From positions 1-43,818 of IMG/VR virus record IMGVR_UViG_3300045257_000068: 43,818 nucleotides of DNA; one strand, given 5' to 3'. Origin of the DNA: a virus. Made by a program: the position numbers and the translations under genes. Under the pieces are notes generated by a model. The model did not search any database. It had not been told where the DNA came from and was given only the letters and a program-made list of their open reading frames with translations. This document shows, piece after piece, positions 1 to 43,818 of the stretch. Numbering within the stretch: the stretch's first letter is position 1; every line of letters starts with the position of its first letter.

Positions 1-113
1 GGGAGCTTGCCCCGTGGTCGCGGTAGCCCAAGCAAAACTTGTCCGGGGCGAAGTCCCGGACGCATTTAAGTCCGGGTACGGGTCCGGGTACGGGGACGGG
101 TCCGGGTACGGGT
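1..113. repeat. Terminal redundancy of the circular assembly (left copy)
   Basis: Bases 1-113 are identical to 43504-43616, an offset of 43503. The left and right ends are therefore the same genomic place and the molecule closes on itself. The identity breaks inside the hexamer repeat, at base 114. The overlap could reflect a circular or circularly permuted genome, which is the headful-packaging expectation for P22-like phages. It could also be an assembler artefact caused by the repeat. Confidence 0.93.
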
Positions 114-712
114 ACGGGTACGGGTCCGGGTACGGGTACGGGTACGGGTCCGGGTACGGGTACGGGTCCGGGTCCGGGTCCGGGTACGGGTACGGGTCCG
201 GGTCCGGGTACGGGGACGGGTCCGGGTACGGGTACGGGTACGGGTCCGGGTACGGGGACGGGGACGGGTCCGGGTACGGGTCCGGGTACGGGGACGGGTC
301 CGGGTACGGGTACGGGTACGGGTCCGGGTACGGGGACGGGGACGGGTCCGGGTACGGGTCCAAAGAATATTGGCTGGCCACTATCGACTACTTCGCGTCG
401 AAGTGGCCAGAAAATTTTAGAGCGCGCCTAGCGGCGCTCCGCAAGCAGGGCGCCGTCCTCGCATTCTGGCGCTCTGACACAAACGGGCAACCGGCAAACA
501 GCGGCGGCAAGATCACACCCGCTGCGCCGGGCGTTGTTCACACCGCACCGGGGCCGTTGCGGATTTGTCAACGCGGCACGCTTCACGCAACAGTCGTTCC
601 GCCGAAATGGAAAGGCGAGCGTTGGTGGATCGTCGCCATGATTGGCGAGGTCGCCTGGGATGATGACAAGTGCGGTGCGCTGACGAGAGAAATCCTGGGT
701 GAGGCCGTTTAG
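14..712 (+). CDS. DUF7666-like protein with N-terminal (Tyr/Ser/Asp-Gly)n repeat domain
   Basis: A 232-residue protein starting at GTG 14; GGGAG at 1-5 gives a well-placed ribosome site. It overlaps the end of the preceding gene, whose stop lies at 24-26 in circular terms. Residues 20-115 are 48 consecutive X-Gly dipeptides with X = Tyr, Ser or Asp, encoded by the hexamer repeat. The C-terminal part (about 116-232) is globular and resembles the small phage/bacterial family I recall as DUF7666: YWLATIDYF, a GPLRIC segment, the GTLHAT core, [10 protein letters not shown] and a final [10 protein letters not shown]. No enzymatic role is known to me. The fixed C-terminal module behind a variable repeat suggests a flexible display or spacer arm, which is inference. 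The family name is from memory. Confidence 0.75.
71..358 (+). repeat. Hexamer minisatellite (TAC/TCC/GAC)GGG x 48
   Basis: Forty-eight uninterrupted 6-base units, each GGG preceded by TAC, TCC or GAC, in frame with the gene at 14-712. The unit order is not random: blocks such as S-Y-Y-Y and S-Y-D-D recur, as expected from expansion of larger multi-unit blocks by slippage or unequal recombination. The copy at the right end of the window has a different unit order. Confidence 0.97.
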
Positions 713-760
713 CCTCGCTCGTTCTCTTCTGCTTTCCGTAGGAAAAACAATTAGTTACAC

Positions 761-1030
761 ATGACCGACACTCTTGACCACACCGAGCTAAACGAGTTTC
801 CTGGCCCCGTCACCGAATGGGTGACAGACGCCGAACTCGTCAGGCGGTCGGGCGTGCCGGAAAAGATCATGCGGCGCATCCTGAGAGCGATGGACAGCAA
901 CCCGCGAAGTGGCTTCCCGAAGAAGGATAAGTTTTGGGGGGACAGGCGGCATTGGCCATCAGTGCAAGACTTCTGGAAAGAGGAACAGCGGCGTAAAATA
1001 GCAGCTTCCCCACTCAGGAGGGTTTCATGA
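761..1030 (+). CDS. Small DNA-binding protein, excisionase-like
   Basis: An 89-residue protein ending in an ATGA overlap with the integrase, so the two are translationally coupled. Residues 20-45 (WVTDAELVRRSGVPEKIMRR) read as a helix-turn-helix of the MerR/excisionase type. The rest is basic and includes a W-rich stretch (FWGDRRHWPSVQDFW). Position and size fit a recombination directionality factor controlling the adjacent recombinase. I see no family-level match strong enough to call it Xis, so the role is inferred from context. Confidence 0.6.
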   Translation: MTDTLDHTELNEFPGPVTEWVTDAELVRRSGVPEKIMRRILRAMDSNPRSGFPKKDKFWGDRRHWPSVQDFWKEEQRRKIAASPLRRVS

Positions 1031-2289
1031 CGCCGCCGAAAATCGAAAATGCACCTGGCTTGAAATGGCGACCAATCAAGGCGGGCTGGCAAGCCCTCTG
1101 GCGCGCTCGCAGCGATATTGTCGCGCGTGGCTACGCCTTCAAGTCAATCCGCGTATGGGAGAGCACCGCGACCAACCCGGAGCCGGATGAAATCGCCAAA
1201 CGCTTCATTGCCGAACGTTGTCAAGCAATGCAGGACGACATGCTGATCTGGGCGCGGGGCGGTATCAAGGAAGTCGGCGTTTACGATGGCACATGGGGAA
1301 GCCTGTCCGTCTGCTATCAAACGGACCCCGACAGCACCTATCAAACGAAGCGGTACTCATCCCGCACGCATTACGACACGCTCTGCCGGCGCATCGTGAA
1401 GGATTGCGGGACGATCCGCATTGCCGATACCGACGCTCGCCAGCTCAAGCGTTGGCATGAAAGTTGGTCTGCTGGCGGTCGCGTCTCAATGGGCCACGGC
1501 ATGATTGGGATGCTTCGCACGATCACGACATTCGGCGCGACCATGCTCAAGTGCCCCGACTGCCGCCTGATCCGTTCGGATCTTCGCGACATGCGGGTGA
1601 GGGCTGGCAAGCCCCGCGAAGATCATCTGAGCGCCGAGCAAGCCGCGCTGATCTGCGCTTACGCCCACACCATGACGCATCCCTACCGGCATTCGATGGC
1701 GCTGGCGCAAGCCTGCCAATTCGATGGGACCATGAGGCAGAAGGACATCATCGGTGAATGGGTTCCGATGGATGAACCAGGCCCGCTGAGCGACACGATT
1801 TCCGGCAATGAGAAATGGGTGAGAGGGCTCCGGTTCGAGGAAATCGATCAGAACATGATCTTGCGGCACGTCACCAGCAAGCGCGAAAAGATGCTGACCA
1901 TCGACCTGACGCTATGCCCGATGATCGTCAAAGAACTGGAACTGATGTTCGCGCGGGGCGAGCGATTGCGTCGCGATCACCTTCCGGCATCCGGCCCGGT
2001 GATCGTCAACGAACAAACCGGGATGCCGTGGAAGGCCCCAAACTTCCGGGCGGCTTGGCGTGAGATAGCCCGCGCCTGTGGCATCCCTGACAGCATCAAA
2101 AACATGGATACCCGGTCGGGCGCGATCACCGAAGCCCTGGACGCTGGTGCCTCGATGGACGCGGTTCGCAAGAGTGCGACCCATTCCAATGCGGCGATGA
2201 CGGCCCGCTATTCGAGGGGCGATGCCGAGGCTGTGGCGTCGGTATTGAAACACCGGACAGCGCACCGGAATAAGGGTGAAAACAAGTGA
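1027..2289 (+). CDS. int: Tyrosine recombinase / integrase
   Basis: A 420-residue protein with a strong AGGAGGG ribosome site at 1016-1022. The N-terminal half (about 1-195) matches the arm- and core-binding layout; the catalytic domain is about 200-410. Catalytic candidates are Arg237 (DGTMRQKD), Lys285 (HVTSKR), Arg363 (MDTRSGA), His386 (ATHSNAAM) and Tyr395 (TARYSR). The usual box II HxxR motif reads MxxR, so the first histidine is replaced by Met360, a substitution tolerated in some family members. It would integrate and excise the phage genome. It sits in the rightward arm that starts at the operator-controlled promoter near 39500. Confidence 0.88.
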   Translation: MTPPKIENAPGLKWRPIKAGWQALWRARSDIVARGYAFKSIRVWESTATNPEPDEIAKRFIAERCQAMQDDMLIWARGGIKEVGVYDGTWGSLSVCYQTDPDSTYQTKRYSSRTHYDTLCRRIVKDCGTIRIADTDARQLKRWHESWSAGGRVSMGHGMIGMLRTITTFGATMLKCPDCRLIRSDLRDMRVRAGKPREDHLSAEQAALICAYAHTMTHPYRHSMALAQACQFDGTMRQKDIIGEWVPMDEPGPLSDTISGNEKWVRGLRFEEIDQNMILRHVTSKREKMLTIDLTLCPMIVKELELMFARGERLRRDHLPASGPVIVNEQTGMPWKAPNFRAAWREIARACGIPDSIKNMDTRSGAITEALDAGASMDAVRKSATHSNAAMTARYSRGDAEAVASVLKHRTAHRNKGENK

Positions 2290-2437
2290 CGAACACGATG
2301 GGGCACGGAAGGGCACACCCACTATGAAATATCTACAGAATCCGTGTGTGTGCGTTGATTAACGGTTAACAGCCGATCTAGTCGGATCAATGGGTTAGGG
2401 CCCAAAGGTGCGGCGGATCGCGGCAGGGAGCGGTGAA
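2290..2437. other. Intergenic region behind the integrase; possible attP neighbourhood
   Basis: This 148-base gap follows the integrase stop and is the commonest place for attP in such layouts. It holds the small dyads GTTAAC (with TTAACGGTTAAC around it) and CCGA-TCTAG-TCGG, and a nearby repeat of GGGCAC (two copies in 2299-2315). No tRNA 3' end is recognisable, so I cannot place a core site. A host junction sequence is needed to define attP. Confidence 0.25.
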
Positions 2438-2671
2438 ATGGACGCGGTTGAGATCAGGCGTAACCCTGACGGGTCGATTGACGAGATCGTAGCCAAGGCC
2501 GCGAATCTCCACGTCGAGCAGATGAGCAACGATAGCTGGTTCATGGGGCTCGACATGCCGGATGGAAGCTACTGGCAGTTTTGGTTCGGATCGAAGAACC
2601 GGAAATCGCACGTCGAGTTTCGACACGCCGAAATGACGCCGGCCGCAGTAATCGCCAGCAAGGGAGCGTGA
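2438..2671 (+). CDS. Hypothetical protein, 77 aa
   Basis: I chose ATG 2438 over the upstream in-frame start because GGAGCGG lies just ahead and the sequence after it (MDAVEIRRNPDGSIDEIVA) reads as a natural N-terminus. It is a small acidic protein with a W-rich middle (WFMGLDMPDGSYWQFWFG) suggestive of a compact beta fold. Proteins of this appearance are common in phage accessory arms; function unknown. Confidence 0.7.
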   Translation: MDAVEIRRNPDGSIDEIVAKAANLHVEQMSNDSWFMGLDMPDGSYWQFWFGSKNRKSHVEFRHAEMTPAAVIASKGA

Positions 2672-2675
2672 CGAA

Positions 2676-2819
2676 ATGACTATCGGGGCCGGAATCGCAA
2701 TCGCGGGAATATGGGGCTTTGTCGGTGCCTGTGCGCTTAGCCGAACCGTCACTGGCGTTGGGATGGGGATGGCAATGGCCGTCGCGATCATAGCAACGAC
2801 AGTCGTGGCAATGCACTAA
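2676..2819 (+). CDS. Small membrane protein, 47 aa
   Basis: ATG 2676 lies four bases after the previous stop. The 47 residues are almost wholly hydrophobic: one segment at about 3-20 and a second at about 27-45, rich in Gly, Ala, Ile and Val, with one Ser-Arg-Thr turn between. It reads as a two-helix membrane peptide. Function unknown. Confidence 0.55.
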   Translation: MTIGAGIAIAGIWGFVGACALSRTVTGVGMGMAMAVAIIATTVVAMH

Positions 2820-2835
2820 TCGCAAGAGAACGCAG

Positions 2836-3042
2836 ATGACAACAATTTTGGTTTGGTACTTTCTATCCGGCCACAGCACAGCCGCCGTGATTGGGCCGTT
2901 TCAAACCCAGGAACAATGCCAGCGGTTGAGCAAGCAGAATTACGATCTCACTTGGAATAGAAGCAGTGAATGCTGGCAAGCGCCCTTGGCGATAGTTCGC
3001 CCGCCCGTCGAGGAATGCCGGGCGAAGGGCGGCTGTGATTAG
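2836..3042 (+). CDS. Hypothetical exported or membrane-anchored protein, 68 aa
   Basis: The N-terminus (MTTILVWYFLSGHSTAAV) is a short hydrophobic stretch that could act as a signal or anchor. The remainder has four cysteines (QCQRL, SECWQ, EECRA and the C-terminal GGCD), which would suit disulphides outside the cytoplasm. It lies in the run of small genes leading to the SPFH gene. Family unknown. Confidence 0.6.
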   Translation: MTTILVWYFLSGHSTAAVIGPFQTQEQCQRLSKQNYDLTWNRSSECWQAPLAIVRPPVEECRAKGGCD

Positions 3043-3080
3043 AGCTAGGCGTTCATGGCGAGAAAACGAGGATAAATCAA

Positions 3081-3188
3081 ATGGTTATGCTTGAAATCAT
3101 TGGCGGCGTGATCGTTCTCGGGCTGATCGCGCTGGGACTAAAAACTTACCTGTCCGAAACAGCAACTCCGAAGGGGAAGAAGAAATGA
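3081..3188 (+). CDS. Single-pass membrane peptide, 35 aa, coupled to the SPFH gene
   Basis: ATG 3081 has GAGGATAA upstream, and the stop overlaps the SPFH start as ATGA (3185-3188). Residues 4-22 form one transmembrane helix (IIGGVIVLGLIALGL core) followed by a lysine-rich tail (KGKKK), predicting a cytoplasmic C-terminus. The tight coupling suggests a partner of the SPFH protein; that is inference. Confidence 0.6.
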   Translation: MVMLEIIGGVIVLGLIALGLKTYLSETATPKGKKK

Positions 3189-4045
3189 AGGGCATTATCG
3201 CATCTGTCATCGGCGGCTTCGCATTCCTGCTTGGCCTCACCGTTATTTTCGGTAGCTGGTACACGGTCGATCAAACCGAGCGCGGCGTTCTACTCCGCAA
3301 CGGCGCGGTGATCGGCACGGCACAGCCCGGCCTCGGCTTCAAAATGCCGATGGTTGACGGCGTGGAAAAAATCAGCGTCCGCACCGCAACGTGGGCCTGG
3401 GATAAAATGAACTCCTATAGCTACGACCAGCAGCCCGCCGATCTTAAGATCAGCGTCACGTTGCGCGCCTCACCCGAGAGAGTGGCCGACCTTTACGCCC
3501 GCTTTGGCAGTCTCAAGGCGGCGGTCGAGCAAGTCGTCAGCCCCATCGTCAACCAACAGGTCAAGGTGGTGTTTGGGCGCTATACCGCCGTCCGCGCCAT
3601 CCAAGAGCGCGGCTTGCTCAATGGGGCCATCAAGGATGCCATAACGGCGGCCCTGCAACACGATCAGATGATCGTGGTCGAGAGCGTACAGGTGGAAAAT
3701 ATCGAGTTCAGCCACGCCTATCTACAAAGCATCGAACAACGGATGCTGGCCGAGGTCGAGGTTCAGAAGCTCCAGCAGAACGCCGAGCGCGAGAAGGTGC
3801 AGGCGCAGATCGTCGTCACGAAGGCGACGGCAGAGGCAAACGCCATCCGCCAGCGGGCGCAAGCCGAGTCCGAGGCCATCACCCTCCGGGGCAACGCCGA
3901 GGCTACGGCCATCAGTGCGCGTGGCAAGGCGCTGGGTGACAACCCGCACCTAGTTACGCTGGTGCAGGCCGAAAAATGGAACGGCGTTCTTCCGGTGACG
4001 ATGATCCCCGGCGGCGCGCTCCCCATGATCGCTCTGGGCAAGTAG
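3185..4045 (+). CDS. SPFH / band 7 (prohibitin-like) membrane protein
   Basis: A 286-residue protein starting at ATG 3185 behind AAGGGGAAG. Residues 4-25 are a transmembrane helix, about 28-175 the SPFH domain (VDQTERGVLLRNG, PGLGFKMPMVDGVEKI), and about 185-240 an Ala/Glu/Arg coiled coil (KATAEANAIRQRAQAESEA). The family forms large ring or cage scaffolds at membranes and, as HflK/HflC, modulates FtsH proteolysis. The role in a phage is not established. Possibilities are control of host protease activity, as HflKC affects lambda lysogeny, or membrane exclusion of other phages. Confidence 0.9.
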   Translation: MKGIIASVIGGFAFLLGLTVIFGSWYTVDQTERGVLLRNGAVIGTAQPGLGFKMPMVDGVEKISVRTATWAWDKMNSYSYDQQPADLKISVTLRASPERVADLYARFGSLKAAVEQVVSPIVNQQVKVVFGRYTAVRAIQERGLLNGAIKDAITAALQHDQMIVVESVQVENIEFSHAYLQSIEQRMLAEVEVQKLQQNAEREKVQAQIVVTKATAEANAIRQRAQAESEAITLRGNAEATAISARGKALGDNPHLVTLVQAEKWNGVLPVTMIPGGALPMIALGK

Positions 4046-4054
4046 GAGATAGCC

Positions 4055-4429
4055 ATGACACGCTGCGAAAATTGCTCACATGAATTTCACAACGTCATGC
4101 TGCGGCAGGATTGCCCGAAATGCGGGCGGTCTCTGAAACACCCGGAGCGAAAGCCTGATGATGGGCCAGACCTAGCCGGCTTTGCTATTGGCTATGCCAC
4201 CGGCATTCCGGTGAGCCCGTCCAGCGGCATCAGCGGCGCGGCCCTTCTCGGAGCCGCCATGCACTCTTCGGAGCACTCGCACTCGGCCCCGGACCCAACT
4301 CCCGCGCCGGACTATTCGCCGCCCGCTAGCGATCCATCGCCATCGAGCAGTAGCGGCCCGTCGTCTGATTACAGCGGGGGCGGATCATCTGACTATTCAG
4401 GCGGCGGATCGTCCACCTCGTCTGAATGA
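4055..4429 (+). CDS. Zinc-ribbon protein with Ser/Pro/Gly-rich tail
   Basis: A 124-residue protein, ATG 4055 behind TAGGAGATAG, nine bases after the SPFH stop. Residues 4-24 hold two CxxC knuckles (CENC and CPKC), a zinc ribbon. The middle (about 40-70) is Gly/Ala-rich and mildly hydrophobic. The tail is low complexity, with DYSGGGSS twice. Similar zinc-ribbon plus disordered-tail proteins often accompany membrane scaffold proteins; here the association is by position only. Confidence 0.7.
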   Translation: MTRCENCSHEFHNVMLRQDCPKCGRSLKHPERKPDDGPDLAGFAIGYATGIPVSPSSGISGAALLGAAMHSSEHSHSAPDPTPAPDYSPPASDPSPSSSSGPSSDYSGGGSSDYSGGGSSTSSE

Positions 4430-4483
4430 CGCGCGTTCTCTTGGCGTTAAGGCGTTGGCCGAAATTGGGATTTTAGGAAACTG

Positions 4484-5212
4484 ATGAATGTCCTCGACCT
4501 TTTCAGCGGGATCGGCGGGTTCAGCCTCGGGCTCGAAAGGGCGGGCTTCAAAACAGTCGCGTTCTGCGAAGCTGGAGCATTCCAAAGAGCTGTCCTCCGG
4601 AAGCACTGGCCAGACGTCAAAATCTACGAAGATATTAGAAATCTATCGTCTCAACACCTCACAGCAGATGGAATTTCCGTTGATGCCATCTGTGGCGGCT
4701 TCCCCTGTCAAGACATCAGCCTTGCAGGCGCTGGGGCAGGCATCGAGGGCTCCCGATCAGGACTGTGGGGCGACTACGCTAGACTTGTTGGCGAATTACG
4801 ACCCAGCTACGTCATCGTGGAGAACGTCTCAGCTCTGCTTGGACGGGGCCTTGGCCGAGTTCTCGGAGACTTGGCCGCGGTCGGGTATGACGCAGAATGG
4901 CACTGCATACCAGCTTGCTACGTTGGGGCCTGGCACGAACGGGACCGAGTGTGGATAGTTGCCTACCCCCAGAGCGTCAACGCGGGGGGCGCCCCTAGAC
5001 CGATACTACGGCAGCATCACCTATCGCTCGAACTTGGAAGAGGCTTTGCGCGATGGCCCGGACGATCCAATTTACCAAAGTCCAGATTTCGTAGAGATGA
5101 TGATGGGCTTCCCCGAAAATTGGACAGAAACGTCGCCCTTGGCAACGCCGTTGTGCCGCAAATTCCCGAAATCATCGGGCGAGCAATCATGAATGCAACT
5201 AATAATTTTTGA
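4484..5212 (+). CDS. dcm: DNA (cytosine-5) methyltransferase, compact phage form
   Basis: A 242-residue C5 methyltransferase with motif I DLFSGIGG (5-12), motif IV GGFPCQDIS (catalytic Cys75), motif VI ENV (113-115), motif VIII RDRVWIVA (153-160) and motif X LGNAVVPQI (219-227). It methylates cytosine in DNA using SAM; in a phage this usually evades host restriction. Only about 45 residues lie between motifs VIII and IX, so the target-recognition region is unusually short against the 330-470 residues of typical family members. ATG 4484 and ATG 4488 share the AGGAAA site at 4475-4480. The +1 frame is open across almost the whole gene. No restriction endonuclease is adjacent. Confidence 0.92.
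   Translation: MNVLDLFSGIGGFSLGLERAGFKTVAFCEAGAFQRAVLRKHWPDVKIYEDIRNLSSQHLTADGISVDAICGGFPCQDISLAGAGAGIEGSRSGLWGDYARLVGELRPSYVIVENVSALLGRGLGRVLGDLAAVGYDAEWHCIPACYVGAWHERDRVWIVAYPQSVNAGGAPRPILRQHHLSLELGRGFARWPGRSNLPKSRFRRDDDGLPRKLDRNVALGNAVVPQIPEIIGRAIMNATNNF
4488..4958 (+). CDS. Overprinted ORF in the +1 frame of the methyltransferase gene
   Basis: This 156-codon frame starts at ATG 4488, four bases after the methyltransferase start (ATGAATG), with its own usable spacing to AGGAAA. Its product has a segment I recognise from phage hypothetical proteins: ASPVKTSALQALG, SSWRTSQLCLDG, FSETWPRSGM and NGTAYQLATL. The amber codon TAG 4956-4958 falls where relatives read GLWPTP. In the methyltransferase frame the same bases encode VWIVAYP; ATT in place of ATA there would keep Ile and remove the stop. 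Family recall is from memory. Whether it is translated is unknown. Confidence 0.45.
   Translation: MSSTFSAGSAGSASGSKGRASKQSRSAKLEHSKELSSGSTGQTSKSTKILEIYRLNTSQQMEFPLMPSVAASPVKTSALQALGQASRAPDQDCGATTLDLLANYDPATSSWRTSQLCLDGALAEFSETWPRSGMTQNGTAYQLATLGPGTNGTECG
4959..5192 (+). pseudogene. Continuation of the overprinted +1 frame after the amber codon
   Basis: Directly after TAG 4956-4958 the same frame stays open for 77 codons and again carries family-like motifs: PTPRAST, a VEMMMGFPENWTE segment matching the common WVEWLMGFPxGWT pattern, and a KFPKSSGEQS end. The methyltransferase frame here encodes DDDGLPRKLDRN and LGNAVVPQI, also conserved. It could be reached by amber readthrough, by initiation at TTG 4959, or not at all. 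One stop in about 235 codons is few for a non-coding frame, though not decisive alone. Confidence 0.4.
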
Positions 5213-5235
5213 CGCCTTAAGGAGAGGACAGGGCA

Positions 5236-5415
5236 ATGGAAGAAAATAAGCCGGAAGCTGAGCCTAAAGCAGTTCTGCTGTCTGCCTTCAACGGCATAGA
5301 GATTTGGGAAAATCCACGGCTATCGCCACGGTGTATTGAACTTCGCGACCCGAGCGGAAAAGTGCTTGGTACCATCATCAACATCGGGCGCGTCGATATT
5401 GGCCGGCGACCTTAA
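5236..5415 (+). CDS. Hypothetical protein, 59 aa
   Basis: ATG 5236 follows GGAGAGGACAGGG, a clear ribosome site. The 59-residue product starts acidic (MEENKPEAEP) and ends with a short beta-like segment (CIELRDPSGKVLGTIINIG). It lies between the methyltransferase gene and another small ORF. No family recognised. Confidence 0.6.
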   Translation: MEENKPEAEPKAVLLSAFNGIEIWENPRLSPRCIELRDPSGKVLGTIINIGRVDIGRRP

Positions 5416-5438
5416 ATTTCCAACAACGAGCCCGAAAC

Positions 5439-5624
5439 ATGGACCTAACAATCTCTGAAATGCTGCGGATGAACGCTCGCCGCAAATCCGAGCTCGACGC
5501 GGACAAGGCGTTGCTTACTAGGGCGGCCGACGAAATCGACCGACTGACCAACGCGCTGAATAAATCCGCGTCGAAAAGCAAAGCTACCTCAGAACCATAC
5601 GGCAAGACCGAGCGCGGTGAATGA
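5439..5624 (+). CDS. Small coiled-coil protein, 61 aa
   Basis: The product (MDLTISEMLRMNARRKSELD, then LLTRAADEIDRLTNALNKSA) is a single amphipathic helix with heptad spacing. Proteins with the AADEIDRL segment are common in alphaproteobacterial phages, and the gene at 6532 carries a related SEAADEIERLRAAL. The ribosome site is weak. Function unknown. Confidence 0.55.
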   Translation: MDLTISEMLRMNARRKSELDADKALLTRAADEIDRLTNALNKSASKSKATSEPYGKTERGE

Positions 5625-5660
5625 AAGCTGCATTAATGCACCAGAAGCGTGGAGGACTAA

Positions 5661-5834
5661 ATGGGTTTCGGATCGGCGGGGAGTGGAAGGCGCAAGCCGG
5701 TAACGACCACCAGCACGGCTGTAATGGACGTGTCCCTGCTCTCAGCGGCTAGCGGCGAAGTCCGATCCAACGCCATGACGGCTGGCGCAAACTGCCGTCA
5801 CCAATTTACGAGACAGGCGGTTGTGCGCCCTTAA
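5661..5834 (+). CDS. Hypothetical protein, 57 aa
   Basis: Supported mainly by the excellent GGAGGA at 5651-5656 ahead of ATG 5661. The product is Ser/Thr/Ala-rich without a recognisable domain. Its stop TAA overlaps ATG 5834 in the next frame. An alternative ORF begins at ATG 5636 in another frame but lacks a ribosome site. Confidence 0.4.
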   Translation: MGFGSAGSGRRKPVTTTSTAVMDVSLLSAASGEVRSNAMTAGANCRHQFTRQAVVRP

Positions 5835-5848
5835 TGGAGTCGCGACCA

Positions 5849-6046
5849 ATGACATTCACGTTTGACCAACTCAGCCAGATTGCCAAAGAGCGCAGGGAGT
5901 GGGCCGTACAAGCCCGCGAGAAAGACCTGCACGGCTCGGCAAAGGAATGGGAATTAACAGCGGCTTTAGCCGAAGAATTGATGGCAAGCCGCGAGCAGTT
6001 TGGGGCCGTGGCAGATAGCCGATTTTTGACGCCTAAACCGCGTTAA
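5849..6046 (+). CDS. Hypothetical helical protein, 65 aa
   Basis: I prefer ATG 5849 (MTFTFDQLSQIAKERREWAV) because GGAG at 5836-5839 is well spaced; ATG 5834 overlaps the previous stop and could be used by coupling. The product is largely helical and charged, with a KEWELTAALAEELMASREQF stretch. No family recognised. Confidence 0.6.
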   Translation: MTFTFDQLSQIAKERREWAVQAREKDLHGSAKEWELTAALAEELMASREQFGAVADSRFLTPKPR

Positions 6047-6069
6047 CCGCCGCCAACCGCAGGGAAAAT

Positions 6070-6231
6070 ATGCGCCTGATCGACCGAGATAAGGTTTGGG
6101 CATCATTCGTGATGCACTATTGGGACAGCGTTCAGAAGGACCGCGACCTGATCCTGTGCCACGTCGAGGCAGTTCTCAGAACGGCCAAAGATGAAACGCT
6201 GGCGGATGACGATCTGCGGAAGGGTGACTGA
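6070..6231 (+). CDS. Hypothetical protein, 53 aa
   Basis: ATG 6070 behind AGGGAAA. The product is a compact charged, probably helical protein (MRLIDRDKVWASFVMHYWDS ... LADDDLRKGD). It ends two bases before the start of the next gene, so the two are likely co-translated. Function unknown. Confidence 0.5.
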   Translation: MRLIDRDKVWASFVMHYWDSVQKDRDLILCHVEAVLRTAKDETLADDDLRKGD

Positions 6232-6232
6232 A

Positions 6233-6406
6233 ATGGGCTACAGCGACCTGCCGCCGATGTGGGTGCTAGACTTCTTCCACTGGCTTGTGATCGTTGCGCT
6301 ATTCGGGCCATTCGTTCTGGGGATACTCCTAGTGACGATGGGGTTCGTTGGTGATTGCCTCAACCGTAGCCCACGTTGCTCGTCATGTGGTAGGCCGTGG
6401 CACTGA
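6233..6406 (+). CDS. Small membrane protein with C-terminal Cys pair, 57 aa
   Basis: ATG 6233 is preceded by GGAAGGGTG and lies two bases after the previous stop, so I prefer it over the in-frame ATG at 6191. Residues 11-38 form one or two closely spaced membrane segments (FFHWLVIVALFGPFVLGILL). The tail SPRCSSCGRPWH holds a CxxC pair followed by His, a possible metal site. Function unknown. Confidence 0.55.
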   Translation: MGYSDLPPMWVLDFFHWLVIVALFGPFVLGILLVTMGFVGDCLNRSPRCSSCGRPWH

Positions 6407-6430
6407 TGGCTAGTTTTCGCGGAGGCTCAA

Positions 6431-6535
6431 ATGTGGTGCTGGCTGTTCGGACATAGATGGCAGACGATCTTGGAGCAGCCGCCCGATCAGTATTATACAT
6501 TCTGCGAGCGGTGCCTCACGCCGCGCGGATCATGA
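6431..6535 (+). CDS. Tiny zinc-knuckle-like protein, 34 aa
   Basis: A clear GGAGG at 6421-6425 precedes ATG 6431. The 34 residues (MWCWLFGHRWQTILEQ ... FCERCLTPRG) carry Cys3, His9 and a CxxC, suitable for one zinc ion. The stop overlaps the next start as ATGA at 6532-6535, which supports both genes. Confidence 0.55.
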   Translation: MWCWLFGHRWQTILEQPPDQYYTFCERCLTPRGS

Positions 6536-6765
6536 CGGAAGCCGGCCTGCTCAATCGGCTTAAGCGGTTCGGGTACGGCCAGCATCACGGGCCGATGGCC
6601 AAAGCCTGCTCAGAAGCCGCCGATGAGATCGAGCGGCTGCGGGCGGCGCTGCGGGCTATTGTCGATTACGATGGCGACCCGTTGGACATGGCATCGAATG
6701 CCGAGAATCACATTCGCGGGATCGCAAAAGCCACCCTTAATCAGCAGGAACCGCGCGGCAAATGA
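6532..6765 (+). CDS. Hypothetical helical protein, 78 aa
   Basis: Start chosen at ATG 6532 because of the ATGA overlap with the preceding small gene; longer in-frame starts run through that gene. The core SEAADEIERLRAALRAIVDY (about 38-57) is a phage-typical amphipathic helix also seen at 5439-5624. The stop overlaps the next start at 6762. Function unknown. Confidence 0.65.
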   Translation: MTEAGLLNRLKRFGYGQHHGPMAKACSEAADEIERLRAALRAIVDYDGDPLDMASNAENHIRGIAKATLNQQEPRGK

Positions 6766-6938
6766 GTTACTCAACAATGCTCCCGTGCCTTCTGACACCC
6801 AAGGAGCTTCTCAATGAGCGGAAGCGCGTCAATACGTGGTTTGTGCATAGGCGCGACAAGGGGAAGCCGACTGACATCGTTTACCGTCGATTGAAGGCTC
6901 TGGAAGCTGAACTAGGCCGCCGACGCATCTATTGGTGA
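6762..6938 (+). CDS. Hypothetical basic protein, 58 aa
   Basis: ATGA overlap with the previous gene. The product contains PKELLNERKRVNTWFVHRRD and KALEAELGRRRIYW. It is basic and helical, so a nucleic-acid or protein contact role is possible, but no family is recognised. Confidence 0.55.
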   Translation: MSYSTMLPCLLTPKELLNERKRVNTWFVHRRDKGKPTDIVYRRLKALEAELGRRRIYW

Positions 6939-6972
6939 CGCGCGGACACATCACAACAATGCCGAGGAAAAC

Positions 6973-7143
6973 ATGAGCATTTTAGACAACGACACGCCCA
7001 GCATAACCGTTGTCATAACTGACGATATGGTGCGCGCCGCCTGCAACGCGCACGGTGCCAGCCAGGGCGCGTGCGAGTTCGATTGGATGCGGGATGCGTT
7101 AACAGCGGCGCTCGCAGTTGGGCAATCAGTGTCAGAAAAATGA
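6973..7143 (+). CDS. Hypothetical protein, 56 aa
   Basis: ATG 6973 behind CGAGGAAAAC. The product (MSILDNDTPSITVVITDDMV ... WMRDALTAALAVGQSVSEK) has two cysteines and reads as a small globular alpha/beta protein. The VTDDMVRAAC-like segment recurs in other phage small proteins I have seen. Function unknown. Confidence 0.6.
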   Translation: MSILDNDTPSITVVITDDMVRAACNAHGASQGACEFDWMRDALTAALAVGQSVSEK

Positions 7144-7161
7144 TGTAGATTTCTGACATAG

Positions 7162-7248
7162 ATGACGAACGCAGTGCGAAAAATCATTCCTTGGGCCGTG
7201 CCCATCTTCACAGTGTTTATGATCGGGCGCATTTATCAGATTTGGTAA
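7162..7248 (+). CDS. Membrane peptide, 28 aa
   Basis: A short ORF from ATG 7162 coding one hydrophobic helix (IIPWAVPIFTVFMIG) with basic residues before it. The ribosome site is poor. It is kept because the region is otherwise densely coding and the helix is clean. Confidence 0.35.
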   Translation: MTNAVRKIIPWAVPIFTVFMIGRIYQIW

Positions 7249-7272
7249 CAAGAGATAAACGAGGGGAAAATA

Positions 7273-7443
7273 ATGGATGAGGTCAGGCAGGAACCAGACG
7301 GCACATGGACTGTGCATTTTGAATGGTGCGGCGTCGATCCAGTGACCGGCATTCCAACCAAGGACCTCGCAGATAGGATTTGGAAGTTCGGCTGGGACAT
7401 GGAACGAGCCGGCTCGGACCATTATGCATCAAGCGAGTATTGA
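7273..7443 (+). CDS. Hypothetical protein, 56 aa
   Basis: GAGGGGAAA precedes ATG 7273. The product (MDEVRQEPDGTWTVHFEWCG ... IWKFGWDMERAGSDHY) is acidic, W-rich and looks like a small beta-alpha domain. Function unknown. Confidence 0.6.
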   Translation: MDEVRQEPDGTWTVHFEWCGVDPVTGIPTKDLADRIWKFGWDMERAGSDHYASSEY

Positions 7444-7480
7444 CGCTCGTTAATGCCTAATTAACGCGGGAGAGCTGGAA

Positions 7481-7687
7481 GTGCTGACAACCGAAAAACA
7501 AATGCTCTCCGACTTTCTCGACCGCATGGCCCTGGCGATGGTCAAGAAAACCAATCTCGATATGGTCATTGCGCGAAAGCTAATTGTCGCCGCCCTTGAC
7601 GAAATTGACGTAGAACTATGGGATTTATACAAATTGGCAAGCAAGGATTATACCCTGTGTGATGGATACTGCAATTATTACGACTAA
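7481..7687 (+). CDS. Hypothetical helical protein, 68 aa; last gene of the plus arm
   Basis: GTG 7481 is favoured over ATG 7502 because GGGAGAG at 7468-7474 is well spaced. The product is helical (MLTTEKQMLSDFLDRMALAM, LIVAALDEIDVELWDLYKLA) with a Cys/Tyr-rich end (LCDGYCNYYD). Its stop overlaps the stop of the converging minus-strand gene by four bases, and no terminator hairpin is visible there. Confidence 0.6.
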   Translation: MLTTEKQMLSDFLDRMALAMVKKTNLDMVIARKLIVAALDEIDVELWDLYKLASKDYTLCDGYCNYYD

Positions 7688-7884
7688 GCCGCCTTATCAG
7701 CTACTTCATTGACCATCTTCTGATACAGATGCGAAAGCATCTTAGCACCGTCTGACACTAGAACGGCTAAGCACCCATAGGGCACCACGGCATCCACATA
7801 AGTCTTGCCCGTATAACACCGGGCGTAAACCTTCCCGTCCAGGTTGGCTATCAAAACGATCCGGTCGAATTGTTTATCCGGCAA
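7684..7884 (-). CDS. Hypothetical protein, 66 aa, probable TTG start
   Basis: The frame is open up to an ATG at 8034, but that longer version would cover the better-supported gene at 7874-8056. TTG 7884 is preceded by AGGAGA with good spacing and overlaps the upstream stop by 11 bases. The resulting 66-residue protein has a coherent core (QFDRIVLIANLDGKVYARCY, AVVPYGCLAVLVSDGAKM). Function unknown; last gene of the minus arm. Confidence 0.5.
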   Translation of the reverse strand: MPDKQFDRIVLIANLDGKVYARCYTGKTYVDAVVPYGCLAVLVSDGAKMLSHLYQKMVNEVADKAA

Positions 7885-8056
7885 GCGGAATCTCCTGGGC
7901 TTCTGGTTCAACGGGAGGGCTGTCGTGGCACCATTCCAAACAAGTAGAATAAACGCCGTGGTGAGTACCCTCAAGACTTTTAAGGTCTGTCCACCCAAGC
8001 TCAACATAGGCACTTGTTTGGTGGTGTCTGACAAACCGAAATATTCTGGCGGTCAT
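7874..8056 (-). CDS. Small conserved phage protein, 60 aa
   Basis: The product (MTARIFRFVRHHQTSAYVEL, GWTDLKSLEGTHHG) fits a small family I recall from alphaproteobacterial phages, with a LGW-x-L-x(3)-T/H-H/GxxxxL-xxW-x-C pattern. The start forms an ATGA overlap with the gene at 8053-8190. It lies next to the lysis block, where such proteins often occur. Function unknown. Confidence 0.65.
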   Translation of the reverse strand: MTARIFRFVRHHQTSAYVELGWTDLKSLEGTHHGVYSTCLEWCHDSPPVEPEAQEIPLAG

Positions 8057-8190
8057 TTGCCCTCTTTGTCATTCGGTTGTCCCACTACGTCCTCTATCTC
8101 GTCGTCCTCTTCGGAGAATCTTTTGGGAACCAGGAAGCCCTTACTGCGGAGTGTACTTGGGCCTCCGTACCGCTTCTTCTGTCGCTTCAT
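8053..8190 (-). CDS. Small charged protein, 45 aa
   Basis: ATG 8190 starts nine bases after the exonuclease stop and the stop overlaps the next gene (ATGA). The product is basic at the N-terminus (MKRQKKRYGG) and acidic at the C-terminus (EEDDEIEDVV), probably disordered. The overlap and the filled gap are the main support. Confidence 0.5.
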   Translation of the reverse strand: MKRQKKRYGGPSTLRSKGFLVPKRFSEEDDEIEDVVGQPNDKEGK

Positions 8191-8199
8191 GCTCGGACC

Positions 8200-8946
8200 T
8201 CATTTGACAATGTTTCCCGAGAATGACGCGCCGCAATCCTTGCAAAGGAACCGCTGTCTAACTACGGACTTCCCGTAGTTCAGCCCGCGCATTGCAATGT
8301 TGGACGATTGACAAGTCGGGCAACCACCGCCGCCCGTATAGAGATTGAGATTGGGATGGTTCGGCGCCCAGCCCTTCATGTCGTGATAGACCGGGAAAAG
8401 TAGGTCGGTGTCATGCGCGTTATATTCACGCATGGTTTCCCATGACTTGTCCTCGCCAAGTTCGCAGCAGCCCTGCCAAAGCGCCGCCCCGGTGTTGGCG
8501 AGTTTTCTTCCAAGCCCCTTATAGCGAACGATGTTGTCGAGCTTGTTGGAGTCTAACTTAAAAACTCCGCGCGCCCATTTGAGCGTATCAATGGTTTTAT
8601 ATGGGCTTGGTCGCCTATAGCCATGAACCCAAAGGCGGCTATTGATTTTTTTAATGTCGAAACGATCGCCGTTATGGGCGACGACAATATCGGCTTCATC
8701 GAGCAGCTTCCACACGAAGCCCATCAGGGCCTTGTCGCAATGCCGTTTCTTTTTATAGCGGGGGAAGTCAGGGAGGATTTTAGATTGAGCGCGCTTATCG
8801 CCAAGCCACCTGTAGCCCACGGCGATAATGTAGGTATCTCTCAGAACGTAAACTGCGTTGGCTTCGTATAATGTCCACGCCGCCATGATGATCGGCGCTG
8901 TTTCGATGTCCAGAAAAAGAATTTTCGGCTGGCGGTTTTTCGCCAA
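8200..8946 (-). CDS. RNase H-fold 3'-5' exonuclease (DnaQ/YprB-like) with C-terminal zinc ribbon
   Basis: A 248-residue protein. Exo I is FLDIET (Asp13, Glu15), Exo II AHNGDRFD (around 89-96) and Exo III EYNAHDTD (around 173-180), the DEDD set of two-metal exonucleases. This places it with the YprB-type ribonuclease-H-like group rather than a polymerase proofreading subunit. The C-terminus carries CPTC and CKDC pairs, a zinc ribbon likely to bind nucleic acid. It sits at the end of the late strand beside lysis genes, away from the replication genes, so a role in host DNA/RNA turnover is possible but unproven. Confidence 0.82.
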   Translation of the reverse strand: MAKNRQPKILFLDIETAPIIMAAWTLYEANAVYVLRDTYIIAVGYRWLGDKRAQSKILPDFPRYKKKRHCDKALMGFVWKLLDEADIVVAHNGDRFDIKKINSRLWVHGYRRPSPYKTIDTLKWARGVFKLDSNKLDNIVRYKGLGRKLANTGAALWQGCCELGEDKSWETMREYNAHDTDLLFPVYHDMKGWAPNHPNLNLYTGGGGCPTCQSSNIAMRGLNYGKSVVRQRFLCKDCGASFSGNIVK

Positions 8947-9042
8947 TGGCGCTCCTTATGTGTTACGTTCAACAACGACACAAATAACGGCGCACGTCCC
9001 AAATCCGGCGAGAAATGGGAGAACGAAAAAAAGAGCTTCCAT

Positions 9043-9222
9043 CTATATGTCTGGCTGTAATTGAGGCCCGCCGTCAGTGAACGGCACCCGCCAGATGACC
9101 GGATCGACAAATGGGGGCGAATTGCGCCTAGTGTTCAGCGAAATGAAAATTGCGAGGGCGATGATTGCGACGTAGAAGAAAACAATTAGCCAGAGAGAGA
9201 GGATAACGTGCCGCTGCCTCAC
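9043..9222 (-). CDS. Single-pass membrane protein, 59 aa, lysis region
   Basis: GTG 9222 overlaps the upstream stop as GTGA. Residues 6-29 are a strong transmembrane helix (VILSLWLIVFFYVAIIALAI), followed by a Pro-rich polar tail (RRNSPPFVDPVIWRVPF). With the gene at 9219-9488 it could form a two-component spanin-like pair, but no lipobox is visible, so this is only positional inference. Confidence 0.55.
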   Translation of the reverse strand: MRQRHVILSLWLIVFFYVAIIALAIFISLNTRRNSPPFVDPVIWRVPFTDGGPQLQPDI

Positions 9223-9488
9223 CTACTGGCTCGTTCAAGGAAGCTGTCAATGCGGTCGGCAAGCCTGTCCAGCGAGGCCGATAGTCTAGCCTCGACTTGA
9301 ATAAGGTCTGAGGCAGTGGGATGGAGCTGTGCGACCTGTAGCTTGAATGCGGCTAATTCGATTGCATTGGACTGGATTTGTTTATTGATTTCCTTCCAGT
9401 CAGATTGCCGGATTTTGTAGATAGTGGCGCATAGCACGCCGAAGGCAATGAGAACCCCCGCGCTGCCTATCCAGTGATCGAAACTCAT
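9219..9488 (-). CDS. Membrane-anchored coiled-coil protein, 89 aa (spanin-like topology)
   Basis: Residues 7-24 form one transmembrane segment (GSAGVLIAFGVLCATIY); the rest is a long heptad helix (EINKQIQSNAIELAAFKLQV, LSASLDRLADRIDSFLERAS). An N-terminal anchor with a coiled-coil periplasmic arm is the topology of an inner-membrane spanin (Rz type). It follows the holin with an ATGA overlap. No family match is claimed. Confidence 0.6.
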   Translation of the reverse strand: MSFDHWIGSAGVLIAFGVLCATIYKIRQSDWKEINKQIQSNAIELAAFKLQVAQLHPTASDLIQVEARLSASLDRLADRIDSFLERASR

Positions 9489-9841
9489 TTGCGTTGTGCG
9501 CTGATCTTCTCGGTTGTCCTTAGCGTGCCAAGGCCGAGCATTCCGGTCAGGATCGCAACGAGCGTTCCAGTGTCGCCAAGCCCCAAATGAAACAGTGGAG
9601 CGATGATCGTGTTATAGGCCAGCGCAAATGTGCATAGCCAACCACAAGCGGGGCGCCATGACGAAGCAAACCAATTCCCGCTGGCCGCCTCCGCAATGTT
9701 GATGTCGGACTGTTTAGAGGCGACCGCCGCTGCGAAGTCTTGTAGCTTGTTCAATGCTTCGCCGCGCTGCTCCGCATTCGGAAACATATCGAGGATTTTG
9801 CTGGCTAAAGCGGCTATCGGGCCGATACCGAGGAAGTCCAT
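9485..9841 (-). CDS. Holin, GTA_holin_3TM-like
   Basis: I use ATG 9841 (MDFLGIGPIAALASKIL), preceded by AAAGG with good spacing, rather than the upstream in-frame start at 9889. The 118-residue product has a helical N-terminus with NKLQDF, the IAEAASGNWFASSWRPACGW signature and two hydrophobic segments (LCTFALAYNTIIAPLF, LVAILTGMLGLG), ending LRTTEK. This pattern matches the three-TM holin family of gene transfer agents and alphaproteobacterial phages. It would make membrane lesions that release the endolysin encoded just upstream. Confidence 0.85.
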   Translation of the reverse strand: MDFLGIGPIAALASKILDMFPNAEQRGEALNKLQDFAAAVASKQSDINIAEAASGNWFASSWRPACGWLCTFALAYNTIIAPLFHLGLGDTGTLVAILTGMLGLGTLRTTEKISAQRK

Positions 9842-9843
9842 AG

Positions 9844-10428
9844 CTAACCTTTCGTGCCGAAGATTGCGTTGAGTAGCCGAATATACCAAGGCCCCGGAAT
9901 GGGTACGGTCGGCCCCGGAATGGGTATGTCGGGCGGCGGCGGGAGTGGTGTTGGCTTCTGAGCGAATTTCGCCATTGTGATAGCGGTCGCCCGCACGTCA
10001 GCAACTCGGCTTCCCCATCCCTTGCCGAACACGGGCCAGGTTTTCAGCCGCTTCAAAAATGCGAGCCGGTCGTCGCAGATGCCCTTGGCCCACTCCACGG
10101 GATCATCGTTCTGATTTGCCTTCCGGCACGGAATAGCGCGACCCGTTCCCGAGTTAACGCCATAGTCGAAGGTGGCAAAGTCAACACCGGGCGGATCATC
10201 ATCGCAGCCCATCTTCGCCCAATACTTATCGCGGTAGATGTTGACCGCGATCATCTTCGGCATCGCCTTCACGTCAGCCGCAGTCGCATTCTTTTTCCAA
10301 TACATGCGGGCATCGGCAATGGTGATGCCCCAATTCGTCGGGCCGCCTGGATCGTTCTTATCGTTCGTATATCCGCCTTCATATTCGAGCGTCTTGAGAA
10401 TGCTGGCTTCGCGGTTCGTCGCGACCAT
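9844..10428 (-). CDS. Endolysin, glycoside hydrolase family 108-like muramidase
   Basis: A 194-residue protein. The N-terminal domain (about 6-150) begins with the GH108 signature EGGYTNDKNDPGGPTNWGIT, where Glu17 is the likely catalytic acid. FATFDYGVNSG and the RLAFLKRL region complete the fold. The usual C-terminal peptidoglycan-binding module is replaced by a Pro-rich stretch with a repeated PIPGP and a short hydrophobic tail (WYIRLLNAIFG). It cleaves peptidoglycan glycan strands at lysis. No signal peptide is visible, so release through the adjacent holin is expected. Confidence 0.88.
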   Translation of the reverse strand: MVATNREASILKTLEYEGGYTNDKNDPGGPTNWGITIADARMYWKKNATAADVKAMPKMIAVNIYRDKYWAKMGCDDDPPGVDFATFDYGVNSGTGRAIPCRKANQNDDPVEWAKGICDDRLAFLKRLKTWPVFGKGWGSRVADVRATAITMAKFAQKPTPLPPPPDIPIPGPTVPIPGPWYIRLLNAIFGTKG

Positions 10429-10568
10429 TACAGCGAAGCCTTGAGTGCTTTAATCTTATCCTCAAGCGCACGCACCTGAGTCTCAACCCCAGACACCTTC
10501 AACTTCACCCAATCCCAAGAGTAGATGCAGGCGACATAGCCGACGAGAATGCAAAGCGCATAAAGCAT
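10428..10568 (-). CDS. Small membrane/coiled-coil protein upstream of endolysin, 46 aa
   Basis: The stop TAA overlaps the endolysin ATG (TAATG at 10426-10430). The product has one N-terminal transmembrane helix (LYALCILVGYVACIYSW) and a short heptad helix (VETQVRALEDKIKALKASL). It may be an accessory lysis protein such as an antiholin or second holin; the role is inferred from position and topology. Confidence 0.6.
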   Translation of the reverse strand: MLYALCILVGYVACIYSWDWVKLKVSGVETQVRALEDKIKALKASL

Positions 10569-10577
10569 GTTAGAATC

Positions 10578-10883
10578 CTAAGTTGAGGACGGGGGAACGT
10601 AGAGGCATAGAACCGAGTTATTTGCGCGGAACCGGCACAGATGGAAAAGACCATCCGGCGAAAACTTAACCTTAGACTTCGGGACAATCTCGCCGGTCTT
10701 TAGCAGCCAATCGCCACCATCTAATGGCTTTGGCGTTTGATCTTCCGGGAGCGGAGCACAATCTTGGTTGTGACAACATTCAGGGGCATAACTCCATCCC
10801 ATCGGAGCATCGTGCGCTCTGGAATAGGACATGACGCAAAGAAACGCCGCCACGAGACCAGCAAGCGCGATCATGCCGCGCAT
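10578..10883 (-). CDS. Secreted cysteine-rich protein, about 101 aa
   Basis: I use ATG 10883, which overlaps the upstream stop as TGATG; an in-frame TTG lies one codon earlier. Residues 1-22 are a signal peptide (MIALAGLVAAFLCVMSYSRA), with cleavage likely before HDAP. The mature part has an ECCHNQDCAP cluster, a SPDGLFHLC motif and a late VLC, so two disulphides are likely. Related secreted proteins with ECC-NxDC are, as I recall, common in alphaproteobacteria and their phages. It lies between tail and lysis genes. Confidence 0.75.
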   Translation of the reverse strand: MRGMIALAGLVAAFLCVMSYSRAHDAPMGWSYAPECCHNQDCAPLPEDQTPKPLDGGDWLLKTGEIVPKSKVKFSPDGLFHLCRFRANNSVLCLYVPPSST

Positions 10884-11533
10884 CAATAAAACTCGGTGAT
10901 GCTAACCAGACCGGAGCCACCCGCGCCGCCGCCGACACCCGCGCCCGCAGCGCCACCCGCGCCAGACGCCCCAACGACATAGGCATAACTCGCGCTTGGC
11001 GACCCAATGAGCTTGCGAAAGTATCCGCCAGCCCCGCCGCCGGCCCCGCCCGTGACTGTAGCAGTACCACCGCCACCACCACCGCCTGAGCCGCTATTGA
11101 CACTAGCGGAACCGCCGGTCGAGAGGAGTGCGCCGCCTTGCCCGAAAGCACAAAAGTGTGATGCACCACCCACGCCGCCGCCGAGGTCGGCACCAAAACG
11201 AGACTGTCCACCACCGCCCGCAATGTTTATGTCGCCACCAGACGCGGCCCCACCTGCGCCGCCAACCGCTGTGCTACCAGAACCCCCGCCGAGTCCTGGG
11301 CTTGCAACCAGAAGCGTGCCGCCAAACGACGAAGTTCCGCCAAGCGTCCCGGCATTGGTGGATGATTGATTGCCACCACCGCCCCCACCACCGGCCAATC
11401 CCTCAACAAGAATGGCGCGGACCTTGAATGATGTAAGCGTGTACGTTCCAGAACCGGACAGGAATGTTTGAACAGTCGGAACCGGAGTCCTCGTTCTAAA
11501 TCGAGGGATTCCGGGAATACGGCTCGCGTCCAT
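10883..11533 (-). CDS. Glycine-rich tail fibre/adhesin-type protein
   Basis: The frame is open to 11782, but ATG 11533 overlaps the previous gene's stop (TGATG) and the upstream part is a shadow of that gene, so I use 11533. The 216-residue product has a short head (FLSGSGTYTLTSFKVRAILV) and then long Gly/Ala/Ser runs up to GSGLVSITEFY. Gly-rich domains of this kind form polyglycine-helix bundles at receptor-binding tips, as in T4-like gp38 adhesins, and vary rapidly. A receptor-contact role is likely. Confidence 0.75.
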   Translation of the reverse strand: MDASRIPGIPRFRTRTPVPTVQTFLSGSGTYTLTSFKVRAILVEGLAGGGGGGGNQSSTNAGTLGGTSSFGGTLLVASPGLGGGSGSTAVGGAGGAASGGDINIAGGGGQSRFGADLGGGVGGASHFCAFGQGGALLSTGGSASVNSGSGGGGGGGTATVTGGAGGGAGGYFRKLIGSPSASYAYVVGASGAGGAAGAGVGGGAGGSGLVSITEFY

Positions 11534-11868
11534 CAGGCGTACCGATTGATATTGCCGAACACGTTGATGACCGAAGCGGAGGCCGCGTAGAATTTGACCG
11601 TTTGGGAATTGGTCAATCGGACGCCTGGAATGACTAATACGGTATCGGTTGCCGGGATTGTCATAACGATAGGCGTGGCTGTGTTGCCGTATTCGACAGT
11701 TAGTTTTAGGTCGCCCAATGTGGTGTTGCTGGCCCATGCATACGTCTCGTCGAAAGAGCCGGAAGCCACCGCTGAATGCCAAAGCGTTCCGGTCGATGAA
11801 GTCGCGGCAACAGCAACAGGCGAGCCGTTCGATGATCCACTCGGGATGATCGGTGAAATGGTAGCCAT
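11533..11868 (-). CDS. Tail-associated hypothetical protein, 111 aa
   Basis: A beta-rich, Ser/Thr/Ala-rich protein (LWHSAVASGSFDETYAWASN, IVMTIPATDTVLVIPGVRL) in line with the tail fibre genes and coupled to the Gly-rich adhesin gene. It reads as a small all-beta virion component or assembly helper. I know similar proteins only as hypothetical phage proteins. Confidence 0.7.
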   Translation of the reverse strand: MATISPIIPSGSSNGSPVAVAATSSTGTLWHSAVASGSFDETYAWASNTTLGDLKLTVEYGNTATPIVMTIPATDTVLVIPGVRLTNSQTVKFYAASASVINVFGNINRYA

Positions 11869-11880
11869 TGTTTTTCCTTG

Positions 11881-12249
11881 TTAGCTAAAGAACGCGGATT
11901 TAAGAACGAGCTGCGGGTCGGTTAGGGATGCGGCGGATGCGCTTGCGCTTAACGCAGCGGTAACGGCCCTGCGCTTCTGAAATGCCGCATCCGCCGCGAA
12001 TGCTACCGACTGATAGGCCGAGACTGCCGGGGCCAATGCGCTGATAGCAGACGACACGGCAGATGCAGCGGAGGCCGACGATGCGGCGGCGGCAGTAGCA
12101 GCGGATGTTTGCGCGGAGGCGGCTGAAAGTCCTGCGGCGGTTTCTGATGCCGCCGCATTGGTCCCCGGAATAGCTGGCAGAAACTTAAGTTTGAGTGCCG
12201 CAGTCGGCGTGATCTTTAATCGAAGATTGGGATATGGCGTCAGGCTCAT
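11881..12249 (-). CDS. Ala/Ser-rich fibre-like protein, 122 aa
   Basis: Residues 1-30 are a short structured head (MSLTPYPNLRLKITP, ALKLKFLPAIPG). About 31-100 are almost entirely Ala/Ser/Thr with a periodic AAxxSAASA pattern, typical of trimeric coiled-coil shafts in tail fibres, and the end is more mixed. The 4-base overlap with the gene at 12246-12599 indicates co-translation. Probably a fibre shaft or adaptor. Confidence 0.7.
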   Translation of the reverse strand: MSLTPYPNLRLKITPTAALKLKFLPAIPGTNAAASETAAGLSAASAQTSAATAAAASSASAASAVSSAISALAPAVSAYQSVAFAADAAFQKRRAVTAALSASASAASLTDPQLVLKSAFFS

Positions 12250-12599
12250 TCAATCACCCCGTCAATGACAGGGAGATGTCCTGCAATCAGTTGATATGTG
12301 AGGCCGGTCGAGAGAAGAACCGTCACCCCAACATCATACGAGCCGGCAGATTGAAACACCGCCATATCGGTTGGCGTAAACCACACCTGACATTCGCCAT
12401 TGGTCGGGTCAGTGAGAGTTATTTTCCCGTCAGTCGTAGAGCCGGAAAGAACCGTGCTTCTGCTGTTCTGGTCCCTGACAGAAATCTTGACGGTTGAACC
12501 TGTCAGGTTGACATCATCGCCCGTATCTGGGTCCACAAGACTGATGGTGAATTTCCAATCGGCTTTATTGGAAGCGGCGGCCAGCGTTCCGGTGTACAT
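12246..12599 (-). CDS. Tail-associated beta-sandwich protein, BppU-N-like, 117 aa
   Basis: The sequence (DWKFTISLVDPDTGDDVNLT, VKISVRDQNS, GKITLTDPTNGECQVWFTP, YDVGVTVLLSTGLTYQLIAG) has the strand pattern of the small Ig-like/BppU N-terminal domain found in baseplate and fibre proteins. It sits between the collar-type fibre gene and the Ala/Ser-rich fibre gene. The fold assignment is from pattern alone. Confidence 0.65.
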   Translation of the reverse strand: MYTGTLAAASNKADWKFTISLVDPDTGDDVNLTGSTVKISVRDQNSRSTVLSGSTTDGKITLTDPTNGECQVWFTPTDMAVFQSAGSYDVGVTVLLSTGLTYQLIAGHLPVIDGVIE

Positions 12600-12600
12600 G

Positions 12601-13542
12601 CTAGAGCTTTATGTAGATGGTGATGGCCATGCTCGGCTGAGTCTTGTTGACGGCGGTTTGTGTAACGCCGCCGTTAATCGAGACCGTGATAGTTCCGGCC
12701 ACGAGACAGGATGGCGTGTTATCAACAGCGCCGCTGCTTGAAGCTAGGGCGACTGTTGAATCAGAACCCGCAACTCCGACGTTGTTTGTTTTGAATTTGA
12801 ATGTGCGGTTATCGGTGACCGCCTGATTGACGTTCGGAAGTGCTGATTGAGCAAGCGTGACGGTTTCAGCGCCGCCAGCAGCACCGAGCGTCGTTCCATC
12901 AATTCCAGAACCAGCGGTCGTCAGGCGGCTTGCCGCACTATTCCCCATGTCATCCATTGCCGCGAGGACGCGGCCACGGAAGTCGGGCAGGGTAATGGTC
13001 TTATTTGCGGTCCAGTCGTCATGCGCGGTAGCGCCGCGCCCGGTGGATACGGTTAGGTTAGCATCCGCCGTCCAGAGAAATTCAAACAGGCTTTGCGCGG
13101 TCGAACTTGCAAGTTCGGTTGCGCCGGACGTAGCGGAACCGATTGTTCGCCCGTTGCCTCGGACAAAGCCAGATAATGTACCCGTGCCATAACGATGCTT
13201 TACGTCGCCGGTCGTTAGGACCGTGGTGGCATCTACTGCAGCCCCGCCCCCAGCACCACTCGACGGCCCAATGACAAGCAGATTATCCGCCGCTATAATG
13301 GTGACGCCACCGGAGTCCGTCAGCCTGATCTTGATTGCGCCGTCAGCCAGATAGAATGCCGGGACACGACCCGCCGCATCCAGTTCGATAGGGTTCGGAT
13401 GGGCAATGGTTAGGGATGAGTCCTGATAGGCAGACTGTGGGGTTGTGGTGCCAGAGGCGTAGAAATACAGAAGCCCGCCAGCCAAGGGGCGTCCCTGGGC
13501 GTCGAATTGCTGTGATAGCGACAATGAAATGGAGCCAGCCAT
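12601..13542 (-). CDS. Tail fibre protein with phage tail collar-like domain
   Basis: A 313-residue protein. The N-terminal portion (about 1-95) is the common virion-attachment type (QQFDAQGRPLAGGLLYFYAS, PIELDAAGRVPAFYLADGAI). About 140-310 are collar-like: LFEFLW, TITLPDFRGRVLAAMDDMG, SRLT, GTTLGAAGG and NKTQPSMAITIYIKL. Such fibres contact the host receptor. Its ATG overlaps head to head with the plus-strand ORF at 13541 (shared CATG). Confidence 0.87.
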   Translation of the reverse strand: MAGSISLSLSQQFDAQGRPLAGGLLYFYASGTTTPQSAYQDSSLTIAHPNPIELDAAGRVPAFYLADGAIKIRLTDSGGVTIIAADNLLVIGPSSGAGGGAAVDATTVLTTGDVKHRYGTGTLSGFVRGNGRTIGSATSGATELASSTAQSLFEFLWTADANLTVSTGRGATAHDDWTANKTITLPDFRGRVLAAMDDMGNSAASRLTTAGSGIDGTTLGAAGGAETVTLAQSALPNVNQAVTDNRTFKFKTNNVGVAGSDSTVALASSSGAVDNTPSCLVAGTITVSINGGVTQTAVNKTQPSMAITIYIKL

Positions 13543-13930
13543 GAGGCGTTTTTTCTCTCAAATGCCGTGGTATGCGTTGCAGATCGGCGTTTTTGGTTTT
13601 GTTGTTCACGCCATTACGCAGGGCGGCCAAATGAGCGGTCAGGAACCAAATGTGGTTCCGACCATCTTCATCGGCGTAATATTCGCCCTGTTAGCGACAG
13701 GTATTGTTGCGAAGTGCCTTGACTGGCTATTGATTGCGCGCGTGGCCCTGGCGCGACGATTGCGCGGTAAGGATCAAGCGGCCAGCGGTGCTGATAGCTT
13801 GGTTGCCTTGGGGCATCGCAGCAATCCGCCGCAACAAATTACCGGAGTTTGGATCAGTCAAAATCCTGGCAAGTTCATCGACGTTCCGCCCAAGCTGCCA
13901 TCTACTCCACGCATCCGAGACAGCAGATAG
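13541..13930 (+). CDS. Lone plus-strand membrane protein in the tail module
   Basis: ATG 13541 has GGAG at 13531-13534. The 129-residue product begins MRRFFSQMPWYALQIGVFGF and has two clear membrane segments (about 9-28 and 42-66), then a polar tail. It fills the only gap (13543-13726) of this minus-strand block, but its last 200 bases run antisense to the end of the ejection-protein gene. A small inner-membrane moron is possible. Head-to-head start codons with the fibre gene and opposite strand keep confidence moderate. Confidence 0.5.
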   Translation: MRRFFSQMPWYALQIGVFGFVVHAITQGGQMSGQEPNVVPTIFIGVIFALLATGIVAKCLDWLLIARVALARRLRGKDQAASGADSLVALGHRSNPPQQITGVWISQNPGKFIDVPPKLPSTPRIRDSR

Positions 13931-15766
13931 AAGCTTGGTTGGACTTCCAGCCATTTTCGCTACGCCAGCAGCGCGGCCACCGGCAGACAGGTCTTTCAGG
14001 TCTTGAGCATTGAAGGCAGTTAGAGAACCCTTGGGCTGGCGCGTTCCGGTAGCCTGCGCGATCTCCAGAAACCGATTAAAGCCCGTCCAGATTTGATCGC
14101 CATTCGGTAGCGCGCGAACTGCTGCTTCTAAGTTAGCTCGCTGTTGCGGGTTGCCCGCTATTACGGTTGCAAACTTTGCGCCACCGAACTGATTAGCGCC
14201 GCCCTGCAATGCTTGGGCGGCCTCGTTGAATGTCGTCTCGGCATGCGCCCGCACAAGATCACGGGCGGCGTTAGCATTTCTGGCCGCGACAGCGCGGACA
14301 GCAGTTGTGATTTCATGCTCGCTGTTGGCAACCGGGTTAGTGGGAAACAGAACCTCAATGGCCCGCTGCGTTGTTGCGTCTCGCTTGGCAAGCTTGCCAA
14401 GCGGGCCATCCATAAGCGGCTGCAAGAACCGCTGCCGCCCCGCGCTTTCGATATTGAGCGCAGTTTCATAATTCCGCGCCGGATTACCGAAATAGGCGTT
14501 AGTCAATTCGCCGCGAACCGCGCTCGCGTCGTTGCCATACCCGGCCGCAACTTGCTGATTTCTGTTCTGGGTAAAGCGGCTAGCCGCATTCTGGCTCTGC
14601 TGGTCTAGTTGTTTCTTAACCTCATTCAGAAACCCAACACTATCGTCGGGCAACTGCGCGACGTAGCGATTGAGTTGCGGATTGTTTCTAACCGCGTCCC
14701 GCGCCTCTTGGTATCCCGGCAACGCCACAACACGGCGCATTTCTGCCGGGGTGAGTCGAACGGTCGAGGCCGCGTCATAGAACGGCTGGGCCGTCTGGTT
14801 TATGCGTTGCCTTACATCACTAAGCGCCGCGTTTGACGCATTCCCCACAGCGGGGCCAACCGTTGACGGAGCGGCATTAGGCGGAGCTACTGTATCAAAT
14901 GTTCCACGCGCCGCGTTCTCAATCTGCTGTGGTCGCTGCGCCATGAATGGCGACATAACCTCGCGACCGCCCGGACTCGACTCCACAACCCTCTGCGTAT
15001 TGGTCAATCCTGAGCCTGGCGCAACCTGTTCGATAGCCTCGGCCCACGTAAGCCGAACGCCACGAGCAGCCGCATCATTCACCAACTGTTCCGCTTGGTT
15101 GACAATCTGCGGAGTGACTTGCTGCGACATGCCGCCGCGCAAAGCGCGCTCAGCGGTTGACGGTCGGTTCAGGATTGAGGCTGCGCCGCCAGTGGCGATT
15201 GCAGCGCCGGCCCTTGCGTATGGCTCTAGTTTTGACCCTTCGGTAAGCTGCCCCGCAGCCTCATCGGCAATAGCTGGGGCCACGGCAAAATTTACGAGAT
15301 TACGAGCTCCGCCCCCACCAGCAATCGCGCCGGGGACGAACTCGGAGATTTTCCCGGTGAACTTACCCGGTAGCGTCTGCGGCTCGTATAGCTTCCCGGT
15401 AACTGACTCGACCGCGCCACGGGCAGTCTGCGAGGTCGGGAGCAAATTAGGCGGCGGGGATGCGGCCAGCCTCGCCTTACGTTCGGCAATGCGTTTCGCA
15501 AATTCCGTGTCGCCCTCCTGCCGCGCTGTCTTTTCCACCCAATCAAGGCCGAGAGACATGAGCGATTGAATGTCACCGGGCAAACCAACTAGCCCAGCCG
15601 CGCCCTTGGCAAGCCCTGACGGAATTGACTTGGCAACGTCCTCTGCGACTCCGGGCTTGCCGACAACCGGATCAGAGGAAAACCAATCGGATTTAGCTGA
15701 CGCAGGATTGACCGTTATCTTGAGTGGCGCGCTGCTGACTGGATCGGCAGAATACCAATCGCTCAT
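13727..15766 (-). CDS. Large internal virion / ejection-type protein, 679 aa
   Basis: The protein starts MSDWYSADPVSSAPLKIT and repeats a SDWFSSDPV segment within the first 35 residues. About 40-190 are Gly/Ala-rich and partly hydrophobic (GLAKGAAGLVGLPGDIQSLM, FVPGAIAGGGGARNLVNFAV), the rest long helical and Gln/Asn/Ala-rich (LNEVKKQLDQQSQNAASRFT). This matches podoviral internal proteins released into the cell envelope during DNA ejection, and it is one of three adjacent genes of that kind, as in P22 (7, 20, 16). No enzymatic motif was seen. Start overlaps the upstream stop by four bases. Confidence 0.75.
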   Translation of the reverse strand: MSDWYSADPVSSAPLKITVNPASAKSDWFSSDPVVGKPGVAEDVAKSIPSGLAKGAAGLVGLPGDIQSLMSLGLDWVEKTARQEGDTEFAKRIAERKARLAASPPPNLLPTSQTARGAVESVTGKLYEPQTLPGKFTGKISEFVPGAIAGGGGARNLVNFAVAPAIADEAAGQLTEGSKLEPYARAGAAIATGGAASILNRPSTAERALRGGMSQQVTPQIVNQAEQLVNDAAARGVRLTWAEAIEQVAPGSGLTNTQRVVESSPGGREVMSPFMAQRPQQIENAARGTFDTVAPPNAAPSTVGPAVGNASNAALSDVRQRINQTAQPFYDAASTVRLTPAEMRRVVALPGYQEARDAVRNNPQLNRYVAQLPDDSVGFLNEVKKQLDQQSQNAASRFTQNRNQQVAAGYGNDASAVRGELTNAYFGNPARNYETALNIESAGRQRFLQPLMDGPLGKLAKRDATTQRAIEVLFPTNPVANSEHEITTAVRAVAARNANAARDLVRAHAETTFNEAAQALQGGANQFGGAKFATVIAGNPQQRANLEAAVRALPNGDQIWTGFNRFLEIAQATGTRQPKGSLTAFNAQDLKDLSAGGRAAGVAKMAGSPTKLLSAVSDAWSRWQLGRNVDELARILTDPNSGNLLRRIAAMPQGNQAISTAGRLILTAQSSRQGHARNQ

Positions 15767-17163
15767 TGTTTCGTCCGCGTCGTTCCGTCAGGAGCGATGT
15801 ATTGAGTGCCCGCCGGAAGCGCGTTGCGCTCTGCGGCAGAGTTGACGCGGGCCGGGCCGCTCTGCCCACCCTGCGCGGTTTGAACGGATTTCAGATATTT
15901 CGTATCGTCTGGGGTAAACATTGGCTTGTTATCGAGTTCGGCAAGCTTCGCATCCAATTCCGGGCTACCAATATACTTGCGATAGGTCGCAAGAATTTCG
16001 CCATTGCGATTTATCTGCGCCTTCATCAGATTGGCAATCTTGGCCCGCCCTTCTGGGCTTTGCGTCAGAGATGGGACGGCCTGCATGTAAAGGCTTTGTT
16101 CGTAATTTGATGTTGAGCCGGGATCACGAATGCTTGGGATAAATTGACGAGACATCGCCTGGAATAATTCAGAGTTAGACGCGCCTTCTGGAACCTCAAT
16201 CCCGAGGGATGCGGCGGCCTTCGCAATATAGGGAGAGACAGCACCAGCCCAGCCGCCTGGTGTCTTGTCATTGATTGCCATCATTTGCGTCAGGATCGGA
16301 AGTGACGAGCGCCCCGATGCGACTTTCTTGCTAATATCTTGAACCGCGTGAGTATCAACGGCAATGCGCGCTTTGGTCTGCGCGGCGTCCATACCCTCCG
16401 CAGTATTTATCATGGTTGCGCCAGCGGCCTTGTTGGCGCGCATCCATTTTGTAAAGTCGTCCGTGCCGCCCTGCTGGCGATAGAGCGCATAGTCCTTCTG
16501 GTCGTTCGGAATGTCAGACGATTTCAGGGCGTGCTCAAGCAAGACCTTCGCGGTGTCTCGCGAAGCTTGCGGCAAGCCCGGATTATTTACTGCTGCAATC
16601 AACCCTGAAATGCGCCCGCTAACCGGATTCTGAGCGACATTCGGCATTGCCGGCGATTGCGACACTGGCTGAGGCGCCCGCGCTACCTTGGTCGGTGTCT
16701 CGTATAGGCCGGCGGCTTGCGCCTCCTTATCGCCCCAGACCTTCGCGCTCGGCATGACCTCGGCGCGCGGGGGCGCTACGGTGTTTTCATTCGGCAAATT
16801 GACGGCGGGCTGGATTGGCTGCGGCGGCGCCGATTGCGGCTGGGCAATCGAAGATAGCGGTGTTCCAGGCTGCTGTGGCGATGGGCCGCCCCCAATGAAG
16901 GAACTGAACTTATCGGCGGCAGCACGTTCCTCACCTAGCTTGAGAAGGCTTAGGCTGATGTCGAGACGACCGGCCTTAGCCGCCGCGCCGGCCGCCTGTT
17001 TATAGTCAATCTGTCCGCTGGCGAGCTGCTGCCCAAGGTTAGACAATTCTGCCTTGTCTTGAGCCTCGCTGAAATTCTTGCCAATATCGCTAAGCTTGGT
17101 CCAGTCAACGCGCGGCTGCTGATATTCTTCTGGCCTAGCGAAATTCAGCGGGTTGATCGCCAT
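15763..17163 (-). CDS. Internal virion / DNA ejection protein, 466 aa
   Basis: Helical N-terminus (DWTKLSDIGKNFSEAQDKAE, DISLSLLKLGEERAAADKF), a Pro/Gln-rich linker at about 95-185, and a helical second half with PSLTQSPEGRAKIANLMKAQ. The small N-terminal helical domain followed by a Pro/Gln linker is common in podoviral ejection proteins. It lies between two others of the class and overlaps the next gene by four bases. Exact P22 equivalence cannot be set from sequence reading. Confidence 0.72.
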   Translation of the reverse strand: MAINPLNFARPEEYQQPRVDWTKLSDIGKNFSEAQDKAELSNLGQQLASGQIDYKQAAGAAAKAGRLDISLSLLKLGEERAAADKFSSFIGGGPSPQQPGTPLSSIAQPQSAPPQPIQPAVNLPNENTVAPPRAEVMPSAKVWGDKEAQAAGLYETPTKVARAPQPVSQSPAMPNVAQNPVSGRISGLIAAVNNPGLPQASRDTAKVLLEHALKSSDIPNDQKDYALYRQQGGTDDFTKWMRANKAAGATMINTAEGMDAAQTKARIAVDTHAVQDISKKVASGRSSLPILTQMMAINDKTPGGWAGAVSPYIAKAAASLGIEVPEGASNSELFQAMSRQFIPSIRDPGSTSNYEQSLYMQAVPSLTQSPEGRAKIANLMKAQINRNGEILATYRKYIGSPELDAKLAELDNKPMFTPDDTKYLKSVQTAQGGQSGPARVNSAAERNALPAGTQYIAPDGTTRTKQ

Positions 17164-17175
17164 CGTTTCTTATCC

Positions 17176-17865
17176 TTAAGCGTATTTCTTGCCGATGATA
17201 CCGGCAGCAGTCCCGCCAGCACCTAACAGCGCGTTCCAGAAGGATGACGATGCGTTAGTCTGAGCATTCGCCGCAGCGGTATTCGATGCAGCCGTTCCGC
17301 CCGCCACGTTCCCGGCCACATTAATCCGGTTCTGCGCGTCGTTCTGATAAAGATTGCTAAGATTGGTTTCGCCGGTAGCTACGCCAGAAGCCGCGCCGCC
17401 GGTCGCTGCGATTTCAGGATTGATGAAGCCGCCGAGCGGGGTCAGATAGTTTTGAGTGTAATCAGCACTGGCGAGATTCCCGGCGCGGTCACTAATTTCC
17501 TGCAACGTATTGCCAGAACCAGTCAGGCCGAGTTTTGCGGCATTGCGCGCCGCCGCGTCCGTGGCCGTATCAACCCGGAACTGGAAACCGGGACTCCCCG
17601 TGAATGCGGCCCTAGAGCGCGCCGTGCCCTCTGGGCCATTTAGACCGAGCGCATCCATATAAGCTTGCGTTCCCCTGCCGAGGTTCCTCCCGATGTCGGA
17701 CAGTGGCGTATAGGCATCAATGGCGCCGCCGAGCGCGCCCTCACTCTTGGGCAGCGCGGTGTCCAACGCGCCAGTCGCATTTGTGCCGTATGTAGAGTAA
17801 AGCGCGGCATTCTTAAGGGCGGCGTCCTTAGCGGACGAGCCGTTGAAAATATCGAGCAGACCCAT
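17176..17865 (-). CDS. DNA transfer / ejection protein, 229 aa
   Basis: The start MGLLDIFNGSSAKDAALKNA and the Ala/Gly/Asn-rich body, with GSPGFQFRVDTATDAAARNA and LSNLYQNDAQNRINVAGN, follow a widespread phage family annotated as DNA transfer protein. The C-terminus (FWNALLGAGGTAAGIIGKKY) is a short hydrophobic helix suited to membrane insertion. It would form part of the ejection conduit. Confidence 0.78.
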   Translation of the reverse strand: MGLLDIFNGSSAKDAALKNAALYSTYGTNATGALDTALPKSEGALGGAIDAYTPLSDIGRNLGRGTQAYMDALGLNGPEGTARSRAAFTGSPGFQFRVDTATDAAARNAAKLGLTGSGNTLQEISDRAGNLASADYTQNYLTPLGGFINPEIAATGGAASGVATGETNLSNLYQNDAQNRINVAGNVAGGTAASNTAAANAQTNASSSFWNALLGAGGTAAGIIGKKYA

Positions 17866-17875
17866 TGTTTTTCTC

Positions 17876-19039
17876 TTATGATTTCACGCCGTATGCGGCG
17901 AGGCTTGTTGGGGCTGTACCGGCTACGTTGCCGGGGAATGCGCCCGAGTGATTGATAATGCCGCCGTTCGTAATAATATAAGTCGTCCCGGTCGTACCAG
18001 CACCAGCACCCGCACCGGCAAACGTCATATTGACGCCGCCGTTATTGATGACGCCGAAGTTCGTCGCTATAGCAAAGTTCGTGATCGTCAGGCCGCCAGA
18101 AACCGTACAGGTGAAGCTACCGTAATTGACATAACTGTAAGTCGCCGCCGTAATGTGCGCGGAAGTCCCGCCCGTAATGCTGTAGTTTCCAAGAAAGTTG
18201 CACGTCGCCAATGTCGAGACGGACACATGAAGGCCAGCCGTGAAGGCGTCAAAGTTAACGCCGATCAGGTCGCAAACCGCCAACTGCCGAACAAATATTG
18301 CGGTTGATCCATTCCCGCTGGTTTTAAGCGTAAGATTGGAAACCGTAATGATGCACCTGTCTTGAACTGACAGGCACGTACCACCAGCAGAACAGGTGAT
18401 GCTTACGCCAGTATCGCCGGTTAGATAAATCTGCGAGGAACCGACAACGCCCTCATAAGTGAAGTTCAAACCCGAACTGACCGGGTAATCAAGACTGGCG
18501 TCCAGCTTGATCGTCGGCGGGCCGCCGTTGGTGTCGATGTATTGCCGGATCAGGCTTTGCGCGGCTGAGATTGTTTGCAACGCGCCGGAGCCTGTTGCCT
18601 GGCCGTCGTTGTTGTCGTTACCCAGGCTGGAATTGACGTAAACCGTAAAGCTACTGTTCTGCCATCGCTGGAAATTCGGATGAATAATCCAGGCACTTCC
18701 GGTGTTCACCAGAATAACACTCTGCCCCGGCCACAGCAGGAAAGACGTTATCCCGTCGATGGTGAGCCGCTTGCCCCTTGCTGTGTCTGTGTTGGCAATC
18801 AGACACATAAAATCGGAATTGAAACCAGACGCGGGGCCGACCGTCAGAACGTAGTAAGCCGAACCTCCAAGGGCTATCGTGTCTCCGGCGTCACTGGCTA
18901 GAAGTGTATAGGCCGCTGTCTGTGTGCTTACTTCGCCGGTCAGGCCGAATGAATGCGAAGTCTTACTGAGAAAGTCCCACCAGAATTTAGATATGTACCC
19001 AGAGGGGTCTGATAGTTTTACATCGGGAGTGGGAATCAT
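17876..19039 (-). CDS. Tail spike-like beta-helix protein
   Basis: A 387-residue protein. The N-terminal domain (about 1-120) has a hallmark fibre head (DPSGYISKFWWDFLSKTSHS). From about 130 the motif FTVYVNSSLGNDNNDGQATG opens a right-handed beta-helix with repeated short strands (CIITVSNLTLKTSGNGSTAI), the pectate-lyase-like fold of polysaccharide-binding spikes. It probably binds or cleaves host surface glycan. It directly follows the gp10-like gene, the same neighbourhood as P22 tail genes. Confidence 0.8.
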   Translation of the reverse strand: MIPTPDVKLSDPSGYISKFWWDFLSKTSHSFGLTGEVSTQTAAYTLLASDAGDTIALGGSAYYVLTVGPASGFNSDFMCLIANTDTARGKRLTIDGITSFLLWPGQSVILVNTGSAWIIHPNFQRWQNSSFTVYVNSSLGNDNNDGQATGSGALQTISAAQSLIRQYIDTNGGPPTIKLDASLDYPVSSGLNFTYEGVVGSSQIYLTGDTGVSITCSAGGTCLSVQDRCIITVSNLTLKTSGNGSTAIFVRQLAVCDLIGVNFDAFTAGLHVSVSTLATCNFLGNYSITGGTSAHITAATYSYVNYGSFTCTVSGGLTITNFAIATNFGVINNGGVNMTFAGAGAGAGTTGTTYIITNGGIINHSGAFPGNVAGTAPTSLAAYGVKS

Positions 19040-20466
19040 CCGACCGCACGCGGGCTCGTGTCTTGCGTTCCGTACATGAATCCTACATCAACCGGGTCCG
19101 CGATGTCCAACCGCCAACGCCTGCCATTCCATGCAGAACGTCCGGTACAGGCGACCAATGAAACAAGCCCCCGAGTCTGCGCCTGTCTGCCGATCTTTCG
19201 TTCAAGAGGAACGGACCAAGTATTCCCACCATCGTCGGACCATGAAAGCTCGACAGTCGGGTCGGTCTGGATCGGGTCTGTACCGGAAGCAGAGCCAACG
19301 CCCGTTACGAAATTAAAGTCAGCCCGCCCTATCCTCTGCCCCACCGGGAATTTTTCTACAGGTCCACTCTCAATTCTCCACCGGAATGGATCGCCGTCCT
19401 CTTGTGCTGTGGAAGTCGTGATCGACATAATATCGCCGGTCGAATAATCCCCACACAGCCAATATGAGGTAAAGGCATGACAGCCGCCGACAATTCTAGA
19501 ACGTGTTATGCTGTAGCTTTTCCGCTCGGCCCACTTGCTCGTATTTAGATCGAAAACCCATGTCCAAGTAGTCGAGGACAGCACAATGAAGGCATGACCT
19601 CGGGCGAGGAACACCGACATTTCGAGTTGAGTCTTGTCGGTAACGGCCTCAATCAAAGCATCCAAATCAGGTGGGCTGATCTTCTCCGGTGTATAGCCAT
19701 TGAGCTTATAGACCGCGTTATCGTCGCCAACCCAACACAGAGCCCGGCCAAACGCATCCTCATGTCCAGCAACACAGTATGGGCCGGCAATACCTCGGGG
19801 CATCACAACCTGACGCGCGAACGGGAACGGGGTCGTTCCTGCGTCGCTCCAAATCTCAGTGGTGAAGCCTCCAAACAGGAACAGTTGACCGGAATACGGG
19901 ATACATCGGGTTAGTCCGTCAGGCTTTGCCTCTGCCGTTCCAAACGACAGTGCGCTAACAGAAGTCGTATTGAGTCCCGTGGCGTAAGCCTTCCCCGAGC
20001 CTGTCGTGAACACCAGATAGCCGTCAATCGAACACACCGAATTAACGGCAGGCAAATCGCCATCGGGGTAACTGTTTGTCGTGGCAGTAGGCGTGAAGGT
20101 TGCAATGTTGCCATCAGGATCGACAAAAACCTTGTCTGGCGTTACAGCGTTATTGAAAGCGAAGAAGCCCTTTTTCGTGCCGGTCAGCGTGCCTACGTTG
20201 GTAGAAGAACCACCGGCAGAACTAGTCCATTTCTCAAGCTGTCCGCTAAACGCGGCATAGAACGTGCCGCCGACTTCTACTGCCCCGCGAAAGCCGCTTC
20301 TCGATGTAGTTCCCCATTCCGCAAGGCCAGGGGCTCTCCGGTGGATGACCTTTGACGGAGCAGTTTGTTCTAATGGTTCGACGTATCCATTGATGACACG
20401 CCCCGCGCTTTCCTGTCCGTGTACGCCTGGGGCCGTGGAAAGCGGAAACGGGATAACGGACTGCAT
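19036..20466 (-). CDS. P22 gp10-like packaged-DNA stabilisation / tail hub protein
   Basis: A 476-residue protein with the gp10 pattern: MQSVIPFPLSTAPGVHGQES and RVINGYVEPLEQT at the start, then repeated beta-blade-like segments (FYAAFSGQLEKW, GKAYATGL, LFLFGGFTTEIWSD, HAFIVLSSTTWTWVFDL) and SWSDDGGNTWS near the end. In P22, gp10 binds below gp4 at the portal vertex and holds DNA in the head. It abuts the gp4-like gene, as in P22. Confidence 0.85.
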   Translation of the reverse strand: MQSVIPFPLSTAPGVHGQESAGRVINGYVEPLEQTAPSKVIHRRAPGLAEWGTTSRSGFRGAVEVGGTFYAAFSGQLEKWTSSAGGSSTNVGTLTGTKKGFFAFNNAVTPDKVFVDPDGNIATFTPTATTNSYPDGDLPAVNSVCSIDGYLVFTTGSGKAYATGLNTTSVSALSFGTAEAKPDGLTRCIPYSGQLFLFGGFTTEIWSDAGTTPFPFARQVVMPRGIAGPYCVAGHEDAFGRALCWVGDDNAVYKLNGYTPEKISPPDLDALIEAVTDKTQLEMSVFLARGHAFIVLSSTTWTWVFDLNTSKWAERKSYSITRSRIVGGCHAFTSYWLCGDYSTGDIMSITTSTAQEDGDPFRWRIESGPVEKFPVGQRIGRADFNFVTGVGSASGTDPIQTDPTVELSWSDDGGNTWSVPLERKIGRQAQTRGLVSLVACTGRSAWNGRRWRLDIADPVDVGFMYGTQDTSPRAVG

Positions 20467-20894
20467 TACTGACCAGACGAGAACCGACTGAATGTATAGC
20501 CAGCACCCGGAGGCAGTCGGCGTAATTCTTGCGGCGTCGTCAGCAGCGCCCGCGTGTTGGCGGGTCGTCCGATCACGCGGAGTTTTTCTTCTGCCAGAAT
20601 GGCGAGCGTCTTGAGGGCTGGGTCCCCGGCTAGATTAAATCCACCGGAACATTCCTGCGCGATCATGTCCGCGAGAGGCAGGAAGATCGCGTCGTCAATC
20701 TCGCCGTCGCTGGGCGGGCTTGGGGTTCCAGCATCCGCTACATAGACAATCTCCATCGCGGCCAACATGGCTAAGGTCGGGTCGAGAATGTCGTCAACCT
20801 TGGAAACGGTTTCAGCGGCAGGCGATTGGTTCGGGACCATGACCCCAAGGTTATCCAGCACCTTATAGATCAACTGAATGCGGGTTTTGCTCAT
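20466..20894 (-). CDS. P22 gp4-like head-tail adaptor / tail accessory factor
   Basis: A 142-residue mostly helical protein: SKTRIQLIYKVLDNLGVMVP, SKVDDILDPTLAMLAAMEIV, DDAIFLPLADMIAQECSGGF and ALKTLAILAEEKLRVIGRP. This is the pattern of the gp4-like tail accessory family that closes the portal ring and in P22 also has a peptidoglycan-degrading activity. It overlaps both neighbours by single bases or four bases. Confidence 0.82.
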   Translation of the reverse strand: MSKTRIQLIYKVLDNLGVMVPNQSPAAETVSKVDDILDPTLAMLAAMEIVYVADAGTPSPPSDGEIDDAIFLPLADMIAQECSGGFNLAGDPALKTLAILAEEKLRVIGRPANTRALLTTPQELRRLPPGAGYTFSRFSSGQ

Positions 20895-22390
20895 GCGGCT
20901 CGCCGTTCTTTGTTATGGACAAACACGACATCTGGATTGCTGCCGCATCGCCCTGCCTCGGTGTAGCCCCAAGACTTGAGCTTTTCGACCAGCTTCGTGT
21001 TAGGTGCCTCGATAGAGATAAGTGGGTGATGCCGCATTATTGTTCTTTTGGCACCAGCGATTATTTCCGGTTCGTGGCCCTCGCAGTCGAGTTGTAGAGC
21101 GTCAAGATGCTTGAACTTGAAGTCATCGAGCCGCTTAACAGGTATATCGCCGGGCTTTGAGCCAATCCGGTGCATCCCGACGTTAAAATCCCCGCTTGTA
21201 CGTTCAATAGAACAGAAAAACGGTTTGCTGCTCAATGCCGCTTGATGCTTGGTGATTCTGGGATCGGGACAGTTGGCCGTCAAGCATTGAAAATTGAGTG
21301 GGTCCGGTTCAAATGTCGTTACTGTTTCAAACGACTCCGCCCATAGCCTTGGGTACATGCCGCAGCAACCGCCAGCCTGCACAATACTGCGACGATCTTT
21401 GACATTGGATAGGATCAAATCACGCAGGGCTGGAAATTCCTCCTTCGGCTGCTTCCAGCCCCAAACATCGCCAGCGACCCATAGCCACGGGCCGATCCCT
21501 TCGACACGTTCATTACGAATATGCAAGCCGGTCGGCGTATCATTTCCAGTTTTTTGTTCTTGATTGTGCGCGTCGATGATGGGCTGGACCAGATCAATCG
21601 CTCTTTGGCGGATGCGCGCATAACGCTCGTCATTCGGGTCAATGTCGCCCTGCGCCTCGCGCTGTAAGCTTGTGTTGATGATACGGGACCATTCCTCGAC
21701 CAGCTCGTGATTGCGGAGCAATGCCTTCTTGCGGGCCGGCGTCTCGTCAAAGTCGGGGGAGTTGATAATCTTCCGCGCCAGGTTTCTACGATCCAGATAG
21801 AGCCAATCGAACACATTGCCCCACAGGGCGGGCTCTAGCTTGTCCATCGTGCCGGGGCGTCGGGTGCAGTCCATCCAAACGTCAACGAACACTTGGCGCG
21901 CAATCTGCTTGGCTAAATCCTCTAGCCAATGGTCAACGAACCAGTACGGGAATATGGCAGGGTAAATCCCGCCCATCTTCTCCACGAGTTTGTGAGTGAC
22001 AGCGTTTAACTGACTGAACGAAAGGTTCGCCAAATGATTGAGAATGACCGCGTATCCGTCAGGATACACCTTCGCGGCATCCAGTATCAGGCCGTCGAAG
22101 TTGTCCGTGACGCATGGCGCGTAGTCCACCATGACCATGTAAACGTCAGCCGGCGCCTCTTTGATGACACGGTTGAATTTTTCCCCTAATGAATCCTCTC
22201 GGGGTTTGATCGACCAGATAACCCGCTTGTCCTTGATAACGTCCTGTAGCGAGATTGTGCCGTCATCGTCGTCGTCAACCGCAATCAGCAGTTTGCTATC
22301 CTTGAGCTTGATATGTTTCAGTGTTTCTTCGACGGTGCGGGCCAGCATTCCGGGGCGCTTGCGCGTGGCAAGCACAATCGAGAGCTTCAT
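20891..22390 (-). CDS. Fusion of GT-A glycosyltransferase and FkbM-type methyltransferase
   Basis: A 499-residue two-domain enzyme. About 1-160 are a GT2-like nucleotide-sugar fold (KLSIVLATRKRPGML, LLIAVDDDDDGT); 160-300 are helical. About 335-490 are a FkbM methyltransferase: VQAGGCCGMYPRLWAESF, TTFEPDPLNFQCL and LDALQLDCEGHEPEIIAGA. The likely chemistry is sugar transfer and O-methylation of a glycan or virion acceptor. The fusion and the location inside head assembly genes suggest it acts on the phage particle; the substrate is unknown. Confidence 0.82.
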   Translation of the reverse strand: MKLSIVLATRKRPGMLARTVEETLKHIKLKDSKLLIAVDDDDDGTISLQDVIKDKRVIWSIKPREDSLGEKFNRVIKEAPADVYMVMVDYAPCVTDNFDGLILDAAKVYPDGYAVILNHLANLSFSQLNAVTHKLVEKMGGIYPAIFPYWFVDHWLEDLAKQIARQVFVDVWMDCTRRPGTMDKLEPALWGNVFDWLYLDRRNLARKIINSPDFDETPARKKALLRNHELVEEWSRIINTSLQREAQGDIDPNDERYARIRQRAIDLVQPIIDAHNQEQKTGNDTPTGLHIRNERVEGIGPWLWVAGDVWGWKQPKEEFPALRDLILSNVKDRRSIVQAGGCCGMYPRLWAESFETVTTFEPDPLNFQCLTANCPDPRITKHQAALSSKPFFCSIERTSGDFNVGMHRIGSKPGDIPVKRLDDFKFKHLDALQLDCEGHEPEIIAGAKRTIMRHHPLISIEAPNTKLVEKLKSWGYTEAGRCGSNPDVVFVHNKERRAA

Positions 22391-22618
22391 TCACCATTCC
22401 ATGATTTGATAACGGGGACAGACAAACGCAGGTAAATGAACGGGGCAAAACGCCCCGGTCGGCACTAGTGAAAGTTTCGGTAGTTCGGCAATGCAGCAAG
22501 CTATCGCGATCCCGTAAGCGTCGGGACAGTTGCAGGCATTCTTGGCCTTGGCGATTTGCTCGCTACGTTTAAGTGGTTCGTCTTTGTTGAGAAGCCTCAT
22601 CGCTTCTTCGACAATCAT
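22391..22618 (-). CDS. Small Cys-rich protein in the glycosylation cassette, 75 aa
   Basis: ATGA overlap with the methyltransferase gene upstream; its stop abuts the fusion gene. The product holds NACNCPDAYGIAIACCIAEL and FCPVHLPAFVC, seven cysteines, possibly metal-binding. GGGGCAAAACGCCCC inside the gene is a hairpin but has no U-run. No family recognised. Confidence 0.55.
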   Translation of the reverse strand: MIVEEAMRLLNKDEPLKRSEQIAKAKNACNCPDAYGIAIACCIAELPKLSLVPTGAFCPVHLPAFVCPRYQIMEW

Positions 22619-23181
22619 CCGATAACGATTCCTATTCCCATTGTTCCGACGATGCGCTCGACTGTCTGGCGCTTCTCTTTAATCTCGGCCCACAACCGGG
22701 GAACGCCGCAATCGGTGTGCGCTATGTCATGGAACGCGACGAACCGACCAAGGGGCCCGTAAGCCTCCCAATCCTGCTTCGCGCCTTCATAAGTGTGGTC
22801 GCCATCAATGAACACGACATCAAACGGGCCGTTATCCTTGGCCCACTGGATCGCGCCTTCGTTGTGCGAGTTGTCGAACCTGACCGCGACATCAAAACCA
22901 CGGTCGCTTAAATCACGCGCGACCATTTCCAGGTCTGGACGGGTTACAATTCCGGTTAACGGCCCCGCCTCGTCGGGCAGCGCGCCAAGATCAATCGAGC
23001 GGAGTTTTGCACCCGGCGCGGCGAACATCGCCAGCATGTGCAGCGTCATGCCGACACACGAACCAACCTCTAGGATCGAGCGCGCCCCTGCGGTATGGGC
23101 CAACAGAAAAGCTAATTCATTCGGGCTTTGCTGTGCCCAAACGCACGGCATTTCGTTGCCATGCCATTGCAGGCTCAGCAT
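22615..23181 (-). CDS. Class I SAM-dependent methyltransferase (Methyltransf_24-like)
   Basis: A 188-residue protein. ARSILEVGSCVGMTLHMLA (about 33-51) is the SAM-binding motif I, KLRSIDLG motif II, and PFDVVFIDGDHTYEGAKQDW (about 120-139) the acidic loop typical of the family that includes sugar and cephalosporin-type methyltransferases. It is encoded between two glycosyltransferase genes, so a sugar is the likely acceptor. Coupled to the 75-aa gene by ATGA. Confidence 0.82.
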   Translation of the reverse strand: MLSLQWHGNEMPCVWAQQSPNELAFLLAHTAGARSILEVGSCVGMTLHMLAMFAAPGAKLRSIDLGALPDEAGPLTGIVTRPDLEMVARDLSDRGFDVAVRFDNSHNEGAIQWAKDNGPFDVVFIDGDHTYEGAKQDWEAYGPLGRFVAFHDIAHTDCGVPRLWAEIKEKRQTVERIVGTMGIGIVIG

Positions 23182-23183
23182 AG

Positions 23184-23945
23184 TCAGGCCGCTTGTTTCT
23201 TCTCGGGCCGTAGTCCAATCAGGTCAGGAAGCGGCTTGCCGTACAGGTGGAAGCCGTAAGTAAAGTTGCCGATATGACCTATCGGATACTCAACACCGCA
23301 CCAGATTTCCCCGCCGCATTGCGTCCAGCGTTCGCAGAACGAATAGTCCTCGGACAGAGGGCGTCCGTTCTTGTCGTTCATCTTCTGGAATGCCTTGAGC
23401 ATGCGGCTGATGCCCAAACCACTAATCGCCCCCGGATCAATCGTGTTATTGATTTTCGGGAATTTCTTGAGCATCGTTTTAACGACCTCCCGCTTGATGA
23501 GCAGGATGCCGCCGCCAACATATTTCCACTGTTGGAAGCCGTTTATAATTGGACGTTCACCACCAAGCGTTTCGCCAATCACCATTGAACGAATATCGTT
23601 GTTCGGTGATAGTTGGCGCTTGTGGTAGGTCACTCCTACTACTGGCTTGTTCAGCTTGAGCATCTGAACGACCACGTTTGGATCGAAGCTCATGTCATTG
23701 TCGATCATGCAAAGATGATCGTATTCCGGCTGGGTATCGAACCAGAACGTCAGGATTGAATTGCGGACATCTTCGATGTCGCACATATCGACCGTATATT
23801 CCTGGTTCGGTATTTTCGCGTAACCAAGGGAAGCTCTTAGCTGACTGATCGCCGCATGGGTCTGCATCTTGATTTCGCCGCCGTAGCATGGCGTTGCAAC
23901 CAGAATGCCCTTGAGTTGTAGATCGTCAGCCACAAATCCTCCCAT
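23184..23945 (-). CDS. GT-A family glycosyltransferase
   Basis: A 253-residue GT-A protein: GILVATPCYGGEI opens the nucleotide-sugar fold, HLCMIDNDMSFDP supplies the DxD metal site (about 77-88), and PLSEDYSFCERWTQCGGEIW (about 196-215) is the phage-type acceptor-side motif. The listed ATG at 23945 puts GGGAGGA inside the ORF; GTG four codons later, close behind that GGAGGA, is an alternative start. Located between the coat gene and the methyltransferase. Confidence 0.82.
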   Translation of the reverse strand: MGGFVADDLQLKGILVATPCYGGEIKMQTHAAISQLRASLGYAKIPNQEYTVDMCDIEDVRNSILTFWFDTQPEYDHLCMIDNDMSFDPNVVVQMLKLNKPVVGVTYHKRQLSPNNDIRSMVIGETLGGERPIINGFQQWKYVGGGILLIKREVVKTMLKKFPKINNTIDPGAISGLGISRMLKAFQKMNDKNGRPLSEDYSFCERWTQCGGEIWCGVEYPIGHIGNFTYGFHLYGKPLPDLIGLRPEKKQAA

Positions 23946-24027
23946 GAAATGGTTGCCGGTCTTTCCCGACTGTCATCACTGCACACCATCCGCACCGGTT
24001 TTACGGAACTGCGAAAATGTGCCCGTG

Positions 24028-24054
24028 AAAAACGGGGCGACCGAAGCCGCCCCG
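24028..24054 (-). terminator. Rho-independent terminator after the coat gene
   Basis: On the minus strand the sequence folds as CGGGGCGGC-TTCG-GTCGCCCCG, nine pairs with one G-T wobble and a UUCG loop, followed by TTTTT. It lies nine bases beyond the coat stop codon and would end the scaffold-coat transcript before the glycosylation cassette. Confidence 0.9.
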
Positions 24055-24063
24055 CTGTAGTTA

Positions 24064-25284
24064 TTACTGGCCGCTGATACGCGCCATCTGACGCGGATCG
24101 AGCAACTTGACGCCGTACAAGATGTCGAGACGCCAGATCGACTCGTCGCCCGCGCCGTTGTAGTACGGGATCACGCGGACGCTCATGCCCTTGTAGGACT
24201 GGCGTGACACGTCAACCGCACCCGGAGGCGCTTCCAGCGGAGCCACGGCAAGAGTCATGGCCTGCTTGGCAAAGATGAGGTTCTGCGAACTGACCGTCGA
24301 GGCCGCACCCGCGAAGGTGACGGTGCTCGAAGCAGTCGGAGCCGCAGACACGTTCTGGAACGCCGTCGCCGCCGAGATAATCGGAGGCGAGATCGTCGCA
24401 GTAACCGTGCCAGTACCGCCGGCCGCAGCAATCACAACGAACTGTTGCAGATAGTTCGCCGTCGCCTTGGTCACTGGATTGACCGCGTTGACACCGGACA
24501 GCGTGAACACGTCGCCAGCCGCGATAGACTTCGAGGATGCGAAGTCGAAGGCGAACGACATGGTGTTGCTGTTCAGGGTCGCAGCGTAGGTCGTAGACAG
24601 CGTGCCCGAAGAGGCAGTCGCGGTCGTAGCCGTGCCACGAGTGAACGACAACACGTTCTGACTCATGTACGTATTAAGGCCGGCGATAATGCCGAGATTA
24701 CCGTTGCGGTACGCATCCTGGGCCACGGCGTTGACGAACAGCGCCGTAGAGCTGGAAGCGAAGTTCCAGTAATCGGTCGGTGACATGACCGCAGCGCGTC
24801 CGTCCTGCGGGACGCCCAACAGGTCAAGACGCTCGGCGCCCTTCGACAAGTCTTTGAAGGTGCCGATGGGATTGCCCATCGTGCCGATGTAGTTGTACGA
24901 GGCAGAAGCCAGCGCCAAGATGTCGGAGTCGATCTTGTTGGCGAGCTGGATCATTGCCGGGCGGATGACGCGATCCGACAGGCTTTGAATGTTCTGCGTC
25001 AATTCCTGAGAGTTGAACTTGAAGTCAACACCGACCAGGGTATTGAGCACCAATGGGAACTGACCTTCGGTCACGTCCTGCACGGAGGCGGAACGACCCG
25101 AACGAACGGTGAAATCAGCCGGCCTACGGACGTTGATCGAGTTGCCGACCGTGTAGCCGTTGACGTTCTTATCGAACTCAGGCTCATAGCCGCGATACAC
25201 GAGCTTCGGCATCACGACTTGGTTTTCGAGGATCATCACCGCTTCTTTGGCGACGATACTCGCAGTAAGGTTTGTGTTAGCCAT
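24064..25284 (-). CDS. Major capsid protein, P22 coat-like
   Basis: A 406-residue protein with the P22 gp5-like pattern: EAVMILENQVVMPKLVYRGY, SINVRRPADFTVRSGRSASV and GVDFKFNSQELTQNIQSLSD at the start, an inserted Thr/Ser/Ala-rich stretch in the middle (about 215-330; the I-domain position), and a C-terminal SYKGMSVRVIPYYN, WRLDILYGVKLLDPRQMARI. It assembles the procapsid with the scaffold encoded just upstream, and terminators on both sides isolate the pair for high expression. Confidence 0.93.
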   Translation of the reverse strand: MANTNLTASIVAKEAVMILENQVVMPKLVYRGYEPEFDKNVNGYTVGNSINVRRPADFTVRSGRSASVQDVTEGQFPLVLNTLVGVDFKFNSQELTQNIQSLSDRVIRPAMIQLANKIDSDILALASASYNYIGTMGNPIGTFKDLSKGAERLDLLGVPQDGRAAVMSPTDYWNFASSSTALFVNAVAQDAYRNGNLGIIAGLNTYMSQNVLSFTRGTATTATASSGTLSTTYAATLNSNTMSFAFDFASSKSIAAGDVFTLSGVNAVNPVTKATANYLQQFVVIAAAGGTGTVTATISPPIISAATAFQNVSAAPTASSTVTFAGAASTVSSQNLIFAKQAMTLAVAPLEAPPGAVDVSRQSYKGMSVRVIPYYNGAGDESIWRLDILYGVKLLDPRQMARISGQ

Positions 25285-25329
25285 TTTCTTATCCTTCGCG
25301 CTTTAACGCGCGGTGTTATTGGATTGAGG

Positions 25330-26259
25330 CTACCGTGCCGCCTCGATCTGCTTCTTGCGATGCGCGACATAGCTGTTGATGTCGGCGTCGTGCAGATTGA
25401 ACGGCGGTGCCGCTCCACCTTTCGGGGCGGATGGCGGTGGACTTGCCTCGGTTGCTTTTTTCGCTTGCGGAAGATGAACGCGCGCCTCCAGACGGCCAAC
25501 CTCGCGGGCCAGCTCCTTGCCTTTGAGCGCATTCAACTCGCGTGCCGTTTCCCGGTTCTGAGCGAGGTAGTAATGGATCAATGCCGCCTTCGGGGACGAC
25601 ATGATTTCTTCGATGAGTTCAGGATTCGTGATCTTGATGTCACTTGCAGAGTTAATAACCTTGTCAAAGTCGGGGATGCGTTCTCTGGCTTGCCCCGCTG
25701 ATTCCTCGTATGCCTCCTGCCGCTCGATCTGTTCTTCGCGGCGCTGGCGTTGGGTTTGTTCCTCTTGGTGCGACTGTTGCAGCCTTGCAAACTCTTCCCG
25801 CACAGCCTGGCGGCTATTCCATGCGACTGTGGCTCGCTCGAAGGCTAGATAGTCGTTTGGAAAGTCCGTTTCCTTCGGCTCCCGTTCTACGCCGGGCCTG
25901 CCTTGTTCCGGTTGTGGCGTGTTGAACTGAGCTAGTTTCTTTTCAAGGTCCGCTGCTCTTGCATTGGCGGCTTCATAGTCCGCTTCAATCAGTTGCAGGC
26001 GGCGCTTAAGCTTTTGCGAACCGGGGATTTTCTTGCGCTCGCCGTCATCGTCGGGCGTGACATCTTTGCCCCCCGATGCTTCCGGGTCGGTGGCATCTAT
26101 TTTCCGGTCTTTTGTGTCCTCTGGCGTCGGATCTGGGGGCGCTTCCTTCGGGACATCGAGACTGACCGGACCATCATCGGCAGCAGGGACAGGATCAGGA
26201 GCAGGAGCATTAACAACAGTCTCAGCCGGCACAACGGCCAGCCCATCAGTTTCAGACAT
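25330..26259 (-). CDS. Scaffold protein, P22 gp8-like
   Basis: I use ATG 26259 (MSETDGLAVVPAETVV); AGGA lies seven bases ahead. The 309-residue product has a long Pro/Asp-rich disordered head (about 1-85), a helical Gln/Glu/Arg-rich middle (QQSHQEEQTQRQRREEQIER) and a C-terminal charged helix (INSYVAHRKKQIEAAR) typical of the coat-binding end. It directs coat assembly and leaves before maturation. The longer in-frame start would run into the terminator. Confidence 0.88.
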   Translation of the reverse strand: MSETDGLAVVPAETVVNAPAPDPVPAADDGPVSLDVPKEAPPDPTPEDTKDRKIDATDPEASGGKDVTPDDDGERKKIPGSQKLKRRLQLIEADYEAANARAADLEKKLAQFNTPQPEQGRPGVEREPKETDFPNDYLAFERATVAWNSRQAVREEFARLQQSHQEEQTQRQRREEQIERQEAYEESAGQARERIPDFDKVINSASDIKITNPELIEEIMSSPKAALIHYYLAQNRETARELNALKGKELAREVGRLEARVHLPQAKKATEASPPPSAPKGGAAPPFNLHDADINSYVAHRKKQIEAAR

Positions 26260-26269
26260 AGGTTTTCCT

Positions 26270-26295
26270 AAAAAAATGGGAGCCCGAAGGCTCCC
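26270..26295 (-). terminator. Rho-independent terminator upstream of the scaffold gene
   Basis: Minus-strand fold GGGAGCC-TTCG-GGCTCCC, seven perfect pairs with a UUCG loop, followed by a run of seven T. It stands between the gene at 26324-26788 and the scaffold start, so upstream transcripts end here unless antiterminated. Confidence 0.92.
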
Positions 26296-26323
26296 CAAGT
26301 TGACCGCCAGCGTGAGCCGGCAG

Positions 26324-26788
26324 TTAGACACACATGAGAATGACTATGATCGCATCCTCATCATCACGGAGACGCACTTGCATCTCGTAGAGGATTTGCA
26401 ATGCGGCTATTCGAGCAGTTGCCTTCTGTGCGGCTTCTTCGACCGCATTCATTCGATTTATTACAGTGAACAGTTCCGCGCGCTGGGCGGCTTCCGCATC
26501 GCTCTCCGGTTGTTCTTCCCGGAGTTGCGCCGCTGCGGCTTCAACGGTTTCTGCGCTGGCCTTGAGCTTTAGTGCTTCTTCTAGTTCCTGCGCTGCCCGG
26601 CGCTTAGCCTCGTGTCGTTGCCGGATGGCATAGAGTAGGGCGTATTCTTCTTGTTCGCGCCGCCTGTGTAACTCGCCGCTATCAAGCGCGGGCCTTGACG
26701 GCGGAGGAGGCGGAGGCGGTGTAACCCCACCCCTATTCCAGTGGGTCAACCAATGTGTTGACCAGGAATTACCCCACGAAGAGGCCAC
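26324..26788 (-). CDS. Structural hypothetical protein with Trp-rich head, 154 aa
   Basis: The N-terminus SWGNSWSTHWLTHWNRGG is a Trp-rich motif seen at the start of some phage virion proteins, followed by a polyproline run and a long charged helix (about 40-150; HEAKRRAAQELEEALKLKAS). It is likely an accessory head protein. The role is unknown and the assignment rests on position in the head module. Confidence 0.65.
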   Translation of the reverse strand: MASSWGNSWSTHWLTHWNRGGVTPPPPPPPSRPALDSGELHRRREQEEYALLYAIRQRHEAKRRAAQELEEALKLKASAETVEAAAAQLREEQPESDAEAAQRAELFTVINRMNAVEEAAQKATARIAALQILYEMQVRLRDDEDAIIVILMCV

Positions 26789-27601
26789 TTACGGCCCCCA
26801 TTCATTGCCGGCGGCTCCCGTTCCGTTCACCTGTACATCATTGACATACTGAATGTTCGCGTCGATTTGATTGGCGACCGTAAAGGTTAGCTTATCGGTT
26901 TGCGTCTTGATGGCATTGACTGTAGTCGTGGTTGGCAGCGCCGCGATATCCGCCGCGATGGATGCGCCCGCAGGCGCGCCGATGCGGGTATAGATCGCGC
27001 CGGCCCCCGTGTTGACATCGGTGAGGATCGTACCTGTGTCACTCTTCACCGCTGCAATGTCGGCGGACACAGAAGCACCAGCAGGAGCGCCCAGCGTGCC
27101 GCCAATGTCCCGCGCGGTCTGCGACGTGCCGTTGATCTTGATAATGTCCAATCGTCCGTTGGCGTCGATGGATTCCAAGTTCCAGTTGGTCGGTGGGGCG
27201 AGCGAGTTGACCCCTGTGATAAACGCCGTTGCGCTATCCGGGTTCACGGCCACCAACTGAACCTCAATCGGCAGCGGCGCCATGTTCGTTGCCCCTTTGA
27301 GCAGAAACCCGCATGACTTGGCACCAGACGCTATGGCAGCGTTGGGCGGGCAGAACTGATACCAGCCCGGCATATTGGTCGCGTCGATCTCCTTGAAGCC
27401 CGATGATGTGAACGTGCCGACCGTCATGGTGACAAGATTGATGACGGTCGCGGTCGTGTCGGTGTCTCGGTGATAGTACGCAGTCAGGCTCGATGAGTTG
27501 AACACAAGGCCGGTCAACCCCGCGCCAGTGGTAGAACTGGAATCGCGGATAAAGACTTGCCAGATTTCCGAGGTGGCCCCTGCGAGCTTTTCGAGTTTCA
27601 T
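26789..27601 (-). CDS. Virion-associated protein with repeated adhesin-like segments, 270 aa
   Basis: The N-terminal half (about 1-130) is a beta domain (IWQVFIRDSSSTTGAGLTGL, GWYQFCPPNAA). The second half repeats GAPAGASxxADIAA twice with flanking AAVKSDTGTILTDV, a pattern common in phage tail and head decoration proteins. Four-base overlap with the next gene. Probably a decoration or fibre component. Confidence 0.7.
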   Translation of the reverse strand: MKLEKLAGATSEIWQVFIRDSSSTTGAGLTGLVFNSSSLTAYYHRDTDTTATVINLVTMTVGTFTSSGFKEIDATNMPGWYQFCPPNAAIASGAKSCGFLLKGATNMAPLPIEVQLVAVNPDSATAFITGVNSLAPPTNWNLESIDANGRLDIIKINGTSQTARDIGGTLGAPAGASVSADIAAVKSDTGTILTDVNTGAGAIYTRIGAPAGASIAADIAALPTTTTVNAIKTQTDKLTFTVANQIDANIQYVNDVQVNGTGAAGNEWGP

Positions 27602-28446
27602 ACGCCCTCAAGGCTCGGGATATAGAGCATACCGGAACCGCCGCCGGCAGACGGCGCATTGATCGTGATGCCGGTATCGTTGCCGAGGTTGAAAGAGTTA
27701 TTTGCCGTAAATGTCCCCCCGCCGGAGCAAGTGAGGTCACGAACCGAGGCCCAAGTGATTGTCTGATTACTGGAGCTAGAAATAGTCGCGGCCACACCAA
27801 TAACGTCCGTGATTATCCCTATCGTCTGACCCGACGACGATCCCGCGATGTTTAGCGTTGTGACCGTGAATGTCTTTCCGTTTTGTAATTGAACATAGTT
27901 CGGGGAACTGATTGTGAGCGTCGAGACGGTGAAGCTACTATTGAGCGCCACCACACCAGCGGCCCCACCAGCGAATGTTATGGTTCCGAATGTCAGGGCC
28001 GTTGTACCCGACGTGAAAGTTCTGCTCCCCGTCCCGGTAAACGCAATGGTTGCTGACGCCGCGCTTAGTGTCAGGCCCGTGGTGGTAAAGAATGTTACAA
28101 GGCCGCCCGCACCGGATATTGTCCATGTTCCAGAGCCCATATTGAAGGTTCTGGTGCCAGATCCGCTGCATGTAAGAGCGGTTCCGCTGACGCTCAGCGT
28201 TACGCTGTTGTTGTTTGTCGCAAAATCCAGCGTTCCAGTGAATGCCCCACACGAGAGGGACTGAATGGTGATCGTGCCACCGAAATTGACGGTAACTGTG
28301 CCGCCGCCGCTGGCCCCGTCAAACGTCACTGTATCCGCAGAGCCGGGGACTGACACGCCGCCCGCCCCGCCACTACTCGCCGCCCAATGCGTCGTGGTCG
28401 CCGCATCCCACGTTCCAGTACCGCCAACCCAGAAGCGCGATGCCAT
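27598..28446 (-). CDS. Autotransporter-like beta-repeat protein, 282 aa
   Basis: It opens with the sequence RFWVGGTGTWDAATTTHWA, the head of a beta-solenoid family seen in phage and surface proteins. The rest is short beta repeats with GT/GS turns (GTRTFNMGSGTWTISGAGG, GSRTFTSGTTALTFGTITFA). It is probably a virion surface or decoration protein. The neighbouring 26789-27601 product carries related repetition. Confidence 0.72.
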   Translation of the reverse strand: MASRFWVGGTGTWDAATTTHWAASSGGAGGVSVPGSADTVTFDGASGGGTVTVNFGGTITIQSLSCGAFTGTLDFATNNNSVTLSVSGTALTCSGSGTRTFNMGSGTWTISGAGGLVTFFTTTGLTLSAASATIAFTGTGSRTFTSGTTALTFGTITFAGGAAGVVALNSSFTVSTLTISSPNYVQLQNGKTFTVTTLNIAGSSSGQTIGIITDVIGVAATISSSSNQTITWASVRDLTCSGGGTFTANNSFNLGNDTGITINAPSAGGGSGMLYIPSLEGV

Positions 28447-28719
28447 TTACAGCGCCGTCAACTGCTGGTTCAGGCCATCAATCTGCGTCTGCAGATCGGC
28501 CCGCGCGTTCGTTACAGCCAGCTTCCATATCTCCTGACTGACATTCGGAAGCTGGACCGATGTGCCTGATGGCTGGCTTGCGCCTTCACTCGGAGCCACA
28601 GCCTTAACCGTCACCGGCCAGCTCTCAGCAATGACCGTATCAATCTGGGCGAGCGCTCCACTGAGCGCGTCAATCTGCTCGATCAGGGATTTGCCGACGC
28701 GGGCGGTGTCTTGTTTCAT
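28447..28719 (-). CDS. Small coiled-coil protein beside the portal gene, 90 aa
   Basis: Two heptad helices (ARVGKSLIEQIDALSGALAQ and RADLQTQIDGLNQQLTAL) separated by a Ser/Gly/Pro-rich middle. It lies directly after the portal stop and may be a portal-proximal or assembly factor. No family recognised. Confidence 0.6.
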   Translation of the reverse strand: MKQDTARVGKSLIEQIDALSGALAQIDTVIAESWPVTVKAVAPSEGASQPSGTSVQLPNVSQEIWKLAVTNARADLQTQIDGLNQQLTAL

Positions 28720-31104
28720 TTAATGGCTCATCGTGGATGAAACGCCGCCGGTAATGGCCCCGGATTTATCCCGAGACACGTCAACCTTCTTCGGCGCCGC
28801 CTGTGCCTTGGCTAATGCTTCCAAGCCAGCCCTGAACCCCTCACCCATTTGCGCCATGCCCTGAGCAATCTGCGCCATGACTTGCAATGACTCGTCGTGC
28901 CTGCGCTCGGCCGGGTTCACGCCGTCAAGGATTTCCTTTTCCTCGGGCTCGGCGATCTGCTGGCGTTTGGCGGCCAAGTCGGCCTGTGCATTTTGATGTG
29001 CCGTGATTGCGGCGGCGTGCTCGACCTCGCCCATACGGGTCTTATGCATCAGCTCGTGCGCGGCTGTGTCGTGGGCGATCCGCGCCGTCTGATCGGCCAC
29101 AGGATCAAATGGCTCTTGCGGGGTAGCAGCTGGTTCCTGCCCGACCGCTTGCTGTTCCATTCGTGTACGCGCGATAATCTCGGCTATCTCGGCCTGTATC
29201 TTCTCGTTCGCCAGCTCTTTGTTCTGCAACTCAAGCTGGATCATTTGCTGCTGGACTTGCTGCGCCTGCATTTCCTGCGGCGTCGGCGGTTCCGGCTGTT
29301 CTTCGTCGCCCGCCTCTTTCTTCTGCTTGGCAATGAGCTTCTGCACCGGGGGCGGCGCTATAACCTCCAGACGTTTGCCAACCTCGTCGGCCAAGGGCCA
29401 GTCCTGCGCCTTGGCGATCAAGTCCATGAGAACCGGGGCAGTCTCAGGCGCGGCCTGCACGAACTGCGTCATGCTGTCACGAGCTTCCGCTCGCTTGGTC
29501 GTGTAGCTCGGCCCGGTATCCATTACGATGTCGTAGGCGCCGACCGTGACATCGTTTTCTATTTTCTGCTGGTCGAGCGGTTGTCCAGTCTGCTCGTCCA
29601 AGACTTGCATCCCGGTCGGCTTGTTGATCCATTTAAGGTCAACCTTGCCGTCCTCGCCCATAATCCGAATCATGCGCTCGGAGTCGTAGACGTGCGGGAT
29701 CAGGTCCGCGATGATGACGCCGGCCCGCTTGATGGCTCGGGTCCAGTTGTCAACGTAGACGTAGGTTCCGGTGTCGCCTTCCTTCTGCTCTGCAAGGATA
29801 GCCTTGCCTGACTTGGCAGAACCGGGGCGGCCCAAGCCTGGATCGTAGATACCGATGACAGCCTTCATATCATCGACGGAGCGGGCCAATCCCTCTTGAA
29901 TGCCCTGCGATGAAACAGGGGGCTGGACGCGCTCGGGTGCCTTGCCGCCGTTATTAGGGTCTGGCGTGTAGAGCAGGATCGGATGAGCTTTCGAGTTAGC
30001 CGTGTTCCAAAGGTCCTCGAACTTCTCGACGTTCTTTAATGTGCCGACAAACGGCGCCTTCGGTTGAAGCGCGATAACCTCGGCGTCGGTCGAACTATAA
30101 TAGTTGTACAATCGCTGCGGATCGCGGGCGAAGCGGATCAGGCCATGCCGGACAACCTTGCGCCCGATCTTGACCTCTTCACCAATAACCGGGATGACGG
30201 GTATATGATTGCCGGGCCATTCAGTTGTCTCAAGGACATGCGCCGCCGTGATTAAATACCGACATACCTGATAGCCGTCACGCTCCTCGATCTTCTTCGC
30301 GGTATTGCCAATCTCCAAACGCTCTCGTTCGTTCTTGTCAGTCAGGTCGGTTATGCCGCCATCGGGGAGCAATGCCAGCAGCTTCTTGACCGGCTTCTTG
30401 ACCCAATACTCTGCAACCCGAACCATATCGTTATCAAACCAGCCGTCGGTCGAGCCGGTGATCTTAGTGCTGTCGAAGTCCTCCACATTGGCGTCAGGAT
30501 AGCTTTCCTTGAACGCCTCACGGCTCATGTCGTGCGGGACGATGCACCACTTGGCATCCTCACGGGACGGGAAAACGCTATCAGTATCCCAAGCAACCGC
30601 TACACCATCGGAAACACCCGTGATGCGTAGTTCCTGATTAAATGTGGTGTCTCCCGCGTATTCCTTGATGACCTGGAAATGTCCAATGCCACAGCGAACC
30701 TGCGAGTCGGCGCCGGTCATGTACGGGGCGCTGGAATCCGAACGGTTCTCGATGTAGCGGATCATCCCCGCTATGGTTTCGGCGGTATCCTTGTCGCCAC
30801 GGGAATCTACCGGAACAACCTTGATGCTGGGCCGCATCTGCCGCATGTCGCCCGTAACTTGACGGATAAATTGCGGGAGCCGGTTGACCGTGAGCATCGG
30901 ACGGCCATGACGGGCATCGATGTCTGTCTTTGACCATTGCTCGCCTGCGGAGAACTTTAGGTCCTCGTAGGCTTCGTCAATGTTGGTGCGCTCTCTGAGA
31001 ACCCAGCGGGCATGACGGTCCAGGGCTGTGCGGCAGATATCGTCGTCGTCTTTTTTCTTCGATGCTTTCGTTGGCTTGGCGTCGGAAGCGTAATCAGCGG
31101 CCAT
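28720..31104 (-). CDS. Portal protein, P22-like
   Basis: A 794-residue portal. The core (about 25-510) follows the P22 type: RTNIDEAYEDLKFSAGEQWS, PMLTVNRLPQFIRQVTGDMR, MIRYIENRSDSSAPYMTGAD, CGIGHFQVIKEYAG and SGKAILAEQKEGDTGTYVYV. The C-terminal 230 residues are Gln/Glu/Ala-rich and coiled, the barrel extension of P22 portals. It forms the dodecameric DNA gate, drives headful sensing with the terminase, and binds the gp4-like adaptor. The C-terminal tail is longer than in P22 (725 residues). Confidence 0.93.
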   Translation of the reverse strand: MAADYASDAKPTKASKKKDDDDICRTALDRHARWVLRERTNIDEAYEDLKFSAGEQWSKTDIDARHGRPMLTVNRLPQFIRQVTGDMRQMRPSIKVVPVDSRGDKDTAETIAGMIRYIENRSDSSAPYMTGADSQVRCGIGHFQVIKEYAGDTTFNQELRITGVSDGVAVAWDTDSVFPSREDAKWCIVPHDMSREAFKESYPDANVEDFDSTKITGSTDGWFDNDMVRVAEYWVKKPVKKLLALLPDGGITDLTDKNERERLEIGNTAKKIEERDGYQVCRYLITAAHVLETTEWPGNHIPVIPVIGEEVKIGRKVVRHGLIRFARDPQRLYNYYSSTDAEVIALQPKAPFVGTLKNVEKFEDLWNTANSKAHPILLYTPDPNNGGKAPERVQPPVSSQGIQEGLARSVDDMKAVIGIYDPGLGRPGSAKSGKAILAEQKEGDTGTYVYVDNWTRAIKRAGVIIADLIPHVYDSERMIRIMGEDGKVDLKWINKPTGMQVLDEQTGQPLDQQKIENDVTVGAYDIVMDTGPSYTTKRAEARDSMTQFVQAAPETAPVLMDLIAKAQDWPLADEVGKRLEVIAPPPVQKLIAKQKKEAGDEEQPEPPTPQEMQAQQVQQQMIQLELQNKELANEKIQAEIAEIIARTRMEQQAVGQEPAATPQEPFDPVADQTARIAHDTAAHELMHKTRMGEVEHAAAITAHQNAQADLAAKRQQIAEPEEKEILDGVNPAERRHDESLQVMAQIAQGMAQMGEGFRAGLEALAKAQAAPKKVDVSRDKSGAITGGVSSTMSH

Positions 31105-31107
31105 TAT

Positions 31108-31197
31108 CTAAAAATACCGGAGTATGAGAAATGCCGTTAAAAATGGCGCGATCCAAAGTGCAGTCGCAAGTGTCACCACCATCAATGCAGAGCGCAT
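31108..31197 (-). CDS. Membrane peptide between portal and terminase, 29 aa
   Basis: ATG 31197 overlaps the large-terminase stop as TGATG. The 29 residues form one helix (LMVVTLATALWIAPFLTAFL). It fills the gap between two essential genes, which supports it, but size alone keeps confidence low. Confidence 0.4.
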   Translation of the reverse strand: MRSALMVVTLATALWIAPFLTAFLILRYF

Positions 31198-32471
31198 CAG
31201 TTCGCCATCCATGAGCCGGCGCGCGGCGGCTTGTATTTGTATTCGGTCGGCGGCTCAAACTGCGTCGCAAACGTGCGGAGCGCATCGGCCCCGTGCGATG
31301 ACCAATCGTGAAGCGGATTCATCTTCCAATCTTTCAGCTTGTCATCGTATTCGCGGCGGTACTGCTTCAATGCCTCAAGCCCGCGCGCACAACGCTCCGA
31401 GTCAATCCAGCAGCTATCCAGCATCAGGCGGACGGCGTTGACACCATCCAGCACATTGCCGGGCTTAGGATCGAATGTCGGCTCAATACCGAGTGAGCGC
31501 AGCGTCTCGACGCGAGAGCGATCCATGCCCAACATCTGCGCGCCAACGTCGTGCGGAAAGTAATGCGTCTCGTAGAGATAGCCCTTTTGATCTAGGACTT
31601 TCGCGTAATGGTCTAGGCCAACGCCGGAAGCCTCGTAATAGTCGATCAGTCTGCGCTCTTTGCCGACAACTTGAATGAACCAAATAGCTGTAGAATCCGC
31701 CCTTCCCAGATCCCAGGCAGTATAGGTCCGCAAGCCTCGATCTGCCGCAACTTTGCCAATCCTGCCCTCTTCGTCTGCGCGTCTAAGTTCGGTCGCGTAG
31801 AATGCGCCCTTAATAGCTGCATCAAAGCTGCATTCGTATTCCTGGGCATATTGATCCTCGCCCATCTGGTGCTTGGCTTCCGCCAGCTCGTCGTTATCAA
31901 TCAAACTGGTCGAAGAGGCTTTCAGCATCAGGGCGAACCAAGCCGGGTCGGTCTGGGCATCCTTCCAGATGTCATAAAATCCGTTCTTGCCCTTGGGCGT
32001 ACCGATGAAGGTCGCCCAACCCTTACGATCCGACAGCGCCGGTCTAACTACGTCAGTCCAGATCGCCGGGTTCATGTCGCCGTATTCGTCCAGCGTCACG
32101 CCATCCAAGTAGATGCCGCGCAATCGGTCTGGGTTGTCTGCACCGTAAATCCTGATGCGAGAACCGTTCAGCAGATCAACCCGGAGCTCAGTCTCATTCG
32201 GGCTGTCAGCCAATAGTGGCCGCGCGTAATGCTTGAGGTACTGCCAAGCTATATCTTTGGCCTGATTGAACAGCGGCGCGATGTAGGCGTAACGCCCGTC
32301 TGCCTTGCCCTCGGACAAGGCCCGCTTGATCTTGTCATTGATCGTCGCAACAGTCTTACCGGCCCGTCTGTGGGCAACCAGACAGGACCAACGCTGTGTT
32401 CTGTTGTGGAACGGCAGGAACAGTGAACGCGGCGCGTAGTCTAGCTCAATGCGCCTTCGTTCGACTTCCAT
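31197..32471 (-). CDS. terL: Terminase large subunit
   Basis: A 424-residue packaging motor. Walker A is AHRRAGKT (33-40), Walker B GVTLDEYGDM (Asp128, Glu129) and the coupling motif FIGTPKGKNGF (about 155-165). The RNase H-type nuclease domain begins at AWDLGRADSTAIW (Asp254) and ends with HDWSSHGADALR (Asp396). It cuts concatemers and pumps DNA into the procapsid through the portal. It overlaps the small subunit gene by 31 bases. Confidence 0.95.
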   Translation of the reverse strand: MEVERRRIELDYAPRSLFLPFHNRTQRWSCLVAHRRAGKTVATINDKIKRALSEGKADGRYAYIAPLFNQAKDIAWQYLKHYARPLLADSPNETELRVDLLNGSRIRIYGADNPDRLRGIYLDGVTLDEYGDMNPAIWTDVVRPALSDRKGWATFIGTPKGKNGFYDIWKDAQTDPAWFALMLKASSTSLIDNDELAEAKHQMGEDQYAQEYECSFDAAIKGAFYATELRRADEEGRIGKVAADRGLRTYTAWDLGRADSTAIWFIQVVGKERRLIDYYEASGVGLDHYAKVLDQKGYLYETHYFPHDVGAQMLGMDRSRVETLRSLGIEPTFDPKPGNVLDGVNAVRLMLDSCWIDSERCARGLEALKQYRREYDDKLKDWKMNPLHDWSSHGADALRTFATQFEPPTEYKYKPPRAGSWMAN

Positions 32472-32740
32472 GAAACCTCAAGTGCAATCTTAGCTGGCCC
32501 CTCGCCGTCCTCACCGGCAATGGGCTGTGCGACCTTGCCATCAATGCGGTCGCCAAATTCCTTCATGGCGCTAACATCGCCTGCCTCGATGGCGGCTAAT
32601 AGCTTATCGGCCAATCTCTCAAGGGCCTGCGGATCGTTGTCCTCGCGCCGCTTAATCGCTCGGTTGAGTGCGTCACGCCATAGTTTTGCACGCTTTGGCG
32701 CCCCGCTCGGATTACCTGATTGACCCGGCTGCCAGACCAT
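32441..32740 (-). CDS. Terminase small subunit-like protein (DUF5681-type start)
   Basis: A 99-residue protein directly before terL. The start MVWQPGQSGNPSGAPKRAKL is the DUF5681 signature that opens many small terminase proteins; the middle (ALERLADKLLAAIEAGDVSA) is helical. It would recognise packaging DNA and recruit the large subunit. Ribosome site is weak (AAAG). Confidence 0.8.
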   Translation of the reverse strand: MVWQPGQSGNPSGAPKRAKLWRDALNRAIKRREDNDPQALERLADKLLAAIEAGDVSAMKEFGDRIDGKVAQPIAGEDGEGPAKIALEVSWKSNEGALS

Positions 32741-32924
32741 TGTTCTTTAATGCTAAATCGTTGATGTATGTTGGGAATGGTCGAATGCCGCGCAGTTTCC
32801 GAATGCGTGTAAGTTTGCTCAAATCAAACGCAAGGCTTCGGCTTGAGGCTATCCAGTTTGAGCCGTAGCCCGATGACAGGGAACTTGATCTAGCTATTCG
32901 CATTGCAATCTCGTCACAGCCCAT
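32712..32924 (-). CDS. Hypothetical basic protein overlapping the small terminase start, 70 aa
   Basis: ATG 32924; the end overlaps the small terminase gene by 29 bases. The product is Ser/Arg-rich (MGCDEIAMRIARSSSLSSGY, LSKLTRIRKLRGIRPFP). It lies in a region otherwise packed with tiny genes, but no motif supports it strongly. Confidence 0.4.
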   Translation of the reverse strand: MGCDEIAMRIARSSSLSSGYGSNWIASSRSLAFDLSKLTRIRKLRGIRPFPTYINDLALKNNGLAAGSIR

Positions 32925-32980
32925 CTGCCGACTATATCGAATGCGTAGTCGGCCCAGTTCTCAGTGTGCAGCGTGTACAC
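32894..32980 (-). CDS. Possible tiny protein, 28 aa, GTG start
   Basis: GTG 32980 to TAG 32894. The product (MYTLHTENWADYAFDIVGRW then AVTRLQCE) reads as a short amphipathic helix with the AxYAFDxxGRWA pattern seen in other phage peptides. The ribosome site is poor. Confidence 0.28.
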   Translation of the reverse strand: MYTLHTENWADYAFDIVGRWAVTRLQCE

Positions 32981-33092
32981 GGCGCCGCTCTAGTCGTGCT
33001 GCACACAATCGCCATAGCCAATGGCCGGCATCGTCTATCTTATTGCCTAGCCTGCTGATCTTGATGCCAATGCGACAGCCGAGCGTTAGCAT
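32961..33092 (-). CDS. Small basic amphipathic protein, 43 aa
   Basis: ATG 33092 overlaps the upstream stop by seven bases. The product (ISRLGNKIDDAGHWLWRLCA, RLERRR) is one basic helix. The chain of overlaps from 33829 down to here supports a real operon of small genes. Confidence 0.45.
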   Translation of the reverse strand: MLTLGCRIGIKISRLGNKIDDAGHWLWRLCAARLERRRVHAAH

Positions 33093-33214
33093 TCATACAC
33101 ACAGATCGGCTTCCAATCCCCGTTCGGTTCATGGCCCCATTGTATGCCGTTGCAGTTGACCATCTGGGGAACGTCTGGGCGGTAGAAGCTTGCCAGGATT
33201 GTGTTACTGTCCAT
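33086..33214 (-). CDS. Hypothetical small protein, 42 aa
   Basis: TAATG overlap with the preceding gene. The product has three cysteines and a WGHEPNGDWKPICVYEC ending, possibly a small metal- or disulphide-stabilised domain. Function unknown. Confidence 0.5.
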   Translation of the reverse strand: MDSNTILASFYRPDVPQMVNCNGIQWGHEPNGDWKPICVYEC

Positions 33215-33366
33215 TAAACTTCAGCCCAATCGAAACAGGTGCAGTTCCACCAAGTCCAGGCTTCTAACGGGGCCGTCTCGCGGCTGAACCAATTTCCGCT
33301 ATTGTCATATGGCCGCCGCTGAATGAACGCGCTAAACTCCTCTATTATCGCGTCAAACCTAGCCAT
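33214..33366 (-). CDS. Hypothetical small Trp/Cys protein, 50 aa
   Basis: Overlaps the upstream gene by eight bases and the downstream one as TAATG. The product (MARFDAIIEEFSAFIQRRPY, then LEAWTWWNCTCFDWAEV) has a helical start and a Trp/Cys-rich end. No family recognised. Confidence 0.55.
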   Translation of the reverse strand: MARFDAIIEEFSAFIQRRPYDNSGNWFSRETAPLEAWTWWNCTCFDWAEV

Positions 33367-33559
33367 TCAGCTTGCGATCCGCCATTCGATTGATGTGATT
33401 GAACTGCGCGCGGGTCAGATTGCCCTTGCTGTATTCCTCGGAGGCTCTGGATTTTGCGTTTCTCGCGTGTGACTTGTCGGGCATGGGATAGCCGCGAACA
33501 CCGGGAAGGCCAAATTCTGATAGTGGGATTTCAGTGCGTTCTTTTGCTGACAGTTTCAT
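33359..33559 (-). CDS. Conserved small phage protein, 66 aa
   Basis: The sequence (MKLSAKERTEIPLSEFGLPG, VRGYPMPDKSHARNAKSRAS, then a helical KGNLTRAQFNHINRMADR) follows a widespread phage family with the pattern LS-x-KxR-x-x-P-x-S-x-FGLP...YPMPDxSHARNAKARAS. Function unknown in that family; the fold is probably helical. Overlaps both neighbours. Confidence 0.75.
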   Translation of the reverse strand: MKLSAKERTEIPLSEFGLPGVRGYPMPDKSHARNAKSRASEEYSKGNLTRAQFNHINRMADRKLNG

Positions 33560-33698
33560 CGTCGTCTCTGCAATAGCACTTCACGTTTTCGGCGCCCTCA
33601 CAGCAACTAACTTGCCCATAGCCGCCACAGTCGGCGCATGGCTCAAGCTTTCCTTCGATGTCGCGAATGCCGGTCCCTTGGCATGGCGTGCAGCGCAT
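33531..33698 (-). CDS. DnaJ-type zinc-finger protein, 55 aa
   Basis: ATG 33698 (MRCTPCQGTG) is favoured because it overlaps the upstream stop as TAATG; an in-frame ATG lies at 33716. The product carries CTPCQGTG and CADCGGYG, the CxxCxGxG knuckles of DnaJ zinc fingers, and a further CC and CYC. It may bind protein or nucleic acid; role unknown. Confidence 0.65.
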   Translation of the reverse strand: MRCTPCQGTGIRDIEGKLEPCADCGGYGQVSCCEGAENVKCYCRDDDETVSKRTH

Positions 33699-33829
33699 TA
33701 CCAAAAAGCCCGCCAATCGTTCATGGTGCGAGAGTTTTCAATCTCATGCGTTCCGCCGCCCCAACCGAGTTCATAGATCATCCAAGTCAGAAACAATCCG
33801 ACAACAATCAACGCCAAAGCATAGTTCAT
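33698..33829 (-). CDS. Membrane peptide, 43 aa, first gene after the early terminator
   Basis: Residues 3-22 are one transmembrane helix (ALALIVVGLFLTWMIYEL), followed by a polar tail (GWGGGTHEIENSRTMNDWR). It is the first ORF downstream of the terminator at 33955-33985 and so the likely first gene of the late transcript. An upstream short frame cannot be supported. Confidence 0.55.
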   Translation of the reverse strand: MNYALALIVVGLFLTWMIYELGWGGGTHEIENSRTMNDWRAFW

Positions 33830-33954
33830 GCCGGCCTCTGAATTTCGGCCTTGGCGGCGTCTGTGCCGTTATCCGTAAGGACCAACTCGCGGCAGCTTAT
33901 TCGCTATGCCGGTTGGCGGCCACGCGCGCCGGATAGGGGGACAGCGCGCGCAAC

Positions 33955-33985
33955 AAAAACCCGCCAACGGATTTCTCCGGGCGGG
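33955..33985 (-). terminator. Rho-independent terminator between early and late minus-strand genes
   Basis: Minus-strand fold CCCGCC-CGGA-GAAA-TCCG-TT-GGCGGG followed by TTTTTG: outer six-pair stem, inner four-pair stem with a GAAA loop, two-base bulge, U-run. It ends transcription of the replication block about 50 bases after the last early gene. Confidence 0.85.
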
Positions 33986-34008
33986 CGCAAAACTGCATCT
34001 TGGGATTT

Positions 34009-34037
34009 TGCCTACCACATGCCCGAAGCCATGTCAA
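34009..34037 (-). promoter_or_regulatory. Candidate late promoter upstream of the terminator
   Basis: On the minus strand a perfect -35 TTGACA (34037-34032) is followed after 17 bases by TAGGCA (34014-34009), a weak -10. Transcription would start near 34002 and meet the terminator at 33955-33985 within about 45 bases. This matches the promoter-terminator arrangement of lambda late control, but the -10 is poor, so confidence is limited. Confidence 0.4.
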
Positions 34038-34588
34038 GCCGTAGCTAGATTAAAAACCACAGCCATCGTATCTAAACATTCCCGGAAGCGCCTCCCAATG
34101 AAGTTTAACTCAATCTCCCTCGTCATCATGCGCCGCGTTGCACACTCCTTGACGGTCATGCCCCTCGCCAGGATGTCGTAAACAACGCTTGAACCGTAAT
34201 CGCCCAATGACTTTCGGGCGCTCGATAGGTCGCGGAAAGCCCTTGCTTGGGTGTCGCTGATTGTCGGTTCCGGGATTTTCCCGCCGTCAACTCTATCCTG
34301 TGAATAATCTATTGCCCTCGCCCCACCTATCTCGGCCAATTCATAGGCTTTCTGCCAATAACGGCCAGCAAGGTATTGGCATTCATCCAACTGCCCAGCC
34401 GCGTGCATCGCACCCAATGGATCGTCCCGAAGCGACCGCATAACTGTAATTGTTGCCCCCGCCTCGTAGGGATCGGCGACGTTGATCGGAGCCACGTCTC
34501 GATGGGTTGGGTCAATTACCATCCGGTCGTGGATTTCGTTGCGGGATATGACGCGAAGCCGTGGCGTTTTCAGTTTAATCCGTCTCAT
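34034..34588 (-). CDS. DUF6456-like protein at the late-regulator (Q) position
   Basis: A 184-residue protein. I recognise the alphaproteobacterial DUF6456-type pattern: DPYEAGATITVMRSLRDDPL, DECQYLAGRYWQKAYELAEI, DYSQDRVDGG, a helix-turn-helix-like stretch (LGDYGSSVVYDILARGMTVK) and a final FIGRRFRECLDTMAVVFNLA. Family assignment is from memory. It is the last gene before the early/late terminator, the place occupied by antiterminator Q in lambdoid phages, so it may control late transcription; that role is inference. Confidence 0.75.
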   Translation of the reverse strand: MRRIKLKTPRLRVISRNEIHDRMVIDPTHRDVAPINVADPYEAGATITVMRSLRDDPLGAMHAAGQLDECQYLAGRYWQKAYELAEIGGARAIDYSQDRVDGGKIPEPTISDTQARAFRDLSSARKSLGDYGSSVVYDILARGMTVKECATRRMMTREIELNFIGRRFRECLDTMAVVFNLATA

Positions 34589-34857
34589 GCCGCCTTCCTC
34601 GGTCTGCCGGTTCTCGGCTCGCCCATCATTAAATCGTAGATGTATTTCGTCGGTTTCCCTGGCGTCATGGCCTTCTGCAGGCGCGTTCTGGTGTGCGAAT
34701 TAGCGTCAGCCAGCACCCAGGTATAAAACTCTGGGCAGGCCAGTTCTGAAATTCCGCACGCGACCATCAGCGGGCATGTCTCGCAAGGCGCCGGGCCTAT
34801 TGTGGGATAGGTTGGGGCTTTGTCGTGGTCCCATTTGTAGCCGATAGGAACGCTCAT
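34585..34857 (-). CDS. Small four-Cys protein, 90 aa
   Basis: ATGA overlap with the next gene. The cluster CETCPLMVACGISELACP (about 25-42) gives four cysteines suited to a zinc or Fe-S site; the rest is helical and basic (RTRLQKAMTPGKPTKYIYDL) and ends in GRPRKAA. DNA-binding is possible. No family recognised. Confidence 0.65.
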   Translation of the reverse strand: MSVPIGYKWDHDKAPTYPTIGPAPCETCPLMVACGISELACPEFYTWVLADANSHTRTRLQKAMTPGKPTKYIYDLMMGEPRTGRPRKAA

Positions 34858-35009
34858 GCTTCCCCCCGCCTATTTTGCTCGATGCATCGAAAGCCACGCT
34901 TAGCTTTCCACTGCCTGTACCAAGCTTTCGCGTCTTTGATGGCTTGTTCATATTCGACTAATTGCGCCTCAATATTGCGCTTCATGCCTTCAATGGTTTG
35001 TTCGTTCAT
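34854..35009 (-). CDS. Small helical protein, 51 aa
   Basis: ATG 35009 forms an ATGA overlap with the ATPase gene; the longer in-frame start at 35072 would lie inside that gene. The product is a charged helix (EGMKRNIEAQLVEYEQAIKD, AWYRQWKAKRGF). Possibly a partner of the ATPase; no evidence beyond coupling. Confidence 0.55.
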   Translation of the reverse strand: MNEQTIEGMKRNIEAQLVEYEQAIKDAKAWYRQWKAKRGFRCIEQNRRGEA

Positions 35010-35824
35010 ATCGAAAGCCCACCGTGCTGTGGCGTGAATAACCCTGTGGACTGATCGACGTGGAAATGGCATTCGCCGCGTCTGCCGGCGCCGATTTCAC
35101 GGACCTTTGCGGAGATAACCTTCGCCATTGGCGCAACCGGATCACGCACGACAATCAATCCGTTGTCGCACTTGTTGTACCAATTCATTGACCCTTCAAT
35201 GTCCGTTAGCGACGGGGTTTTGCCTTCCTTCACTCCCTCTTTCGTCGGGTGAGCAACAAGGATCACCGCCACGTCCATCGCGCGGCAGAACTGCTTGAGG
35301 TACATCAGGCATTGCCCGATATAGTCCGTCATCATCATTTCGCGGGGCTTGGCGCGTTCCAGTTCGTTCCAGGGGTCAATCAGTAGAACGTCAACGCCGT
35401 CGCGCTCCACGGCCACCACAGCGCGATCCAGCACCCATTGAAGCGTCTTGGGCTCGGTGTCGTAGTGGCTCGGCATGGCCGATTGAACGAAGCAATACCC
35501 GGCGCAGAACTTGTCGAAGCCTCTGCGCTCGCCCCAAATCAGTTCTAGCTTCTGCCTGATATGTCCCTCGTTCTCGGGAACATAAAGAAAGCTTTTGGTG
35601 TTGTTTTCCCGCGCTATGTTGCAAATCACATTGAGCAAGAACGTGGATTTCCCGTGCCCTGCAATGCCAGTGCAGATAGTGAATTGACCCGGATATAGCT
35701 TCCAAAGCTCCGACATTTCCGGCCAGCCCGTGCCGATGCAAATATCAGCGACAGAGCCGCGCTGAGGCACTTCGGCTAGCGAGTGGTAGCCCGGTTGTCC
35801 GTGCCGGTCTGCGGTTACGTCCAT
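35006..35824 (-). CDS. DnaB/RecA-like replicative helicase ATPase
   Basis: A 272-residue protein with Walker A GIAGHGKST (53-61), Walker B VLLIDPWNE (Asp150) and the motif LVAHPTKEG, typical of the RecA-like helicase domain of DnaB/Twinkle. The usual DnaB N-terminal domain is missing, so only the motor half is present. With the DUF1376 protein and the DnaA-domain protein upstream it forms the replication module. It should unwind the fork or load host helicase; no primase gene was recognised in the window. Confidence 0.83.
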   Translation of the reverse strand: MDVTADRHGQPGYHSLAEVPQRGSVADICIGTGWPEMSELWKLYPGQFTICTGIAGHGKSTFLLNVICNIARENNTKSFLYVPENEGHIRQKLELIWGERRGFDKFCAGYCFVQSAMPSHYDTEPKTLQWVLDRAVVAVERDGVDVLLIDPWNELERAKPREMMMTDYIGQCLMYLKQFCRAMDVAVILVAHPTKEGVKEGKTPSLTDIEGSMNWYNKCDNGLIVVRDPVAPMAKVISAKVREIGAGRRGECHFHVDQSTGLFTPQHGGLSI

Positions 35825-36492
35825 CAGATAATCCCATCTGGATATTTGGTGCCGAATGGCGAAAGCGGACGCTCTGGAGTCGCGGGGCCAGCAAGCACAC
35901 GCCCGATATATTCGCGGGGGTTTTGTTTCGTCGCGGCCATTTCGATTGCGGCGCGGGCGAGCGGAACTTCCTTTTTAGATTTAAGAAGCTTGGCAATGAG
36001 CCCGCCAGCGTCTTTGCCGAGAACTTTTTTCCCGCGTTCAAAAAGCTCAGCTTCGTCATTCTTCGGATGCGAGCCGCTTGGCTCGGCATCTTTCTTTTCT
36101 TTATCGGTTATCGGTTGGTAGCCAATCGCTAAAGCATCGCTTGTAGCATCGCTACAGCGTCGCTTGTTCATCGCTCTAGCGTTGCCGCCCTTGCTGCCTG
36201 CCGCCGCTAGCTTCTCGTACTTAGCCTGGGCGTCGGCCAATTCCTCCTCGACGCGCTTGTGTTTCCACTTACCCTCGCCCTTGAATAGCGGCTCTATGAT
36301 CGGACGGGCCGCCCTCCACTCCTTGTCGGTCATGCGCGCGATGCCAGCCAACTGCCGATCATCGTCCGGCAATCCGCCGGTTGCCCAGTAGTGCATACAC
36401 AGCAGGAAATATGCACCGTGTTCTGCGGCGCGCAGTCCTCCAGTGTCTTTGAGATAGTCACCAATATGCCAAGACATTCGCGGTAAACTCAT
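35824..36492 (-). CDS. DUF1376 (YdaU-like) replication-associated protein
   Basis: A 222-residue protein whose first 100 residues carry the DUF1376 pattern: WHIGDYLKDTGGLRAAEHGA, LLCMHYWATGGLPDDDRQLA, RMTDKEWR and GKWKHKRVEEELADAQAKYE. The family is a winged-helix fold found in phage replication initiators, normally beside a helicase gene as here. The C-terminal half is charged, basic and less conserved. Stop overlaps the helicase start. Confidence 0.85.
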   Translation of the reverse strand: MSLPRMSWHIGDYLKDTGGLRAAEHGAYFLLCMHYWATGGLPDDDRQLAGIARMTDKEWRAARPIIEPLFKGEGKWKHKRVEEELADAQAKYEKLAAAGSKGGNARAMNKRRCSDATSDALAIGYQPITDKEKKDAEPSGSHPKNDEAELFERGKKVLGKDAGGLIAKLLKSKKEVPLARAAIEMAATKQNPREYIGRVLAGPATPERPLSPFGTKYPDGII

Positions 36493-36812
36493 GCTGCCTT
36501 CCTCAACAGTCCCCAGCTCTCAAGAATGCAAATCGCCTGCGGCAAGCCCTCAGCAACCACCGAGAAGCCGCCAGCCCGGTTGATGTCGTCCCTAAACTCA
36601 AGCTGTTCTTCGGACGCCCTGCCGCCGTCCTTTTTTAATTCGACGGTGTAAAACTTGCCCCGATGGAGCGCATGAACGTCATGCACGCCGGCGCGAAACC
36701 CCACTGTCCGCCGCGCCTGGCGATTGTTGGGAACGGGCCATATGACAACACCCGGCATTCCGCGCGATGCTATCTCGGCAAACACGGCCCGCTGAATCTC
36801 AGCCTCGGTCAT
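36489..36812 (-). CDS. VRR-NUC domain nuclease
   Basis: A 107-residue stand-alone VRR-NUC domain. The PD-(D/E)xK core is VHDVHALHRGKFYTVELKKD (Asp45, Glu58, Lys60), with Gln70 in the following helix. Stand-alone VRR-NUC proteins are structure-specific nucleases such as Holliday-junction-type enzymes in phages. It lies between the DnaA-domain gene and DUF1376 gene with four-base overlaps, so it probably serves replication or recombination intermediates. Confidence 0.88.
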   Translation of the reverse strand: MTEAEIQRAVFAEIASRGMPGVVIWPVPNNRQARRTVGFRAGVHDVHALHRGKFYTVELKKDGGRASEEQLEFRDDINRAGGFSVVAEGLPQAICILESWGLLRKAA

Positions 36813-37339
36813 GCGCGCTTGCGCTCCAACCGGGCCACGATCTCAGCAATGGTATCGCCAATGGGTTTGAAGCCAGAGCGATCAAGCTCCAGTGGCTTCA
36901 CGACCTCAATCAATGGATCTTCAAGCCGTAATCGGTTGAGCTTCTTGAGTGCATGGGTCACTGATGTGTGATCCGTGTAGCCGAACGATCGGCCAAGCTC
37001 GGGCTGCGAACGCTTGGTGACCGCATAAGCAACCCATACGGCGATCTGCCGAACGCGGACGATTGGCCTGAGACGGCGACCGCACATCAAATCATCTTTT
37101 TCCAAACCATATTTTCTGGCGACGTGCCGCTGCACATCAGCCACTCTGATCCGATGAGGCGCTGGCTTGGGCGGCCCATATAGGATGCCGTAGTTTGTGA
37201 TAACGAAAATCGGTGCGGGCTTCGGGGGTATCCTTAGTTTCTCGGCCCGCTGATTGATCCTTGCGAGAAATCCGGCGCGCTTAATAGCTATGCCGGAAAG
37301 TGTCGGTGTTAGCCGCGCGTGATGAAGCACGTCGCTCAT
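36809..37339 (-). CDS. DnaA domain IV-like replication initiator
   Basis: A 176-residue protein. The C-terminal part (about 68-150) matches the DNA-binding domain IV of DnaA: VQRHVARKYGLEKDDLM, VRQIAVWVAYAVTKRS and the signature ELGRSFGYTDHTSVTHALKK. No AAA+ domain is present. It likely recognises the phage origin and recruits the helicase encoded downstream. The N-terminal 65 residues are Pro/Arg-rich with unknown role. Confidence 0.85.
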   Translation of the reverse strand: MSDVLHHARLTPTLSGIAIKRAGFLARINQRAEKLRIPPKPAPIFVITNYGILYGPPKPAPHRIRVADVQRHVARKYGLEKDDLMCGRRLRPIVRVRQIAVWVAYAVTKRSQPELGRSFGYTDHTSVTHALKKLNRLRLEDPLIEVVKPLELDRSGFKPIGDTIAEIVARLERKRA

Positions 37340-37491
37340 TACTGCCCCCTACCCTTGTGAAATTGCCCCGCCCGGAATGGGGCCTCACGCACGATTTTTA
37401 CTTATTGGTACCCGCGCCAACCGCCCCTGATGGGATTGCCCTTTCAATGGTTTGGGTTGATCGGACTTCCTGCACGGCTGGCGCGGGATTG

Positions 37492-37743
37492 TTATTCAAA
37501 GAGTTTGGCGACAAGCGCGGCCATGACAACCTTCGGCGGCTCAAATTCACCAGCCAGCCATCGCTTCGCCGTCCGCTCGTCTTTCCCAGATAGCGTTGCA
37601 AGGTGAGCCGCTGTTTTGCTCGGCCAACAATGCCGCGCCCACCAAACCCATTCCGGCAAAGGGGCGATTTTGTCCCTCCCCGGCACAAAGTGTCCCTGCA
37701 TTTCGCTGGCGACGGATGGCTGACCGCGTAAAACACCGTGCAT
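37492..37743 (-). CDS. Small HTH regulator-like protein, 83 aa
   Basis: I use ATG 37743 since GGGGGA is six bases ahead. The C-terminal half holds SKTAAHLATLSGKDERTAKR and WLAGEFEPPKVVMAALVAKL, a helix-turn-helix of a phage family with the K-T-A-x(3)-A-x(3)-T-G-x(3)-RTAKRWLSGEFEPP pattern. It lies at the head of the replication operon and is probably a regulator. The frame is open further upstream without start support. Confidence 0.65.
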   Translation of the reverse strand: MHGVLRGQPSVASEMQGHFVPGRDKIAPLPEWVWWARHCWPSKTAAHLATLSGKDERTAKRWLAGEFEPPKVVMAALVAKLFE

Positions 37744-38027
37744 GAGCATTCCCCCGAATACGCATTTACGAATTGATTGTGCGCGACGATTGCCTTGCAC
37801 GGCCGTTGAATTACCCCCGCAGGGGACCGTGGCGAAACCGCAGACAATCTTTCTGAGAGCGACCGACGCGCGCACTCATCGACCGGGACCACTTCGCCAC
37901 GGCGTAATGAATTTGGATCAACGATTTCGATTAACCACGAAGAAACAACTTGAACCGCCCGGTTCACGACATAGTTGTAAGGGGCGTAAATACAGGGCAG
38001 GCTTGGCCCCGAAGGGCGAAGCCGCGA
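37744..38027. other. Non-coding control segment ahead of the replication genes
   Basis: About 280 bases without a convincing gene. It contains the nested dyad at 37945-37978 and several short GC inverted repeats. The 303-residue minus-strand frame crossing it (to 38309) has a basic, low-complexity composition and overlaps the better plus-strand gene at 38028, so I treat it as non-coding. A promoter for the leftward genes or the replication origin may lie here; no clear -35/-10 pair is seen. Confidence 0.4.
37945..37978. repeat. Nested inverted repeat, possible operator or origin element
   Basis: ACAACT at 37945-37950 pairs with AGTTGT at 37973-37978, and inside lies the perfect 14-base dyad GAACCGCCCGGTTC (37952-37965). 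The inner ACC-x4-GGT resembles, with one base less spacing, the repressor-region dyads. It lies in the non-coding segment upstream of the replication genes. Confidence 0.55.
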
Positions 38028-38300
38028 ATGGCAAGTGGAAAGCCACAGCCGAGCCGGGAATTTTTCGAGACGGGCTCGGAACCCGAATTTTTTGTAACTT
38101 TTCACAAGTGGGAGCCCGCAGGCGGCGGCAATGTCCGGTGCTTTGCCTATGCGGAGAGGCGCCCCGGACAGTTCCATCTGCTCTATACGACCATCATGCC
38201 GATGGCCGACATGGGACAGTCCGCTCGAAGGGCGCTGCACGCCATAGCGGACGCCCACAATATCGCTCAGTGGGAACACGAGGGAATGACGGAGAACTAG
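38028..38300 (+). CDS. Hypothetical plus-strand protein between control genes, 90 aa
   Basis: ATG 38028 begins MASGKPQPSREFFETGSEPE; the middle (FFVTFHKWEPAGGGNVRCFA, YAERRPGQFHLLYTTIMPMA) has a good beta pattern and the end is helical. The frame is open to 37950. It lies antisense to the leftward transcript from 38531 and ends five bases from the Cro-like stop. Composition looks like a real protein; function unknown. Confidence 0.55.
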   Translation: MASGKPQPSREFFETGSEPEFFVTFHKWEPAGGGNVRCFAYAERRPGQFHLLYTTIMPMADMGQSARRALHAIADAHNIAQWEHEGMTEN

Positions 38301-38305
38301 GACTT

Positions 38306-38524
38306 TCATCCCGTCGCCTCCCGCATGACCTCGGCAAGGTCAGGACGCAATTCCCGTTTTGGGATTCCAGTCTTTTCGGAGACAAGATCGAGCAGGCTTC
38401 CGTCGATCCTGCGGGCGCCGGTTTCCCAGCGCGAAACCGTGATACTCGTAACCCCAAGCTCTTTCGCCAGCGCGTCTTGCGTCATGTCGCGCTCGTCGCG
38501 GTAGGAACGTAACGGATGGCTCAT
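38306..38524 (-). CDS. XRE-family regulator, Cro-like
   Basis: A 72-residue single-domain HTH protein: MTQDALAKELGVTSITVSRW ETG is the classical XRE helix-turn-helix (about 14-37), then a short helix. It is divergent from the second XRE gene at 38615. Its promoter (38531-38559) puts the expected start point at or beside its ATG, so the mRNA is probably leaderless. Likely the lytic regulator opposing the other XRE protein. Confidence 0.83.
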   Translation of the reverse strand: MSHPLRSYRDERDMTQDALAKELGVTSITVSRWETGARRIDGSLLDLVSEKTGIPKRELRPDLAEVMREATG

Positions 38525-38530
38525 TTCTCT

Positions 38531-38559
38531 CTACTAAACCATTCCGGTAGGACTGTCAA
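38531..38559 (-). promoter_or_regulatory. Leftward early promoter with operator O1 in the spacer
   Basis: Minus strand: perfect -35 TTGACA (38559-38554), 17-base spacer, -10 TAGTAG (38536-38531). The dyad CCTACCGGAATGGTTTAG (38551-38534) fills the spacer and the edge of the -10. Seven bases separate the -10 from the Cro-like ATG. Binding there would block the polymerase. The same arrangement recurs at 39484-39512. Confidence 0.75.
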
Positions 38560-38589
38560 CACCATCATCCGACCACCTTGGCGGGGTGA

Positions 38590-38608
38590 CTTAACCAGCA
38601 CGGTAAGG
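38590..38608. promoter_or_regulatory. Operator-like dyad O2 at the repressor start
   Basis: On the minus strand the 19 bases read CCTTACCGTGCTGGTTAAG, one base longer than O1 but with the same TACCG and TGGTTxAG halves. It ends six bases before the repressor ATG 38615, so it could mediate autoregulation. It covers the TAAGG that serves as ribosome site. Confidence 0.6.
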
Positions 38609-38614
38609 CAAATT

Positions 38615-38938
38615 ATGTCGATGCCGACACGAATCGGGCCGAAAAAGCCCCTGCGCCTCTACATTGCCGAGTGGCGCGAAAACCGGGGTCTGTCCCAGGA
38701 AGAACTCGGGGCGAGATTGGGCCCAGAGGGCGTCTCTGACGTTACTGTGTCCCGGTGGGAGACCGGCAAGCGGAGACCGGATTTAAACGCGCTGGCGGCC
38801 ATCGCTGAGGCTCTGGACATAGATATAAACGACCTCCGGCGCCATCCCGACCAGCCGAGCGCCGATGCCCTGCTCCGAGGGCAGCCCCAGGAAGTCAAAG
38901 ACCAGGCCATCAAGCTCATTCAGGCGATACGGCGATGA
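38615..38938 (+). CDS. XRE-family repressor, CI-like
   Basis: ATG 38615 is preferred; TAAGG is seven bases ahead and longer in-frame starts run into the operator region. The 107-residue product has a clear HTH (RGLSQEELGARLGPEGVSDV, TVSRWETGKRRPDLNALAAI) followed by a second helical region (DINDLRRHPDQ). No LexA-like protease domain is present, so induction would not use RecA-type self-cleavage. Divergent from the Cro-like gene. The next gene overlaps its stop as ATGA. Confidence 0.83.
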   Translation: MSMPTRIGPKKPLRLYIAEWRENRGLSQEELGARLGPEGVSDVTVSRWETGKRRPDLNALAAIAEALDIDINDLRRHPDQPSADALLRGQPQEVKDQAIKLIQAIRR

Positions 38939-39393
38939 AATGGGTTATAGGGCTATGTTGGGCGGTCTTGGCGTGGTCGCCCGCTTCGGCTGACACCTGT
39001 GGACAATTCAAGTCCTGTAGTCGTCATTTCGTGGCAAACGGGGTCTGTAGCGGCCTCGATCAGCTGCCGATCCTTGCCCCGGCATGGGAAGATAAGCCCA
39101 TCCGAATCCGGGCCGTGACCATTGGGCTGCAAATTTCCCCGCGTTGGCGCGATATTATCTTTGGGCGCCCCACAGACGGCTATGTTTTCGCCGGGAATAG
39201 CTACGTTCCCGACATCATGGCGCTCCACTTAGGACCGGGGACCGTAACCAACGTATTGGCGCCCGAAATCGCATTTCTATTGCCGGCCAAGGGGCCAACC
39301 GTTGACGATCACACTCACGTCGATACCCACGTCAATTGCCAAGCGGGCTACCATTTCCGAGCTTGGCTGATCGTCTATTACGATTTCCCATAG
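38935..39393 (+). CDS. Secreted protein coupled to the repressor, 152 aa
   Basis: ATGA overlap with the repressor gene. Residues 1-19 are a signal peptide (MKWVIGLCWAVLAWSPASA) with likely cleavage before DTCG. The mature protein has CGQFKSCSRHFVANGVC, three cysteines in 20 residues, and a second half with DIMALHLGPGTVTNVLAPEI and HVDTHVNCQAGYHF. Because it is co-transcribed with the repressor it would be made in lysogens, as a moron or superinfection-exclusion factor; family unknown. Confidence 0.7.
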   Translation: MKWVIGLCWAVLAWSPASADTCGQFKSCSRHFVANGVCSGLDQLPILAPAWEDKPIRIRAVTIGLQISPRWRDIIFGRPTDGYVFAGNSYVPDIMALHLGPGTVTNVLAPEIAFLLPAKGPTVDDHTHVDTHVNCQAGYHFRAWLIVYYDFP

Positions 39394-39447
39394 GCTTTAA
39401 TCCCTTAGATGACTTGTAACAGCCTGTAAAGCCGCGTCATTTTCAAT

Positions 39448-39465
39448 CCTACCATATTGGCTAAA
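39448..39465. promoter_or_regulatory. Operator-like dyad O3
   Basis: CCTACCATATTGGCTAAA matches the other dyads at CCTACC and TTGG and is 44 bases upstream of O4. A possible promoter around it (TTTTCA 39440-39445, then TAAATT 39462-39467 after 16 bases) has weak elements. Together with O4 it would make a two-site control region for the rightward arm. Confidence 0.55.
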
Positions 39466-39483
39466 TTATTTTCATCAGGGCGC

Positions 39484-39512
39484 TTGCAATTCCTACCGGC
39501 TTGGTTTAGTGT
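39484..39512 (+). promoter_or_regulatory. Rightward early promoter with operator O4 in the spacer
   Basis: -35 TTGCAA (39484-39489), 17-base spacer, -10 TAGTGT (39507-39512). The dyad CCTACCGGCTTGGTTTAG (39492-39509) occupies the spacer and overlaps the -10, as O1 does in the leftward promoter; the two dyads agree in 16 of 18 bases. Transcription would begin near 39519, ahead of the gene at 39538. Confidence 0.72.
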
Positions 39513-39537
39513 GTTCCTCAGAGCAAAGGGGACGCAC

Positions 39538-39765
39538 ATGACCACCACCCTCCAATACGGCCATTGGGGCATCACCGTTTCCACGCGTAACGCCCCGCAC
39601 GATTACGCCCCGGTATCCTGTGAGTTCTTCGCCTATCCGGTCGTAAATGGTCGCGGGCCGATGGATAGCGCCGAAACCGAGCAACAAGCCATTGCCCGGT
39701 GCCGCGAGCTAGGCGGCGAGGTCAAGGGGCCATTCTTTGCCGTGAAAAACCTTCGCGCTTCATGA
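39538..39765 (+). CDS. Hypothetical protein, 75 aa; first gene of the rightward arm
   Basis: ATG 39538 lies behind AAAGGGGAC; upstream in-frame starts would run through the promoter. The product (MTTTLQYGHWGITVSTRNAP, AETEQQAIARCRELGGEVKG) is a compact alpha/beta protein. Its last residues are encoded by the first copy of a 16-base direct repeat, of which the second copy starts the next gene. Function unknown. Confidence 0.65.
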   Translation: MTTTLQYGHWGITVSTRNAPHDYAPVSCEFFAYPVVNGRGPMDSAETEQQAIARCRELGGEVKGPFFAVKNLRAS

Positions 39766-39778
39766 AAAACCTTCGCGC
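39743..39778. repeat. Short direct repeat at a gene junction
   Basis: TGAAAAACCTTCGCGC occurs at 39743-39758 and 39763-39778, 20 bases apart. The first copy encodes the end of one gene (VKNLRAS), the second the start of the next (MKNLRAG). A tandem duplication of about 20 bases explains both. Confidence 0.9.
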
Positions 39779-40040
39779 AGGAATCCTGAACATGGACCCG
39801 CTTTACCTCATCGAACTGGACTACGGAAAGCTCGGCCTGGAAGCCCACGCTTACCGAGATCACACCCGCGCGAAAGTGGTTGACCTCTGCGCGTTTGAAT
39901 ACCGGAACGTCACTCGCATTCTTGAAATCCGCGCAGGCGATTGGAACTCACTGAGCGGAAAGTGGGAGGACATCACCGAAGAGATCATGCGGGAAGCTGA
40001 GTTGATGCGGCGGGATTATCACAGGGAGGCGGCGGAATGA
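39762..40040 (+). CDS. Hypothetical protein, 92 aa
   Basis: The ATG at 39762 overlaps the previous stop (ATGA) but was created by the direct repeat. ATG 39792 (MDPLYLIELDYGKLGLEAHA), behind AGGA, may be the original start, leaving 82 residues. The core reads as a beta hairpin and helices (LIELDYGKLGLEAHAYRD, VTRILEIRAGDW, DITEEIMREAELMRR), a pattern I recall from other alphaproteobacterial phages. Function unknown. Confidence 0.65.
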   Translation: MKNLRAGILNMDPLYLIELDYGKLGLEAHAYRDHTRAKVVDLCAFEYRNVTRILEIRAGDWNSLSGKWEDITEEIMREAELMRRDYHREAAE

Positions 40041-40138
40041 TCGTATTCGCACTCACTCTAGCTGCCGAGGCTGCTTCTCTTGGTTTGTTTATAGCGGCTG
40101 TGTGTCTTTGGGCTTTGGTGTTGGGAGGGATGATCTGA
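40037..40138 (+). CDS. Membrane peptide, 33 aa
   Basis: Overlaps the previous stop as ATGA and the next start as TGATG. The whole product is one or two short hydrophobic segments (MIVFALTLAAEAASLGLFIA, AVCLWALVLGGMI). Overlaps on both sides make it credible in spite of its size. Confidence 0.5.
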   Translation: MIVFALTLAAEAASLGLFIAAVCLWALVLGGMI

Positions 40139-40386
40139 TGGATAATCAAACGCTACCGCCCGAACAGAACGAGCCCGCAGTGGTCAAGTTCAACAGCCCA
40201 TGGCTCGAAGCGCAAGTGAGGCTCTGGATTGTCTCGGTTCACGACGCGATGTTATTTGCCGCCGCGCCCGACATGCTCGCCGCGCTGAAAAGCGTCTACG
40301 CGTCATGGATGGCTGCCAGCGAGGACTTTTTTATCGACGATGATTTGGTCGCCAGAGCAATCGCCAAAGCTGAGGGAGCACCATGA
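40138..40386 (+). CDS. Hypothetical protein, 82 aa
   Basis: ATG 40138 overlaps the previous stop; the longer in-frame start at 40102 lies within the membrane peptide gene. The sequence PWLEAQVRLWIVSVHDAMLF AAAPDMLAALKSVY carries the phage-typical APDMLxALK segment. Function unknown. Confidence 0.62.
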   Translation: MDNQTLPPEQNEPAVVKFNSPWLEAQVRLWIVSVHDAMLFAAAPDMLAALKSVYASWMAASEDFFIDDDLVARAIAKAEGAP

Positions 40387-40574
40387 GCCGCATGTCAGAA
40401 CTCCACGCCAATGCAGCGGTTGTTCTATCTGACCCGGCATTCGATACCTACCGCCTTGAGTGCATCGTGACCGATCTGCGCGGCCATCACCCAGACGATC
40501 TCGATGAGGAGCGCATTTACAAATGCGTCCAAGCCCTCATCAAAATAATGTGTGCCGGAAAGGAAGTAGCATGA
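40383..40574 (+). CDS. Hypothetical helical protein, 63 aa
   Basis: ATGA overlap with both neighbours. The product (MSRMSELHANAAVVLSDPAF, IVTDLRGHHPDDLDEERIYK, CVQALIKIMCAG) is helical and acidic. No family recognised; co-translated with the nuclease gene after it. Confidence 0.6.
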   Translation: MSRMSELHANAAVVLSDPAFDTYRLECIVTDLRGHHPDDLDEERIYKCVQALIKIMCAGKEVA

Positions 40575-41317
40575 GTAACGACGCATTCGCCCGCCACGGC
40601 ATCAAGCACCTGTCGCCGTCCTCGCTGAATATGTGGCGCAACTCTCCCGGCATCTGGGCGCTGAAATATCTCCTGCGGTTGGATGATGGTGGCTCGCCTT
40701 CGATGTGGCGCGGCTCTGCGGTTGAAGCGGGATTAGCAGCAATGCTGCGCGGTGTCGCAGCACCAGAAGCTATCAAGATCGCACGGGATCAGTTCGACCA
40801 GGAAGCGGCGGGCGAAGTCCGAGACGACATAGCAGCGGAACGGGTCATCATCGAACCATGTCTTGCACAGTGCGGGCATTGGATGGGCGTTGCCCCCGGC
40901 CCTCTGAATGCCTCTCAGTTGAAGGTTGAGCACTGGATACACGACGCGGTGAGCGTCCCGGTGATCGGCTATCTAGATTTCGGATTTGACGGGGTAGACA
41001 TCGACCTGAAAACCACCAAGGCGATGCCGAGCGCAGCTCGTCCCGATCATGTCAGGCAAGTCAGTCTCTACCGTGTCGCCCGTAATCGACGCGGCGCCCT
41101 GCTCTATGTGACGCCCAAGAAATTCGCGCAGTACGAGGTTGATGATGCTGCAATGAATGCAGCGTTAGCGGGGCTTCGCGCCGACGCGCTTTCGCTATCG
41201 CGCTTCCTTGCGTCACACCAAGACGCGGAATCCGCTGTGCGTTCGCTTCCGATGGATACCGAGCATTACGCATTCCCAACCGGGATAACCCTTCCTGATT
41301 ATTTGAACGCAGCATGA
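40571..41317 (+). CDS. PD-(D/E)xK nuclease, RecB/Cas4-like phage exonuclease
   Basis: ATG 40571 forms an ATGA overlap, so I use it rather than the in-frame start at 40523. The 248-residue product has RLDDGGSPSMWRGSAVEAGL near the start, the catalytic core VIGYLDFGFDGVDIDLKTTK (Asp136, Asp145, Lys147) and the QxxxY motif QVSLY (Gln163). This is the RecB/Cas4-type nuclease of phage recombination cassettes, probably a 5'-3' or end-resecting exonuclease working with the proteins at 41346-42277. Confidence 0.85.
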   Translation: MSNDAFARHGIKHLSPSSLNMWRNSPGIWALKYLLRLDDGGSPSMWRGSAVEAGLAAMLRGVAAPEAIKIARDQFDQEAAGEVRDDIAAERVIIEPCLAQCGHWMGVAPGPLNASQLKVEHWIHDAVSVPVIGYLDFGFDGVDIDLKTTKAMPSAARPDHVRQVSLYRVARNRRGALLYVTPKKFAQYEVDDAAMNAALAGLRADALSLSRFLASHQDAESAVRSLPMDTEHYAFPTGITLPDYLNAA

Positions 41318-41345
41318 AACTGAAAACTGAAACTGGAGAATGAAA

Positions 41346-41960
41346 ATGGAAATTCCGAAACCGAGCGAAGGCGGGGGAGATTTTGAACTAGCCCCAACGG
41401 GGACGCATCTGGCGATTTGCTATCGAGTGATCGACTTGGGCACCCAGGAAACTACGTGGGAAGGCCAGACCAAACACGCGCACAAGGTTCTGATCGGATG
41501 GGAATTGCCCGACGAGAAGATGAACGACGGGCGGCCCTTCATCATCCAGCAACGCTACACATGGTCGATGCACGAAAAGGCCACGCTGCGGAAACATCTG
41601 GAAGCTTGGCGCGGGACAGCGTTTGTCGAAAAGGATTTCGGCAAGGGCGGGTTCGACATTAAGAACATTCTTGGCAAGCCCTGCGTGATTTCGATTGTTC
41701 ACGCCGAGCACAACGGCAAGACCTACGCGAACATTTCCGGCGTCGGCAAGCTGATGAAGGGGCAGACGGCGCCGGCACAAACCAATCCTTCAGTTTATCT
41801 CTGGCTGCACAAGGATCGGTGGGACCCATCCATCTACGCGACGTTGCCCGAATGGTTGAAAAACACCATTGCGAAAAGTCCTGAGTATCAGGAACTCGCG
41901 TCACCCTCGACCGTCCCAGATGCCGTGGATGAAATGCCAGCAGAGGTCATACCGTTCTAA
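41346..41960 (+). CDS. Putative ssDNA-binding/recombination partner protein
   Basis: ATG 41346 is used since GGAG at 41335-41338 is better spaced than for ATG 41340. The 204-residue product carries the conserved pattern APTGTHLAICYRVIDLG, AHKVLIGWELPDEKM, MHEKATLRKHLEAWRG, FDIKNILGKPCVISIVH and ISGVGKLMKG, a family widespread in alphaproteobacterial phages next to RecB-type nucleases. I think the fold is OB-like and binds single strands; this is recall and context, not proof. Confidence 0.78.
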   Translation: MEIPKPSEGGGDFELAPTGTHLAICYRVIDLGTQETTWEGQTKHAHKVLIGWELPDEKMNDGRPFIIQQRYTWSMHEKATLRKHLEAWRGTAFVEKDFGKGGFDIKNILGKPCVISIVHAEHNGKTYANISGVGKLMKGQTAPAQTNPSVYLWLHKDRWDPSIYATLPEWLKNTIAKSPEYQELASPSTVPDAVDEMPAEVIPF

Positions 41961-42277
41961 TGAGCGACAACCTCCCATTCTCAGAACAATACCGACTTGT
42001 TGCGAAGCAGTGGGTTGACGCTGACGCGGCGGCGAACTTGCTCGAAGAATGCAAGACGCCAACGCTCAGTCAGAAAATGGTCGCGCTTGGCGACATGCCG
42101 GTGAGCCGCGCCGAAATGCTCGTGAAGGCTTCTGACGAATGGCACGAATACATCAAGATCATGGTTGAAGCGAGGAAGCGCGCCAATCTTCTGCGAGCGC
42201 AAAAGGACTACATCGAAATGCGGGCGAAGGAATATCAGTCCGCCGAGGCGTCGAAGCGCGCGGAAATGAGGCTCTGA
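41960..42277 (+). CDS. Conserved recombination-cassette protein, 105 aa
   Basis: A helical protein (LPFSEQYRLVAKQWVDADAA, DMPVSRAEMLVKASDEWHEY, KIMVEARKRANLLRAQKDYI, EMRAKEYQSAEASKRAEMRL) of a family that regularly follows the ssDNA-binding-type gene in related phages. No catalytic residues seen. Single-base overlaps on both sides (TAATG/TGATG type). Probably an accessory factor of recombination. Confidence 0.75.
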   Translation: MSDNLPFSEQYRLVAKQWVDADAAANLLEECKTPTLSQKMVALGDMPVSRAEMLVKASDEWHEYIKIMVEARKRANLLRAQKDYIEMRAKEYQSAEASKRAEMRL

Positions 42278-42627
42278 TGCAAAGACGCCCGCGAGACAAA
42301 GACGAAGCGCACATGAAATTCGTGCGGACACTTCCATGCCTCTTATGCGGCGACAACACCAGCACCGAATGCTGTCACGTCCGCATGGCTGACCGATCCG
42401 TGGCAAAGCCGGTCACTGGAATTGCGATGAAGTGCGACGACCGTTTCACAGTCCCGCTGTGTGGCGCGCACCACAGACAGCAGCACGAACACGGCAATGA
42501 GCATCATTGGTGGACGCTTGCCGGGATAGACCCGATCAAGGTCGCGCTGGCGATCTATTCGGTAAGGCCAGATTACGAAAGAGCGGAAGCGATTGTTTCG
42601 GCGTGTCGTGAACGTGCGGCAGCATAG
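42277..42627 (+). CDS. HNH-like nuclease-fold protein (DUF968-type)
   Basis: A 116-residue protein with PCLLCGDNTSTECCHVRMAD and VPLCGAHHRQQHEHGNEHHW, two Cys/His sets giving a zinc-stabilised HNH-like centre, then WWTLAGIDPIKVAL. The pattern fits the DUF968/Rap family of phage recombination nucleases that cut branched DNA. It lies right after recombination genes. Confidence 0.8.
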   Translation: MQRRPRDKDEAHMKFVRTLPCLLCGDNTSTECCHVRMADRSVAKPVTGIAMKCDDRFTVPLCGAHHRQQHEHGNEHHWWTLAGIDPIKVALAIYSVRPDYERAEAIVSACRERAAA

Positions 42628-42636
42628 GAGGGTTTG

Positions 42637-42930
42637 ATGCTCTACCGTCCAAAGTGGGACAACCAGGCGAGCGCCATCACACTCGAAGGTTTGATCGCAT
42701 GGCTGGAAACGCAAGACCCCGAGCAGACCTACGACAGCTCCGATCACACGGTCTGCATGGTTGCACAGTTCTGCAAAACCATCGGCGTTGAGCCTCCACT
42801 CGTATTAACCGGCGACATTGCCGACATCGCGTTCAGTGGCAAGGAAATCCCATGCACGTTTGGCGATGCGCTTGTGCGGGCCAGGAAGATTGCGCGGGCG
42901 GCATGGAGGACACATGGCGGAAAAACATGA
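42637..42930 (+). CDS. Hypothetical protein, 97 aa
   Basis: ATG 42637 behind TAGGAGGG; the TTG one codon earlier is less likely. The core ASAITLEGLIAWLETQDPEQ, SDHTVCMVAQFCKTIGVEPP and ARKIARAAWRTHG forms a mostly helical small protein of a type seen in other phages. Function unknown. Overlaps the next gene by 17 bases. Confidence 0.7.
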   Translation: MLYRPKWDNQASAITLEGLIAWLETQDPEQTYDSSDHTVCMVAQFCKTIGVEPPLVLTGDIADIAFSGKEIPCTFGDALVRARKIARAAWRTHGGKT

Positions 42931-43111
42931 TCCGAGATTTCTCGTTCTACCGAAGAAATCCGCGTTCAAAGTTGAAACGCATGTTTGTTGCGCCTGCCCC
43001 GATTTGCATTTGGTGCTTTTCGACAAGAAGGGAAAGGCATTTGCTCAGGCAATTTTGCCGACCAAATTTGTCGATGAGCTTCATGAGTTTGTTCACAAGA
43101 AACCTAGCTGA
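42914..43111 (+). CDS. Hypothetical protein, 65 aa
   Basis: ATG 42914 begins MAEKHDPRFLVLPKKSAF; upstream in-frame starts lie inside the previous gene. The product contains THVCCACPDLHLVLFDKKGK and a helical end (FVDELHEFVHKK), so it looks like a small beta-hairpin protein with three cysteines. Function unknown. Confidence 0.6.
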   Translation: MAEKHDPRFLVLPKKSAFKVETHVCCACPDLHLVLFDKKGKAFAQAILPTKFVDELHEFVHKKPS

Positions 43112-43142
43112 CGTTATCAGCCGAGAATGGTAAATCTTTGTT

Positions 43143-43173
43143 TTGATTGCGTAAAAGACTGAAATGTTATGCT
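43143..43173 (+). promoter_or_regulatory. Possible promoter upstream of the DUF6948-like gene
   Basis: TTGATT (43143-43148) and TATGCT (43168-43173) are separated by 19 bases; shifting the -10 to TTATGC gives 18. This lies in a gap of about 110 bases, the largest in the plus arm here, and AT content rises locally. Elements are only moderate. Confidence 0.33.
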
Positions 43174-43220
43174 GCGTTAAACCGCGCGCCTCGGCGGTCC
43201 TCTGGGGCGGGAGAACTGAA

Positions 43221-43529
43221 ATGAATACCCATCCAAATCGCACCAAGCGCACAGGCGAGCGCGCCGTCATGGTGACAACCTCACACAAGGGAGTGTTCTT
43301 CGGCTACGCCAGCAAGACTGATGGCGCGGTCATCAAGCTTCGCCGTGCTCGCAACTGCATCTACTGGCCAACGGCGAACAAAGGCTTTCTCGGCCTCGCT
43401 TCGATTGGCCCGGTTGATGGCGCAAGAATCGGCCCGGCGGCGGACATCGAACTGCGCGACATCACTTGCGTTGCTGAGTGTTCGGAAGAGGCAACGAAAG
43501 CCTGGGAGCTTGCCCCGTGGTCGCGGTAG
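43221..43529 (+). CDS. DUF6948-like small protein, 102 aa
   Basis: I use ATG 43221 (GGGAGAAC ahead) over the in-frame start at 43164. The product carries HKGVFFGYASKTDGAVIKLR, RARNCIYWPTANKGFLGLAS, GARIGPAADIELRDITCVAE and ATKAWELA, which fits the small phage family I recall as DUF6948 with its ARNCIYW core. Function unknown. It precedes and overlaps the repeat-bearing DUF7666-like gene, and the two may be co-translated. Confidence 0.75.
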   Translation: MNTHPNRTKRTGERAVMVTTSHKGVFFGYASKTDGAVIKLRRARNCIYWPTANKGFLGLASIGPVDGARIGPAADIELRDITCVAECSEEATKAWELAPWSR

Positions 43530-43616
43530 CCCAAGCAAAACTTGTCCGGGGCGAAGTCCCGGACGCATTTAAGTCCGGGTACGGGTCCGGGTACGGGGAC
43601 GGGTCCGGGTACGGGT
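43504..43616. repeat. Terminal redundancy of the circular assembly (right copy)
   Basis: Identical to bases 1-113, as described for the left copy. Position 43504 equals position 1, so the unique circle is about 43503 bases if the two repeat versions are treated as one locus. Confidence 0.93.
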
Positions 43617-43818
43617 CCGGGTACGGGTACGGGTCCGGGTACGGGTACGGGTACGGGTCCGGGTACGGGTACGGGTACGGGTCCGGGTACGGGTACGGGT
43701 ACGGGTCCGGGTCCGGGTCCGGGTACGGGTACGGGTCCGGGTCCGGGTACGGGTACGGGTCCGGGTACGGGGACGGGGACGGGTCCGGGTACGGGTCCGG
43801 GTACGGGGACGGGTCCGG
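43517..43818 (+). CDS. Partial second copy of the repeat-bearing DUF7666-like gene
   Basis: GTG 43517 corresponds to GTG 14. The frame runs through 41 hexamer units and is cut by the window end. It is the same locus as 14-712, seen again because the assembly overlaps itself, not a second gene. The unit order differs from the left copy from the eighth unit on. Confidence 0.8.
   Translation, partial: MVAVAQAKLVRGEVPDAFKSGYGSGYGDGSGYGSGYGYGSGYGYGYGSGYGYGYGSGYGYGYGSGSGSGYGYGSGSGYGYGSGYGDGDGSGYGSGYGDGS
43574..43818 (+). repeat. Hexamer minisatellite, right copy (41 units, truncated)
   Basis: The same three hexamers, GGG preceded by TAC, TCC or GAC. As single letters the first twelve units read S-Y-S-Y-D-S-Y-S-Y-Y-S-Y, against S-Y-S-Y-D-S-Y-Y-Y-S-Y-Y on the left. 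Later blocks such as S-S-S-Y-Y-S-S-Y are shared but displaced. This is either real length/order variation or misassembly. Confidence 0.95.

Follow-up and report, generated by a model that had tools for sequence, protein, structure and literature searches.

In phage lambda, the immunity region (O_L/P_L, rex, cI, P_RM/O_R/P_R, cro) consists of two divergently transcribed small regulators with three operators between them and a second operator cluster beyond the repressor gene, at the other early promoter. The repressor gene and the rex genes, which are extra genes at this position, lie between the two operator regions; the repressor message is leaderless, O_R2 is located at -42, and recombination and replication genes occupy opposite sides of the switch.

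Related arrangements have been described in linear plasmid prophages of enterobacteria, in which O_L controls repA. The immB region of N15 and phiKO2 contains five operators, three O_R and two O_L, together with a repressor, CB, that lacks LexA-like cleavage features (PMC4997575), and PY54 produces leaderless cI and cro mRNAs (PMC4488713). Among rhizobial temperate phages, Rhizobium phage 16-3 possesses a C repressor and an immunity region, immC (PMC10460002 and papers cited there).

A divergent regulator pair in a temperate P22-like phage

The DNA studied here is the 43,818-base virus record IMGVR_UViG_3300045257_000068 (positions 1-43,818), the whole of which is hereafter referred to as the window. 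The presence of an integrase gene with a tyrosine-integrase family match (1027-2289) and of a P22-like portal gene (28720-31104) identifies the record as a temperate P22-like (podovirus-type) phage; a terminase gene lies at 31197-32471. A near-identity search with positions 35000-43800 against 50,697 phage records returned zero matches. The host is probably a soil alphaproteobacterium, and probably a member of the order Hyphomicrobiales; related genome contigs originate from metagenome-assembled genomes labelled Hyphomicrobiales, Aestuariivirga and Verrucomicrobiota, the last of which may be misbinned. Amid the structural genes, a 499-aa protein (20891-22390, minus strand) shows methyltransferase and weak glycosyltransferase family matches.

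The region of interest is organized around two divergently transcribed single-domain helix-turn-helix (HTH) regulators with operator-like dyads between them: XRE1 (72 aa; 38306-38524, minus strand; Pfam HTH_3, E = 1.9e-12) and XRE2 (105 aa; 38621-38938, plus strand; HTH_3, E = 1.6e-16). Both family matches agree with the initial annotation, which had noted two XRE regulators beside the dyads. From the alignment of starts, XRE2 most likely begins at 38621, the second ATG, and not at 38516 or 38615. The XRE2 structure model (pLDDT 83) finds its best solved-structure matches in the operator-bound P22 c2 repressor and in restriction-modification C proteins, with E-values near 1e-3, in line with the small size of the domain. 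C proteins such as C.Csp231I and C.AhdI are likewise small XRE proteins with a fold similar to that of XRE2, but XRE2 stands in a phage setting, within a divergent regulator pair and with no restriction-modification genes beside XRE1 or XRE2; the methyltransferase gene at 4484-5212 is distant from both. HTH matches are the only ones in the 105 residues of XRE2, which leave no room for an S24 peptidase/dimerisation domain at the C-terminus, and none was found there, so that RecA-stimulated self-cleavage would not be expected to mediate induction. No alphaproteobacterial SOS boxes (GTTC-N7-GTTC or GAAC-N7-GAAC) occur in the window, and a LexA route to induction is hence without support here.

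Relatives were retrieved with XRE2 as query and, together with the named Bradyrhizobium phage ppBjS10J-1 (OP596615), amounted to 21 other contigs. All 21 carry XRE1 (minus strand) and XRE2 (plus strand) back to back, separated by a gap of about 90-120 bp.

Operator dyads in the window and in related phages

Four copies of a shared dyad had been reported in the initial annotation, with sequences and coordinates that proved exact. Lengthened by one base, these dyads conform to a common 19-mer, YCYTACC-N5-GGYTWAR, with ACC-N5-GG as its core. O1 (TCCTACCGGAATGGTTTAG, 38552-38534, minus strand) and O3 (CCTTACCGTGCTGGTTAAG, 38608-38590, minus strand) lie between the regulators, while O4 (TCCTACCATATTGGCTAAA, 39447-39465, plus strand) and O5 (TCCTACCGGCTTGGTTTAG, 39491-39509, plus strand) lie beyond XRE2, O4 being 44 bp upstream of O5. 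A scan of the 43,818-base record returned these four matches and none besides, the reversed control pattern returned zero, and 100 dinucleotide shuffles yielded a mean of 0.01 matches and a maximum of 1. The 19-mer was fitted to the four sites themselves, and the independent test is a matrix built from the sites of 11 relatives with the window left out, in which O1, O3, O4 and O5 emerge as the top four sites of the window (26.2, 23.9, 23.4 and 16.2 bits), followed by a next match at 14.2 bits. In the initial annotation, too, the motif had not been seen elsewhere in the window. A looser 18-mer with 3 mismatches allowed revealed no overall enrichment in the window (14 matches versus 10.2 expected); the exact matches are the exceptional ones.

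Although the four copies are real and far beyond chance, the count had overlooked a weak fifth site, O2 (TCCGACCACCTTGGCGGGG, 38568-38586, plus strand). This site is degenerate in the window (8.2 bits, rank 18), and its identification is therefore based on position, which matches that of O2 in the relatives. The number of operators is thus probably five. With three candidate operators in the regulator gap and two past the putative repressor gene, the window follows the plan of lambda and N15, although it differs from lambda in having two distal sites instead of three and in its wider operator spacing (22 and 34/44 bp). A sixth operator upstream of O4 was not found in the window; a fair match is present in L028 and L030, and a weaker one in L024.

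The dyads are weakly palindromic, with 3-5 of 9 pairs matching, and the TTAACC within O3 resembles a CtrA half-site. These features could point to chance matches or to binding by a host protein such as CtrA, but the shuffles and the relatives-only matrix refute the former, and either origin of the dyads appears extremely improbable. CtrA or another host regulator as the binder was set aside, since a host protein would not account for dyads that keep their places but differ in step with the phage regulators.

Dyads are found at corresponding places in most of the 21 other contigs. Measured from the XRE2 start, the gap dyads of most close relatives fall at -86/-88 or -96/-100 (O1), about -52 (O2) and about -30 (O3). 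An agnostic test found, in 15 of the 21 contigs that could be tested, a 19-mer common to both regions that was equalled by at most 5 of 100 shuffles. Five distant relatives (L029, L032, L034, L071 and L072) and the closer L024 showed no significant inter-region sharing in the stretch tested, and most of them have dyad-like sequences in the regulator gap. The lack of a clear second operator region in some distant relatives counts against the reading of the locus favoured below.

In ppBjS10J-1 (locus L073), XRE2 is 69% identical to that of the window, and the same XRE1-XRE2 pair is accompanied by dyads at 11872 (minus strand), 11916 (plus strand) and 12328 (plus strand), by a palindrome, TCCTACCGTTTTGGTAGGT, just past the 12328 dyad and by a weaker dyad upstream of XRE2, all at corresponding places. 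Unlike the window, this phage has no gene inserted between XRE2 and O4; its rightward genes are ERF, YqaJ and NinB. In the literature searched, ppBjS10J-1 is not named and its switch is not described, nor is strain S10J mentioned in a paper on spontaneously produced Bradyrhizobium phages.

Eight phages have O1 and O2 33-34 bp apart, and four have them 44 bp apart; between O4 and O5 the distance is 43-45 bp, or 34 bp in L030. The alternative spacings are about one helical turn apart (resultant length 0.98 and 0.95 at 10.5 bp), which would fit bound dimers touching on one face of the helix, a pattern that is suggestive only, the phages being related.

Predicted promoters and message starts

O1, O3 and O5 each lie in the spacer of a predicted promoter, albeit with poor -10 boxes. 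For O1 and O5 this had been recognized before, and the 17-base spacers are as claimed. The predicted leftward promoter P_XRE1 (TTGACA-17-TAGTAG; 38559-38531, minus strand) has a -10 box that ends 6 nt before the XRE1 ATG, and the predicted rightward early promoter (TTGCAA-17-TAGTGT; 39484-39512, plus strand) has hexamers and a spacer that are identical in L030 and similar in L020, L022 and L070. The term near-consensus, however, was too strong for either promoter, since both -10 boxes match TATAAT at 3 of 6 positions and a consensus promoter scan of the region detected nothing at its threshold. The assignment of promoters is consequently based on conserved geometry. On the XRE1 side, a TTG-type -35 box followed by a dyad in a 16-18-nt spacer is present in 21 of 22 contigs, and in 20 of 22 the -10 box ends 6-9 nt before the ATG.

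A third promoter-like pair had been overlooked. This putative P_XRE2 (GTGACT-17-CAAATT; 38586-38614, plus strand) holds O3 in its spacer, and its -10 box ends 6 nt before the ATG at 38621, a geometry seen in most relatives with spacers of 16-18 nt. The conserved distance from -10 box to ATG predicts a leaderless or nearly leaderless XRE1 mRNA, and likewise for XRE2, so that both messages are probably leaderless; a leaderless message for XRE1 as well would set the window apart from lambda. Between the rightward promoter and the ATG at 39538, the leader is ordinary and includes a purine-rich stretch, AAAGGGGA. An exact 16-nt tandem repeat, TGAAAAACCTTCGCGC, with copies 20 bp apart, is located at 39743-39778, in the closing part of this first rightward gene.

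Flanking genes and the spread of the sites

The distance of about 1 kb between the promoters had been considered unusual in the initial annotation, a view that the comparison with relatives and with lambda does not sustain. O4 and O5 lie at +509 and +553 from the XRE2 stop, displaced by a 152-aa gene (38935-39393, plus strand) whose start overlaps the XRE2 stop. Relatives that lack an inserted gene mostly have O4 about 37-57 bp past the XRE2 stop and O5 34-45 bp beyond it, placing the second pair about 40-100 bp past the putative repressor gene; L021 and L027 also contain extra sequence between XRE2 and O4. With an extra gene in the rex position, the spread of the sites corresponds to the ordinary lambda plan. 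The 152-aa protein has a signal-peptide-like start and cysteines, with no family match and no IMG/VR relative, and its gene, situated behind the putative repressor gene, is likely expressed in the lysogen.

Recombination genes lie on the O4/O5 side of the region and replication genes on the XRE1 side, an arrangement likewise seen in lambda. A PD-(D/E)XK nuclease-like gene is present at 40523-41317, and leftward genes for a DnaA-C-like protein (36809-37339) and a helicase (35006-35824) are separated from XRE1 by a convergent 90-aa gene (38028-38300, plus strand) that runs head-on against XRE1, 5 bp apart. On account of this gene, the XRE1 transcript may not extend into the leftward replication genes, which is a further point against the favoured reading. 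Genes with weak similarity to it are found at the equivalent position and in the same orientation in L020, L021 and ppBjS10J-1, where the gene is annotated, whereas L022, L031 and L033 have leftward genes in its place, with XRE1 heading leftward operons. The approximately 250 bp (37770-38027) that separate the 90-aa gene from the leftward HTH/DnaA-like genes contain neither a clear gene nor an operator.

Covariation of regulators and operators

Relatives with diverged regulators have different dyads at the same places. Besides the dyads of the window, two further classes were assigned by eye: CA-N5-TG dyads in L028, L029, L034 and L019, and GTTxxC dyads in L031, L032, L071 and L072. In both proteins, the residues that follow class are in or just past the recognition helix. 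XRE1 T26 is replaced by D, and R38 is lost, in 4/4 CA/TG phages; XRE2 D40 is K in 4/4 GTTxxC phages, V41 also follows class, and R51 is lost in 3/4 CA/TG phages. On the trees, the three classes require only 2-3 changes, meaning that the independent events are few and that shared ancestry explains part of the pattern.

This covariation bears on which protein uses the sites. It is conceivable, if rather doubtful, that just one XRE protein uses all five, the other binding a subset of them or other DNA, as in phiKO2, where CB binds all five operators and the set bound by Cro differs (PMC4997575). Against this, recognition-region residues shift with operator class in XRE1 and XRE2 alike.

A proposed lambda-like model of the switch

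The lysogeny control circuit with shared operators proposed in the initial annotation is the best reading of the locus, with its layout recurring in the 21 other contigs and its operator classes shifting with the regulators. Taken together with the early promoter and second operator pair (O4/O5) predicted beyond the putative repressor gene, we consider with good confidence that the locus serves a temperate P22-like phage as its immunity region, working in a lambda-like manner with XRE2 as a CI-like repressor and XRE1 as a Cro-like regulator. The assignment of roles is based on position. XRE2 lies between the operator regions, behind a predicted weak promoter with the weaker O2 and O3, and with the early promoter next, all of which suggests a repressor; XRE1 heads the leftward operons of L022, L031 and L033, as might be expected of a Cro-like protein.

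The roles might also be reversed, with XRE1 maintaining lysogeny as the repressor and a Cro-like XRE2 opening the rightward early operon. Of the two regulator genes, XRE1 is preceded by the better -35 box and may be monocistronic, given the convergent gene behind it in the window, and in most relatives the early promoter is close behind XRE2. Such a reversal is nevertheless unlikely, as the XRE1 promoter has one of the best-matching operators and the XRE2 promoter a weaker one, which fits XRE2 sparing its own promoter; the leftward operons headed by XRE1 and the inserted gene behind XRE2, where lambda has lysogeny genes, speak likewise for a CI-like XRE2.

With XRE2 as the CI-like protein, its dimers would bind O1, in the spacer of the leftward XRE1 promoter, and O5, in that of the rightward early promoter, excluding RNA polymerase from both. 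The rightward promoter would serve the recombination genes and, provided that the genome is circular, the integrase further along this strand. O3, in the spacer of the weak promoter of XRE2 itself, would mediate negative autoregulation. An activating dimer may occupy O2, the centre of which lies about 44 bp upstream of where XRE2 transcription is predicted to start. This distance is close to the -42 of lambda O_R2 and suggests self-activation by XRE2. O4 may aid O5 through cooperative binding or through a loop that joins the two regions. To turn the repressor off, XRE1 would occupy these same operators, chiefly O3, and both regulators would be translated from leaderless mRNAs.

Every main feature of this predicted switch has precedent, though the papers searched contained no description of any of them for this phage group. 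The likeness to N15/phiKO2 and PY54, which differ from the window in lifestyle and in the control of repA, is one of description, as is the comparison with 16-3, which belongs to a different phage group (the 61-kb AP-16-3/16-3 group). The window departs from lambda in the missing C-terminal S24 domain of XRE2. Tentatively, the locus could represent an undescribed class of minimal switch common in Hyphomicrobiales podophages, characterized by single-domain regulators, leaderless mRNAs, spacer operators at each regulated promoter, immunity groups that arise by matched changes in both recognition regions and all five operators, and induction independent of RecA-stimulated cleavage. The analysis provides a putative operator code with at least three specificity classes, from which immunity groups and transcription starts are predicted, for a group of phages represented by one named isolate in the collection searched.
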